In this document: positions 1 through 64,000 of the stretch, piece by piece | Position numbering within the stretch: position 1 is the first letter of the stretch | How the letters are laid out: the number at the start of each line of letters is the position of its first letter | Assembly (NCBI RefSeq): GCF_040958095.1 | Contig: NC_091172.1 | Coordinates: 8,151,111 to 8,215,110 of the forward strand | Source: Procambarus clarkii | Taxonomy: Eukaryota > Arthropoda > Malacostraca > Decapoda > Cambaridae | Length of the DNA: 64,000 bases | Direction: 5' to 3' | Notes under the pieces: generated by a model | Told to the model about the DNA's origin: nothing | Database searches by the model: none | What the model saw: only the letters and a program-made list of their open reading frames with translations | Program-made: the position numbers and the translations under genes

Positions 1-1960
1 CTGCCCCACACCATGACACTGCCCCACACCATGACACTGCCCCACCCCATGACACTGCCCTACCCCATGACACTGCCTCACCTCATGACACTGCCTCACC
101 CCATGACACTGCCCCACCCCATGACACTGCCTCACCCCATGACACTGCCCCGCCTCATGACACTGCCCCACCCCCATGAAACTGCCCCACCTCATGACAC
201 TGCCCCACCCCTTGACACTGCCCCACCTCATGACACTGCCCCACCCCTTGACACTGCCCCACCCCATGACACTGCCCCATCCCATGACACTGTCCCACCC
301 CATGACACTGCCCCACCTCATGACACTGCCCCACCCAATGACACTGCCTCACCCCATGACACTGTCTCACCCCATGACACTGCCCCATCCCATGACACTG
401 TCCCACCCCATGACACTGCCCCACCTCATGACACTGCCCCACCCCTTGACACTGCCCCATCCCATGACACTGCCCCACCCCATGACACTGCCTCACCCCA
501 TGACACTGCCCCACCTCATGACACTGCCCCACCCCATGACACTGCCCCACCCCATGACGCTGCCCCACCCCATGACACTGCCCCACCTCATGACACTGTC
601 CCACCCCATGACACTGCCCCACACCATGACACTGCCACACACCATGACACTGCCCCACCCCATGACACAGCCTCACCCCATGACACTGCCCCACCCCATG
701 ACACAGCCTCACCCCATGACACTGCCCTAGTCTCGTGACACTGCCCCACACCATGACACTGCCCCACACCATGACACTGCCCCACCCCATGACACTGCCC
801 TACCCCATGACACTGCCTCACCTCATGACACTGCCTCACCCCATGACACTGCCCCACCCCATGACACTGCCTCACCCCATGACACTGCCCCGCCTCATGA
901 CACTGCCCCACCCCCATGAAACTGCCCCACCTCATGACACTGCCCCACCCCTTGACACTGCCCCACCTCATGACACTGCCCCACCCCTTGACACTGCCCC
1001 ACCCCATGACACTGCCCCATCCCATGACACTGTCCCACCCCATGACACTGCCCCACCTCATGACACTGCCCCACCCAATGACACTGCCTCACCCCATGAC
1101 ACTGTCCCACCCCATGACACTGCCCCACCCCATGACACTGCCCCACCCCATGACACTGCCCTACACAATGATACTGCCCTAGTCTCATGACACTGCCCCA
1201 CCCCATGACACTGTCCCACCTCATGACACTGTCCCACCCCATGACACTGCCCCACCTCATGACACTGCCCCACCCCATGACACTGCCTCACCCCATGACA
1301 CTGTCCCACCCCATGACACTGCACTACCCCATGACACTGCCCCACCCCATGACACTGCCCCACACCATGACACTGCCCTAGTCTCGTGACACTGTCCCAC
1401 ACCATGACACTGCCCCACACCAAGACACTGCCCCACCCCATGACACTGCCTCACCCCATGACACTGTCCCACCCCATGACACTGTCCCACCCCATGACAC
1501 TGCCCCACCCCATGACACTGCCTCACCCCATGACACTGCCCTAGTCTCGTGACACTGCCCCACACCATGACACTGCCCCACACCATGACACTGCCCCACC
1601 TCATGACACTGCCCCACCCCATGACACTGCCTCACCTCATGACACTGCCTCACCCCATGACACTGCCCCACCCCATGACACTGTCCCACCCCATGACACT
1701 GCCCCACACCATGACACTGCCTCACCCCATGACACTGCCCTAGTCTCGTGACACTGCCCCACACCATGACACTGCCTCACCCCATGACACTGCCTCACCC
1801 CATGACACTGCCTCACCCCATGACACTGCCCTAGTCTCGTGACACTGCCCCACACCATGACACTGCCCCACACCATGACACTGCCTCACCCCATGACACT
1901 GCCCTAGTCTCGTGACACTGCCCCACACCATGACACTGCCTCACCCCATGACACTGCCCC
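1..1960. repeat. 18-bp minisatellite with higher-order period
   Basis: About 108 copies of an 18-bp unit of the form CATGACACTGCCCCACCC. Variants of the second half (CCTCAC, CCACAC, CCTAGTCTC) are shuffled along the array. Bases 1 to about 364 recur with no difference I could see at 741 to about 1104, so there is a 740-bp higher-order period made of 39 units of 18 bp and two of 19 bp. Long open frames reading MTLPHP or HDTAPP exist on both strands only because the unit is 18 bp; I do not regard them as genes. The array probably continues to the left of the window. Confidence 0.97.
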
Positions 1961-2467
1961 ACCTTCCTAACCTTCCCGCCTTGCTGCTTCTCACTTAAAA
2001 TCAGATATTGCCATTCAACGAACGCCGAATGACACCTGCAAATTTTTGAGCCGCATTTTCCAGCTCAAAAATGCAGCACGCATTAAAGAACAAATCTCGC
2101 TGGATCATCTTTCCCAGTCAGGAGAAAAACCCAAGAAACGGGGGAGAAAAAATGTTAAATTCCAGCGACGTCTCCAACTCTGGTCGATTCTTGGTTGGAA
2201 ATGCCGCCGGCAGAACACCGGTGAGCAGCTTCATATGGAAATGATTCAGGTTAGGTGTTGTTTATGGCCCAACCAGTTCCCCCCAACTTCGGCATCCGGA
2301 AATGTAAATTGTTGTCTCTGGGAGCCGGCTACATCGTCCTGTTATTTATATGTAGTCGAGGCTGGTTATACACGCAGCCGCCAATTTTATATGTAATTGG
2401 CCTTTTTTCCGGTTGTATTACTCTACTTTTTCTCAGTATTAAATTGTAATGTTTTCTTGGAGAATGA
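1961..2467. other. Unique sequence, no recognised gene
   Basis: Non-repetitive stretch between two tandem arrays. An ATG-started frame of 116 codons (2046-2396, plus strand) has a basic, lysine-rich first half and a cysteine-containing second half. It resembles no family I know and has no signal peptide. Chance openness is the simplest explanation, although an exon cannot be excluded. Confidence 0.4.

Positions 2468-2506
<39 letters not shown>
2468..2506. repeat. (GTT)n microsatellite
   Basis: About 12 uninterrupted GTT/TTG trinucleotides followed by a short TG run. It directly precedes a G-rich minisatellite. Confidence 0.95.
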
Positions 2507-2556
2507 GTGTATGTTTGGGGGGGGGAGGGTTGGGGAGCACAGGGAGGCTGCTGTAT

Positions 2557-2812
2557 TGAGGGACACTGGGCTGAGGGACACTGGGCTGAGGGACAAGGGG
2601 GGCTGAGGGGACAAGGGGGGCTGAGGGGACAAGGGGGGCTGAGGGGACAAGGGGGGCTGAGTGGACAAGGGGGGCTGAGGGGACAAGGGGGGCTGAGCGG
2701 ACAAGGGGGGCTGAGCGGACAAGGGAGGCTGAGGGGACAAGGGGGGCTGAGGGGACAAGGGGGGCTGAGGGGACAAGGGGGGCTGAGGGGACAAGGGGGG
2801 GGGGCTGAAGGA
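2557..2812. repeat. G-rich 18-bp minisatellite
   Basis: About 13 copies of an 18-bp unit GAGGGGACAAGGGGGGCT, with shorter 15-bp first units. The strand is strongly purine-biased, and each unit has a run of four and a run of six G, so G-quadruplex formation is plausible. Frames through it read GLRGQG repeats and are not credible as coding. Confidence 0.95.
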
Positions 2813-3252
2813 CTGATGGGTAGTGTGAGGCAGAGACGGTGGCAGGGACAGAAGGGGGCTGATAGGGATAGGTTGGCTGAGGGGTAAGAGTGGTCTGAGA
2901 GACTGAGGGCTAGAGAAGGGAAGGGGGCTAGTGAGGGAAGAGGGGAGAGTGAGGGGCAGAACAAGAGAGAGAGCACTTAGGAGCTGATGAGGAGTAAGGG
3001 GAAGAGGAGGGAATGGTGAGAGTAGGGTAGAGGGCTGAAGGAGGGGCGAGCAGAGGAGAGGGGCAACGGTGGGGGGCAGAGAATGGGGGCAAAGAAAGGG
3101 GGGCAGAGAAGGGGGGGGGGCTGATAAGGAAATATGGACTGAGGGAACAAGTGCCCCTAAGGGGTAGTTGGGGGCTTAATAGATGTTGGCTGGGGGGGGG
3201 GGGAGAGGGGGCAAGAGACGGATGAAGGATTTTGGGGGTTGGGGTTGGAAGG
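2813..3252. other. Purine-rich stretch without gene
   Basis: Low-complexity G/A-rich DNA with several long G tracts (near 3113 and 3192) and many GAGAGG and GGGGCAGAG motifs. It looks like decayed tandem repeat. No gene or element end is visible before the LTR boundary at 3258. Confidence 0.6.
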
Positions 3253-3257
3253 TAAGG

Positions 3258-4981
3258 TGTGGGAAATTTTTACCCACCATATCTAATAATCATCTAAGAA
3301 ATGTATAATTTCTATATCATATCTATATCATATCAAAATCATATCTAAATCATATCAAAATCATATCTAAATCGTATCAAAATCATATTTGAATCATTAA
3401 AGATTCATTATAGCTTGATCCTGGATGACAATGGCACCATGAACACGTACGCAACAGGGGCCCTTTTGATGCCTACGTGACTTTGTACATGATTTCTCAA
3501 GGATCCAGAAGCTTCTAGAAGGACTTCTTAATTAAAAAACTATTGGAACATTGATTCAACATCCGGTAGGATTAAAAATCGAATCCTTAATAAGATTCAG
3601 TGGTACTTTCAAATACTACTTATAATCTTTAAATCTTATATCTAATTATATTATAATCACATCTTATCTTAATCATAAGTCTAGACTGTAAAAATAATCA
3701 ATCAATATTCATTGAAGGCTACCGTGCTCAGAGAGCATGGTAGGGCGATGGGGGGAGTGAAGCGCCCACCAACGATGCCTCGCGGCACTCCGCGTTTGTT
3801 TACAAATGAGTGAACAAGTGACTGATCCTTAGCGAACATTACCAGCTCAAGGACACCTTATCTAATATTTTTTATCGCCAGTGAATACTCTCTAGAACTG
3901 GGGGAGTACCTGGACAATATCTACAAGGAAAATCCTAGAACATTCACATAAAATAGAGTGTATAGTGGAGATCAGTGACACGGTTTCCTCCACCTTCATT
4001 CATAAACTTTTATCTCGAATCATTCTTCTGCAACTGCAGGATAATCACGTAGCAACGCTACCAGATCATCATACAGCAACGCTGTAGCAAAATATCGTGC
4101 CTAAACTCAACAAGAGAGAGTTAATCAGTCTGGCAAACTTGTCAGACAGGCACCCCGACTGGCAGAGAAGTATATTGAAGGTTATTTGGTGTATGATTGG
4201 CCAATTGTATGCTTGTGTAACTTTAATATCCTATAAATCTGTCTGTTGGTTAAAAAGCGAGGCTAAGCCTCACATTTCAGTAAGTTTATTAAAATTGTAG
4301 TGTAGCTGTGAATCTTATCCAAGCACTGAACCTCATGAGTGTCCATTCTGTCAGAAAAGAATTCAGCCTCAATAAGTAAAAACCTCACAAGTGTCCATAG
4401 TTTTGGAAAAGATTCAGTCAAGCTAACTGTATCATATAAATTGAATATGTCTGCATATATATTTGAATATATAAATTAAGTTATCAATTGCTTGCTTAGT
4501 TATTTTTAAGTTATCATATAAGTTCATTTAATTGAATATAATATCTAGTACTTAGTTAAGTGTTTAGACTACATTTAAGGTCATTTATTATACTTTTACA
4601 ATTTAATTTGTTGTTTATAGTATAAGAATCTATTGGCTGTAAGTTATGGTGCTAGGTTAGACTATGTATGTTTAAATCCCTGATTTAAACAGAGCCAGTG
4701 TTCAGTCATACAACTGAATTTATCAAATCTTATCCTTGTATAAAATACAAGCTGATGTGAGATCCCTGTCTACAGGTGGACTGGAACTTCTATCAACAAG
4801 TCATTCACCCCACCTGTCCCTTACAGCCCACAGTCTGTCATTAGGAAAAGAGGAATTAGGATTTACAACCCTAGCTAGAGATTTTAGTTGAATTAATTTG
4901 CAGACAGTAATTTTTTAATTTAGTTCAGTACAAGTCCCTGGTAGTCTCCTCTTATATCAATCCCAGCAGGTTTTTCCCACA
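3258..4981 (+). repeat. 5' LTR of the BEL/Pao element
   Basis: 1724-bp direct repeat matching 11315-13038 at a constant offset of 8057. Its first 150 bp contain short AT-rich tandem units built from AATCATATCAAAATCATATC. The repeat begins TGTGGGAAA and ends TTCCCACA, so its termini are short inverted repeats. A 67-codon frame inside it (4097-4300) is duplicated exactly in the other LTR and has no recognised function. Confidence 0.95.
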
Positions 4982-4985
4982 TTAA

Positions 4986-5030
4986 TGGTCCTTCGAACCT
5001 AGATAATAAATGGTCCTTTGTACCTAGATA
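4986..5030 (+). other. Possible primer-binding region, tandemly doubled
   Basis: TGGTCCTTCGAACC begins 5 bases after the 5' LTR. It starts with TGG, as a site complementary to a tRNA 3' end should. A very similar segment (TGGTCCTTTGTACC followed by TAGATA) begins 25 bases later. I could not match the site confidently to a particular tRNA, so its role is inferred from position and the leading TGG. Confidence 0.4.
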
Positions 5031-5828
5031 TTTATGATCATTCGTTTACCGAATATTTCAATGCCAAATACATAAGAAACTTCTTGATTTTGCATTGGAA
5101 TAATTCTTACATATTCTAGCCTAACCTAGCTATCAGCCAATATTTATCATAGCTATATATCTAAGTAAACAAATAGTTTGCAGTGGCTTAAGCCACCATA
5201 TCCATTAACTAGTAAGCATTCATAGCATACTAATATTGGTTTGTGTTAAGAAACCACAGTACTTAAGTATATCAGTGTCACAGACACAACTGCATCTTAA
5301 TCATAAAATACCATTATCTACCTCATTGTGGTAACATTACATATATATTTAAGTGTATTATCTAGCATTATCTCTAATCTACTGATTTTCAGAGCTGCTC
5401 ATTACATAATATTCTTTAAAAAAGTGTTATCATCACTGTAAGAGCATCATTACAATCTATCTATAATCAACTATATCATACCCTATTCCAGGTAAAACCA
5501 GTAGACATTCTACTGTATTTTATCTAACAATTATTATGGTAACAGATTTTGTAATAACTTTGCAAAAATAGTGCCATTTACTATTTTTAAAAAATTATTA
5601 CAAGATTTACCAACTTGGTGCATTCGGGTCACAAATCAAATTATTACAGTACTTTTGATAATTGAACACCTGCTACAACCAGATTCCAGGGAGGAAATGA
5701 AGGACGATCTTTGGAATCATTACCTAAGTAGACAGGAAAGCTCATTTATCAAAATACATTAACATCATACATATTTATCAGAAAAAAGAGAAAAATCTTG
5801 GAATCTCCGAAACTCGGAAAAGGTCAAA

Positions 5829-7853
5829 ATGGCTAACAGTGTTCCACCAGCAGCTGAAACAGGAAATAGGAGGACACTTAATGGTCTGCAAAATCACCTA
5901 ACTCAACTGATTGACAAATGTCAAAAGTTGGCTAGACAACCATCTCCTGATTTAATAATTCTGAATACCAGAGTAAAAGCAGCTGTGGATAAGTATGAAC
6001 AAATCAAACGCCATGCAGAGATTTATCTAACAGAAATGGCTAATGCAGATTTAACCCGAAAGGAACTTCAGGAAATTGTCGTTGAAATGACAATGTATGA
6101 AGATAAAATCCAAGATCAACTTGATCCTTTAATCAAACAAATATCTCAAGCAGGAACCCAATCCAATGTGAGCTCATCCACTCAACAGAGCAATGCAACT
6201 ATAACACATATAGCCGCAGAGCTCCCAAAGGTACAATTACCATATTTTGAGGGCAAGGATGAAGACGATTGGGATACCTTCTGGAGACACTTTGATTCTA
6301 TAATAAACTCCAAGCCCTCTCTCAAAAAGGCGACAAAGTTTCAATATTTGCAAGGCCAGTTACGGGGAGAGGCAAGGCAGGTCATTGCTAATTTGTCATT
6401 AACGGATGATGATTACGACCATGCCTTACAGTTGTTACAAGATAACTACAGTGATAAGGAGACTGCAATTGCACGTCTCTCGTACAAATTATTGGATTTA
6501 CCCTCTCCAAATAAAAGTTATGAGTCACTACAATCATTTCGATTGTCTATAGAATCAATCATCAAAGCCCTCAGTACAAAAGTACCTGTAGGTGATGCAG
6601 AGTGGCTTATAAAGTTAATCATTCAAAGGAAACTCCCAAATGAGGTCATAGACAGCCTATGCACTCATTATAACACCAACATCTTATCACAAAGCCAAAT
6701 CATTGATGGACTTCGAGCTTACGTACAAAGATTACGAAGCCGAGGAAAACTTAGATCTCAAGAAAAAATCCCCAAAAGTGAATCCACGGACAAAAGCAAA
6801 AATGTCCAGAATGGCAGTCAAAAATCAAGACAACAAAACTCCTCTTCTGCAAAGTGGAAACAGAATAATGTTGGCTCTTATGCTATATCTCCCACAGTTA
6901 ACAGAACTGTAGGAAACCAAGCTCCTAAGACAGATAAGACAAAAGGAGCTACAACTGCCCCAAAATGTTTATTCTGTCAAGAAGCACATACCATTTATCA
7001 ATGCACAGTATATGTAGGCCGTGCCAGTCGAATCGATCGACTGAAATCTCTGAACAGGTGCATCCGTTGTCTACGGAAGCACGATACAAGTGAGTGTATC
7101 ACTCAATTGCAGAACTGCCAATATTGTCATAAAAGTGTACATCACACAGCACTCTGTGGTGATATTAACACTCAATCCAGATCACAGACTTCCAATAATC
7201 AACCTGCATCTCAGGCAAAGCCCAAAGATGATAATACCACAACAGCCGTACAATTCTGTACAGTAATGAGCAATGTCAACGACTTGGATACAGAAATTGT
7301 TACAACAGCCATATTGCCTACTGCACAGCTAGAACTATGCAATCAAGGAATTTGTATTCCAACTAGAGGCTTTTTTGATCAAGGGTCACAGAAAACCTTT
7401 ATCAGTAAAAAGATGGCAGAAGATTTACAACTTAAATCTTCAAAGCAAGTATCTACATCCATATCAGGGTTTTTTACTAATTCTGGTCGTAGAACCTTTC
7501 CAGTAGTAAAACTCAATGTCTGTCTAGGTACATCCCAAAGGACAGTAGAAGCCATAGTAGTTGATAAAATTCCTACTGAAATGGAAGTGACTGGTCTGAC
7601 AGCCACAATTAAATTCCTAAAAGAAAAAGGAATCCAATTAGCAGATCCTCTACTTGATTCTGACTACATAGGGGATATCGGAATCCTGATTGGAGCTGAC
7701 TACTATCATCGATTCATTCTGGGATCAGAAGAATCTATGGGTATGAATATACTCAAATCAGCAGGAGGCATATTGATGACAGGACCTATACTAGATCTTG
7801 AACCTTCAACTCCTGAAAAATCACATCATACAGAAACTGTAATAGTGGCATGA
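5829..7853 (+). other. BEL/Pao gag and protease region (fossil)
   Basis: This part has a charged helical N-terminal segment, a central capsid-like region of the DUF1759 type (residues about 130-290), and a cysteine/histidine-rich nucleic-acid-binding section near residues 380-440. An aspartic-protease-like domain follows, beginning around a DQGS motif near residue 515 (DUF1758/A17-like). In the living family this product would form particles and mature the polyprotein. It lies just before the polymerase region on the same strand, after an AT-rich leader of about 850 bp. Family assignment is from motif style, not a search. Confidence 0.85.
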
Positions 7854-7889
7854 CTAGGCAAAGAACAGTCACCACTTAAAATCCCCCAC

Positions 7890-10800
7890 ATGATTGATGA
7901 TGGATTAGAATCTGTACCTCAATTGTGGGAACTTGATGCCATAGGAATAATTCCTGAACAACCAAGTCCTGATGATGTCTGTGCATACAATCAGTACTTA
8001 GAAACTGTACAGTACCATGATGGACAGTACTGGGTAAGGCTACCATGGAAAATCAACCATAAAACCTTACCTACCAATTATCACATGGCTTATAGTCAAT
8101 TTAAATCTCAACTAGCAAAGTTAAGAAAAAGGCCTGAGCATTTAAAACTCTATCATGAGATTATTGCTCAACAATTAAAGAATAAATTCATCGAAGTCGT
8201 GAAACATGACAATACGCAAACAGGCCATTTTTTACCTCACATGGCTGTAATGAGAGAATCAAAAACAACTCCTTTACGGATAGTTTTTAATTGTAGCTCT
8301 AAATCTGGACCCCAAGGAACCAGTCTAAATGATTGTTTGCAAACAGGTCCAAGTCTAACTCAGAAATTGTATGACATACTGTTGAAGTTTAGACTTAACA
8401 AATATGCGTATTCAGCAGATATAAGTAAGGCCTTTCTCAGAGTTGGCTTACAGGAAGAAGATAGAGACTTCACTAAGTTTCTATGGGTAGAGAACCCAGA
8501 AGATGTCAATAGTCCAGTAGTGACTTTCAGATTCTCATCAGTTCTTTTTGGCGCGACAAGCAGTCCATTTCTGTTGCAAGCAACTCTAGATACTCATCTG
8601 AAGAAATCATCAAGTCCCTGTAAGACTGAAATCAGTCAAAATCTATATGTAGATAATTTTCAAGGGACAGTTAACAGTACTACTGAACTGTTACAGTTAT
8701 ATCAAGAGGCCAACAAGGAGCTACAAGGTGCCAACATGCCACTACAATCTTGGGCCTCTAATAATGCAACATTGAATAATCAAATAGCAAGAGATTACCC
8801 TGAATATCACGTACCAGAATCACAAAAGGTGTTAGGTATGGATTGGGATTTAATCTCGGACACAATATCGATCAAATCTGTGCCAGTAAATTACAACATC
8901 ACTACAAAAAGGGATTTGCTTTCACAAGTTAGCAAAGTATTCGACCCACTTGGTCTACTAAATCCTTTGACTATCAAGTGGCGTTTATTGGTGCAACAAG
9001 CATGGAAAGCTAAGGTTGGTTGGGATGATCCACTACCAATCCAGTTACAAAAAGCTTGGATGGAAGTGGCTCAAGAACAAACTTTAGTTGAAAAGATAAT
9101 CTTTCCGAGACACATAGTCGAGGAAAATGAAGAAGTATCACTACATGTATTCGCAGACTCGTCAGCCAAAGCTTTTGGAGCTTGTGCTTACTTAGTGACT
9201 TCTAATCAATCATATCTTATCACCTCTAAGGCCAGAGTCGCTCCATTAAAAAAGAGGACTTTGCCTCAGATGGAACTAACAGCACTGCTAACTGGTACAC
9301 GCTTAGCTGTGCATATCAAACAAGTCTTGTCTACCATGAACATCAAGGATGTCATCATATGGTCTGACAATGAAGCTGTCTTACAATGGGTACGAAACGA
9401 CAACTGTCCAACTCCATATGTAAAAAATCGCGTCTCGGAAATTAAAGAAATTTCCGCAGGCTTTCAATTGTTGCATGTACCAACAAAGGATAATCCAGCT
9501 GATCTCTTATCAAGAGGTATGACATTTAAACAGTTTGCAAAGGCAGATATTTGGTTTCATGGGCCTCGATGGTTAGTGAATGGTAGTTGGCCTGAACAAA
9601 AGCCACACGTCATTACGACACAAACCATAACTACCACCAGGCAGCAAGCTCAAATATCAGTCTTGGATTGTACTCGTTACTCCTCGCTCATCAAATTAAT
9701 CAATGTAACACAGAACGTGTTTCATTATCTCAGGAAAAAAGGTATAAAATACACTTTTCCAGATGCACTTATCTATTGGGTAAGACAAGCCCAGAGAGAA
9801 ACTTATGGGAATAACTATGAAAATCTTCCGCATAAGTTAAAACACAATCTCGGTCTGTGGATAGACCAAGAAAAACACAACATTCTGCGTTGTGGAGGGA
9901 GACTTAAACACGCAGATATCAATCTAGATACCGTGCATCCATGGCTTTTACCAAAAAATCATTGGATCACAAGGTTGATTGTGTTACATACACATCAACA
10001 AATCATCAAACATGGAGGAGTGTTAGACACACTCACACAAATCAGACAGCAGTACTGGATTCCTCAGGGAAGACAGTCAAATCAATCTTGAAGAATTGCA
10101 TGATATGCCGAAGGTACGATGCAAGAACTTGCTCTTATCCAGGGCCACCACCCCTGCCAAAGGAACGAGTGGTCCATCTACAACCTTTCGAAACGACAGG
10201 AGTAGATTATACAGGAGCAATATATCTAACAGGGACTGCAGATAAGCAACCTATCAAGGCATACATCTGTCTGTTCACCTGTGCTACCACCAGGGCAGTA
10301 CATCTAGAGGTAACACCCGATATGACTGCTCAATCATTTATTCAAGCTTTCCGCAGATTCGCAGCACGCCGATCATGCCCTAAGCTGATGATTTCAGATA
10401 ACGGAGCAAACTTGGTAGCTGGAGAAGCATGTCTACGGGAAATCTGTTCCCATCCTGCAGTTACTTCCACACTGGAACAGCGTCATTGCAGATGGAAATT
10501 TATCCCTCCGAGAGCCCCATGGCACGGAGGATTTTATGAACGGTTAATAGGAACTGTAAAAAGATCCTTGAGAAAATCTCTACCCCGTCAGAAAATCAAT
10601 CTTCAAGAACTCCAGACAGTAATCACGGAAATAGAATCAAGGGTGAATAACCGGCCGTTGACTTACTTGTCTGAGGATCCTACTCAACATGAGCCATTAA
10701 GTCCTGCCCACCTAATGTATGGAAGACTTCTGTCTCCAGTACCATCTCTAGTGGATGATGAGATCAGAGATCCCTCATATGTGGGTCAGAGCGAGTTGGT

Positions 10801-11248
10801 TCAGGGGTATAAGCATCTGTCCAGCATAATCCAAAAATGGAATGATGTTTGGACAAAAGAATATCTTACATCTCTACGAGAACATCACTATGGGGCCAAT
10901 GTCCCACATAATATATCTAATCTCCAATCTGGCGATATTGTCTTGGTAGACAGTGATGGCCCTAGGGCTGACTGGCCATTAGGTAAAGTTGTCTCAGTCC
11001 ATCCAGATAGTCAGGGGATTTTGAGAATAGTCAAAATCCTGTCTAAAGGAACAACTTCCCTGAAGACATTGGACAAACTCATCCACATGGAATCAGTGAG
11101 CCAGCTGCAGTTAGATCCTGAGAGACCTCAAGACACTCTAACTCCACAAGACCCACAGACTCCTAACAGACACAATCGTCCACAACGGACAGCAGCACAA
11201 AAGTGCAAGCAAAATTTGCACTTGTATTATCAATCCAATGGAGAGTAA
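7890..11248 (+). other. BEL/Pao reverse transcriptase, RNase H and integrase region (fossil)
   Basis: Polymerase part of the element. A BEL-type reverse transcriptase palm with ADISKAFLRV is followed by a thumb and a tail recalling the Pao-type A17 arrangement. An RNase H-like segment contains VFADSSAKAFGA and WSDNEAVLQWV. An integrase with a zinc-binding front section and a core (GVDYTGAIYL, SDNGANLV, WHGGFYERLIG) comes next, then a C-terminal DUF5641-like domain with LVDSDGPRADWPLGKV. The 3' LTR follows after about 65 bp. The reading is interrupted about once in this part. The order RT, RNase H, integrase matches BEL/Pao and Gypsy; the protein style favours BEL/Pao. Confidence 0.88.
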
Positions 11249-11314
11249 ATAAATACATATGGTTACTATTGTCCTAAGTATTGGACTCTGTGCCAGTTCT
11301 CTCCCTCTGGAAGA

Positions 11315-13038
11315 TGTGGGAAATTTTTACCCACCATATCTAATAATCATCTAAGAAATGTATAATTTCTATATCATATCTATATCATATCAAAATCATA
11401 TCTAAATCATATCAAAATCATATCTAAATCGTATCAAAATCATATTTGAATCATTAAAGATTCATTATAGCTTGATCCTGGATGACAATGGCACCATGAA
11501 CACGTACGCAACAGGGGCCCTTTTGATGCCTACGTGACTTTGTACATGATTTCTCAAGGATCCAGAAGCTTCTAGAAGGACTTCTTAATTAAAAAACTAT
11601 TGGAACATTGATTCAACATCCGGTAGGATTAAAAATCGAATCCTTAATAAGATTCAGTGGTACTTTCAAATACTACTTATAATCTTTAAATCTTATATCT
11701 AATTATATTATAATCACATCTTATCTTAATCATAAGTCTAGACTGTAAAAATAATCAATCAATATTCATTGAAGGCTACCGTGCTCAGAGAGCATGGTAG
11801 GGCGATGGGGGGAGTGAAGCGCCCACCAACGATGCCTCGCGGCACTCCGCGTTTGTTTACAAATGAGTGAACAAGTGACTGATCCTTAGCGAACATTACC
11901 AGCTCAAGGACACCTTATCTAATATTTTTTATCGCCAGTGAATACTCTCTAGAACTGGGGGAGTACCTGGACAATATCTACAAGGAAAATCCTAGAACAT
12001 TCACATAAAATAGAGTGTATAGTGGAGATCAGTGACACGGTTTCCTCCACCTTCATTCATAAACTTTTATCTCGAATCATTCTTCTGCAACTGCAGGATA
12101 ATCACGTAGCAACGCTACCAGATCATCATACAGCAACGCTGTAGCAAAATATCGTGCCTAAACTCAACAAGAGAGAGTTAATCAGTCTGGCAAACTTGTC
12201 AGACAGGCACCCCGACTGGCAGAGAAGTATATTGAAGGTTATTTGGTGTATGATTGGCCAATTGTATGCTTGTGTAACTTTAATATCCTATAAATCTGTC
12301 TGTTGGTTAAAAAGCGAGGCTAAGCCTCACATTTCAGTAAGTTTATTAAAATTGTAGTGTAGCTGTGAATCTTATCCAAGCACTGAACCTCATGAGTGTC
12401 CATTCTGTCAGAAAAGAATTCAGCCTCAATAAGTAAAAACCTCACAAGTGTCCATAGTTTTGGAAAAGATTCAGTCAAGCTAACTGTATCATATAAATTG
12501 AATATGTCTGCATATATATTTGAATATATAAATTAAGTTATCAATTGCTTGCTTAGTTATTTTTAAGTTATCATATAAGTTCATTTAATTGAATATAATA
12601 TCTAGTACTTAGTTAAGTGTTTAGACTACATTTAAGGTCATTTATTATACTTTTACAATTTAATTTGTTGTTTATAGTATAAGAATCTATTGGCTGTAAG
12701 TTATGGTGCTAGGTTAGACTATGTATGTTTAAATCCCTGATTTAAACAGAGCCAGTGTTCAGTCATACAACTGAATTTATCAAATCTTATCCTTGTATAA
12801 AATACAAGCTGATGTGAGATCCCTGTCTACAGGTGGACTGGAACTTCTATCAACAAGTCATTCACCCCACCTGTCCCTTACAGCCCACAGTCTGTCATTA
12901 GGAAAAGAGGAATTAGGATTTACAACCCTAGCTAGAGATTTTAGTTGAATTAATTTGCAGACAGTAATTTTTTAATTTAGTTCAGTACAAGTCCCTGGTA
13001 GTCTCCTCTTATATCAATCCCAGCAGGTTTTTCCCACA
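11315..13038 (+). repeat. 3' LTR of the BEL/Pao element
   Basis: 1724-bp direct copy of the 5' LTR. It ends CCCACA and is followed at once by TAAGG, which repeats the five bases before the 5' LTR. Equal length and apparent identity to its partner indicate recent insertion. Confidence 0.95.
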
Positions 13039-13044
13039 TAAGGA

Positions 13045-13182
13045 ACTGAGGTGCAGTGAGAGGCAGGGAACGGGGGGGAGTGGAGAGTGAGAGGCAGGGA
13101 ACGGGGGGGGGGAGTGGAGAGTGAGAGGCAGGTGGGAGTGGACAGTGAGAGGCAGTGGGGGGGGGGGGGAGTGGAGAGTGTG
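13045..13182. repeat. G-rich short tandem repeat
   Basis: Three to five imperfect copies of a roughly 30-bp unit containing GTGAGAGGCAGGGAACGGGG and GGAGTGGA, with G runs of seven to thirteen. It lies just outside the 3' LTR and resembles the purine-rich DNA to the left of the element, so the LTR element probably inserted into a purine-rich tract. Confidence 0.75.
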
Positions 13183-13944
13183 GATGACAGCTACAGTCAA
13201 CACTCGCCAGCAACACCTACCCAGAACACACAGGCTTGTAACACTAGCCAGCAGCAATTACCCGGAACACCACACGCCTACAAGTCTGGTCCTCAACATT
13301 TATGGGCAACACTCACGCTCACCACACACCTGCACTTGCAATACTCACCCACAATACAAGCTTGCAACACGATACATATTCATTTACATATTTACAATAA
13401 TGTTTAAGCAAAAATTCTTGCTTTTGCGCCACGTTAAGGTTCGACACAAAATGGAGGCTGAGCCCAGGAGCTAACCATCCAGATAATGCCTTTTTAATGG
13501 TGCCAAACTTGGGGGGGGGAGGAGCAAGGTGGAGGAAATGGATTATTTTTTTTACAAATCGAATCAAATAATTCAGGCTTCTGAAGTTTTGACAAATATA
13601 AATTGTGGTGCAGATATTTATGTGAAGTGTGGCAATCTTGCTCCGCTGTACAGACATGTTAAGTTGGTCAGATCACAAGAGGAACGTTGATTTAGTAAAG
13701 AATTTATCCAGATTTATAGCAGGCACATTCATCCACACACACACACACACACATTTTATATGTGTGTGTGTCTCCCCCCCAGAGCGCCTAGGCCGCTCGA
13801 GGGGACAGATTGTTCTGAACCGGTCGCTATAGCCTCGTGAAGACCTGTCATCCCGTAGTTTCGGCCAAAATTACGAGAAACACCGTCCAACGCGACATTA
13901 AGTTTAACTCGATAGTATCATTCCACTCCTCGCGGCTTCCTCCA
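13183..13944. other. Intergenic stretch with short CA/TG runs
   Basis: No gene recognised. 13195-13360 is CA-rich with repeated CAACAC and CAGCAAC motifs. A (CA)n run lies near 13734-13752 and a short (TG)n run follows at about 13761-13770. A G9 run lies near 13511. Small open frames here have no family resemblance. Confidence 0.5.
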
Positions 13945-14182
13945 TCACAATCCGTAGAGGCATAAACAACCTTCGTCTCTTTTATATAGGTTTGCTTTAT
14001 GTCTGGAGAGTTCTTCATGAGCAATTTGGAAGTCTGCTCTCTCTTGTAACATATGTGGTGAATTGCGTCTTCTGTTCAGTGGTGGTAGGGGTCACATTTC
14101 TGTTGGTCATGTTTTATAGCATTTTTTCCTTCGTCTTTGAGCCGTTGAAAAGTTGTTCTTGTAATATAATTTTATAGGCTGG
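13945..14182 (-). pseudogene. Penelope-like element relic
   Basis: Read on the minus strand, this stretch aligns by eye with the C-terminal half of the better-preserved Penelope-like copies elsewhere in the window. It gives IKLYYKNNFSTA and then, in another frame, TSKLLMKNSPDIKQ, matching RLFYRNFFSTA and ASLLMRNSPDTKQN of the copy near 38600-38830. It ends just after the position of the VVYAFKCP segment. It is an old fragment with about one or more breaks and no terminal structures of its own. The plus-strand frame over it is a shadow. Confidence 0.7.
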
Positions 14183-14821
14183 ACAGATTGTGTGGTATTA
14201 ACATTATCAGTGATAGTGTGGTGGGAAGAGCACTCCTCGCCTCACTGTTGGTGGTGTACTGGAAAACAATATTACTTTTAACCTTCACTGCCGGAATAGC
14301 CTCGATTCTCTCGGATTAATACAGAACAAGATCTATCTGGTTCACTGGTGCTCGCCAGCCGGTGACGAGATATCCAGGAGTCCGGCGGCAATATCCAGCC
14401 ATAGGGCTTTGCTACTGACAGCTGCCTGGGAGCTCCCTGGACCTGGCCTCTACCTGGGTGGCTTACACACATGCAGCGGGGGAGGACGCCTGTAGCCCAG
14501 CTCTGTCAGTGAGGTGGACAGTGGGAGAGGCCTTCGAGCCCTGAAAGGAACTCGGAAAAAAAGGCATACTTGTTCCTCCTGTTGTTCGCGGTCGTGCAGT
14601 ATGGCTTTCCGTGCAGTAAATGAATTCACTCGTAAAAATAACATTTGTAATTTCACTGTCAGTTTCTTTTCTTCCATTGTACCATACATCAGTCTCTCTC
14701 TCTCTTGTCCTCCCTCCCCTCAGCTGCAGGAGGGTCCAACACGTAATTGCAAGGGATGAACATGCAACAATAACAGGGCGTGTAGTGTGGGCGTGGCTGC
14801 TGCTTGGTCTCTATTAGTAGT
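14183..14821. other. Intergenic stretch, nothing recognised
   Basis: Moderately GC-rich unique sequence. Overlapping open frames of 60-80 codons occur on both strands, none with a recognisable domain. A short CT run sits at 14693-14704. Confidence 0.4.
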
Positions 14822-14970
14822 CCCCAGATGGGTCTTCCTGGACACTCTACCAGGTCACCCAGATGGGTCATTCAGGACACACTACCAGGTCACCCAGATA
14901 GATCATTCAGGACACCCTATCAGGTCACCCAGACAGCTGTACCTAGACAAACATGCCAGGTCATCGAGGC
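14822..14970. repeat. 35-bp tandem repeat
   Basis: About four copies of a 35-bp unit built from CCCAGATGGGTCATTCAGGA followed by CACACTACCAGGTCA. Unit starts lie at 14823, 14858, 14893 and 14928. Later copies diverge. The period is not a multiple of three. Confidence 0.9.
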
Positions 14971-15208
14971 AGAGATAGCAGAGACAACATTCAAGGTCAC
15001 GCAGGCGACTTCCTGGAAATATATTGATTGACGTGTGTCTGTCAGTAGTGAGACGGGATCCAGCACTCCAGCTGGAACATTGCCACGTGGTGTTTAAACA
15101 ATACATCTATACAACATCATGTGTGTCATTTACACAGTACGTGTTACTGTTACTTAAACAAGGGCATGTGCTGTGCCAATTAATACAATGTAAACAATTA
15201 AACGCCCT

Positions 15209-15325
15209 TCATCAACAACAATATATGCTGCGTCAACAATAACATATGCTACGTCAACAATAACACATGCTACGTCAAACAATAACACATACTCCATCAA
15301 AAATAACATGACACATGAACAATAA
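15209..15325. repeat. 22-bp tandem repeat
   Basis: Four to five imperfect copies of a 22-bp unit around CGTCAACAATAACATATGCT, decaying toward 15325. Confidence 0.8.
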
Positions 15326-15897
15326 CTTATACTGCAGCAACAATCGCGGGGAAATTAGTATTGTTTATATAATTGGTCGAGAGAGGACTGTTGAACAGTT
15401 ATATTTTGTTTAGTTTCCACACAAATTAAATCTGGTTAGTTTAATTTCATTATAATTACTTTAATATTTAGACCTTCCATCTGGCTGTTGAGCTTTGGCT
15501 CAGGTTTGATGTAAATGTAGTGTGATGGGTTGTGGTAGTGCAGCTATACTGAACCAAGGTGGTATGGCTCTCCATCACACAAATAAACTAAAAATGCTGT
15601 TATTGGCCCTTGCAGTGTGTAAGTCGCAGGTGGAAACAAATGAAAATCATCAAATAAATAATTAAAACGATTTACTGAAATATTAATGAACAAAAATGGC
15701 CCCTGAGACACTTGGCTGTTATTATAGAACAAATAGGTAAATGAAAGTTTAAATCTAATACAAGAGTATACTGGTGTGCTGAAGAGAACTACCACACCAC
15801 TACAGCATCCAGCACACGACGTAGGCTGAGGGCAGACGGCGTTGCAGGAGACTAAGGTGATCTAAGAGCACTAAGAGAGGGAGACTGGCTCTCTAGG
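15326..15897. other. Intergenic stretch, AT-rich
   Basis: AT-rich unique DNA without recognised genes. An 83-codon minus-strand frame at 15544-15795 starts with a hydrophobic stretch but has no known relative and no supporting context. Confidence 0.4.
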
Positions 15898-15985
15898 GTT
15901 GTTGTTGTTGTTTTAGATTTAGCTACTCAGAACGAAATATTCATGTAGCACGGGCTATGGTGAGCCCGTAATTGTGTTCTGTTAT
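15898..15985 (+). mobile_element. SINE-like element, partial (GTT-headed)
   Basis: A (GTT)n run followed by TTTTAGATTTAGCTACTC and then GTAGCACGGGCTATGGTGAG. The same arrangement recurs at 50938-51045 (GTTGTTGTTGTTTTAGATTC ... GCTATGGTGAGCCCG), so this is a dispersed short repeat, here missing the last third. Calling it a SINE is inference from its size and dispersed occurrence. Confidence 0.65.
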
Positions 15986-16776
15986 TTGTGATAACCTTGT
16001 TACTCTGATATTTGGGTTAAGGTTTTAAATGGAGGTGGGGTTTCCTCCTTTTTCCCTGTTTCTTTTTTGCTTCTGTTTTAGTTGTGTTTTAATAACATTA
16101 TCTTGGTGGCGGATGTTTGCTCTCTAGGGAGGTTGTGACCTTTATATAGTCTGGCAGTGATGACTCATCCGGTGTCAACGCAAAGTGGTAACAAATGCTA
16201 CTAGCAAACTGCTAGTTTGTGGCTGGTGGCACCTTTGTGTTGAGGCGCCGCACTGCTAGTTGAAGGCGGATAACTACTTGTTTGTGAAGGCAAACCACAG
16301 CATGGCGGTTTGTGAAGGCAACCACAAACCATCAACCATTTGTGAAGGCAACCACAAACCACGTGCACCCAGTTAGCTGAGGTGCACGGCTTGCCGCCGA
16401 GTCGTACCAGGCCGTGCCAGGCCCTGGGGGGTACGGAGAGGTGGCAGGACTGATGACTGATCTTGGCTGGTGTAGAGGTGGACTTCCAGTGCAGAGGCAT
16501 TGAGTGTTAGTAGGAAAGGCAGTTCCACAGCTATGCAGGGGATTCACGGGACAGTAGCATTTATTATCCACGTTAAACCAGAGCCTGCTTCTATTCTAAT
16601 TTGTTTTATATATGATGACTGGACTGTGTAAACAATAGTTAGTAATTCATAATTGAAGAGTCTGGCTGGGCAGGTAGAAAATACGGGCCTTGACACGCGG
16701 TTGATAACAGGGCTGCCCAGCATCCTATTGGTATTGATTTTATTTCACCAAATTATCTTACATCAATAATTATATG
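15986..16776. other. Intergenic stretch with local duplications
   Basis: No gene recognised. 16255-16370 contains three imperfect copies of a motif with TTTGTGAAGGCAACCACAAA, a small local tandem duplication. The rest looks unique. Confidence 0.5.
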
Positions 16777-16888
16777 AATACCCACAGAAATGACAATAGC
16801 ATGATATTTTAAATGAATAAATCCACAATTGCCATGATGAGGGTTTATTCATTTGATATATCACGCTATTGTGATTTCTGTGTGTATT
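16777..16888. repeat. 45-bp inverted repeat (palindromic element)
   Basis: Left arm 16777-16821 and right arm 16844-16888 are reverse complements with about five mismatches, separated by 22 bp. The outer end reads AATACCCACAGAAATGACAA and the inner end AAATGAATAAA. It may be the remnant of a small palindromic element or two inverted SINE tails. Confidence 0.75.
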
Positions 16889-17032
16889 GAAGTGAGGGCG
16901 AAGAGGTAGAACAGCTTATTGACAGAGCCTGAGAGCATGGGGGGAATCGTGTAAAACCCCGGTTTGTGTCGCGGAGAGACTGAGGGATCCGTATGTGAGC
17001 AGTAGCAAAGCTGGTTGCAATTCTTATACCAT

Positions 17033-17130
17033 GTCGTGGCGCAGTTGATTAAGGCGTGTCTGGGATCATCCTGGACGTAAGTTCGAACCCTCATCACGGC
17101 CCGTGTGGATTTGTTTATATGAATACCGAT
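17033..17130 (+). mobile_element. tRNA-derived SINE head
   Basis: 17033-17100 can fold like a tRNA. GTCGTGG at the start pairs over seven positions with TCACGGC at 17094-17100 (two G-T pairs). An A-box-like GGCGCAGTTGATTAAGG and a B-box-like GTTCGAACCCT lie at the expected places. The sequence continues beyond the acceptor without CCA and runs into a SINE-like body, so I call a SINE rather than a working tRNA gene. Confidence 0.65.
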
Positions 17131-17230
17131 CGCATGAATACACGAGAGATATTGGTGTTGTCGCGTCTTGACCAGCTCTCACCCGAGTGTTCACTGTATT
17201 CCCACCAACATGTCTGTCATGAGGACTTCC

Positions 17231-17330
17231 AACAGCCTGGCTGACTGGTCCAGCAATGAGGAGGCCTGGGCGAGGACCGGGCCGCGGGGACGCTAAGCCC
17301 CGAAACCATTACAAGATAACCACAAGGTAT
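17231..17330 (+). mobile_element. SINE 3' fragment
   Basis: Contains GAGGCCTGGGCGAGGACCGG, then GCGGGGACGCTAAGCCCCGA and a tail like AAGATAACCACAAGG. The same string ends the fuller copy at 36600-36838 (GGAGGCCTGGTCGAGGACCG ... CAAGATAACCTCAAG). It lacks the tRNA-like head and is 5'-truncated. Confidence 0.75.
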
Positions 17331-17739
17331 GGCCACAATATATCAATGGTCAAGAGTTATCACTCATCTCTAGTTGAAGTGTGACGCCGACACGACTTGA
17401 TTTAGAGGTGGCGAAGGTTTGAAGGGCAGCAGAACAATATTTAGGCCGCGTAATGACAACGTCGTCACTCAGGGGCGGCTGTCATCTGTGTACAGCCAGA
17501 CAAATGGAAATATACACTGCTGGGTCATCTACTCCTGTCAATGGCAGGGCTGGTGCAGCCCTGCCATTGACACTGTAATTAGGAATGATTCTTATTGTGA
17601 AGATAGATTCAGCCACTAGCCGGCAGGGGGTGCAGAGGTGCCCGCCTGTCCTCCAGTAGTTGCCCGGCGTATGTGGTGGTTGGTGGACACTTGTTGTTTT
17701 GTTGACTTGGCTTGCGTGATGGGGGGACCCCTTTCCCCC
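17331..17739. other. Intergenic stretch, nothing recognised
   Basis: Unique sequence with short open frames on both strands. A small inverted repeat GGCAGGGCTGGTGCAGCCCTGCC lies near 17540-17565. No element ends seen. Confidence 0.4.
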
Positions 17740-18361
17740 GTTTTGCAGGCTCATTTGGTGGGCCTGGAATATACTGAACGGGCCCATTACCCAACTGTGG
17801 AATTAGTAATGTATGATATGCTGCATGTCTCCGTGGCGGCGATCAATGGTGTGGAATTGGTGTCTTCGCATCAGGCTATTGTGAAATTTGCACATGGGGA
17901 CGACTACAGGAAGTTTCTATGCAGAGTTTGATACTTATGAGTCTGCAGGTGTCGATGGGGTGGTATCCAGGGCGGCAATGTCGCCTCTGACAGTGGTGGA
18001 CGGGGTTCACGTGCCTGCTGCTGCCGCCGGTGACAATGTCTCTCCGTTAACCTCTGTTTCTTCTCCTGCAGGGGGTTCCCTGCAGTGCCGGGTGGTCCCT
18101 CCTCCTGTGGTGGGTGGCACGGAAGGTGATGTGGGCCGGGGCCTTATGGTGGTCCTTAGGAATGATATCCGTCGCGGAGATTCTGTGCCGGTGCCCGACC
18201 CTGTGGCTATTGTTCCAGATATGGCCCCTGTGGTGTTACCCCCTGATGTGCCTCCTCCTGTGGTGCAGCCCGCTGCGGACGTGTCTGGCGAGGTTGACCA
18301 GGATGGCCGGCCTGTTGGTGAAGATGTTTTCGACGAAATACTTACTAGCGAGACACCCTAA
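17740..18361 (+). pseudogene. LINE ORF1-like (gag-like) fragment
   Basis: In one frame, 17740-17931 reads VELVMYDMLHVSVAAINGVE then a segment ending IVKFAHGDDYRKFLCRV. The +1 frame continues from about 17925 to a stop at 18361 with a proline/valine-rich, low-complexity tail. The pattern of a short beta-rich module (AINGVEL, IVKFAH) resembles the start of ORF1/gag-like proteins of non-LTR elements, and a comparable but shorter relic lies at 31855-32205. A frame change near 17920-17930 and the absence of clear CCHC knuckles mark it as decayed. A host pseudogene is possible. Confidence 0.4.
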
Positions 18362-18867
18362 CAGTGGGAGCGGGTGTTGACGATCCCTCTGTGCCCGTCT
18401 ATTATTTGGGTACCTCGTGTATGTGTCTTTATGTCCGGGGTTCCAGAATTCATGGCGCGTCCTAGTGCGCCTGTCCATCCTGGTACGGAGTGTCTTTGGG
18501 AAGCCTTCTGTCTCCGGTTTCCGGTGACGGATTTTCCGGAGAAGTATGAGTAGGTGTGACGTTGCTTGCTCTCGTCTCCCGTTTGTTATGTCTGCTGTGG
18601 GTTCGTCGTGAGTATAGTTGTGGGCCTTGAGTTTGTTTATGTTCTGTGTTTTGTACTTTCTATCCACTGGGTCCCAGCGCGTTTTGGTATACTCCATACT
18701 GACCTTGTGGATCAACTAGTGACGCCTTAAACACCGCGTACCGCCCTACGGAGCGGCGAGTCTCTCCAACATACCCCCTTCTGTTCTCGTCACAGCTTCT
18801 CTCTCTTCGGCTGAACGCAATGAGCACTTTTGAAACTCTTATTATTCTCCACATACACGCATCTCCC
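18362..18867. other. Stretch between two LINE-like fragments
   Basis: A clean short frame at about 18445-18553 encodes MARPSAPVHPGTECLWEA and ends EKYE before a stop. This might be the continuation of the preceding LINE-like unit. The remainder is unique. A long minus-strand frame (18236-18715) is rich in arginine and looks like a shadow. Confidence 0.35.
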
Positions 18868-19555
18868 AACATCTGTACTGGTTCAGTCATCGGGAGGTCG
18901 AACCCTTCATGCAAACTGCACCTACTATCAAAAAGAAGAAGTAATTAGGAATAATGCCTTTCAATGCAGAAATGAAGTAAAAGCACAAATTGAGAACTAT
19001 GCCTTTTCAACACAAGCAGAGCTAACTGCCATTGTTGTGGCGTTAAGATTCCTTGAACGAAACACTAACGGTGCAGTCAACTGCACTGATTCAAAAGCAG
19101 CACTACAAAGCCTTAGTAAAAATCGAGCAGAAAATGTTGTGATAGTCGCTGAAATCAAGAGAGTTGTGAGAGTACTAACCAATCAGGGAAGCGTCGTCAA
19201 ATTTATGTGGATCCCCTCCCATGTTGGAATATGTGGAAATGATTGAGAAATGCTGGCTACTGAAGGCGCTGAAGGAGACCATATTGAATACTTCATACCC
19301 AAGACTCCTCTACAAATTTGGGGTATAGTCAGGCAACATCACCGTGACAAGGTAACTGAGGAAACGAGGATAGAAGAACAAATCAGTGAACCTGTACGCT
19401 GGTACAACATGGTTGCTGCTGGCAATCCCACACATAATGGACGAAGAGGAGGTGGCCGCGGCGGTGATTCGGAATGGAAACAACAGTTGAGCAGAGCAGT
19501 TGTAGAATCTATGGTGCGGGTGATGAACACCGCCTTGACACCTGAAAGAATGTGA
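18868..19555 (+). pseudogene. LINE RNase H domain and C-terminal tail, decayed
   Basis: The translation carries a recognisable RNase H fold as found at the C-terminal end of I- or R1-type LINE polymerases: TQAELTAIVVALRFLE (acidic second site), CTDSKAALQSLS (third site), and FMWIPSHVGICGND (the SHVGI.GN motif). The first catalytic segment, normally YTDGS, is degraded to ICTGS near 18868. An in-frame stop at 19244-19246 follows GND, and the same frame continues for 101 codons to 19555, ending with a basic glycine/arginine stretch. The copy is 5'-truncated with no reverse transcriptase visible upstream. It cannot be a working enzyme. Confidence 0.75.
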
Positions 19556-20375
19556 ACATCTAAGAATCATTAGAAATATGTATATAATAATAAACCCCAC
19601 ATTGTTTGAGCTAGGAAAACACTATTTGTCAAACATAGATACTGGTCTTAAGAGATTTCCCCAATTTGCTCTCGCAAGATAACGTAAGATTTTAAAGGTT
19701 GACAATGCTAATATTCTTGTTTGAGGAGCTGTTCACTCGAGACAGTTAAGCAAGTCCCAGCTGTGTCTGGGTACAAGTGACAGGATGAACAACCCATCGG
19801 TTTTTTTTCCTATTGGGGAGTGTTGTACATGCTGCTATGGCGTTATGTCTACTCACAGGATGAGTGGCGCTGCCCAATAAACTCGCCCTTTGGGGCCAAA
19901 TTTGAATTTTGTTTAATGGCGTCAGAGCCCCGCCGCCTCCTTCTACCTCGGGAATCAAGGAGAAAACTCTCCTCTATTATTTACTCATTGAGAGTTTAAA
20001 GACTACTATCCTTATATAAATTCAAATTAACGATAAAAAATCAATTAATTCTTTTAAGAATGAGTTAATTTCTTATATAATTTAAGTGAAATGATAGACA
20101 TCAAACTTAGTTCCCAAATTGATTGTTAAAGTGCTTGACACAGTAATCAGGCGGGACGGGGCGGCCTCTAGGATGGCGCCGCTCTCTATAACTACTCATT
20201 TCTAAATTGTTTGTTAATTTGTCAGTTAGATCTGAAGAGAGTAACGCATTAAGGTTCCTGTTAATATTTTATAATTGAAGGTTGTGCTAATACACATTTC
20301 TCACAAACATAGCATATATGATACGTTAACCCTAACTTGAAGTATGTCAACTGTACCACACACTCTGTCGACACT
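19556..20375. other. Intergenic stretch, nothing recognised
   Basis: AT-rich unique sequence. It has a T8 tract at 19801 and small open frames without domains. No SINE or element end identified. Confidence 0.4.
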
Positions 20376-20376
20376 A

Positions 20377-20462
<86 letters not shown>
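20376..20462. repeat. (CA)n(TA)n compound microsatellite
   Basis: About ten CA units pass directly into about 34 TA units and stop exactly at the end of the first palindromic element at 20463. Confidence 0.97.
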
Positions 20463-20465
<3 letters not shown>

Positions 20466-20848
20466 GTACCTAGTAGCCAGAATGCACTTTTTGGCCTATT
20501 ATTCAAGGCCCGATTTGCCTAATAAGCCAAGTTTTCCTGAATTAATACATTTTCTCTATTTTTTTTTCTTATGAATGATAAAGCTACCCATTTCATTATG
20601 TATGAAGTCAATTTTTTTTTATTGGTGTTAAAATTACCGTAGATATACGACCGAAACTAACCAACCCTACCTAACCTAACCTAACCTATCTTTATAGGTT
20701 AGGTTAGGTTAGGTAGCCGAAAAAGTTAGGTTAGGTTAGGTTAGGTAGGTTAGGTAGTCGAAAAACAATTAATTCATGAAAACTTGGCTTATTAGGCAAA
20801 TCTGGCCTTGCATAGTAGGCTGAGAAGTGCGTTCTGGCTACTAGGTAC

Positions 20849-20851
<3 letters not shown>
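20463..20851 (-). mobile_element. 389-bp palindromic MITE-like element, copy A
   Basis: Starts GTCGTACCTAGTAGCCAG and ends with the reverse complement CTACTAGGTACGAC. The terminal inverted repeats extend about 80 bp, through GCCTAATAAGCCAAGTTTTC. The centre holds inverted telomere-like tracts, (CCTAA)n facing (TTAGG)n around CTATCTTTATAG. It codes for nothing. Both ends abut (AT)n, compatible with a TA target as used by Tc1/mariner-type elements. Orientation is opposite to copies B and C. Confidence 0.88.

Positions 20852-20935
<84 letters not shown>
20852..20935. repeat. (AT)n tract between copies A and B
   Basis: Uninterrupted AT dinucleotides, 84 bp, filling the whole interval between two palindromic elements. 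Confidence 0.98.
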
Positions 20936-20938
<3 letters not shown>

Positions 20939-21321
20939 GTACCTAGTAGCCAGAACGCACTTCTCAGCCTACTATGCAAGGCCCGATTTGCCTAATAAGC
21001 CAAGTTTTCACGAATTAATATTTTTTCGACGACCTAACCTACCTAACCTAACCTAACCTAACTTTTTCTGCTACCTAACTTAACCTAACCTATAAAGATA
21101 GGTTAGGTTAGGTTAGGTAGGGTTGGTTAGGTTCGGTCATATATCTACGTTAATTTTAACTCCAATAAAAAAAAAATGACCTCATACATAATGAAATGGG
21201 TAGCTTTATCATTTCATAACAAAAAAATTAGAGAAAATATAATAATTCAGGAAAACTTGGCTTATTAGGCAAATCGGGCCTTGCATAGTAGGCTGAGAAG
21301 TGCGTTCTGGCTACTAGGTAC

Positions 21322-21324
<3 letters not shown>
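20936..21324 (+). mobile_element. 389-bp palindromic MITE-like element, copy B
   Basis: Same terminal sequence and length as copy A but inverted. Begins GTCGTACCTAGTAGCCAG and ends GGCTACTAGGTACGAC. The internal segment TAATGAAATGGGTAGCTTTA is shared with copy C. Central telomere-like inverted tracts are present. Confidence 0.88.

Positions 21325-21417
<93 letters not shown>
21325..21417. repeat. (AT)n tract
   Basis: 93 bp of AT dinucleotides between copy B and the LINE tail that begins at about 21422. Confidence 0.98.
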
Positions 21418-21420
<3 letters not shown>

Positions 21421-21421
21421 T

Positions 21422-21934
21422 GCAAGACATGAAGAAGTCAACGACATCATCAAGAGGAGCCTCGCCACAGCCCGCTGCCCGGCACAAAGAGAACCACACT
21501 TATCCAGACCTAACGACCCTCAGAAGCGCCCAGATGGGGTCACCTTGCTACCTTGGAAGGATGGTAAGCATGTGGTATGGGACTACACGTGCGCTGCCAC
21601 ACTGGCCAGTACCTACCTCCACTACAGCACACGTGAAAGCGGTGGTGCTGCTTCTTTCAGGGAATCGCAGAAAATTATTAAATACAGAGGTCTAGCACAC
21701 TGCTACAGCTTTGTTCCGATCGGCTCGGAGACCCTCGGTTCGTGGGGAAAATGTGCATTGAAGTTCCTGAAGGAATTGGGGGACAAATTGATCAGCGCTT
21801 CAAAAGACCAGAGAGCAAAAAGTTTCTTGTTCCAGCGCCTCAGTGTTGCGATTCAGAGGGGAAATGCCTGTTGCGTCTTGGGCACTAGTCCAACTTCAGA
21901 GGAATTCGAAGAAGTGTTTGACTTGCAACAATGA
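21422..21934 (+). pseudogene. C-terminal tail of a LINE, restriction-like endonuclease type
   Basis: An open frame enters from the (AT)n tract and runs without interruption to a stop at 21934 (about 170 codons). It begins ARHEEVNDIIKRSLATARCP, as expected downstream of a CCHC finger. The segment KRPDGVTLLPWKDG followed by VVWDYTCAATLA has the spacing of a PD..D-type nuclease site, as in the restriction-like endonuclease of R2/R4/NeSL-group LINEs. The remaining part (FVPIGSETLGSWG, FLFQRLSVAIQRGNA) matches a C-terminal module I remember from invertebrate LINE-like proteins. The copy is 5'-truncated exactly at the microsatellite, with no polymerase domain. Assignment to a clade is inference. 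Confidence 0.65.
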
Positions 21935-21959
21935 TCGAACCCGTCTGTGACATTCATCA

Positions 21960-23061
21960 ATGTTTCCCATTGTTGTGTTTTTCAAGAGATCCATAACCTT
22001 TAATCACCTTTTTGCATTATTATTTTTGTATCAACCCATGTATATCTAGAAGGTTCAAATTTAATGTGTATAGAAAACCTACCAACGTGGGGTGGTTTGT
22101 TCATTATTATTCGAATCATCATTGTAAAGTTAAACAGGCAGTATTTTCAGGAATGTTTCTTCTAGCTTTGAGGGTATGCAGCCCTGAGTTTTTTGATGAA
22201 GAGATAGCTAAAATATATGAAACTGGGAAGAGTTTACAGTACCCTAAGATGTTTTTGGATTGTTCGTTTGGGAAAGCTAAACGTACGTTTTATAATAATG
22301 TCTCCAAAGCGAAACCAGAAAATAGAAACTCATTGGTGGTATCTTATGCGATGGGATTTGAGAAACTTTCCCCAGTTTTTAAGAACCTTAATATCAATTT
22401 GGTGTTCACTAATAATAGGATAAAGTCTAATTTAATAAGAAACTCCCCTGGTACAACAGGTTGTGTGTATTCGATTCCCTGCAATGATTGTGAGTCTGTG
22501 TACCTTGGACAAACAGGAAAATCCTTACAATTACGTATGTCCCAACATGCTTATAGTATAAGAACTGGCCAAACGTCTAATGCTTTGTATCTACATACAA
22601 GTTTGTGTGAACACACTATTAATTGGGATGGGGCGAAAAGCATTGCCAATTGCAATGGCTTTGTGGAACGGAATTTAATTGAGTCTGCGCTAATTAGTCA
22701 ATGTCCAAATCTTCTCAATGTTAGTACTGGTATGTACAAACTTGACCCAGTTTTAAGTTACAATATTGCACAACAGTTTAAGGAAAAACTCTGAAAGGGA
22801 GGCTTACAATGTCTCATTACAATTTTATATTCATTTATTGTGTGTTCATGAGGCTTTTCTTTAATCTTATTCCTTATTCTCTGACCGCTTAATCCTTTTT
22901 GACCTCTCCTGTTTCTGGTAATCCTTTCCCTAGAGATGGGTTGGTCAGGTTCCTTGATGCTGGCCTGTATCCACTCTCTCTTCCTCTAGTCAGTCTGATG
23001 TTGACAACGGCTTTAACAGGCCGAAACGTTCATCTCTCTTTCACATTTCTTTGTGGTTTTT

Positions 23062-23065
<4 letters not shown>
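21960..23065 (+). mobile_element. Penelope-like element, 5'-truncated copy
   Basis: Open frame 22012-22794 (260 codons). It starts in the polymerase thumb (FKFNVYRKPTNVGWFVHYYS) and ends in a GIY-YIG endonuclease (GCVYSIPCNDCESVYLGQTG, then LRMSQHAYSIRTGQ and FVERNLIESALI). That domain pair is the hallmark of Penelope-like elements. The palm with YVDD is missing, so only the C-terminal part remains. A non-coding tail of about 270 bp contains AACAGGCCGAAACGTTC and stops at an (AT)n tract. The family differs from the copies at 32942 and 38269. Confidence 0.88.

Positions 23066-23157
<92 letters not shown>
23066..23157. repeat. (AT)n tract
   Basis: 92 bp of AT dinucleotides joining the Penelope-like tail to palindromic copy C. 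Confidence 0.98.
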
Positions 23158-24218
<1,061 letters not shown>

Positions 24219-24239
24219 ATATATATATATATATATATA
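24219..24239. repeat. Short (AT)n tract
   Basis: About ten AT units at the 5' edge of the minus-strand Penelope-like fragment. Confidence 0.95.
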
Positions 24240-24259
24240 CACTTGTTGTTCTTTGTAGC

Positions 24260-24462
24260 AGCAACAATAACAACATCAACAACAACAACAACAAGGAAGG
24301 AATTATCAGGGGAAAGCGCCAAGCCATTACCACTATATAACACTGGAAAGGGATCAGGATAAGGATTTAGGATGGGACAGGGGGGAGAAGGAATGGTCCC
24401 CAACCACTTAGACAGTCGGGGACTGAACGCTGACCTGCATGAAGCGAGACCATCCAGCCCAA
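24260..24462 (-). mobile_element. tRNA-like SINE with (CAA)n tail
   Basis: Read on the minus strand, it begins GGGCTGGATGGTCTCGCTTC, continues with AGCGTTCAGTCCCCGACTGT and AGTGGTTGGGGACCATTCCT, and ends in a (TTG)n run (CAACAACAAC on the plus strand at 24261-24295). The same element occurs in plus orientation at 35020-35205. A B-box-like GCGTTCAGTCCCC is present. Two dispersed copies and a microsatellite tail support a SINE. Confidence 0.75.
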
Positions 24463-24489
24463 AGAGGAAAAACAGAGCATTAGGAGGAG

Positions 24490-24757
24490 AGCAGCAACCA
24501 CACCACACACCACCACACCACACAGCACCACACAACACACCACCACACACTACCACACCACACACCACCACACCACCACACCACACACCACACACCACCA
24601 CACCACACACCACACACCACCACACCACACACCACCACACCACACACCACCACACCACACACCACCACACAACACACCACCACACACTACCACACCACAC
24701 ACCACCACACCACCACACCACACACCACACACTACCACACCACCACACAACACCATA
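24490..24757. repeat. CCACA-type low-complexity repeat
   Basis: Irregular mixture of CACCA and CACAC units. Frames through it read only His/Thr/Pro or Trp/Cys/Val and are artefacts. Confidence 0.93.
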
Positions 24758-25268
24758 ACTCGACCAAAATTACAAAATCTCACAAGACTTACACAGTTCC
24801 AAGTCTCGCCCAAATTACAGCCCCGCTAAACTAACCCTTACAGGGGAAACGTACACACCCCATTGCTTAACACGCCTTGTGGGGAATCGAACCATTATTC
24901 CCTAGTTTCTGAGGCGATTGTGGAGAGCAAGAGTGGCCATTGAGGCAGTAATGTGCCGAGTAAAGCATGGGTCATGAGATAATTCCAGGGAGCTGTTGTG
25001 TCTAGCGGGCTCATTGAGCGTTCTGCTCCACACACACACACACACATACACACACACACACTCACACACACACACACACTAATGCCAGGCACTCCATTGT
25101 TAGTCCATTGTTAAGAGAATATCAACAACCTGTGTTCAGGGAATGTGGCTCTTTCTTTATTTATTTTCTTTTATATGTTGTGTTAATTAATATACATATA
25201 CGTGCAGGGTTTAAAGACTATTACATGTCTTCAGTTATGTTGAGGACTGATGAGTGTGACGAGGGACT
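24758..25268. other. Intergenic stretch with (CA)n
   Basis: No gene recognised. A (CA)n tract with a few CT interruptions lies at about 25029-25080. A motif TTGTGGGGAATCGAACCATT near 24875-24895 could be an old tRNA-like remnant, too weak to call. Confidence 0.45.
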
Positions 25269-25424
25269 TGACATGGGGTGCCATAGTGACAGCGTTGACA
25301 TGGGCACCATAGTGACAGTGTTGACATGGGTGCCATAGTGACAGTGTTGACATGGGCACCATAGTAACAGTGTTGATATGGGTGCCATAGTGACAGTGTT
25401 GACATGGGTGCCATAAGGACAATA
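25269..25424. repeat. 26-bp tandem repeat
   Basis: About six copies of TGACATGGGTGCCATAGTGA plus CAGTGT, alternating GGGTGCC and GGGCACC. Divergence is low. Confidence 0.93.
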
Positions 25425-25675
25425 CCATAGTTCCACCTAGAGTAGTGGTACTTCTGGTACTTTATTAACTCTTAAACAGAAGGACTTCCGCAAAAATGGA
25501 GACATCTTTCTAGAATAATATAAAGTTAGTAAACATTCGTGAAACACTTAAGTTGCTTTTATGAAGACTGTAGTTGTATCTCAGAGGCAAGAATATAGTC
25601 GGAAAAATCTGTCTCCAGTTTATTGAGACATTTCTTATTTCTGTCCTTGTTACTGCGATGTCCAGCATAAAAGCT
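25425..25675. other. Short unique stretch before the large minisatellite
   Basis: Nothing recognised. A frame begins at 25574 and runs into the minisatellite, but its first 35 codons have no family resemblance. Confidence 0.4.
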
Positions 25676-28600
25676 GGTCACCCTGGTGTGCTGGGTCACC
25701 CTGGTACACTGGGTCACCCTGGTACACTGGGTCACCCTGGTGTGCTGGGTCACCCTGGTACATTGGGTCACCCTGGAACACTGGGTCATCCTGGTACACT
25801 GGGTCATCCTGGTACACTGGGTCACCCTGGTACACTGGGTCACCCTGGTGTGCTGGGTCACCCTGGTACATTGGGTCACCCTGGAACACTGGGTCACCCT
25901 GGTGTGGTGGGTCACCCTGGTACATTGGGTCACCCTGGAACACTGGGTCATCCTGGTACACTGGGTCACCCTGGTACACTGGGTCACCCTGGAACACTGG
26001 GTTACCCTGGTGTGCTGGGTCACCCTGGTACACTGGGTCACCAAGGTACACTGGGTCACCCTGGTACACTGGGTCACCCTGGTACACTGGGTCACCCTGG
26101 TACACTGGGTCACCCTGGTACACTGGGTTACCCTGGTGTGCTGGGTCACCCTGGTACACTGGGTCACCCTGGTACACTGGGTTACCCTGGTACACTGGGT
26201 CACCCTGGTACACTGGGTTACCCTGGTGTGCTGGGTCACCCTGGTACACTGGGTCACCCTGGTACATTGGGTCACCCTGGAACACTGGGTCATCCTGGTA
26301 CACTGGGTCACCCTGGTACACTGGGTCACCCTGGTACACTGGGTTACCCTGGTGTGATGGGTCACCCTGGTACACTGGGTCACCCTGGTACATTGGGTCA
26401 CCCTGGTGTGGTGGGTCACCCTGGTACATTGGGTCACCCTGGAACACTGGGTCACCCTGGTACACTGGGTCACCCTGGTACACTGGGTCACCCTGGTACA
26501 CTGGGTCACCCTGGTACACTGGGTCACCCTGGTACACTGGGTCACCCTGGTACACTGGGTCACCCTGGTACACTGGGTCACCCTGGAACACTGGGTCATC
26601 CTGGTACACTGGGTCACCCTGGTACACTGGGTCACCCTGGAACACTGGGTTACCCTGGTGTGCTGGGTCACCCTGGTACACTGGGTCACACTTGTACACT
26701 GGGTCACCCTGGTGTGCTGGGTCACCCTGGTACACTGGGTCACCCTGGTACACTGGGTCACCCTGGTGTGGTGGGTCACCCTGGTACATTGGGTCACCCT
26801 GGAACACTGGGTCATCCTGGTACACTGGGTCACCCTGGTACACTGGGTCACCCTGGAACACTGGGTTACCCTGGTGTGCTGGGTCACCCTGGTACACTGG
26901 GTCACACTTGTACACTGGGTCACCCTGGTGTGCTGGGTCACCCTGGTACACTGGGTCACCCTGGTACACTGGGTCACCCTGGTACACTGGGGTCACCCTG
27001 GTGTGCTGGGTCACCCTGGTACACTGGGTCACCCTGGTGTGGTGGGTCACCCTGGTACACTGGGTCACCCTGGTACACTGGGTCACCCTGGTACACTGGG
27101 GTCACCCTGGTGTGCTGGGTCACCCTGGTACACTGGGTCACCCTGGTACACTGGGTCACCCTGGTACACTGGGTCACTCTGGTACACTGGGTCACCCTGG
27201 TGTGGTGGGTCACCCTGGTACACAGGGTCACCCTGGTACACTGGGTCACCTTGGTACACTTGGTCATCCTGGTACACTGGGTCACCCTGGTACACTGGGT
27301 CACCCTGGTACACTGGGGTCACCCTGGTGTGCTGGGTCACCCTGGTACACTGGGTCACCCTGGTACACTGGTTCACCCTGGTACACTGGGTCACCCTGGT
27401 ACACTGGGTCACTCTGGTACACTGGGTCACCCTGGTGTGCTGGGTCACCCTGGTACACTGTGTCACCCTGGTACACTGGGTCACCCTGGTACACTGGGTC
27501 ACCCTGGTACACTGGGTCATCCTGGTACACTGGGTCACCCTGGTACACTGGGTCACCCTGGTACACTGGGGTCACCCTGGTGTGCTGGGTCACCCTGGTA
27601 CACTGGGTCATCCTGGTACATTGGGTCACCCTGGTACACTGGGTCACCCTGGTACACTGGGTCACCTTGGTACACTGGGTCACCCTGGTACACTGGGTCA
27701 CCCTGGTACACTGGGTCACCTTGGTACACTGGGTCACCCTGGTACACTGGGTCACCCTGGTACACTGGGTCATCCTGGTACACTGGGTCACCTTGGTACA
27801 CTGGGTCACCCTGGTACACTGGGTCACCCTGGTACACTGGGTCACCCTGGTACACTGGGTCACCCTGGTACACTGGGTCACCCTGGTACACTGGGTCACC
27901 CTGGTACACTGGGTCACCCTGGTACACTGGGTCACCCTGGTACACTGGGTCACTCTGGTGTGCTGGGTCACCCTGGTACACTTTGTCACCAAGGTACACT
28001 GGGTCACCCTGGTACACTGGGTCACCCTGGTACACTGGGGTCACCCTGGTACACTGGGTCACCCTGGTACACTGGGTCACCCTGGTACACTGGGTCACCC
28101 TGGTACACTGGGTCACCCTGGTGTGGTGGGTCACCCTGGTACACTGGGGTCACCCTGGTACACTGGGTCACCCTGGTACACTGGGTCACCCTGGTACACT
28201 GGGGTCACCCTGGTGTGGTGGGTCACCCTGGTACACTGGGTCACCCTGGTACACTGGGTCACCCTGGTACACTGGGTCACCCTGGTGTGCTGGGTCACCC
28301 TGGTACACTGGGTCACCCTGGGTCACCCTGGTACACTGGGTCACCCTGGTATAATGGGTCACCCTGGTACACTGGGTCACCCTGGGTCACCCTGGTACAC
28401 TGGGTCACCCTGGTATAATGGGTCACCCTGGTACACTGGGTCATCCTGATACACTGGGTCACCCTGGTACACTGGGTCACCCTGGTACACTGGGTCATCC
28501 TGATACACTGGGTCACCCTGGTACACTGGGTCATCCTGATACACTGGGTCACCCTGGCACACTGGGTCACCCTGATCCACTTGGTCACCCTGATACACTG

Positions 28601-29592
28601 GGTCATCCTGATACACTGGGTCACCCTGGTACACTGGGTCACCCTGGTACACTGGGTCATCCTGATACACTGGGTCACCCTGGTACACTGGTTCACCCTG
28701 GTACACTGGGTCACCCTGGTACACTGGGTCACTCTGGTGTGCTGGGTCACCCTGGTACACTTTGTCACCAAGGTACACTGGGTCACCCTGGTACACTGGG
28801 TCACCCTGGTACACTGGGGTCACCCTGGTACACTGGGTCACCCTGGTACACTGGGTCACCCTGGTACACTGGGTCACCCTGGCACACTGGGTCACCCTGG
28901 TACACTGGGTCACCCTGGTACACTGGGTCACCCTGGTGTGGTGGGTCACCCTGGTACACTGGGGTCACCCTGGTACACTGGGTCACCCTGGTACACTGGG
29001 TCACCCTGGTACACTGGGGTCACGCTGGTGTGGTGGGTCACCCTGGTACACTGGGTCACCCTGGTACACTGGGTCACCCTGGTACACTGGGTCACCCTGG
29101 TGTGCTGGGTCACCCTGGTACACTGGGTCACCCTGGGTCACCCTGGTACACTGGGTCACCCTGGTATAATGGGTCACCCTGGTACACTGGGTCACCCTGG
29201 GTCACCCTGGTACACTGGGTCACCCTGGTATAATGGGTCACCCTGGTACACTGGGTCATCCTGATACACTGGGTCACCCTGGTACACTGGGTCACCCTGG
29301 TACACTGGGTCATCCTGATACACTGGGTCACCCTGGTACACTGGGTCATCCTGATACACTGGGTCACCCTGGCACACTGGGTCACCCTGATCCACTTGGT
29401 CACCCTGATACACTGGGTCATCCTGATACACTGGGTCACCCTGGTACACTGGGTCACCCTGGTACACTGGGTCATCCTGATACACTGGGTCACCCTGGTA
29501 CACTGGGTCACCCTGGTACACTGGGTCACCCTGGTACACTGGGTCATCCTGATACACTGGGTCACCCTGGTACACTGGGTCACCCTGGAGCG
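25676..29592. repeat. 3.9-kb minisatellite, 18-bp unit
   Basis: About 217 copies of GGTCACCCTGGTACACTG with variants (GTGTGCTG, GTGTGGTG, CATCCTGATACACTG, ACCAAGG). From about 27950 there is a higher-order duplication with an offset of 815 bp: the sequence around 28131-28440 recurs at 28946-29255. Single-base additions (CACTGGGGTCACC) shift the frame many times. The plus strand reads Gly-His-Pro-Gly-Thr-Leu, which looks collagen-like, but all plus frames and some minus frames are open, so openness carries no coding signal. Confidence 0.97.
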
Positions 29593-29597
29593 CTCAA

Positions 29598-29700
29598 TTG
29601 ACCATGTGGAGGTCTTGACCGCTACACCGCGACATGGTCAAAAGCGGTGCCCGGGAGTACCCTGCAGCACAGGTTCGACTCCTCTTTACGGCTCCTTCTG
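29598..29700 (+). other. tRNA-like remnant, possible SINE head
   Basis: Contains a perfect B-box-like GGTTCGACTCC at about 29671-29681, within a segment starting GACCGCTACACCGCGA. It also carries a 10-bp inverted repeat TTGACCATGT/ACATGGTCAA (29598-29607, 29632-29641). No second copy is seen in the window, so the call is tentative. Confidence 0.4.
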
Positions 29701-29815
29701 AATTTCTTATTGATGCATCACGGTAATGTGATTTATTTGGGTATGGATTTGATCATTTCAGTCACATCTATACTTGCTAATGCTCGTATTATTGCTGCCA
29801 GTGTCATTGTCCTTA

Positions 29816-30892
29816 CACTTCTGTTATTGGGGAAGCTTCTGTTGTTGGTGAAGCTTCTGTTATTGGTGAAGCTTGTGTTGTTGGTGAAGCTTCTGTTATT
29901 GGTGAAGCTTCTGTTGTTGGTGAAGCTTCTGTTATTGGTGAAGCTTGTGTTGTTGGTGAAGCTTCTGTTATTGGTGAAGCTTGTGTTGTTGGTGAAGCTT
30001 CTGTTATTGGTGAAGCTTGTGTTGTTGGTGAAGCTTCTGTTGTTGGTGAAGCTTCTGTTATTGGTGAAGCTTGTGTTGTTGGTGAAGCTTCTGTTGTTGG
30101 TGAAGCTTCTGTTATTGGTGAAGCTTCTGTTGTTGGTGAAGCTTCTGTTGTTGGTGAAGCTTCTGTTATTGGTGAAGCTTCTGTTATTGGTGAAGCTTCT
30201 GTTGTTGGTGAAGCTTCTGTTATTGGGGAAGCTTCTGTTATTGGGGAAGCTTCTGTTGTTGGTGAAGCTTCTGTTGTTGGTGAAGCTTCTGTTGTTGGTG
30301 AAGCTTCTGTTATTGGTGAAGCTTCTATTACTGTTGAAGCTTTTGTTGTTGGTGAAGCTTCTGTTGTTGGTGAAGCTTCAGTTACTGTTGAAGCTTTTGT
30401 TGTTGGTGAAGCTTCTGTTACTGGTGAAGCTTCTGTTATTGGTGAAGCTTCTGTTGTTGGTGAAGCTTCTGTTGTTAGTGAAGCTTCTGTTATTGGTGAA
30501 GCTTCTGTTGTTGGTGAAGCTTCTGTTATTGGTGAAGCTTCTGTTGTTGGTGAAGCTTCTGTTGTTAGTGAAGCTTCTGTTACTGATGAAGCTTCTGTTA
30601 TTGGTGAAGCTTCTGTTGTTGGTGAAGCCTCTGTTATTGGTGAAGCTTCTGTTATTGGTGAAGCTTTTGTTGTTGGTGAAGCTTCTGTTATTGGTGAAGC
30701 TTCTGTTGTTGGTGAAGCTTCTGTTGTTAGTGAAGCTTCTGTTATTGGTGAAGCTTCTGTTGTTGGTGAAGCTTCTGTTATTGGTGAAGCTTCTGTTACT
30801 GTTGAAGCTTCTGCTACTGTTGAAGCTTCTGTTATTGGTGAAGCTTCTGTTATTGGTGAAGCTTCTGTTATTGGTGAAGCTTGTGTTGACTC
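29816..30892. repeat. 1.08-kb minisatellite, 18-bp unit with HindIII sites
   Basis: About 60 copies of GTTGTTGGTGAAGCTTCT, alternating GTTGTT and GTTATT variants in a mixed order. Nearly every unit contains AAGCTT. Plus-strand frames read leucine/valine/lysine repeats and minus-strand frames read Glu-Ala-Ser-Pro-(Ile/Thr)-Thr; both arise from the unit length. Confidence 0.97.
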
Positions 30893-31233
30893 CCTCTTTT
30901 CACCACCACCCAAACTCCGTCACCTAATCACCGTTAAATCCCCCCCATCTACCACAATTATGACTCCACTACCACTCCATCATCATAACCACCACTTACA
31001 CCCAATTACCACTATATCTAACCCCTCCTCACCCCCCCACCATCCCCCCCAACACACCACCTCCAAAATCTTTTAGAATTACTTCACCTTCTCATTAACA
31101 TTATAATTGCTTTTCATTAGCGAGAGCAATTTGGCCAGGGCCATTTATCGAGGGGGATCTACACGGTAATGGCCCTTAAAGCCACCACAACACGGCTCAT
31201 TAGCGACACCCGCGTCTGAACGCTGTCTGACAC
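30893..31233. other. C-rich stretch, nothing recognised
   Basis: Pyrimidine-rich CCACCACC and CCCCCCAC motifs to about 31060, then unique sequence. No genes seen. Confidence 0.5.
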
Positions 31234-31362
31234 TGTCACGCGGCCCGGGCCACTCTCTCCCCTGTGGCCCGGGCCACTCTCTCCCCTGTGGCCCGGGCCA
31301 CACTCCCCCCTGTCGCCTGGGCCACTCTCCCCCCTGTGGCCTGGGCCACTCTCCCCCGACCC
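31234..31362. repeat. 24-bp GC-rich tandem repeat
   Basis: Five copies of TGTGGCCCGGGCCACTCTCT plus CCCC, each holding the palindrome GGCCCGGGCC or a close variant. Confidence 0.92.
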
Positions 31363-31854
31363 CTCTCTCTTCAACTCGCCACGTAACTTAACTTATTCTA
31401 CGCTAACTTACTTTACAACGAGTGTTTATGAGGCATCTCGCCGGCGTGAGGCTTGGTGGTTGGGTGGCTTGAAGCGTTGGGGGTGGAGGAGGACTGTATA
31501 TATATGTATGCTTATTGTTCTGTCTGTGGGAGTGAGACTCAGCTCTAGAGCCCCGTCTCACTGCTACTGTGCCTGGTGCATTTGTATCCTGGCGCTTCGC
31601 TGCTCTGTCGTTCTTGCTCTTGAATCCGTGAATGATCGGCGCTTCTTCCACCTTTGGTTAAGTTTCTTTTCTCTTGTTTACAACTATCACTATATAAAAG
31701 TACTTGTGTGTGATACAGCTCTTTTCTCTGGCACAGTTGTGTTTGTCTGGCACAGCTGCGTTTATTATTTATTATTTAACTAACCCTGGCCTTCTCAGTC
31801 GATGGGGTTCACGTTTTCTGAGAGTCTGCTGGAGTAAGTGACGTGATTTTCGAC
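31363..31854. other. Intergenic stretch, nothing recognised
   Basis: Unique sequence with open frames of 80-107 codons on both strands. The longer one (31460-31783, plus) contains hydrophobic stretches but no domain I know. Confidence 0.4.
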
Positions 31855-32205
31855 GTCTTGGGAGTTAAATAGAAGAAGTAATCGGATTCCAGGTACTCCG
31901 AAATAAAAGGGTTGTGGTGAAGTTTACCGAGGTTGTGTACGTCAGAAACTAATTTTTTTAAACATATGAAGTGAAGGATGTAAAATGAATCAATGGGAAT
32001 GTTCTGTACATGTCAACAATTTATGTTAGACCACCTATGTTGCGGTGGGGGATGCACCGTTTGAACTGCCGAATGACCATCTGAGGTGCATACTTGAACG
32101 TTATGGTCAGGTGGTGAAGGTGTAATGTCCAGGGTTGGTCTTCTGTAGGAAAACAAGCGTTACTGCAACTGAACAGAGTGAGGTTGGAAGCGTGAGAACG
32201 AGTAC
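31855..32205 (+). pseudogene. LINE ORF1-like relic
   Basis: Short matching pieces in separate frames: VIGFQVLRNKRVVVKFTEVV near 31880-31945 and YVAVGDAPFELPNDHLRCIL followed by ERYGQVV near 32035-32128. The pattern (basic module, then V.DAPFE.P, then a YG.V turn) resembles ORF1/gag-like proteins of invertebrate non-LTR elements and parallels the module at 17740-17931. It has several stops and is old. Confidence 0.4.
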
Positions 32206-32517
32206 AGCGTTGCTAAAATATAATGAATTCATAACATGTAATCTGCCGGCTGGTTTTAACAGATCTAAGTTGGTGATTTAGTCGTGTACTAAACAGATTA
32301 TTCTATTTATATATACATATGTCTTTGTAAAGAGAGGTGGAGGAAGCACAGTTGTCAGCTTGACAGTTACTATTCGACATGTGGCCCCCAACGGTGCCTG
32401 AAGGAGGAACCTGAATTTCAATTCTTACCTGGCGGTCTGGGCTGGAGGGAGTTTTTGTGTATACTGCACGAATTCCTTAGCAGGTAAGTCCTGGTATATA
32501 ATTTGTTACCGGCCACC

Positions 32518-32520
<3 letters not shown>
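32206..32520. other. Intergenic stretch, nothing recognised
   Basis: Unique AT-rich sequence up to the next microsatellite. No open frame or repeat of note. Confidence 0.4.

Positions 32521-32584
<64 letters not shown>
32521..32584. repeat. (AT)n tract
   Basis: About 31 AT units immediately beyond the 3' side of the minus-strand SINE copy. Confidence 0.98.
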
Positions 32585-32587
<3 letters not shown>

Positions 32588-32705
32588 AGAAAGCTGCATG
32601 AACGCGCAAGCCATATATCACTAAGAACTCTTTGACCCGGCCAGGATTCGAACCCATGCCGTCCAGGATCACCCCTAAACGTACACAGTACCGTGACCAC
32701 CGCAC
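32585..32705 (-). mobile_element. tRNA-derived SINE, left arm of a perfect inverted pair
   Basis: Minus strand reads GTGCGGTGGTCACGGTACTG, with a perfect B-box GGTTCGAATCC and the tail TTCATGCAGCTTTCTCAC followed by (AT)n. It is the exact reverse complement of 32755-32875 over 121 bp. Confidence 0.8.
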
Positions 32706-32754
32706 TAATGATCGTTTATAAGGATTGGTCAGTCTTGGCTCTTATTAACTATTG

Positions 32755-32872
32755 GTGCGGTGGTCACGGTACTGTGTACGTTTAGGGGTGATCCTGGACG
32801 GCATGGGTTCGAATCCTGGCCGGGTCAAAGAGTTCTTAGTGATATATGGCTTGCGCGTTCATGCAGCTTTCT

Positions 32873-32875
<3 letters not shown>
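32755..32875 (+). mobile_element. tRNA-derived SINE, right arm of a perfect inverted pair
   Basis: Same 121-bp sequence in plus orientation, separated from the left arm by a 49-bp spacer. It is followed by a short (CA)n and then (AT)n. A shorter piece with GGTTCGAATCCTGGCCGGGC occurs at 37598-37648, confirming a dispersed family. Confidence 0.8.

Positions 32876-32941
<66 letters not shown>
32876..32941. repeat. (CA)n(TA)n compound microsatellite
   Basis: A few CA units and then about 29 TA units. It ends exactly where the Penelope-like coding sequence begins. Confidence 0.97.
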
Positions 32942-32943
<2 letters not shown>

Positions 32944-34127
32944 TGCCGTTATGTAGATGACATATTCGTAATAGTAAAAGACTCAGATGAACTAATTGAC
33001 CTAAAAAGACACCTAGAGAGAGAGTCAGTACTCCGATTTACACATGAAAATTGTGAAAATAACAGTCTGCCATTCTTGGATGTACTAATAACAAAAACAG
33101 GAACCTCTTTAAGCACCAACGTATATACCAAGCCCACCAACATAGGATTATGCCTGAACGGTAGAAGTGAGTGCCCCCAAAGATACAAAGCCAGTGTTCT
33201 CAATGCTTATATTCGTCGAGCGCTTACCCACTGCTCTGAATGGAGCAACGTGAGTAGAGAGTTTGAAAGAGTAACTCAGGTATTGGTGAACAACGGATAT
33301 AGCAACGCGGAAATAAACGCTGCTATAAGAAGACACTTGGACCGTTGGTATAATTCAGAACCTAGAACAGAAACCACAACACCCCCAATAAAATTATATT
33401 ACAAATCAACCATGCACAGTGAACATATAAAAGAGGAAAGAATAATGAAAGAAATAATCCGTAAAGGAGTAAAAAGCACTACTCCTAACCAAAACATAAA
33501 CCTGATAATATTCTACAAAACCAAGAAGACTTCCGAACTCCTTATCAAAAACAGCCCGAAGCCGACGGAGAACCCTCTACAGCAGTCAAGCGTTGTATAC
33601 ATGTACACTTGCCCCCACGAAGGATGTAACCTTCAATGTAAGTACATAGGTATGACGTCGAACAAGCTGACGAGGCGTTTGACATGCCATCTTCAATCTG
33701 GTGCCCCTAGGAATCACATGAGACAAGCCCATGACATTACTCTAACAAGAGAAATGTTGAACAAGAATACTTGCATAATAGACAAAACCCAAGATTCAAG
33801 AAGATTACAAATTCTTGAGGCAATTCACATAAGAATAGAGCGACCTACCATGAACACCCAAATCACGGAACTATTTACTCTACCCACCATGAGAGTAAGG
33901 ACAAGACAAGAACATATCGATGCCAACACAGAAGACAATGTCCAACATAACAGGCCAATTACACTGGATTAATCTTTGTGTTTAGATAGGAGATGCCTCG
34001 TATGGGCCAATAAGCCTTCTGCAGCCCCTATGTTTATCCCTTATGTATCCCCCCATGTTTTCACCTTCATTGTATTATCACCTGACCTAATGCGGGTATA
34101 AAATCAACTAGTATTGTAAGATCTGTT

Positions 34128-34164
34128 CACTTGAGAATGAACCATGGAGGTTCGAAACGTCGTG
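34128..34164 (+). ncRNA. Hammerhead-ribozyme-like motif in the Penelope-like tail
   Basis: CAC (34128-34130) can pair with GTG (34162-34164) as stem I. TTGAGAAT follows, then GAACC pairs with GGTTC (34139-34143, 34149-34153) as stem II, then GAAACGTC with a minimal stem III and the GTC cleavage triplet. Hammerheads are known in Penelope-like terminal repeats. The core CUGANGA reads TTGAGAA here with one extra T, so activity is uncertain. Confidence 0.5.
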
Positions 34165-34234
34165 CAAATTATACAAATAAGTGTAATACACTCTATAGTA
34201 AATCACTTCTTTTCTTCACCTTAAAAGTACGAAA

Positions 34235-34693
<459 letters not shown>

Positions 34694-35019
34694 TATTAGT
34701 ATAAATGTCAACAGTTAATGCCCAATGTTATATTATGGGCGGGTTGTCTTTGTGAAAATAGAAATAAATAATTACACACACTTGTTCCTCTCCTGCGTAC
34801 CATGTGTAGGGTTCTCACTGCTCTCCTTCAACAGGGTAATTGGGAACACTTCCCCCCTGGGGGCCCGGGCTAAGCTACCCGGGTGGGACTATTAGTTTAT
34901 ATTGTGTTATAATAAGTAAGCCCTTCAATACGGCCGCTGGGAGTGATTTACTGGTAGTTCACAACTAGTATTATTATTATAATACATTCCTCCCGCCCCC
35001 CACAGCACAACCACTTGGG
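34694..35019. other. Intergenic stretch, nothing recognised
   Basis: Unique sequence with a GGGGGCCCGGGC motif near 34859-34870. No gene seen. Confidence 0.4.
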
Positions 35020-35205
35020 CTGGACGGTAGAACGATTGTCTCGCTTCATGCTGGTCGGCGTTCAATCCCCGATCGTTCAAAGTGGTTGGGCACCATTCCT
35101 TCCCCCCACCGTCCCATCCCAGATCCTCATGCTGACCCCTTCCAAGTGTTATATAGTGGTAATGGCTTGGTGCTTTCTCCTGATAGTTCCCTTCCCTTCC
35201 CGCTA
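35020..35205 (+). mobile_element. tRNA-like SINE
   Basis: Plus-strand copy of the element at 24260-24462: GGGCTGGACGGTAGAACGAT, then GGCGTTCAATCCCCGATCGT and AAGTGGTTGGGCACCATTCC, followed by a body with GTGTTATATAGTGGTAATGG. No clear target duplication was identified. Confidence 0.75.
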
Positions 35206-35332
35206 CCACATAACAGGAGATTCGAATAAATTGTCATTCGTAAGGACCGGTGAAGGAGCTGAGATGGGATGAGAACAGAAACAAAAATGGTTGTCAATAA
35301 GTATATAATTTTATCTGTATAAGTGGTGGGTC

Positions 35333-36350
35333 TGTTACGGCCCTACTGGGACGCAACCGGGTTCTTTTCTGATGTTAGTAGAGTTTGGGAATCCTGCCCC
35401 AAGTTAGTAGAGGCTTTCAAGGGGTGTGTTCCGTAATGCAAGGTAAATTAAAGGGGGAGGGATACAAATGTTCTGATTTATATATATATTCTACCACCAA
35501 AAATAAATATATAACAGTCACACGGGGTTTATAAATACACTATAATATACAGAGTTGTCTTCCTCTGAAGACACTGGATGCTCCACGGTGCACACTTTGG
35601 GTAGCCCTGGTTCCTTCTTGCATGGCCCACGATGAATCCTATATGATTCTCTTGGCAAATCTACCCTGGCCACAGGCCAGCCAAATCACAGTCCCACTGG
35701 GTGCTCCGTCGTGGAGGCCTTCAACCACAATCCAGCCTGTAGCTGGCAGGTACCGATCAGCTCCGCTGTGTAGGCCACTCCACGACCGATACTAGGGTTG
35801 CGAGCCCTAGGCAGGAGCCTCGTGTGATCCCGCTGATCACTCTCCTCACTAAGCACCACAGTGGCTAGTCTCTTCCACCAGCCTGCCCCGGATAAGGCGA
35901 TTCCTGATACTGCCACGTCACAGGCAGGCTAATACTCTCAACAGAGTTCGTCCGGGGGTGACTCACAACTTCTTCAGAGCAAACTCGTGGAGAGACCTTG
36001 GCTGCCTTGGGTAGACTGATCCATCGTCCAAGACAGCAGTCCCAGGTCGACTCTGTAATCAGGTACGTCATTAGTACTGGGGACGCTCTAGGGAACCTCA
36101 CTTACAGGCTTAGACACAAACGTCCACCTCTCTGCTCCATAGATGGCGTTCACTGTCTAAGCGCCACCTCACCAGAGGTCAGCAGCGGCTATGTTACGAG
36201 CTGATTAAGACGGGAATCCAGCACCTGTGGCCGGTATATCCCGTCCTCATTAGATGGCGTCGTCCATTTGGAGGGGGTTTCGGGAGCGGACTCACAGATG
36301 GCGTTGACGTTACTGCTCCGTGCTACGACGCTGGACTCGGGTGCGTAACA
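35333..36350. mobile_element. Solo LTR, 1018 bp
   Basis: Begins TGTTACGG and ends GCGTAACA, giving short inverted termini of the TG...CA type. The five bases GGGTC lie immediately outside both ends (35328-35332 and 36351-36355), a clean target duplication. No coding region is present, so this is the single LTR left after recombination of a full element. It shares no sequence I could see with the BEL/Pao LTR. The five-base duplication fits Gypsy, BEL or Copia; the family cannot be told from the LTR alone. Confidence 0.82.
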
Positions 36351-36599
36351 GGGTCGGACGCCACAAATTCTGTATTCTGGGCAACCGAGGACATGTTTTA
36401 TATGTGAGCATTCAAGTCATCTGGTCGCTGCTTGCATTACTGCGATGGTGGACCAGGTGGAAGTGGTCCGGTAGAAACATTTCCCGCCATTGCAAAATGT
36501 GGATGTTGATTGCATGCTGGAACAGGATGCTGCTGTGTCGGAACCAGCAGAGTGGCAGTGAGTGCAGCTGTGGTTACTGCTGTCGGCGAATCGAATAGG

Positions 36600-36838
36600 G
36601 AGCCGAGCGGACAGCATTCTGGACTTGTGATCCTGTAGTCCCGGGTTCGATCCCAGGCACCGGCGAGAAACAATGGACAGAGTTTCTTTCACCCTATACC
36701 CCTGTTACCTAGCAGTAAAATAGGTACCTGGGTGTTAGTCAGCTGTCACGGGCTGCTTCCTGGGGGTGGAGGCCTGGTCGAGGACCGGGTCGCGGGGACA
36801 CTAAAAGCCCCGAAATCATCTCAAGATAACCTCAAGAA
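36600..36838 (+). mobile_element. tRNA-derived SINE, near full length
   Basis: Head with an A-box-like AGCCGAGCGGACAGCA and B-box GGGTTCGATCCC. The body has CCTATACCCCTGTTACCTAG and CAGTAAAATAGGTACCTGGG, then the end GGAGGCCTGGTCGAGGACCG ... CCCGAAATCATCTCAAGATA. The last third is shared with 17231-17330. I recall this as a widespread decapod repeat. There is no open frame, and it would depend on a partner LINE. Confidence 0.85.
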
Positions 36839-37499
36839 GGGTCTTTTGGACCTCTATGTGATTTTAATTTAGCATGTTGACCGCATTGTATCTGTTCATC
36901 TTATATATAATTTTTTTGTTCCATGTTCCTTAAGTGGCTTTGTAATATAGTTTGTGAACTGGTGTTTGGAGTGAGTGCTAGTGTGTTATCAGTTTTTTAA
37001 TACATAATTATGTTATTTTAACAATGAAGATAAAAAAAAAAAAATAGGTAGACATGTATGATGGGGCTTGGTCGTTGGAGTTCTAAATCCCACTGCGAAC
37101 TTAGAAGAGGCTTTGATTCTGGTGGTTCAGTTCCATACGACTCTCGGGGTGACATACTGTCAATCTAATGAGTAGACGGGGGGGGGGGGGGAGGTTGCGT
37201 AACTCAAAATTTCAAATCTTAGGATGTTTGCCCTACATATAACCTATTAGAGTCTTTACAAGGTATTTTGTAAATGACACAATTATCACTACGAAGACTT
37301 TCAAACTAGTAGTTTTCCAACAGTATTTTCGTAATTAAACAATACATGTATATCAAAAGGTTTCAAGGGCTTGACAATATTTTCGAGCCCAGAAAAATAT
37401 GGTAAACGTAACACATTTTCTGGGGTCGATTTTCTACCTGCATATATTATTATAATATGTAAGACGTGCTTTGCTACGGCAAACTTCCAAAAAATTCAG
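36839..37499. other. Intergenic stretch with homopolymer runs
   Basis: AT-rich unique DNA with an A13 run near 37032 and a G14 run near 37180. No gene or element recognised. Confidence 0.45.
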
Positions 37500-37597
37500 A
37501 GGATGACAAAGCTTAAGACCAATAGAATCAATATTCTATTTATTCTGTGTTGCTTATTAGGATTTCTCTGGTGATGGTCTGGTTGTGAGAAGAGTTC
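37500..37597 (-). pseudogene. Penelope-like element fragment
   Basis: Minus strand reads [16 protein letters not shown], closely matching SHNQTIAREILVNNTE of the neighbouring copy. The fragment is cut at 37597 by a SINE piece, so the SINE arrived later or replaced the end. Confidence 0.65.
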
Positions 37598-37648
37598 GAG
37601 CTTGGGTTCGAATCCTGGCCGGGCCAAAGAGTTCTTAGTGCTATATAT
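37598..37648 (+). mobile_element. tRNA-derived SINE fragment
   Basis: TTGGGTTCGAATCCTGGCCG followed by AAAGAGTTCTTAGTGCTATA, the middle part of the 121-bp SINE at 32755. It ends in an (AT)n tract. Confidence 0.7.
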
Positions 37649-37650
37649 AT

Positions 37651-37738
<88 letters not shown>
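37649..37738. repeat. (AT)n tract
   Basis: Slightly irregular at its left end (TATATATTATATATAATA), then pure AT. Confidence 0.96.
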
Positions 37739-37741
<3 letters not shown>

Positions 37742-37785
37742 ATATGCTCAGTTGCATATTGTCCTGGGGACCATTCAGGCTTGTT

Positions 37786-37789
<4 letters not shown>

Positions 37790-37869
<80 letters not shown>
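37790..37869. repeat. (AT)n tract
   Basis: 80 bp of AT dinucleotides, separated from the previous tract by 51 bp of unique sequence and touching the Penelope-like restart on its right. Confidence 0.97.
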
Positions 37870-37871
<2 letters not shown>

Positions 37872-40144
37872 TATATTTTGGTAGCAGTCTTTCCTGTAGA
37901 CATATATTATTAAATATGACCGAAAAAGTAAGATTAATAATTCTAACACGAATTTTCTCAATCTTTCGTACATTACACTTCACTGTTGGAGGTAAATCAA
38001 AAATCACTTCTCCAAAATTCATTTTTATTTCTAGTCTGACGCGACACGGGCGCGTTTCGTAAAACTTATTACATTTTCAAAGACTTCACAAATACACAAC
38101 TGATTAGAACTTACGTCTCTCTGATATTATATCTACATTTGAGTGAGGTGGGAAGGATGATGTGGCATTAACACAAGACAGAACAGGGGATATTAATAGG
38201 GTATTAAAAGTATCAACACAAGACAGAACAGAAACAATGGGTATTGAATAGAAGTGTTTGTAGAAAGCCTATTGGTCCATATTTCTTGATGCTTCTATAT
38301 TGGAGCGGAGTCTTGAGGTGGGTAGAATATAGTTGTGCAATAATTGGCTGTTGATTGCTGGTGTTGACTTCTTGATGTGTAGTGCCTCGCAAACGTCAAG
38401 CCGCCTGCTATCGCTGTATCTATCGATGATTTCTGTGTTGTTTACTAGGATTTCTCTGGCGATGGTTTGGTTATGGGAAGAGATTATATGTTCCTTAATG
38501 GAGCCCTGTTGCTTATGCATCGTTAAACGCCTAGAAAGAGATGTTGTTGTCTTGCCTATATACTGGGTTTTTTGGAGCTTACAGTCCCCAAGTGGGCATT
38601 TGAAGGCATAGACGACGTTAGTCTCTTTTAAAGCGTTCTGTTTTGTGTCTGGAGAGTTTCTCATGAGTAGGCTGGCCGTTTTTCTGGTTTTATAGTAAAT
38701 CGTCAGTTGTATCCTCTGATTTTTGTCTGTAGGGATAACGTTTCTATTAACAATATCTTTCAGGACCCTTTCCTCCGTTTTATGAGCTGTGGAAAAGAAG
38801 TTCCTGTAAAATAGTCTAATAGGGGGTATAGGTGTTGTGTTAGTTGTCTCTTCAGAGGTTGCATGGCTTTTCACTTTCCTTCTTATGATGTCTTCGATGA
38901 AACCATTGGAGAAGCCGTTATTGACTAGAACCTGCCTTACCCTACAAGAGTTCTTCGTCGACTTGCTTCCATTCTGAGCTGTGGCTGAGAGCACGGTCGA
39001 CGTATGCGTTAACAACACTCCTCTTGTACCTGTCGGGGCAGTCGCTGTTGGCATTTAGGCACATTCCTATGTTTGTTTCCTTCGTGTAGACTGCAGTGTG
39101 GAAACCTCCGCCCTTTTCCATGACTGTTACATCTAGAAAAGGCAGCTTCCCATCCTTTTCCGTCTCGTAAGTGAAACGCAGCACGGAACTCTGCTCAAAT
39201 GCCTCCTTCAGCTCCTGCAGATGTCTGACATCAGGTACCTGTGTAAAAATGTCGTCAACATACCTGCAGTATATGGCCGGTTTCAAGTTCATGTCGACTA
39301 AGACTTTTTGCTCGATGGTACCCATGTAGAAGTTTGCAAACAGGACACCTAGGGGAGACCCCATAGCGACCCCATCTACTTGCTTATACATGTGCCCATC
39401 CGGGCTCAAGAAGGGTGCCTCTTTAGTACAAGCTTGGAGTAGTTTCCTCAGAATACTTTCTGGCATGTCAAGAGGAGTACAGGCTGGATCACGATACACT
39501 CTGTCGGCTATCATTCCGATGGTCTCGTCCACAGGTACGTTGGTAAACAGCGATTCTACGTCCAACGAGGCTCTTATCCCTGTGGCCCGTGTGCCCCGCA
39601 GTAAGTCCACAAATTCCTTTGGAGACTTCAGGCTGAAGGCGCAAGGAACATAAGGAGTCAGCAGGCCGTTGAGTCGCTTTGCCAGTCTGTACGTGGGTGT
39701 GGGTATCTGGCTAATGATTGGCCGAAGTGGGTTTCCAGGCTTGTGCGTCTTGACATTTCCATACGCATATCCAGGTTTATATTCCCCAATGATCTTTGGC
39801 AGGTGGAGTCCGGATTTCTTGGCGTTCACAGTTTTGATCAGTTTGTTGACCTTTGCTTTTAATTCGGCTGTAGTGTCCTTCGTTACCCTTTGGAACTTAG
39901 TTTGGTCAGAGAGTATGATGTTCATTTTCGCCAGATATTCGTCTTTTTTAAGAATGACATATATTGGCGACTTGTCACCTCTCCTGACAACTATCTCCTT
40001 GTTCTCACGAAGGCTTTTAGCTGCCGCTTTAAGCTCGGGGGACAGTATGGTGCTTCTGTAGTTGCCTCGATTCTTTCCTCCTTCTGCAATAAGTTCTGCT
40101 TGTAAGGTATCTTTGGTAGTGACCTTCTTTTGTGTCTCGAGGTC
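37870..40144 (-). mobile_element. Penelope-like element, left head-to-head copy
   Basis: Minus-strand coding sequence enters at the junction 40144. It contains a polymerase with fingers (YGNVKTHKPGNPLRPIISQI), palm (ASLDVESLFTNVPVDETIGM; GVAMGSPLGVLFANFYMG; CRYVDDIFTQV) and thumb, and a C-terminal GIY-YIG domain (VVYAFKCPLGDCKLQKTQYI, then LSRRLTMHKQQG) ending at 38269. The first part of the protein, perhaps 100-150 residues, is missing. The reading has about one break. A 250-bp tail with a hammerhead-like motif follows, then the family's coding start again ([15 protein letters not shown] at 38022) running into (AT)n at 37869. Its C-terminal 1.2 kb is repeated inverted at 40145-41345. Confidence 0.92.
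38033..38085 (-). ncRNA. Hammerhead-ribozyme-like motif
   Basis: Reverse-complement counterpart of the motif at 41164-41216, with identical stems and core. See that entry for the fold. It lies between the stop codon region and the downstream coding restart of the left copy. Confidence 0.55.
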
Positions 40145-41338
40145 GTTTCCACACTGCAGTCTACACGAAGGAAACAAACATAGGAATGTGCCTAAATGCC
40201 AACAGCGACTGCCCCGACAGGTACAAGAGGAGTGTTGTTAACGCATACGTCGACCGTGCTCTCAGCCACAGCTCAGAATGGAAGCAAGTCGACGAAGAAC
40301 TCTGTAGGGCAAGGCAGGTTCTAGTCAATAACGGCTTCTCCAATGGTTTCATCGAAGACATCATAAGAAGGAAAGTGAAAAGCCATGCAACCTCTGAAGA
40401 GACAACTAACACAACACCTATACCCCCTATTAGACTATTTTACAGGAACTTCTTTTCCACAGCTCATAAAACGGAGGAAAGGGTCCTGAAAGATATTGTT
40501 AATAGAAACGTTATCCCTACAGACAAAAATCAGAGGATACAACTGACGATTTACTATAAAACCAGAAAAACGGCCAGCCTACTCATGAGAAACTCTCCAG
40601 ACACAAAACAGAACGCTTTAAAAGAGACTAACGTCGTCTATGCCTTCAAATGCCCACTTGGGGACTGTAAGCTCCAGAAAACCCAGTATATAGGCAAGAC
40701 AACAACATCTCTTTCTAGGCGTTTAACGATGCATAAGCAACAGGGCTCCATTAAGGAACATATAATCTCTTCCCATAACCAAACCATCGCCAGAGAAATC
40801 CTAGTAAACAACACAGAAATCATCGATAGATACAGCGATAGCAAGCGGCTTGACGTTTGCGAGGCACTACACATCAAGAAGTCAACACCAGCAATCAACA
40901 GCCAATTATTGCACAACTATATTCTACCCACCTCAAGACTCCGCTCCAATATAGAAGCATCAAGAAATATGGACCAATAGGCTTTCTACAAACACTTCTA
41001 TTCAATACCCATTGTTTCTGTTCTGTCTTGTGTTGATACTTTTAATACCCTATTAATATCCCCTGTTCTGTCTTGTGTTAATGCCACATCATCCTTCCCA
41101 CCTCACTCAAATGTAGATATAATATCAGAGAGACGTAAGTTCTAATCAGTTGTGTATTTGTGAAGTCTTTGAAAATGTAATAAGTTTTACGAAACGCGCC
41201 CGTGTCGCGTCAGACTAGAAATAAAAATGAATTTTGGAGAAGTGATTTTTGATTTACCTCCAACAGTGAAGTGTAATGTACGAAAGATTGAGAAAATTCG
41301 TGTTAGAATTATTAATCTTACTTTTTCGGTCATATTTA

Positions 41339-41345
<7 letters not shown>
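40145..41345 (+). mobile_element. Penelope-like element, right head-to-head copy
   Basis: Starts abruptly at the junction with FHTAVYTKETNIGMCLNANS (polymerase thumb). It reads on without interruption through the GIY-YIG domain to a stop at 40980 (PTSRLRSNIEASRNMDQ). A tail of about 250 bp carries a hammerhead-like motif (41164-41216). Then ATG at 41228 begins [20 protein letters not shown] and is lost in (AT)n near 41342. It is almost identical to the matching part of the left copy, so the two were made together or one was copied from the other recently. Confidence 0.92.
41164..41216 (+). ncRNA. Hammerhead-ribozyme-like motif, type I layout
   Basis: Stem I: AGTCT (41164-41168) with AGACT (41212-41216). 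Core TTGAAAAT. Stem II: GTAA (41177-41180) with TTAC (41187-41190). Then GAAA, stem III CGCG/CGCG (41195-41198, 41206-41209) with a 7-nt loop, and the cleavage triplet GTC at 41209-41211. Compared with CUGANGA, positions 3 and 8 read U and A, which still can pair, and there is one extra U before stem II. The position in a Penelope-like terminal region agrees with known hammerheads in this group. Confidence 0.6.
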
Positions 41346-41375
<30 letters not shown>

Positions 41376-41594
41376 TTTAATATAATTTAATATGGTATAT
41401 ACATAAGTTTTCTCCCCCTTAATATAATGAAGATTTTATTATAACTTTCTAACGTTCCTCATTATCAAAATATTTGGAAGAAAAACTTCTCAACATTTTT
41501 CATAAAGTGAGGATTAATTACGTGCGGAATATTAGGAGCCAATAAAGGAGACTTGTGGTGTTAAAAACTAGATGAAGCTTCGAGCCCTCATCTT
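41346..41594. other. AT-rich stretch, nothing recognised
   Basis: Imperfect (AT)n to about 41374, then unique AT-rich DNA until the next minisatellite. Confidence 0.5.
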
Positions 41595-42728
41595 GCCCAT
41601 GGCTGCACATGCTCCGTGCCTGCACATGCTCCGTGCCTGCACATGCTCCGTGCCTTCACATGCTCAGTGCTGCACATGCTCAGTGCTTGCAAATGCTCCG
41701 TGCCTGCACATGCTCAGTGCCTGCACATGCTCAGTGCCTGCACATGCTCAGTGCCTGCACATGCTCCGTGCCTGCACATGCTCAGTGCCTGCACATGCTC
41801 CGTGCCTGCTCATGCTCAGTGCCTGCACATGCTCCGTGCCTGCACATGCTCCGTGCCCGCACATGCTCAGTGCCTGCACATGCTCTGTGCCTGCACATGC
41901 TCTGTGCCTGCACATGCTCAGTGCCTGCACATGTTCAGTGCTGCACATGCTCAGTGCCTGCACATGCTCAGTTCCTGCACATGTTCAGTGCTGCACATGC
42001 TCCGTGCCCGCACATGCTCAGTGCCTGCACATGCTCCGTACCTTCACATGCTCAGTGCTGCACATGCTCAGTGCCTGCACATGCTCCGTACCCGCATATG
42101 CTCAGTGCCTGCACATGCTCCGTGCCTGCACATGCTCCGTGCCTGCACATGCTCCGTGCCTGCACATGCTCTGTGCCTGCACATGATCCGTGCCTGCACA
42201 TGCTCAGTGCCTGCACATGCTCCGTGCCTGCACATGCTCCGTGCCTGCACATGCTCCGTGCCTGCACATGCTCAGTGCCTGCACATGCTCAGTGCCTGCA
42301 CATGCTCAGTGCCTGCACATGCTCCGTGCCTGCACATGCTCAGTGCCTGCACATGCTCCGTGCCTGCACATACTCCGTGCCTGCACATGCTCAGTGCCTG
42401 CACATGTTCAGTGCTGCACATGCTCAGTGCCTGCACATGCTCAGTGCCTGCACATGCTCAGTGCCTGCACATGCTCAGTGCCTGCACATACTCCGTGCCT
42501 GCATATGCTCAGTGCCTGCACATTCTCAGTGCCTGCACATGTTCAGTGCTGCACATGTTCAGTGCTGCACATGCTCAGTGCCTGCACATACTCCGTGCCT
42601 GCACATGCTCAGTGCCTGCACATGTTCAGTGCTGCACATGCTCAGTGCCTGCACATGCTCAGTGCCTGCACATGCTCAGTGCCTGCACATGCTCAGTGCC
42701 TGCACATGCTCCGTGCCTGCACATGCTA
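41595..42728. repeat. 1.13-kb minisatellite, 17-bp unit
   Basis: About 67 copies of TGCCTGCACATGCTCAG, with CCG/CAG/CTG alternatives at the end and occasional shorter units (GTGCTGCACATG). Because 17 is not a multiple of three, all three plus frames show the same 17-residue peptide period (LHMLSACTCSVPAHAQC). No coding evidence. Confidence 0.97.
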
Positions 42729-42771
42729 CGATTCTACTGTTGCCTACCAATCGTTACTTTTGTCTTTGGCT

Positions 42772-43500
<729 letters not shown>

Positions 43501-43596
43501 TCTCTCTCTTTGTTAGAGCTCTTTAGTTCCTTTCCACATAATTTATAAGTTGTGTGTGTTCTATTTTCACCGATTCCACATTCCATAACATGGCGC
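43501..43596. other. Short spacer between LINE and MITE-like element
   Basis: Begins with a CT-rich run (43499-43512). Nothing else recognised. Confidence 0.4.
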
Positions 43597-43860
43597 CTGG
43601 GGCCACATTCACGAAGCAGTTACGCAAGTATTTACGAATGTGTACATCTTTCCTCAATCTTTGACGGCTTTGGTTACATTTATTAAGCAGTTTACAAGCA
43701 TGAAAACTTCACAATCAACTGTTGTTATTGTTATAAACAGCCTCCTGGTGCTTCGGAACTCATTAACTGTTTAATAATTGTAAACAAAGCCGCCAGAGAT
43801 TGAGAAAAGATGTACAGGTTCGTAAGTGCTTGCGTAACTGCTTCGTGAATCTGGCCCCAG
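43597..43860. mobile_element. 264-bp palindromic MITE-like element
   Basis: Terminal inverted repeats of about 42 bp. The left begins CTGGGGCCACATTCACGAAG and the right ends GCTTCGTGAATCTGGCCCCAG. They continue inward through CAGTTACGCAAG and TTACGAA with a few mismatches, and the inner part (GTACATCTTT.CTCAATC) is also inverted. It codes for nothing. The target duplication is not clear. Confidence 0.78.
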
Positions 43861-43954
43861 GAGCCCAGTGATGTTGGTCCATTTCGTATACGACTGCAAA
43901 GCATTTCTTCCAATTATGTGTTTTATGACAGGTTTTAGTCACGTAAATCTAAAA

Positions 43955-44232
43955 CCAGGATTCATGGAACATTTACACAACCAATTACGAAACCTGTACA
44001 TCTTTCCTCAATTACATTGGCTGCATTTGAATTTATTAGACAGTTTACGAGCATCGAAACTTGCTAATGCTCTGTTATTATTGATATATACAGCCAGCTA
44101 GTGCCTCGCAGCCCGCAAACTCATGTCTATGGAACATTATAACTTAATATATATAATCAGAGCCAAAAAAAAGACTGAGAAAAGATGTACAGGTTTATAA
44201 GTATTCACGTAACTGCTTGATAAATTCAGGTC
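43955..44232. mobile_element. Diverged second copy of the same MITE-like family
   Basis: Shares ACCTGTACATCTTTCCTCAA near 43997 and GAGAAAAGATGTACAGGTTT near 44180 with the preceding element, and ends ACTGCTTGATAAATTCAGG. The outer termini are much decayed, so this is an older copy. Confidence 0.6.
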
Positions 44233-44244
44233 CAAGTTGTGTTG

Positions 44245-44569
44245 GTCTGCCTGGCGCTGGCTTGGGAGGTCTCTCCTGTCTGATGTGTTGGCCTGCCTGG
44301 CGCTGGCTTGGGAGGTCTGTCCTCTCTTTTGTGTTGGCCTGCCTGGTGCTGGCTTAGGAGGTGTGTCCTCTCTTTTGTGTTGGTCTGCCTGGCGCTGGCT
44401 TGGGAGGTCTCTCCTGCCTGATGTGTTGGTCTGCCTGGCGCTGGCTTGGGAGGTCTGTCCTCTCTTTTGTGTTGGCCTGCCTGGTGCTGGCTTGGGAGGT
44501 CTCTCCTGCCTGAAATGTTGGCCTGCCTGGTGCTGGCTTGGGAGGTCTGTCCTGCCTGATGTGTTGCTC
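44245..44569. repeat. 46-bp tandem repeat
   Basis: About seven copies of a 46-bp unit containing CTGCCTGGCGCTGGCTTGGG and AGGTCT, followed by CTCCTGCCTGATGTGTTG or CCTCTCTTTTGTGTTG. Unit starts lie at 44245, 44291 and 44337. Two alternating subtypes exist. Confidence 0.95.
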
Positions 44570-45346
44570 TTAAAGTAGAAGTGTATGCGACTGGTGTTTC
44601 GTCATGGTCATTGGTCTTCCTTGGTGGGTGATTTTAACGTGTGCGTGCGCATGCAGAGTTTGTGATATATGCGCGTGAGCTTCGTTTGAGTGCACAGCGT
44701 TCACGCGTGTGCACTTCATGAATGTACGCAGCGTGTGCTTGATTATCTAGTGTCTAGGCTTCTTGCATGTGCGTTTCATGCGCGTATATTTCATACACGT
44801 GCGCAGCATATGTGTGCTTCATGCACATGCGCAGCGTGTACTTGGACTTCTAGTGCGTGCGTGTTGCGTCTTTGTCCGTGAATTAAAGTTTCAAGACATG
44901 AAGGATAGTAGGAATTCCACGCATAATTAACTTATATTTAACAGCTTAATGCTTACCAAACGAGAACAAATATTTAAGCTTGGAAACTAATTTTATATTT
45001 AAGAGAGCAAAGGAGTTTTTTTTTTTCTGCCAGGAAGCGCCTGACAACTGCTCGACTCGTGGCCACTTTTCTCACGAATTTCTCCGTTAAAATATTCAAC
45101 ACCTGGTCTAAACCCACCTGTGATCACACGTGTGTGACATATCAGATATGAATATTAACATTTAGGGTTCTATTCATCTATTATTTTTGTATCATTTTAA
45201 TTACTCCAGCAATTTTTGTAATTTTTTAGCTACTCATCTCAAAATTTTACATTGTTCATATTTGATCATCTTTGAATGTTATTCATTTGTTCATGAATTT
45301 TGATGACTGATCTCATTATTATTCCATCATATTTCCCTACTAAAAT
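44570..45346. other. Intergenic stretch; alternating purine-pyrimidine section
   Basis: 44636-44875 is dense in GCGTGCGC, GTGCGCAG, CATGCGCG and CACATGCGCA motifs, so Z-DNA-prone. A 63-codon frame over it is rich in Cys, His and Ala and not credible as a gene. The rest is AT-rich and unremarkable. Confidence 0.45.
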
Positions 45347-45492
45347 AGACGGGAGACATCTCCCGTCACGCAGGGTGCAGTCGCACCTCCACAGATCTCC
45401 AGTATCATCTATTGATACTGGAAATGGCTCAAAAGGGCCACCACTTATGGGCTATTCATGCCCAAGCCACATTTTGGGTGGCTTAATCTTCT
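45347..45492 (-). mobile_element. SINE-like repeat, inverted copy
   Basis: Read on the minus strand: AAGATTAAGCCACCCAAAAT, GGGCATGAATAGCCCATAAG, TGGTGGCCCTTTTGAGCCAT, then TGATACTGGAGATCTGTGGA and GACGGGAGATGTCTCCCGTC. The first third is repeated in plus orientation at 45738-45802. A dispersed short repeat without coding potential. Confidence 0.7.
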
Positions 45493-45737
45493 CTCTCTCT
45501 CTCTCTACTAAAATAAGCCAGGTCTTCAGAGGTACAAACCTCAGTGAACGCGCACACTAACATTTCATGAAATGTCCAGCAATTATAATATATATTAATA
45601 GTATACACATTATACGAAGTGAATATATAAAGTGAGTTACAGACGTACATATATGGCTTCATGGTGCCAAGGAACTACATATAAACATGTAGGGTTACAA
45701 ATCCTCTCTTGATTCACTCTCTGGAATCCGATTGATT

Positions 45738-45802
45738 GATTGATAAAGATTAAGCCACCCAAGAGGTGGCACGGGCATGAATAGCCCGTAAGTGGTACAA
45801 TT
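45738..45802 (+). mobile_element. SINE-like repeat, truncated copy
   Basis: AAGATTAAGCCACCCAAGAG, then GGCACGGGCATGAATAGCCC and GTAAGTGGT, matching the inverted copy at 45347-45492. It is preceded by (GATT)n and cut short after about 65 bp. Confidence 0.7.
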
Positions 45803-45904
45803 TTTTGTTCAGTAATTTTTTTTGTGTTCTGAGGTCGCATTTAATCGTCGTTTGGGATCCGTAAAATCCAACCCTTCATAGCCTAACCCTAGAAGCGTAC
45901 TAAC

Positions 45905-46713
45905 CCATACATCCCACCTAACCTAACCTAACCTAACCTAACCTAACCCAAGTATCCCACCTAACCTAACCTAACCCAAGCATCCCACCTAACCTAACCC
46001 AAGCATCCCACCTAACCTAACCTAACCTAACCCAAGCATCCCACCTAACCTAACCCAAGCATCCCACCTAACCTAACCTAACCCAAGCATCCTACCTAAC
46101 CTAACCTAACCCAAGCATCCCACCTAACCTAACCTAACCTAACCTAACCTAACCCAAGCATCCCACCTAACCTAACCCAACCCATGCATCCCACCTAACC
46201 TAACCTAACTCATGCATCCCACCTAACCTAACCTAACCCATGCATCCTACCTAACCTAACCTAACCTAACCCAAGCATCCCACCTAACCTAACCTAACCC
46301 ATGCATCCCACCTAACCTAACCTAACCTAACCCAAGCATCCCACCTAACCTAACCTAACCCATGCATCCCACCTAACCTAACCTAACCTAACCCAAGCAT
46401 CCCACCTAACCCATGCATCCCACCTAACCTAACCTAACTCATGCATCCCATCTAACCTAACCTAACCCAAGCATCCCACCTAACCTAACCTAACCCATGC
46501 ATCCCATCTAACCTAACCTAACCTAAGCATCCCACCTAACCTAACCTAACCCAAGCATCCCACCTAACCTAACCTAACCCAAGCATCCCACCTAACCTAA
46601 CCTAACCCAAGCATCCCATCTAACCTAACCTAACCCAAGCATCCCACCTAACCTAACCTAACCCAAGCATCCCACCTAACCTAACCTAACCCAAGCATCC
46701 CACCTAACCTAAT
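45905..46713. repeat. Interstitial telomere-like composite array
   Basis: Blocks of two to six CCTAA pentamers (the C strand of the arthropod telomere repeat TTAGG) are separated by a 13-bp spacer CCCAAGCATCCCA or CCCATGCATCCCA. About 28 such blocks occur over 0.8 kb. Block length varies in 5-bp steps and the spacer is well conserved. Confidence 0.95.
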
Positions 46714-46990
46714 CGAGTCCGATGCGTAGAAAACCCATGTATTTGAGAGCTGTTATTTTTCTGAGAGGTTGCGTTTGTAATGTTGGTTACTGTATCGTTA
46801 AAATCGCGACCTGTTAAGTGGAGAAGACGGGTTCCAGAGATTACCGTGTGGCCGGGTTCGTATCCCGGTGACTCCTGAAGCTGTACTAGGTCAGGCTACG
46901 ACGGTCTCGGTGTTCAAGAGATGGTCAAGACACCATCCCCACCACAGCGTGCGAAATTTTGTCATTAATGCGACAAATAAAAATCTGTAT
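46714..46990. other. Unique stretch, weak tRNA-like motif
   Basis: GGCCGGGTTCGTATCCCGG at about 46851-46869 resembles a T-arm with B-box, but no A-box or acceptor was found. Nothing else recognised. Confidence 0.4.
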
Positions 46991-47044
46991 ACCCAGAATG
47001 AGGTAACTTTTATAAGTTACCTCATTCTGGGTAACTTATAAAAG
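46991..47044. repeat. Two overlapping hairpins sharing one arm
   Basis: ACCCAGAATGAGGTAACTT (46991-47009) is perfectly inverted at 47014-47032 with a 4-nt loop. CTTTTATAAGTTAC (47007-47020) is perfectly inverted at 47031-47044 with a 10-nt loop. The two folds use the same middle segment and exclude one another. Confidence 0.9.
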
Positions 47045-47480
47045 TGTATCGTAGCTCATTCTACGTCACTGTGTTCACTGGTATCCCAGCTCATCCGGGT
47101 CATTTTCCTATTACCAGGTATCGTTATACATTGTTAACTCTGAATGAGCTACGATACTGAGTATCATAGTTCATTTTTAACTACTCTTTACTTAACTGGT
47201 ATCGTAAATAGGTATATTTTTGCTAAAAGTAGAAAATGAGGTGCGTTGCATTACCCGGAATATATTCACAGTGGCCTAGAATGAGCCACGATATATTGTG
47301 TGACCAAAATGCGCTACGATACCTGCAAATAATCAGAATGACTTCAATCAGAAAAAATGCATTAATATCTGATAAATATTGGGTTTCCAAGAGCGCCCTA
47401 CGATATCCCATAAATACAGTGACCCCCACGGAGCCACCCAGACGATACACTGGATATTGCAGTTCATTTTCAGCTTTCGG
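47045..47480. repeat. Degenerate repeats of a CTACGATA motif
   Basis: TATCGTAGCTCATT, GAGCTACGATACTG, GAGCCACGATAT, GCGCTACGATACCTG and GCCCTACGATATCCC recur in both orientations at irregular spacing of about 50-60 bp. It looks like an old, decayed tandem or dispersed repeat. Open frames of 86-87 codons on both strands have no known domain. Confidence 0.5.
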
Positions 47481-47664
47481 CAAGAATACACCTAATTGAA
47501 ATTCTTTTCTGGTTCGGGGTGTGAGCTGTGATTAGCATCGCGTTATACATTGAGCGGCCCCGAACAAAGGGGCTTTCATTTAGCAGGCAGCGGGGTGACA
47601 AACCCGGTGCGTGGGGAGCATAAACCCCGCCCCGAGGTGGCTAGCTGCTGCTGCTGGCGACCTT
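47481..47664. other. Unique GC-rich stretch
   Basis: No feature recognised except short GCAGGCAGCGGGG motifs. Confidence 0.35.
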
Positions 47665-47701
47665 TGACCCTTTGACCTTCACAGGTCAGGTCAAAGGGTC
47701 A
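47665..47701. promoter_or_regulatory. Palindrome of nuclear-receptor-like half-sites
   Basis: TGACCCTTTGACCT (47665-47678) and AGGTCAAAGGGTCA (47688-47701) form a perfect 14-bp inverted repeat with a 9-nt loop. Each arm holds two AGGTCA-type half-sites spaced by two bases, plus another GGTCA in the loop region. Functional use is unproven; no gene is next to it. Confidence 0.35.
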
Positions 47702-48230
47702 CAAAAACTTTGAACTTCGTTGCCTCGTATACATCCACCTTTTTCCCGACCTTGTGTTGGGGTCTGGGGGTGTAGTACACCCAGTGGGTTCCCAGCTTCG
47801 TATTGATAGGACCAAGTGGGTTTGACAACTCTTTGGGTCCTTCGCAGACTCCTCCTGGCTCTAATTCCAGCACACTTTAATATTAATTTATGTTCGAGAA
47901 AATGAGCCGTTTCATAAGACCTCAAAGACAAATTTTACGAATGCGGCTTTGTTGACGGCTGGAGCTTGGGCGAGCCTGTCCTGAAGGAGGGCGTCCGTCG
48001 CTGGGAGGAGGATGGATTGCTATAGAAAACTATGGAACATCGTTACTGCTAAGGTCGAAGGAAAGAATTAAACAGATAGAGAATATACCCGAGATTTAGG
48101 GAGTAAGACCAGATTAAACCTTTGTTGAGGCATCAAAGGGTTCAGAGGGAATTTAGATAATTAAGATATTCTTAATTACCTTAATTATTGCTGGGAAATT
48201 ATAAGAACGTCGTTTAGAAACCTGAATTAA
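47702..48230. other. Intergenic stretch, nothing recognised
   Basis: A minus-strand segment (47873-47691) reads LELEPGGVCEGPKELSNPLG and TKLGTHWVYYTPRPQHKVGK, which looks somewhat protein-like, but I cannot assign it. The rest is unique. Confidence 0.35.
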
Positions 48231-48740
48231 TGCTCTAAGCAATCAACATAACATTTGTTAAACCAATACTGGAATAATTACCTACATGGAATCCACACCT
48301 TTGAAGAAAGAACAAAGCCAAAATTAAAAAGTACAAAGGTTTACAACAAGATTGATGGAACAACGTTACAACCATAGAGGATAGAAGGAAGAGTGGGGAT
48401 ATAATCACAACATACATGATACTGAAGGCAATAGATAAGCTGGACAAGGATAATCTCTTCACATTAAGAGAAAGCAGGACAAGAAAACTCAGACGGAAAC
48501 TGGAAACATAAATGAGCCGAAGGGACGGAAGGAAGTACTCGAACCAGCGCCATTACCTAACAAGTAGAAGGCTCTAAAAGAGGAAGTTGTGGAAGCCACC
48601 TCCATCCACAACTTTAAGGGCCGATTCGACAAAACATTTGAAAGTCAGAATAGTTAAGTGGAAACGGAGCAGGTACAAGGCTGGTAGGCGGGGCATGAAG
48701 AGCCAGACCTCACTCCCCAATAAACAGTGATAAGTACACA
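48231..48740 (+). pseudogene. CR1-like LINE end, decayed
   Basis: In plus frames, pieces of the same C-terminal series as 42875-43500 are visible: KPILE, then WNPHL, EDRRKSGDIITTYMILKAID, LFTLRESRTRKLRRKLET, EVVEATSIHNFKGRFDKTFE. A basic tail follows and then a (CA)n-like run at 48736-48748. Several stops and frame changes interrupt it. Sequence differs enough from the 42875 copy to be another family or an old copy. Confidence 0.7.
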
Positions 48741-48782
48741 CACACATACCTCCCCTCCCCCTCCCCCACACACATAAAATCT

Positions 48783-49056
48783 ACACATCAGAACTCTTGA
48801 AACCCTCCATCTTCACGAGCAAAAGTCATATACTTAAGCTAAGGAAACGAAAGTGGCGAAAAAACTTTATAAAATCCTCTTTTGCAAACGGAGCGGAAGA
48901 TGGTTGTACCACTTTAAGTGAAAAAAAGTAGAGGCCAAAACCGTCAGTAGTTTCCAAGCGTTATACGACAAAGAGTGCTGGGAAGACGGGACACCACGAG
49001 CGTAGCTCTCATCCTGTAACTACACTTAGGTAACTACACTTAGGTAATTACACCTG
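48783..49056 (+). pseudogene. Second CR1-like LINE end, same family as 42875-43500
   Basis: Plus strand reads LLKPSIFTSKSHILKLRKRK and then SSFANG, aligning with FLKPATSRTRGHRFKLRKHK and FPFANR of the minus-strand copy. After GGGAAGACGGGACACCACGA come TAACTACACTTAGG twice in tandem and TAATTACAC, the same 3' terminus as the other copy. The end lies only about 45 bp after the preceding LINE end, so LINEs are stacked here. Confidence 0.72.
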
Positions 49057-49089
49057 TTCATTATCCACAACTTCCCACCCCTACCACAT

Positions 49090-49302
49090 ACCTCCCCCAC
49101 ACCTTCCAGACCTCCCACACCTTCCAGACCTCCCACACCTTCCAGACCTCCCACACCTTCCAGACCTCCCACACCTTCCAAACCTCCCACACCTTCCAGA
49201 CCTCCCACACCTTCCAGACCTCCCACACCTTCCAGACCTCCCACACCTTCCAGACCTCCCACACCTTCCAGACCTCCCACACCTTCCAGACCTCCCACAC
49301 CC
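49090..49302. repeat. 18-bp minisatellite, pyrimidine-rich
   Basis: Twelve copies of CACACCTTCCAGACCTCC, almost perfect (one A for G change near 49180). Minus-strand frames read GGLEGV repeats, an artefact of the unit length. Confidence 0.97.
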
Positions 49303-50495
49303 CAACACCCCAACCATCCACAAGGTTTAAGGGCTAAGTGGCTTAAGGAATGAGGCAGCGGGTGGATTAGAGGGAGGAGACTCCGAGGATTATGCTCGGG
49401 GATTAGGGTGTGAAGTAAGAGCTGGATTAGGATACAGGGATGGGATTTGAGGCGATTTACTGGTGGGATTACAGCCTAGGTCATGACTTGATGTTTGAAG
49501 AGAGAGAGAGAGATAGATAGACAGATAGGAAGATAGATAGAAAGAGAGAGGGAGAGACTAGAAGAGAAAGAGAGAAAGAGAGAGAGGCGAGAGAGAGACG
49601 AGGAGAGGAAGAGAGAAAGAGAAAGAGATTATGACTGGCGCAAAGGTTAAAGCCTTAGCGCTTTCCTTCACTTGGAAATGTCTGTAATTTAAGCACTAAC
49701 ACTTGTAATTCCAGCATAGTCAGCCGGTGTAATACGACCCAGCGTCACAGGAGTGGCACTGCGGGGAGGGGCAGTGTGGCACTGACAGGAGGGGGGGAGG
49801 TAAAGAGTGGTTCAGTAACACTGGCACTGTTGGCGGTGGGAGGAGAACGGGTGTAGACGGTGTCACAGCAGCATATACAGAAGGCGGTGCCATAGATGTG
49901 GGATGTGTAGTCGGGAAGCAGACGTTGTGTGTAGAAGTGGAAGTTGTGTAGTGAAGAACTACGCTGAGGAGCCGATGTTCTCTGATGGTAGTCCCACTAG
50001 AGGCGTGCTGTCAAGCCTACAGTGTTGGAGGGGCTCACAGAGCAGCTTATCAGCCTAAGGTTTCCCAACAGTCAAGAAACTGTCGTACTAAAGTCCCCCC
50101 CTCCCTCATCCTAACCAACCAATGGACCCAAAACAAAAAACGGGACAGTATGTAAATTTTGCGAAACGCTTCCATTTTCTAGTACGACGAGATTTGGCCT
50201 TAGGTAACGTATACGTCAAAATGCGACGTTCTAGGAGGAGGCCGGGTTGGAGAGAGAGGTAGACAGCCGACGCCACTTGAGGGAAGCTAAGTGGGCCTCC
50301 AGGCTGTTCTGAATATATCGTCACCAGTGGTGTAAGCAAATTTCTTTACCCTGTTAGAGTTCCATTGATATATATATGTTGGGATCGCTCCTCCTATTCT
50401 CGCAGCAACTGTCCAGTGGTGGTGATGGCAGCAGCTTCCCAACACTTGTCTTTATATGGAGGTTATCAGAGCAATATTCCGCCAGCCTGGCCCGA
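49303..50495. other. Intergenic stretch with GA-rich section
   Basis: 49498-49630 is dominated by GAGA, GATA and AGAAAGAG runs. The remainder is unique. A 77-codon minus-strand frame at 50106-50339 has no known domain. Confidence 0.45.
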
Positions 50496-50530
50496 TGTCA
50501 AGCATGACACGCCTGATGTCATGCTTGACA
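50496..50530. repeat. 14-bp perfect hairpin
   Basis: TGTCAAGCATGACA (50496-50509) is inverted perfectly at 50517-50530 with a 7-nt loop. No T-run follows and there is no gene next to it. Confidence 0.85.
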
Positions 50531-50937
50531 CGTCTGTGGCTCGGCCCCAAATTCCTGCATGAGGAGCCTATAAATACCCCAGGAATATGCCATAACTGGC
50601 CAATTAACAAACTAACACTATAATTGTCACTTGTATGTATGTACCTTACCTGAATAAACATATTTATTTTATTTATTTATTTAATTAACATAACAACTAG
50701 ACTATAGATACTTTTCCATCACCTTAATCTTATTGTCTTATTATTATTACTTTTCTTCACGGTCATAGTAACCCCCCCCCCCATTGTTTACACTGGGGTT
50801 GGTCACTGTCCACGTCGCTTTAAATGCTAAGAAACTACCAAATCCACTCCTCCACTAAACGCAAACATAACCATAACAATATCCTACAATCCTATATTAA
50901 CCTTTCCGTAACACTCCCCTGATTTACCAACATCATG
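50531..50937. other. Unique AT-rich stretch
   Basis: TTATTTTATTTATTTATTTA near 50662-50681 and a C12 run near 50771. Nothing else recognised. Confidence 0.4.
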
Positions 50938-51045
50938 TTGTTGTTGTTTTAGATTCAGCTACTGGGAACTAAAAGTTCCAAGTAGCACTGGCTATGGTGA
51001 GCCCGTAGTGGACTTACCTGGAACAGGAGTGGGGCTGTGACCAAC
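50938..51045 (+). mobile_element. SINE-like element (GTT-headed)
   Basis: GTTGTTGTTGTTTTAGATTC, then GCTACTGGGAACTAAAAGTT, GTAGCACTGGCTATGGTGAG and CCGTAGTGGACTTACCTGGA. The shorter copy at 15898-15985 shares its first two thirds. Confidence 0.7.
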
Positions 51046-51292
51046 ATCAGGTTTCTCTTTCATATATAAGCTTAACAACTTTGCTAATATACCCTATCTC
51101 AATAAATTTTAAATTTCAACATGCGACATGTATCCTTAATATATTGACATCCTACGACTATATGGTAAGCTTATAACGCCTAATCTTCGTTGTAATGATA
51201 TTATATAATGTTATATATGGACGGTCCGCGTCCCCGAAGCCCAGGCCCGCCCCCACTCAAGGACTGGCCCGCTCTCAGGTCTGGCCAGCGAC
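51046..51292. other. Short unique stretch before the satellite
   Basis: AT-rich, then a GC-rich segment (51228-51290) that stops where the satellite begins. No gene. Confidence 0.4.
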
Positions 51293-54200
51293 ACAAAAAG
51301 TCGTAATTTCAAACTCCAAATATGTGAAGTGAGCCAGAATTCGGCTCAAAAATAATGTTTATGAGTCAGATTTGGGATATTTGGGATATTTTGAAAACTG
51401 CACGGGGGTTTGCGCAAAATGTGACCCATTGCCGTTTTCAGTATTGGCATATTTTCGATATAAAAAGTCGTAATTTCAAACTGTAAATATGTGCAGAGAG
51501 CCAGAAATTGGCTCCAAAATATCGCTTAGGAGTCAGATTTGGTATATTTGGGATATTTTGAAAACTGCAGTGGGGTTTGGGCAAAATGCGACCAATCGCT
51601 GTTTTTAGTAATAGGCATATTTTCGATATAAACAATCGTAATATCAAACGGCAAATATGTGCAGAGAGCCAGAATTTGGCTCTATAATATGGCTCAGGAG
51701 TCAGATTTGGGATATTTTAAAAACTGCAGGGGGGGGGGGGTTTGGGCAAAATGTGACACATCGCGGTTTCCAGTAATTGGCATAATTTCGATATAAAAAG
51801 TCGTAATTTCACACTGCAAATATGTGCAGAGAGCGAGAATTTGGCTCCAAAATATGGCTCAGGAGTCAGATTTGGGATATTTTGAAAACTGCAGGGGGGG
51901 GTGGGGGAACTCAGTGAAATACCATTAGTGAAAGGAAATTCACTAAAGTTCCCAGTATGTTCCCAGTTCCCAATATTGTTCTATGAAATCTATCAACCCC
52001 CCCAACTCAATGTGTGGGTTGGGGGGGGGGGGGTGATATGGTGTGGAGTCAGGAGTCAGATTTGGGATATAAGGGATATTTTGAAAACTGCAGGGGGGGA
52101 TTGGACAAAATGTGACCATTCGCCGTTTTCAGTAATTGGCATATTTTCGGTATAAAAAGTCGTAATTTCAAACGGGAAATATGTCCAGAGAGCCAGAATT
52201 TGGCTGCAAAACATGGTTAAAAAGTCACATTTGGGATATTTGGGATATTATGAAAAATGCAGGGGGGGGGGGAATCAGTGAAATACCATTAGTGGATGGT
52301 ATTTAACTAAAGTTTCAAAGTATGTTCCCAACTCCCAATATTGTTCTGTGAAATCTATAAACCCCCCCAAACCCATAGTGTAGTTGGGGATATGGTGTAG
52401 TTATATGATATGGCTGAAAAAGTCTTGCTTAGGCGTCAGATTTGCGATATTTCTGATATTGTGAAAACTACGAGGGAGGATTGGGTCAAATGTGATATAT
52501 CGCCGTTGTCACAAATTGGAATATTTTCGGCATAAAAAATCGTAATTTGAAAAATAAATATGTGCAGAGAGTCAGAATTCGGCTCAAAAATCACGCTCAG
52601 GAGTAAAATTTCCAACAATTCAAATATTTTGAAAACTGCAGGGAGGTTTGGGCAAAATATGATCCATCGCCGTTTTCAGTAATTGGCACATTTTCGGTAT
52701 GAAAAGTCGTAATTTGAAAATGAAAATAGGTGCAGAGGGTCAGAATTCGGCTCAAAAATCACGCTCAGGAGTCAAATTATCGACATTTCAGATATTTTGT
52801 AAACTGCAGGGGGGTTTGGGCAAAATATGACCCACCGCCGCTTTCAGTAATTGGCTTACTTTCGGTATAAAATTCGGAATTTCTAACTGCGAATAGGTGC
52901 AGAGAGCCAGATTTTGGGTCCAAAATATGGCTCAGGTATCGAATTTGGGATGTTTGGGATATTTTGAAAACTGCAGGGGGGTTTTGGCAAAATGTGACCC
53001 ACCGCCGCTTTCAGTAATTGGCATATTTTTAGTATAAAAAGTCAGAATTTCAAACTGCGAATAGGTGCAGAGAGCCAAAATTTGGGTCCAAAATATAGCT
53101 CAGGTATCGAATTTGGGGTGTTTGGGATATTATGAAAACTGCAGGGGGGTTTGGGCTAAATGTGACCCACCGCCGCTATCAGTAAAGGGCATATTTTTGG
53201 TATTAAAAGTCGGAATTTCAAACTGCGAATAGGTGCAGAGAGCCAAAATTTGAATCCAAAATATAACTCAGGTATCGAATTTGGGATGTTTGGGATATTT
53301 TGAAAACTGCAGGGGGGGTTTGGGCTAAATGTGACCCACCGCCGCTTTCAGTAATTGGCATATTTTTGGTATAAAAAGTCGGATATTCAAACTGCGAATA
53401 GGTGCAGAGAGCCAAAATTTGAATCCAAAATATGGCTCAGGTATCGAATTTGGGATGTTTCAGATGTTTTGAAAACTGCAAGGGGGTTTGGGCAAAATGT
53501 GACCCACTGCTGCTTAAAGTAATTGGCATATTTTTTGTATAAAAAGTAGGAATTTCAAACTGCGAATAAGTGCAGAGAGCCAAAATTTGGGTCCAAAATA
53601 TGGCTCAGGTATCGAATTTGGGATGTTTTGGATATTTTGAAAACTGCAGGGGGGTTTGGGCAAAATGTGACCCACCGCCACTTTTGTAATTGGCATATTT
53701 TTAGTTTAAAAATTCGGAATTTTAAACTGCGAATAAGTGCAGAGAGCCAAAATTTGGGTCCAAAATATGGTTCAGGTATCGAATTTGGGATGTTTGGGAT
53801 ATTTTGAAAACTGTAGGGGGGTTTGGGCAAAATGTGACCCACCGCTGCTTTCAGTAATTGGCATATTTTTTTGTATAAAAAGTCGGAATTTCAAACTGCG
53901 AATAGGTGCAGAGAGCCAGAATTTGGGTCCAAAATATGGCTCAGGTATCGAATTTGGGATGTTTGGGATATTTTGAAAACTGTAGGGGGGTTTGGGCAAA
54001 ATGTGACCCACCGCCGCTTTCAGTAATTGGCTTATTTTTGGTATAAAAAGTCGGAATTTCAAACTGCGAATTGGTGCAGAGAGCCAGAATTTGGGTCCAA
54101 AATATGGCTCAGGTATCGAATTTGGGATGTTTGGGATATTTTGAAAACTGAAGGGGGGTTTGGGCAAAATGTGACCCACCGCTGCTTTCAGTAATTGGCA

Positions 54201-57200
54201 TATTTTTTGTATAAAAAGTCGGAATTTCAAACTACGAATAGGTGCAGAGAGCCAAAATTTGGGTCCCAAATATGGATCAGGTATCGAATTTGGGATGTTT
54301 GGGATATTTTGAAAACTGCAGGGGGTTTGGGCAAAATGTGACCCACCGCTGCTTTCAGTAACTGGCATATTTTTGGTATAAAAAGTCGGAATTTCAAACT
54401 GCGAATAGGTGCAGAGAGCCAGAATTTGGGTCCAAAATATGGCTCAGGTATCAAGTTTGGGATGTTTGGGATATTTCGAAAACTGCAGGGGGAGGGGGGG
54501 GGGGGTTGGGCAAAATGTGACCCACTACCGTTTTTAGTAATTGGCATATTTTTGGTGTAAAAAGTAGGAATTTCAATCTGCGAAAAGGTGCAGAGAGCCA
54601 GAATTTGAGTCCAAAATATGGATCAGGTATCGAATTTGGAATGTTTGGGATATTTTGAAAACTGTAGGGGGGTTTGGGCAAAATGTGACCCTCCGCCGCT
54701 TTCAGTAATTGGCATATTTTTGGTATAAAAAGTCGGAATTTCAAACTGCGAATAAGTGCAGAGAGCCAGAATTTGGGTCCAAAATATGGCTCAGGTATCG
54801 AATTTTATATTTTTTAGATGTTTTGAAAACTGCAGGGGGGTTTGGGCAAAATGTGACCACAGTTTCTTTCAGTAATTGGCATATTTTCGGTATAAAAAGT
54901 CAGAATTTCAAACTTCGAATAGGTGCAGAGAGCCAGATTTTAGGTCCAAAGTATGGCTCAGGTATCGATTTTGGGATGTTTGGGATATTTTGAAAACTGC
55001 AGGGGGGTTTGAGCAAAATGTGACCCACCGCCGCTTTCAGTAATTGGCATATTTTTGGTATAAAATCTCGGAATTTCAAACTGCGAATAGGTGCAGAGAG
55101 CCAGAATTTGGGTCCAAAATATGGCACAGGTATCGAATCTGGGATGTTTGTGATATTTTGAAAATGCAGGGGGGTTTGGGCAAAATGTGACCCACTGGCG
55201 CTTTCAATAATTGGCATATTTTTGGTATCAAAATTCGGAATTTCAAACTGCGAATAGGTGCAGAGAGCCAGAATTTGGGTCCAAAATATGGCTCAGGTAT
55301 CGAATTTGGGATGTTTGGGATACTTTGAAAACTGTTGGGGGTTTGGGCAAAATGTGACCCACCACCTCATTCAGTAATTGGCACACTTTTGGTAAAAAAT
55401 TCGGAATTTCAAACTACGAATAGGTACAGAGAGCCAGATTTTGGATCCAAATTATGACTCAGGTATCGAATTTGGGATGTTTGGGATATTTTGAAATCTG
55501 CAGGGGGGTTTGGGCAAAATGTGACCCACCGGAGCTTTCAGTAATTGGCATATTTTTGGTATAAAAAGTCGGAATTTCAAACTGCGAATAGGTGCATATA
55601 GCCAGAATTTGGGTACAAATTATAGCTCAGGTATCGAATTTGGGATGTTTGAGATGTTTTGAAAACTACAGGGGGATTTGGGCAAAATGTCACCCACCGC
55701 CGCATTCAGTAATTGGCATACTTTTGGTATAAAATGTCGGAATTTCAAACTGCGAATAGGTGCAGAGAGCCAAATTTTGGGTCCAAATTATGGCTCAGGT
55801 ATCGAATTTGGGATGTTTGGGATATTTTGAAATCTGCAGGGGGGTTTGGGCAAAATGTGACCCACCGCCGCTTTCAGTAATTGGCATATTTTTTGTATAA
55901 AAAGTCGGAATTTCAAACTACGAATAGGTGCAGAGAGCCAGAATTTGGGTCCAAAATATGGCTCAGGCATCGAATTTGGGATGTTTAGGATATTTTGAAA
56001 ACTGCAGGGGTGTTTGGGCAAAATGTGACCCACCGCCGCTTACAGTAATTGACATATTTTTGGTATAAAAAGTCGGAATTTCAAACTGCGAATAGGTGCA
56101 GAGAGCCAGAATTTGCGACCAAAATATGGCTCAGGTATCGAATTTGGTATGTTTAGGATATTTTGAAAACTGCAGGGGGGTTTGGGCAAAATGTGACCCA
56201 CCGCTGCTTTCATTAATTGGCATATTTTTGGTATAAAAAGACGGAATTTCAAAATGCGAATAGGTGCAGAGAGCCAGAATTTGGGTCAAAAATATGGCTC
56301 AAGTATCGAATTTGGGATGTTTGGGATGTTTTGAAAACTGCAGGGGGGTTTGGGCAAAATGTGACCCACCGCCGCTTTTAGTAATTGGCATATTTTTGGA
56401 ATAAAAAGTCGGAATTTCAAACTGCGAATAGGTGCAGAGAGCCTGAATTTGGGTCCAAAATATGGATCAGGTATCGAATTTGGGATGTTTGGGATGTTTT
56501 GAAAACTTTAGGGGGGTTTGGGCAAAATGTGACCCACCGCTGCTTTCAGTAACTGGCATTTTTTCGGTGTAAAAATTCGGAATTTTAAACTGCGAATAGC
56601 TACAGAGAGCCAGATTTTGGGTCAAAAATATGGCTCAGGTATGAAATTTGGGATGTTTGGGATATTTTGAAAACTGCAGGGGGGTTTGAGCAAAATGTGA
56701 CCCACCGCCGCTTTCAGTAATTGGCATATTTGTGGTATAAAATCTCGGAATTTCAAGCTGCAAATGGTGCAGAGAGCCAGAATTTGGGTCCAAAATATGG
56801 CACAGGTATCGAATCTGGGATGTTTGTGATATTTTGAAAATGCAGGGGGGGTTTGGGCAAAATGTGACCCACCGGCGCTTTCAGTAATTGGCATATTTTT
56901 GGTATCAAATTCGGAATTTCAAACTGCGATTAGGTGCAGAGAGCCAGAATTTGGGTCCAAAATATGGCTCAGGTATCGAATTTGGGATGTTTGGGATACT
57001 TTGAAAACTGTTGGGGGTTTGGGCAAAATGTGACCCACCGCCTCATTCAGTAATTGGCATACTTTTGGTATAAAAAGTCGGAATTTCAAACTACGAATAG
57101 GTGCTGAGAGCCAGATTTTGGGTCCAAAATATGGCTCTGGTATCGAATTTGGGATGTTTGGGATATTTTGAAAACTGCAGGGGGGTTTGAGCAAAATGTG

Positions 57201-60200
57201 ACCCACCGCCGCTTTCAGTAATTGGCATATTTTTTGTATAAAAAGTCGGAATTTCAAACTGCGAATAGGTGCTGAGAGCCAGATTTTGGGTCCAAAATAT
57301 GGATCAGGTATCGAATTTGGGATGTTTGGGATTTTTTGAAAACTGCAGGGGGGGTTTGGGCAGAATGTGACCCACCGCCGCTTTCAGTAATTGGCATATA
57401 TTTGGTATAAAAAGTCGGAATTTCAAACTGTGAATAGGTGCTGAGAGCCAGATTTTGGGTCCAAAATATGGATCAGGTATCGAATTTGGGATGTTTGGGA
57501 TATTTTGAAAACTGCAGGATAGTTTGAGCAAATTGTGACCCACCGCCGCTTTCAGTAATTGGCATATTTTTGGTGTAAAAAGTAGGAATTTCAATCAGCG
57601 TATAGGTTCAGAGAGTCAGAATTTGAGTACAAAATATGGCTCAGTAATGGAATTTGGGATGTTTGGGATGTTTTGAAAACTGCAGGGGGGGGGGGTCAAA
57701 ATGTGACCCACCGTTGCTTTCATTAATTGGCATATTTTCGGTATAAAAAGACGGAATTTCAAACTGCGAATAGGAGTAGAGAGCCAGATGTTGGGTTCAA
57801 AATATGGCTCAGGTATCGAATTTGGGATGTTTGGGATACTTTGAAAACTGCAGGGTGGTTTGGGCACAATGTGACCCACCGCCGCTTTCAGTAATTGGCA
57901 TTATTTTGGTACAAAAAGTAGGAATTTCAAACTGCGAATAGGTGCAGAGAGCCAGAATTTGGGTCCAAAATATGGCTCAGGTATCGAATTTGGGATGTTT
58001 GTGATATTTTGAAAACTGCAGGGGAGTTTTGGCAAAATGTGACCCACCGCCGCTTTCAGTAATTGGCATATTTTTGGTATTAAAATTCGGAATTTCAAAC
58101 TGCGAATAGGTGCAGAGAACCAGAGTTTGGGTCCAAAATATGGATCAGGTATCGACTTTGGGATTTTTGGGATATTTTGAAAACTGTAGGTGGGTTTGGG
58201 CAAAATGTGACCCACCGACGCTCTCAGTAATTGGCCTTTAATTTTTTGTATAAAAACTCGGAATTTCAAACTGCGAATAGGTGCAGAGAGCCAGAATTTG
58301 GGTCCAAAATATGGCTCAGGTATCGAATTAAGGATGTTTGAGATGTTTTGAAAACTGCAGGGGGGGTTTGGGGAAAATGTGACCCACCGCCGCTTTCAGT
58401 AATTGGCATATTTTTGGTATAAAAAGTCGGAATTTCAAACTGCGAATAGGTGCTGAAAGCTAGATTTTTGGTCCAAAATATGGCTCAGGTATCGAATTTG
58501 GGATGTTTCGGATATTTTGAAAACTGCAGGGGGGTTTGGGCAAAATGTGACCCACCGCCGCTTTCAGTAATTGGCATATTTTGGGTATAAAAAGTCGGAA
58601 TTTCAAACTGCGAATAGGTGCACAGAGCCAAAATTTGGGTCCAAAATATGCCTCAGGTATCGAATTTGGTATGTTTGGGATTTTTTGAAAACTGCAGGGG
58701 GGTTTTGGCAAAATGTGACCCACCGCCGCTTTCAGTAATTGGCATATTTTTAGTATAAAAAGTCGGAATTTCAAACTGCAAATAGGTGCAAAGAGCCAGA
58801 ATTTGGGTCCAAAATATAGCTCAGGGATCGAATTTGGGATGTTTGGGATATTTTGAAAACTGCAGGGGGGTTTGGGCAAAATGTAACCCACCGCCGCTTT
58901 CAGTAATTGGCATATTTTGGGTATAAAAAGTCGGAATTTCACACTGCGAATATGTGCTGAGAGCCAGATTTTGGGTCCAAAATATGGCTCAGGTATCGAA
59001 TTTGGGATGTTTGTGATATTTTTTAAACTGCAGGGGGGTTTGGGCAAAATGTGACCCTCCGCCGCTTTCAGTAATTGCCATATTTTGGGTATAAAAAGTC
59101 GGAATTTCAAACTCCGAATAGGTGCAGAGAGCCAGAATTTGGGTCCAAAATATGGATCAGGTATCGAATTTGAGATGCTTGGGATATTTTGAAAACTGCA
59201 GGGGGGTTTGGGAAAAATGTAACCCACCGCCGCTTTCAGTAATTGGCATATTTTTGGTATAAAAAGTCGGAAATTCAAACTGCGAATAGGTGCAGAGAGC
59301 CAGAATTGGGGTCCAAAATATGGATCAGGTATCGAATTTGGGATGTTTGGGATATTTTTTAAACTGCAGGGGTGTTTGGGCAAAATGTGACCCACCACCG
59401 CTTTCAGTAATTGGCATATTTTGGGTATAAAAAGTCGGAATTTCAAACTGCGAATAGGTGCAGAGAGCCAGAATTTGGGTCCAAAATATGGATCAGGTAT
59501 CGAATTTGGGATGCTTGGGATATTTTGAAAACTGAAGGGGGGGTTTGGGCAAAATGTGACCCACCGCCGCTTTTAGTAATTGGCATATTTTTGGTATAAA
59601 AAGTCGGAATTTCAAACTGCGAATATGTGCAGAGAGCCAGAATTTTTGGTCCAAAATATAACTCAAGTATCGAATTTGGGATGTTTGGAATGTTTTGAAA
59701 ACTGCAGGGGGGTTTGGGAAAAATGTGACCCACCGTCGCTCTCAGTAATGTGCATATTTTTGGTATAAAAATTCGGAATTTCAAACTGCGAAAAGGTGCA
59801 GAGAGGCAAAATTTGGGTCCAAAATATGGATCAGGTATCGAATTTGGGATGTTTGGGATATTTTGAAAATTGCAGGAGGGTTTGGGCAAAATGTGACCCA
59901 CCGCTGCTTTCAGTAATTGACATATTTTTTATATATAAATTCGGAATTTTAAACAGGGAATAGGTGCAGAGAGCCAGAATTGAGGTCCAAAATATGGATC
60001 AGGTATCGAATTTAGAATGTTTTGGATATTTTAAAAACTGTAGGGGGGTTTGGGCAAAATGTGACCCACCGCCGCTTTCAGTAATTGCCATATTATGGGT
60101 ATAAAAAGTCGGAATTTCAAACTGCAAATAGGTGCAGAGAGCCAGAATTTGGGTCCTAAATATGGATCAGGTATCGAGTTTGGGATGCTTGGGATATTTT

Positions 60201-63200
60201 GAAAACTGCAGGGGGGTTTGGGCAAAATGTGACCCACCGCCGCTTTCAGTAATTGGCATATTTTTAGTATAAAAAGTCGGAATTTCAAACTGCGAATAGG
60301 TGCAGAGAGCCAGAATTTGGGTCCAAAATATAACTCAAGTATCGAATTTGGGATGTTTGGGAAGTTTTGAAAACTGCAGGGGGGTTTGGGCAAAATGTGA
60401 CCCACCGGCGCTCTCAGTAATATGCATATTTTTTGTATAAAAATTCGGAATTTTAAACTGCGAATAGGTGCAGAGAGCCAAAATTTGGGTCCAAAATATG
60501 GCTCAGGTATCGAATTTGGGATGTTTGGGATATTTTGAAAACTGCAGAGGGGTTTGGGCAAAATGTGACCCACCGCCGCTTTCAGTAATTGGCATATTTT
60601 TGGTATAAAAAGCCGGAACTTCAAACTGCGAATTGGTGCAGAGAGCCAGAATTTGGGTCCAAAATATGGCTCAGGTATCGAATTTGGGATGTTTGGGATG
60701 TTTTGAAAACTGCTGGAGGGGGGGGGGGGCAAAATGTGACCCACCGCTGCTATCAGTAATTGGCATATTTTTAGTACAAAATGTAGGAATTTCAAACTGC
60801 GAATAGGTGCAGAGAGCCAGAATTTGGGTTCAAAATATGGCTCAGGTATCAAATTTGGGATGTTTGGGATATTTTGAAATCTGCAGGGGGGTTTGGGCAC
60901 AATGTGACCCACCTCCGCTTTCAGTAATTGGCATATTTTTAGTATAAAATGTAGGAATTTCAAACTGCGAATAGGTGCAGAGAGCCAGAATTTGGGTCCA
61001 AAGTATGGCTCAGGGATCGAATTTGGGATGTTTGGGATATTTTGAAAACTACAGGGGGGTTTTGGGCAAAATGTGACCCACCGCCACTATCAGTAATTGG
61101 CATATTTTTTGTATAAAAAGTATGAATTTCGCACTGCGAATAGGTGCAGAGAGCAAGAATTTGGGTCTAAAATATGGCTCAGGTATCGAATTTGGAATGT
61201 TTGGGATATTTTGAAAACTGCAGGGGGGTTTTGGGCAAAATGTGACCCACCGCCACTATCAGTAATTGGCATATTTTGGGTATAAAAAGTCGGAATTTCA
61301 AACTGCGAATAGGTGCAGAGAGCCAGAATTTGGGTCCAAAATATAACTCAAGTATCGAATTTGGGATGTTTGGGAAGTTTCGAAAACTGCAGGGGGGTTT
61401 GGGCAAAATGTGACCCACCGGCGCTCTCAGTAATATGCATTTTTTTTTGTATAAAAATTCGGAATTTTAAACTGCGAATAGGTGCAGAGAGCCAAAATTT
61501 GGGTCCAAAATATGGCTCAGGTATCGAATTTGGGATATTTTGAAAACTGTAGAGGGGTTTGGGCAAAATGTGACCCACCACCGCTTTCAGTAATTGGCAT
61601 ATTTTTGGTATAAAAAGTCGGAATTTCAAACTGCAAATAGGTGCAGAGAGCCAGAATTTGGGTCCAAAATATGGCTCAGGTTTCGAATTTGGGATGTTTG
61701 GGATATTTTGAAAACTGCAGGGGAGTTTGGGCAAAATGTGACCCACTGCCGCTTTCAGTAATTGTCATATTTTTGGTAAAAAAAGTCGGAATTTCAATCT
61801 GCGAATAGGTTCAGAGAGTCAGAATTTGAGTCCAAAATATGGCTCAGGTATCGAATTTGGGATGTTTGAGATGTTTCGAAAACTGCAGGAGGGTTTGGGC
61901 AAAATGTGACCCAATGTCGCTTACTGTAATTGGTATATTTTTAGTATAAAAATTCGGAATTTCAAACTGCGAATAGGTGCAGAGAGCCAAAATTTGGGTC
62001 CAAAATATGCCTTAGGAAACGAATTTGGGATGTTTGGGATATTTTGAAAACTGCAGGGGGGTTTGGGCAAAATGTGACCCACCGCCGCTTTCAGTAATTG
62101 GCATATTTTTGGTATAAAAATTCGGAATTTCAAACTGCGAATAGGTGCAGAGAGCCAGAATTTGGGTGCAAAATATAGCTCAGGTATCTAATTTGGTATG
62201 TTTGAGATGTTTTGAAAACTGCAGGGGGGTTTGGGCAAAATGTGACCTACTGCCGCTTACAGTAATTGGCATATTTTTGCTATAAAAAGCCGTAATTTGA
62301 AAATGAAAATAGGTACAGAGAGTCAGAATTCGGCTCAAGAATCACGCTCAGGAGTCAAATTTCCGACATTTCGGATATTTTGAAAACTACAGGGGGGGTT
62401 TGGGCAAAATGTGACCCATCGACGTTTTCTGTAATTGGCATATTTGCGGTATAAAAGTCGTAATTTGAAAATGAAAGTAGGTGCAGAGCGTCAGAATTCG
62501 GCTCAAGAATCACGCTCAATATTCAAATTTCCGACATTTCGGATATTTTGAAAACTACAGGGGGGTTTGGGCAAAATGTGACCCATCGACGTTTTCTGTA
62601 ATTGGCATATTTTCGGTATAAAAAGTCGTAATTTGAAAATGAAAGTAGGTGCAGAGAATCAGAATTCGGGTCGAAAATCACGATCAGGTGTCAAATTTCC
62701 GACATTTCAGATATTTTGAAAACTGCAGGGGGGGTTTGGGCTAAATGTGACCCCATCGTCGTTTTCAGTAATTGGCATATTTTCGGTATAAAATTCGTAA
62801 TTTGAAAATGAAAATAGGTGTAGAGAGTCAGAATTCGGCTCAAAAATCAGGCTCACGAGTCAAATTTCCGACATTTCAGACATTTTGAAAGCTGCAGGGA
62901 GGTTTGGGCAAAATATGACTAATCGCCGTTTTCAGTAATTAGCTTATTTTCGGTATAAAAGATCGTAATTTGAAAATTAAAATAAGTGAAAAGAGTCAGC
63001 ATTCGGCTCAAAACTCACGCACAAAAGTAAAATTTCCGACATTTGAGATATTTTGAAAACTGCAGGGGAGTTTGGGCAAAATATGACCCATCGTCGTTTT
63101 TAGTAATTGGCATATTTTCGGGTCAAAAATTCGTAATTTGAAAATGAAATCATGTGCAGAGAGTCAGAATTTGGCTCGGAAATCACGCTCAGGAGTCAAA

Positions 63201-64000
63201 TTTCAGACATTTCAGATATTTTGAAAACTGCAGATGTGTTTGGGAAAAATATGACCTAACGCCGTTTTCAGTAATTGGCATATTTTCGGTATAATAGATC
63301 GTAATTTGAAAATGAAAATAGGTGCAAAGAGTCAGAATTCGGCACAAAAATCACGCTCAGGAGTCAAATTTCCGACATTTCAGACATTTTGAAAGCTGCA
63401 GGGGGGTTTGGGCAAAATATGACTAATCGCCGTTTTCAGTAATTAGCTTATTTTCGGGATAAAAATTCGTAATTTGAAAATGAAAATACGTGCAGAGAGT
63501 CAGAATTCGTCTTAAAAACCACGCCCAGGAGTCAAATTTCCGATATTTTAGATATTTTGAAAACTGCAGGGGGGTTTGGGCAAAATATGACCCATCGCTA
63601 TTTTCAATAATTGGCATATTTTCGATATAAAAAGTTGTAATTTGAAAATGAAAATAGGTGCAGAGAGTCAGAATTCGGCTCAAAAATCAAGCTCAGGCGT
63701 CAAATTTCCGACATTTCAAATATTTTGAAAACTGCAGGGGGGTTTGGGCAAAATATGACCCATCGCCGTTTTCAGTAATTAGCATGTATTCGGTAAAAAA
63801 TATTGTAATTTGAAAATGAAAATAGGTGCAAAGAGTCAGAATTCGGGTCAAAAATCACGCTCAGGAGTAAAATTTCCGACATTTGAGATTTTTTTGAAAA
63901 CTGCAGGGGGTTTTGGGAAAATATGACACATCGCTGTTTTCAGTAATTAGCATATTTTCGGTATAAAAAGTCGTAATTTGAAAATGAAAATAGGTGAAAA
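51293..64000. repeat. 168-bp satellite DNA array
   Basis: About 75 tandem monomers of 168 bp. Landmarks are AATTTCAAACTGCGAATAGG, GCAGAGAGCCAGAATTTGGG, TATCGAATTTGGGATGTTTG, GAAAACTGCAGGGGGGTTTG, GCAAAATGTGACCCACCGCC and TTTCAGTAATTGGCATATTT. The core (about 52850-62270) is homogeneous. Both flanks (51293-52850 and 62280-64000) belong to a different subfamily with AATTTGAAAATGAAAATAGG, CACGCTCAGGAGTCAAATTT and CCATCGCCGTTTTCAG. The array runs past the window end. Since 168 is 3 x 56, minus-strand frames stay open over several monomers. Confidence 0.97.

Follow-up and report, generated by a model that had tools for sequence, protein, structure and literature searches.

Penelope-like elements in a 64 kb stretch of the Procambarus clarkii genome, called the window below, carry in their tails a hammerhead motif with U3 and A8 in place of C3 and G8 and with one additional pyrimidine between A9 and stem II. 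Judged from its sequence, it appears to be a real and inherited variant of the hammerhead core. On balance, the best explanation is probably a hammerhead of the Penelope tail (pseudo-LTR), inherited in this U3-A8 form together with the pyrimidine before stem II, with slow self-cutting predicted at element junctions. The sequence of the motif, the pairing and covariation of its stems, its recurrence and its position were observed directly in the DNA.

The window contains three families of Penelope-like elements, A, B and C, and the motif is located in the element tail or pLTR of each (Table 1). At the protein level, the C-terminal part of A shares 46% identity with that of B, and the C-terminal part of C shares 29%. 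The Pfam scores of RVT_1 in B (29.3 bits, cut-off 29.6) and GIY-YIG in C (21.4 bits, cut-off 22.6) fall just short, and the C-terminal parts of A and B match no Pfam family at 1e-3; both align with that of C. Family B forms an inverted duplication, and the alignment of its arms has 1200 identical positions, 3 mismatches and 1 gap. The reverse transcriptase frame of B is broken. In A and B, the C-terminal part is followed by the motif-bearing 3' tail, then by the beginning of another ORF copy (ATG at 34235 in A, at 41227 in B) and finally by a TA or AT repeat. The tail of A extends 145 bases into the next ORF copy, and in C a TA repeat follows soon after the motif, without an ORF start. No relatives of the Penelope protein were confirmed in viral contigs or prokaryote genomes.

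Table 1. Coordinates of the hammerhead-like motifs and of their host elements, numbered along the window.
Feature	Position	Strand	Remarks
Family A, 5'-truncated element, C-terminal part	32905..33972	+	46% identical to B
Family A, motif	34128..34164	+	U3 34131, A8 34136, extra U 34138, C17 34161; stem III consists of A-U and C-G, loopless
Family A, next ORF copy start 3' of motif, then TA repeat	34235..34379	+	
Family B, inverted duplication	37897..41352	.	Arms about 1.2 kb, unique middle about 39106-40144
Family B, motif, second copy in other arm	38033..38085	-	Letters identical
Family B, C-terminal part, minus arm	38269..39054	-	
Family B, reverse transcriptase part	38942..40237	-	RVT_1, E 8.3e-07, just under Pfam cut-off
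Family B, C-terminal part, plus arm	40123..40980	+	
Family B, motif	41164..41216	+	Type I layout; U3 41169, U4 41170, G5 A6 41171-41172, N7 41173, A8 41174, A9 41175, extra U 41176, GAAA 41191-41194, C17 41211
Family B, next ORF copy start 3' of motif, then AT repeat (Penelope 'tail')	41227..41345	+	End approximate
Family C, C-terminal part	21997..22794	+	GIY-YIG, E 3.2e-04, just under Pfam cut-off; 29% identical to B
Family C, motif	22997..23034	+	U3 23001, A8 23006, extra C 23008, U17 23030; absent from earlier note

The element ends adjoin TA or AT repeats at 23065, 32905-32940, 34380 and 41345, which would fit an AT-preferring endonuclease. Short segments of the tails (33983-34024 in A, 41005-41072 in B) match repeats in three of the sampled contigs (L036, L040, L041) at about 90-95%, as if the 3' UTR of A and B shared a segment with another repeat family. 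A repeated inverted-repeat element with a CCTAA-rich part lies at 20377-21416 and 23066-23637, adjoining the tail of family C.

The earlier note had described 41164-41216 as a type I hammerhead layout with three stems and GAAA, with U and A at positions 3 and 8 and one extra U before stem II, and base-by-base reading bears this out. Stem I (AGUCU/AGACU) has 5 bp, stem II (GUAA/UUAC, loop UAAGUU) 4 bp, and stem III (A-CGCG/CGCG-U, loop CCCGUGU) 5 bp including A15.1-U16.1, with a single U between A9 and stem II; the linear string is AGUCU-UUGAAAA-U-GUAA...UUAC-GAAA-CGCG...CGCGU-C-AGACU. The three-stem layout is open at stem I, as in type I hammerheads. The inverted copy at 38033-38085 has the same letters, as stated in that note, but it is not independent because the two arms are 99.7% identical. 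Family A reads CAC-UUGAGAA-U-GAACC...GGUUC-GAAA-CGU-C-GUG (stem I CAC/GUG, stem II GAACC/GGUUC), in agreement with the previous description of the same U/A pair and extra U among different stems. The motif of C, in the tail of the third element, reads GAUG-UUGACAA-C-GGCUU...AGGCC-GAAA-CGU-U-CAUC (stem I GAUG/CAUC, stem II GGCUU/AGGCC). U4 G5 A6, A9, GAAA, A15.1-U16.1 and H17 are all present in A, B and C. Stem III is reduced in A and C, as in the further family D described below, and B is exceptional with its 5 bp. The predicted minimum-energy fold of B is other than the hammerhead (-10.4 versus -8.6 kcal/mol), and that of a longer, 51-base piece of A is also a different one.

The bases after UGA are AAAU, GAAU and CAAC in the three window families and can be divided in either way. 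The extra base could thus stand at position 7 (7a), the base taken here as extra being a changed A9 (U or C), and A9U has been found in functional hammerheads; the U3-A8 combination is the same under both divisions. This reading requires one more core change, and an insertion after A6 gave low activity in the available text of Perreault 2011 (PMC3088659), and we give it the lowest probability of all those considered, a very slight one.

The descriptor used for scanning left N3, N7 and N8 free and allowed 0 or 1 extra base. It was composed after B and A were known, so that C is the only blind find. Over the 64 kb, the strict form (5/4/5 bp) matches the two B copies only, as does the 4/4/3 form, and the form with minimal stem III matches A and C only (C with N3 at 23001); the strict and minimal forms together give four places, all in tails of the three Penelope-like elements. 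Among 150 first-order Markov sequences of 64 kb, neither the strict nor the minimal form had a match, and the 4/4/3 form had 5 places in total. A loose 3/3/2 form also matches a satellite at 59189 and 63221, which was taken as chance, the Markov controls having covered the other forms. The region 51300-64000 is taken up by a large tandem array; its period is about 168 bases, and the largest family listed has 69 copies. Pattern scans of viral contigs gave 9 loci of the U-A form and 12 of the C-G form; these were regarded as chance, since none of the 21, when examined for stems immediately at the core, combines a stem I of at least 3 bp with a stem II of at least 4 bp (the nearest, L021, had 4 and 3).

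Across the 64 kb window, all Rfam families stayed below their gathering scores, and none of the Rfam hammerhead families gave a hit at E 10 or better at B, A or C. Models made from the families themselves recovered the family that was left out. With a model from A and B (stem III of B shortened), C ranks next after the training rows (E 0.026, followed by 1.5); with a model from A and C, both B copies do so (E 0.012, followed by 0.66). Surveys can therefore overlook such copies, as the Rfam models did with the three window families.

A further model, R1, was built from A, B and C and applied to twenty 10-kb stretches from 20 contigs of the same 4.03 Gb genome (200 kb); being trained on UUGANAA rows, it is biased towards them. 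It gave 7 matches at E up to 5, including 5 at E up to 1e-3, and these 5 belong to one further short repeat, family D, found twice on L025, twice on L029 and once on L032. Its sequence is approximately GAC-UUGAUAA-U-GGUCC...GGACC-GAAA-CGU-C-GUC, and the copies vary. No Penelope protein was found beside D in its 10 kb pieces. Four of the five matches were counted; the omitted one, L025 7660-7699 (+), has lost UGA and kept U3 and A8. Two weaker matches were also left out of the count, L036 898-934 (-) at E 0.09, which is without the stretch from U3 to G5, and L026 6636-6674 at E 0.98. The D copies are close head-to-head inverted pairs at L025:7622-7699 and L029:6735-6833, each with the motif or its remains. 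The free descriptor found one motif-like place in the 200 kb sample (L029 minus); a hit at L026 7152, with C3 and A8, was taken as chance.

A less biased control covered the window and the sample together (264 kb). It considered every [CU]UGAN[GA]A that has GAAAC no more than 45 bases downstream and demanded a stem II of at least 3 bp ending at GAAAC. Among the UUGANAA sites, 5 of 13 have such a stem after one extra base (B twice, A, C and D on L029). With 0-2 extra bases allowed, none of the 8 CUGANGA (C3-G8) sites and none of the 3 UUGANGA (U3-G8) sites has it. Two other sites were dismissed as chance: a U3-A8 site at 43131 on the minus strand, whose 3-bp stem II is preceded by two extra bases, and a C3-A8 site on L026 that passed without an extra base.

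Seven rows from four families (A, B, C and four D rows) were aligned with ends set so that each starts at stem I; the D rows weigh less than four because they are relatives of one another. For A, B and C alone, standard pairs occupy 33 of 36 cells and both bases change in 8 of 12 pairs, a result reached by 0 of 500 shuffles and approached by slid structures only up to 50.0% and 3 pairs. Across all seven rows, standard pairs occupy 75 of 84 cells (89.3%) and both bases change in 9 of 12 pairs; again 0 of 500 shuffles reached this, and slid structures attained no more than 53.2% and 5 pairs. These pair counts rest on rows picked to fit, MAFFT alignments with misplaced cores or ends being excluded. 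Every row has U3 and A8 where a hammerhead would have C3 and G8, and every row has one pyrimidine (U in 5, C in 2) after A9, where a hammerhead would pass directly into stem II; all seven rows have G at position 12. A 3-8 pair remains possible throughout. The comparison of positions 3 and 8 suggested in the earlier note finds, in these seven rows, U/A throughout and no variation, and as the two positions are invariant they have no covariation of their own within this genome, so that the case for their pairing rests on the literature.

Since four families keep the core while their stems change in compensation, the data support an inherited and constrained variant, which appears to fit U3/A8 and the extra pyrimidine better than decay. 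Old repeats commonly undergo C to T and G to A mutation, and both core changes are of this kind. Decay of ordinary C3-G8 hammerheads into dead copies would also agree with the state of the copies, A being 5'-truncated, the reverse transcriptase frame of B broken and several D copies part-decayed (both on L025, L029 plus and L036). However, it would have to produce the same two changes and an extra base at the same site in four families, with the other core bases kept and the stem changes paired. In addition, D rows with other core losses (L025 minus is without G5, L029 plus without A13) retain U3 and A8, the exception being L036, in which the stretch with U3 is missing. Decay is thus already disfavoured, and we assign it only a small probability. 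The view of the earlier note that this is a real variant class rather than decay gains from the four families, their differing and compensating stems and the recovery of left-out families. It has to give way in two respects, the inverted copy adding no independent case and the U3-A8 pair having been known as natural variation since 2011, so that this pair alone makes no new class.

Several natural hammerheads with U3-A8 in place of C3-G8 are given as examples in the accessible part of Perreault 2011 (PMC3088659), which also states, citing Przybilski and Hammann 2007, that covaried 3-8 pairs are active in vitro. According to the same text, two added bases near C3 impaired cutting and an insertion in GAAA was thought harmless. 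U3-A8 is therefore common to those hammerheads and the window families, whereas the portion consulted names no extra base at the present site and here four families each carry an extra pyrimidine. The U3-A8 pair is thus known in kind; what was less to be expected is that it is fixed across families along with the extra pyrimidine. In the full-text collection searched, a search for hammerhead with G8C and C3G led only to the paper on the PAc element; such searches miss Perreault 2011, which uses other wording. Searching for hammerhead with C3-G8, G8A, C3U or U3-A8 by name returned no hammerhead paper from that collection, a result that is bound to wording and proves little.

Minimal type I hammerheads of Penelope-like elements are reportedly the subject of Cervera and De la Pena 2014 and Lunse et al. 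2017. The tails of these elements are a known home of hammerheads, with minimal type I forms in the pseudo-LTR that are thought to act as dimers (PMC7761336 and PMC7229834, in the sections available). The position in the pseudo-LTR is shared with the window families, and A, C and D likewise have little or no stem III; the U3/A8 core and the real 5-bp stem III of B are different, in a comparison made by description only. In PAc of Anolis, as far as the extract of that paper goes (PMC11167929), a hammerhead stands at the pLTR-ORF junction, and the start of reverse transcription is 111-118 bp inside the ORF. PAc and the window elements agree in the location ahead of the ORF start and in a tail that ends in AT-rich DNA, but the core of PAc is C3-G8, and the main ATG of A and B stands further downstream of the motif. 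In the same extract, C3G or G8C alone abolished cutting of PAc and the C3G/G8C double mutant partly restored it. Together with the natural U3-A8 hammerheads, this partial restoration leads us to expect that U3-A8 is tolerated.

The role that we infer for the motif involves cleavage, the 3-8 pair itself, dimers and help from protein. A transcript of tandem copies would fold at each copy junction and would undergo slow self-cutting after position 17 (41211 in B). The cut would fall just upstream of the ORF start in A and B, and read-through RNA would be trimmed. The 5-bp stem III of B would allow a single copy to fold. In A, C and D a palindromic ACGU replaces stem III, so that two copies would need to pair, and these dimers may be helped by the element's protein.

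A point against such cutting is that the extra pyrimidine pairs with G12 in the lowest-energy folds of trimmed A and C, since this pairing would favour a non-catalytic junction. It is conceivable, and in our view rather unlikely, that a hammerhead-derived fold has lost its catalysis or nearly so and is kept as a structural landmark, e.g., for binding of the reverse transcriptase/endonuclease, the pyrimidine-G12 pair extending stem II to give a plain three-way junction. With a pyrimidine and G12 in 7/7 rows, a C-G or U-G pair is always possible. Cutting of PAc was seen only with the element's protein, and its insertion in vitro had no need of hammerhead cutting (PMC11167929, same extract). A landmark of this type would not obviously need G5, A6, A9, GAAA, A15.1-U16.1 and H17, yet all three window families keep them. 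These are the bases that serve the hammerhead catalytic core.

The hammerhead core is very strictly conserved. We put forward, tentatively and with more doubt than confidence, that a distinct and active U3-A8 core with an inserted pyrimidine able to touch G12 is standard for the Penelope elements of this animal lineage and for the further short repeat. If this is true, part of a highly conserved catalytic RNA core would have been rebuilt and then kept over deep divergence of the elements. Kept in several element families, the swapped 3-8 pair and the extra base beside A9 provide a natural probe of how much change the active site can accept.

The extra base also bears on the start of translation. 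In family A an AUG is made up of A9, the extra U and G10.1, and counting from its A, C17 is base 25. This AUG opens a 33-codon frame (34137-34238), the stop of which overlaps the main ATG at 34235. The same three bases form AUG in B, followed by a stop, and in C they are ACG, so that there is no start there. The ORF of PAc starts at stem II, with the cut 26 bp downstream (PMC11167929, same extract), so that the start AUG of that element, too, could be formed by A9, an extra U and G10.1. Penelope hammerheads may therefore have had, from early on, an extra U that creates a start AUG.

Elsewhere in the window, long open frames of 696, 745 and 446 aa lie at 5763-11248. They resemble what we take to be gag-pol of an LTR retrotransposon of the BEL/Pao kind.
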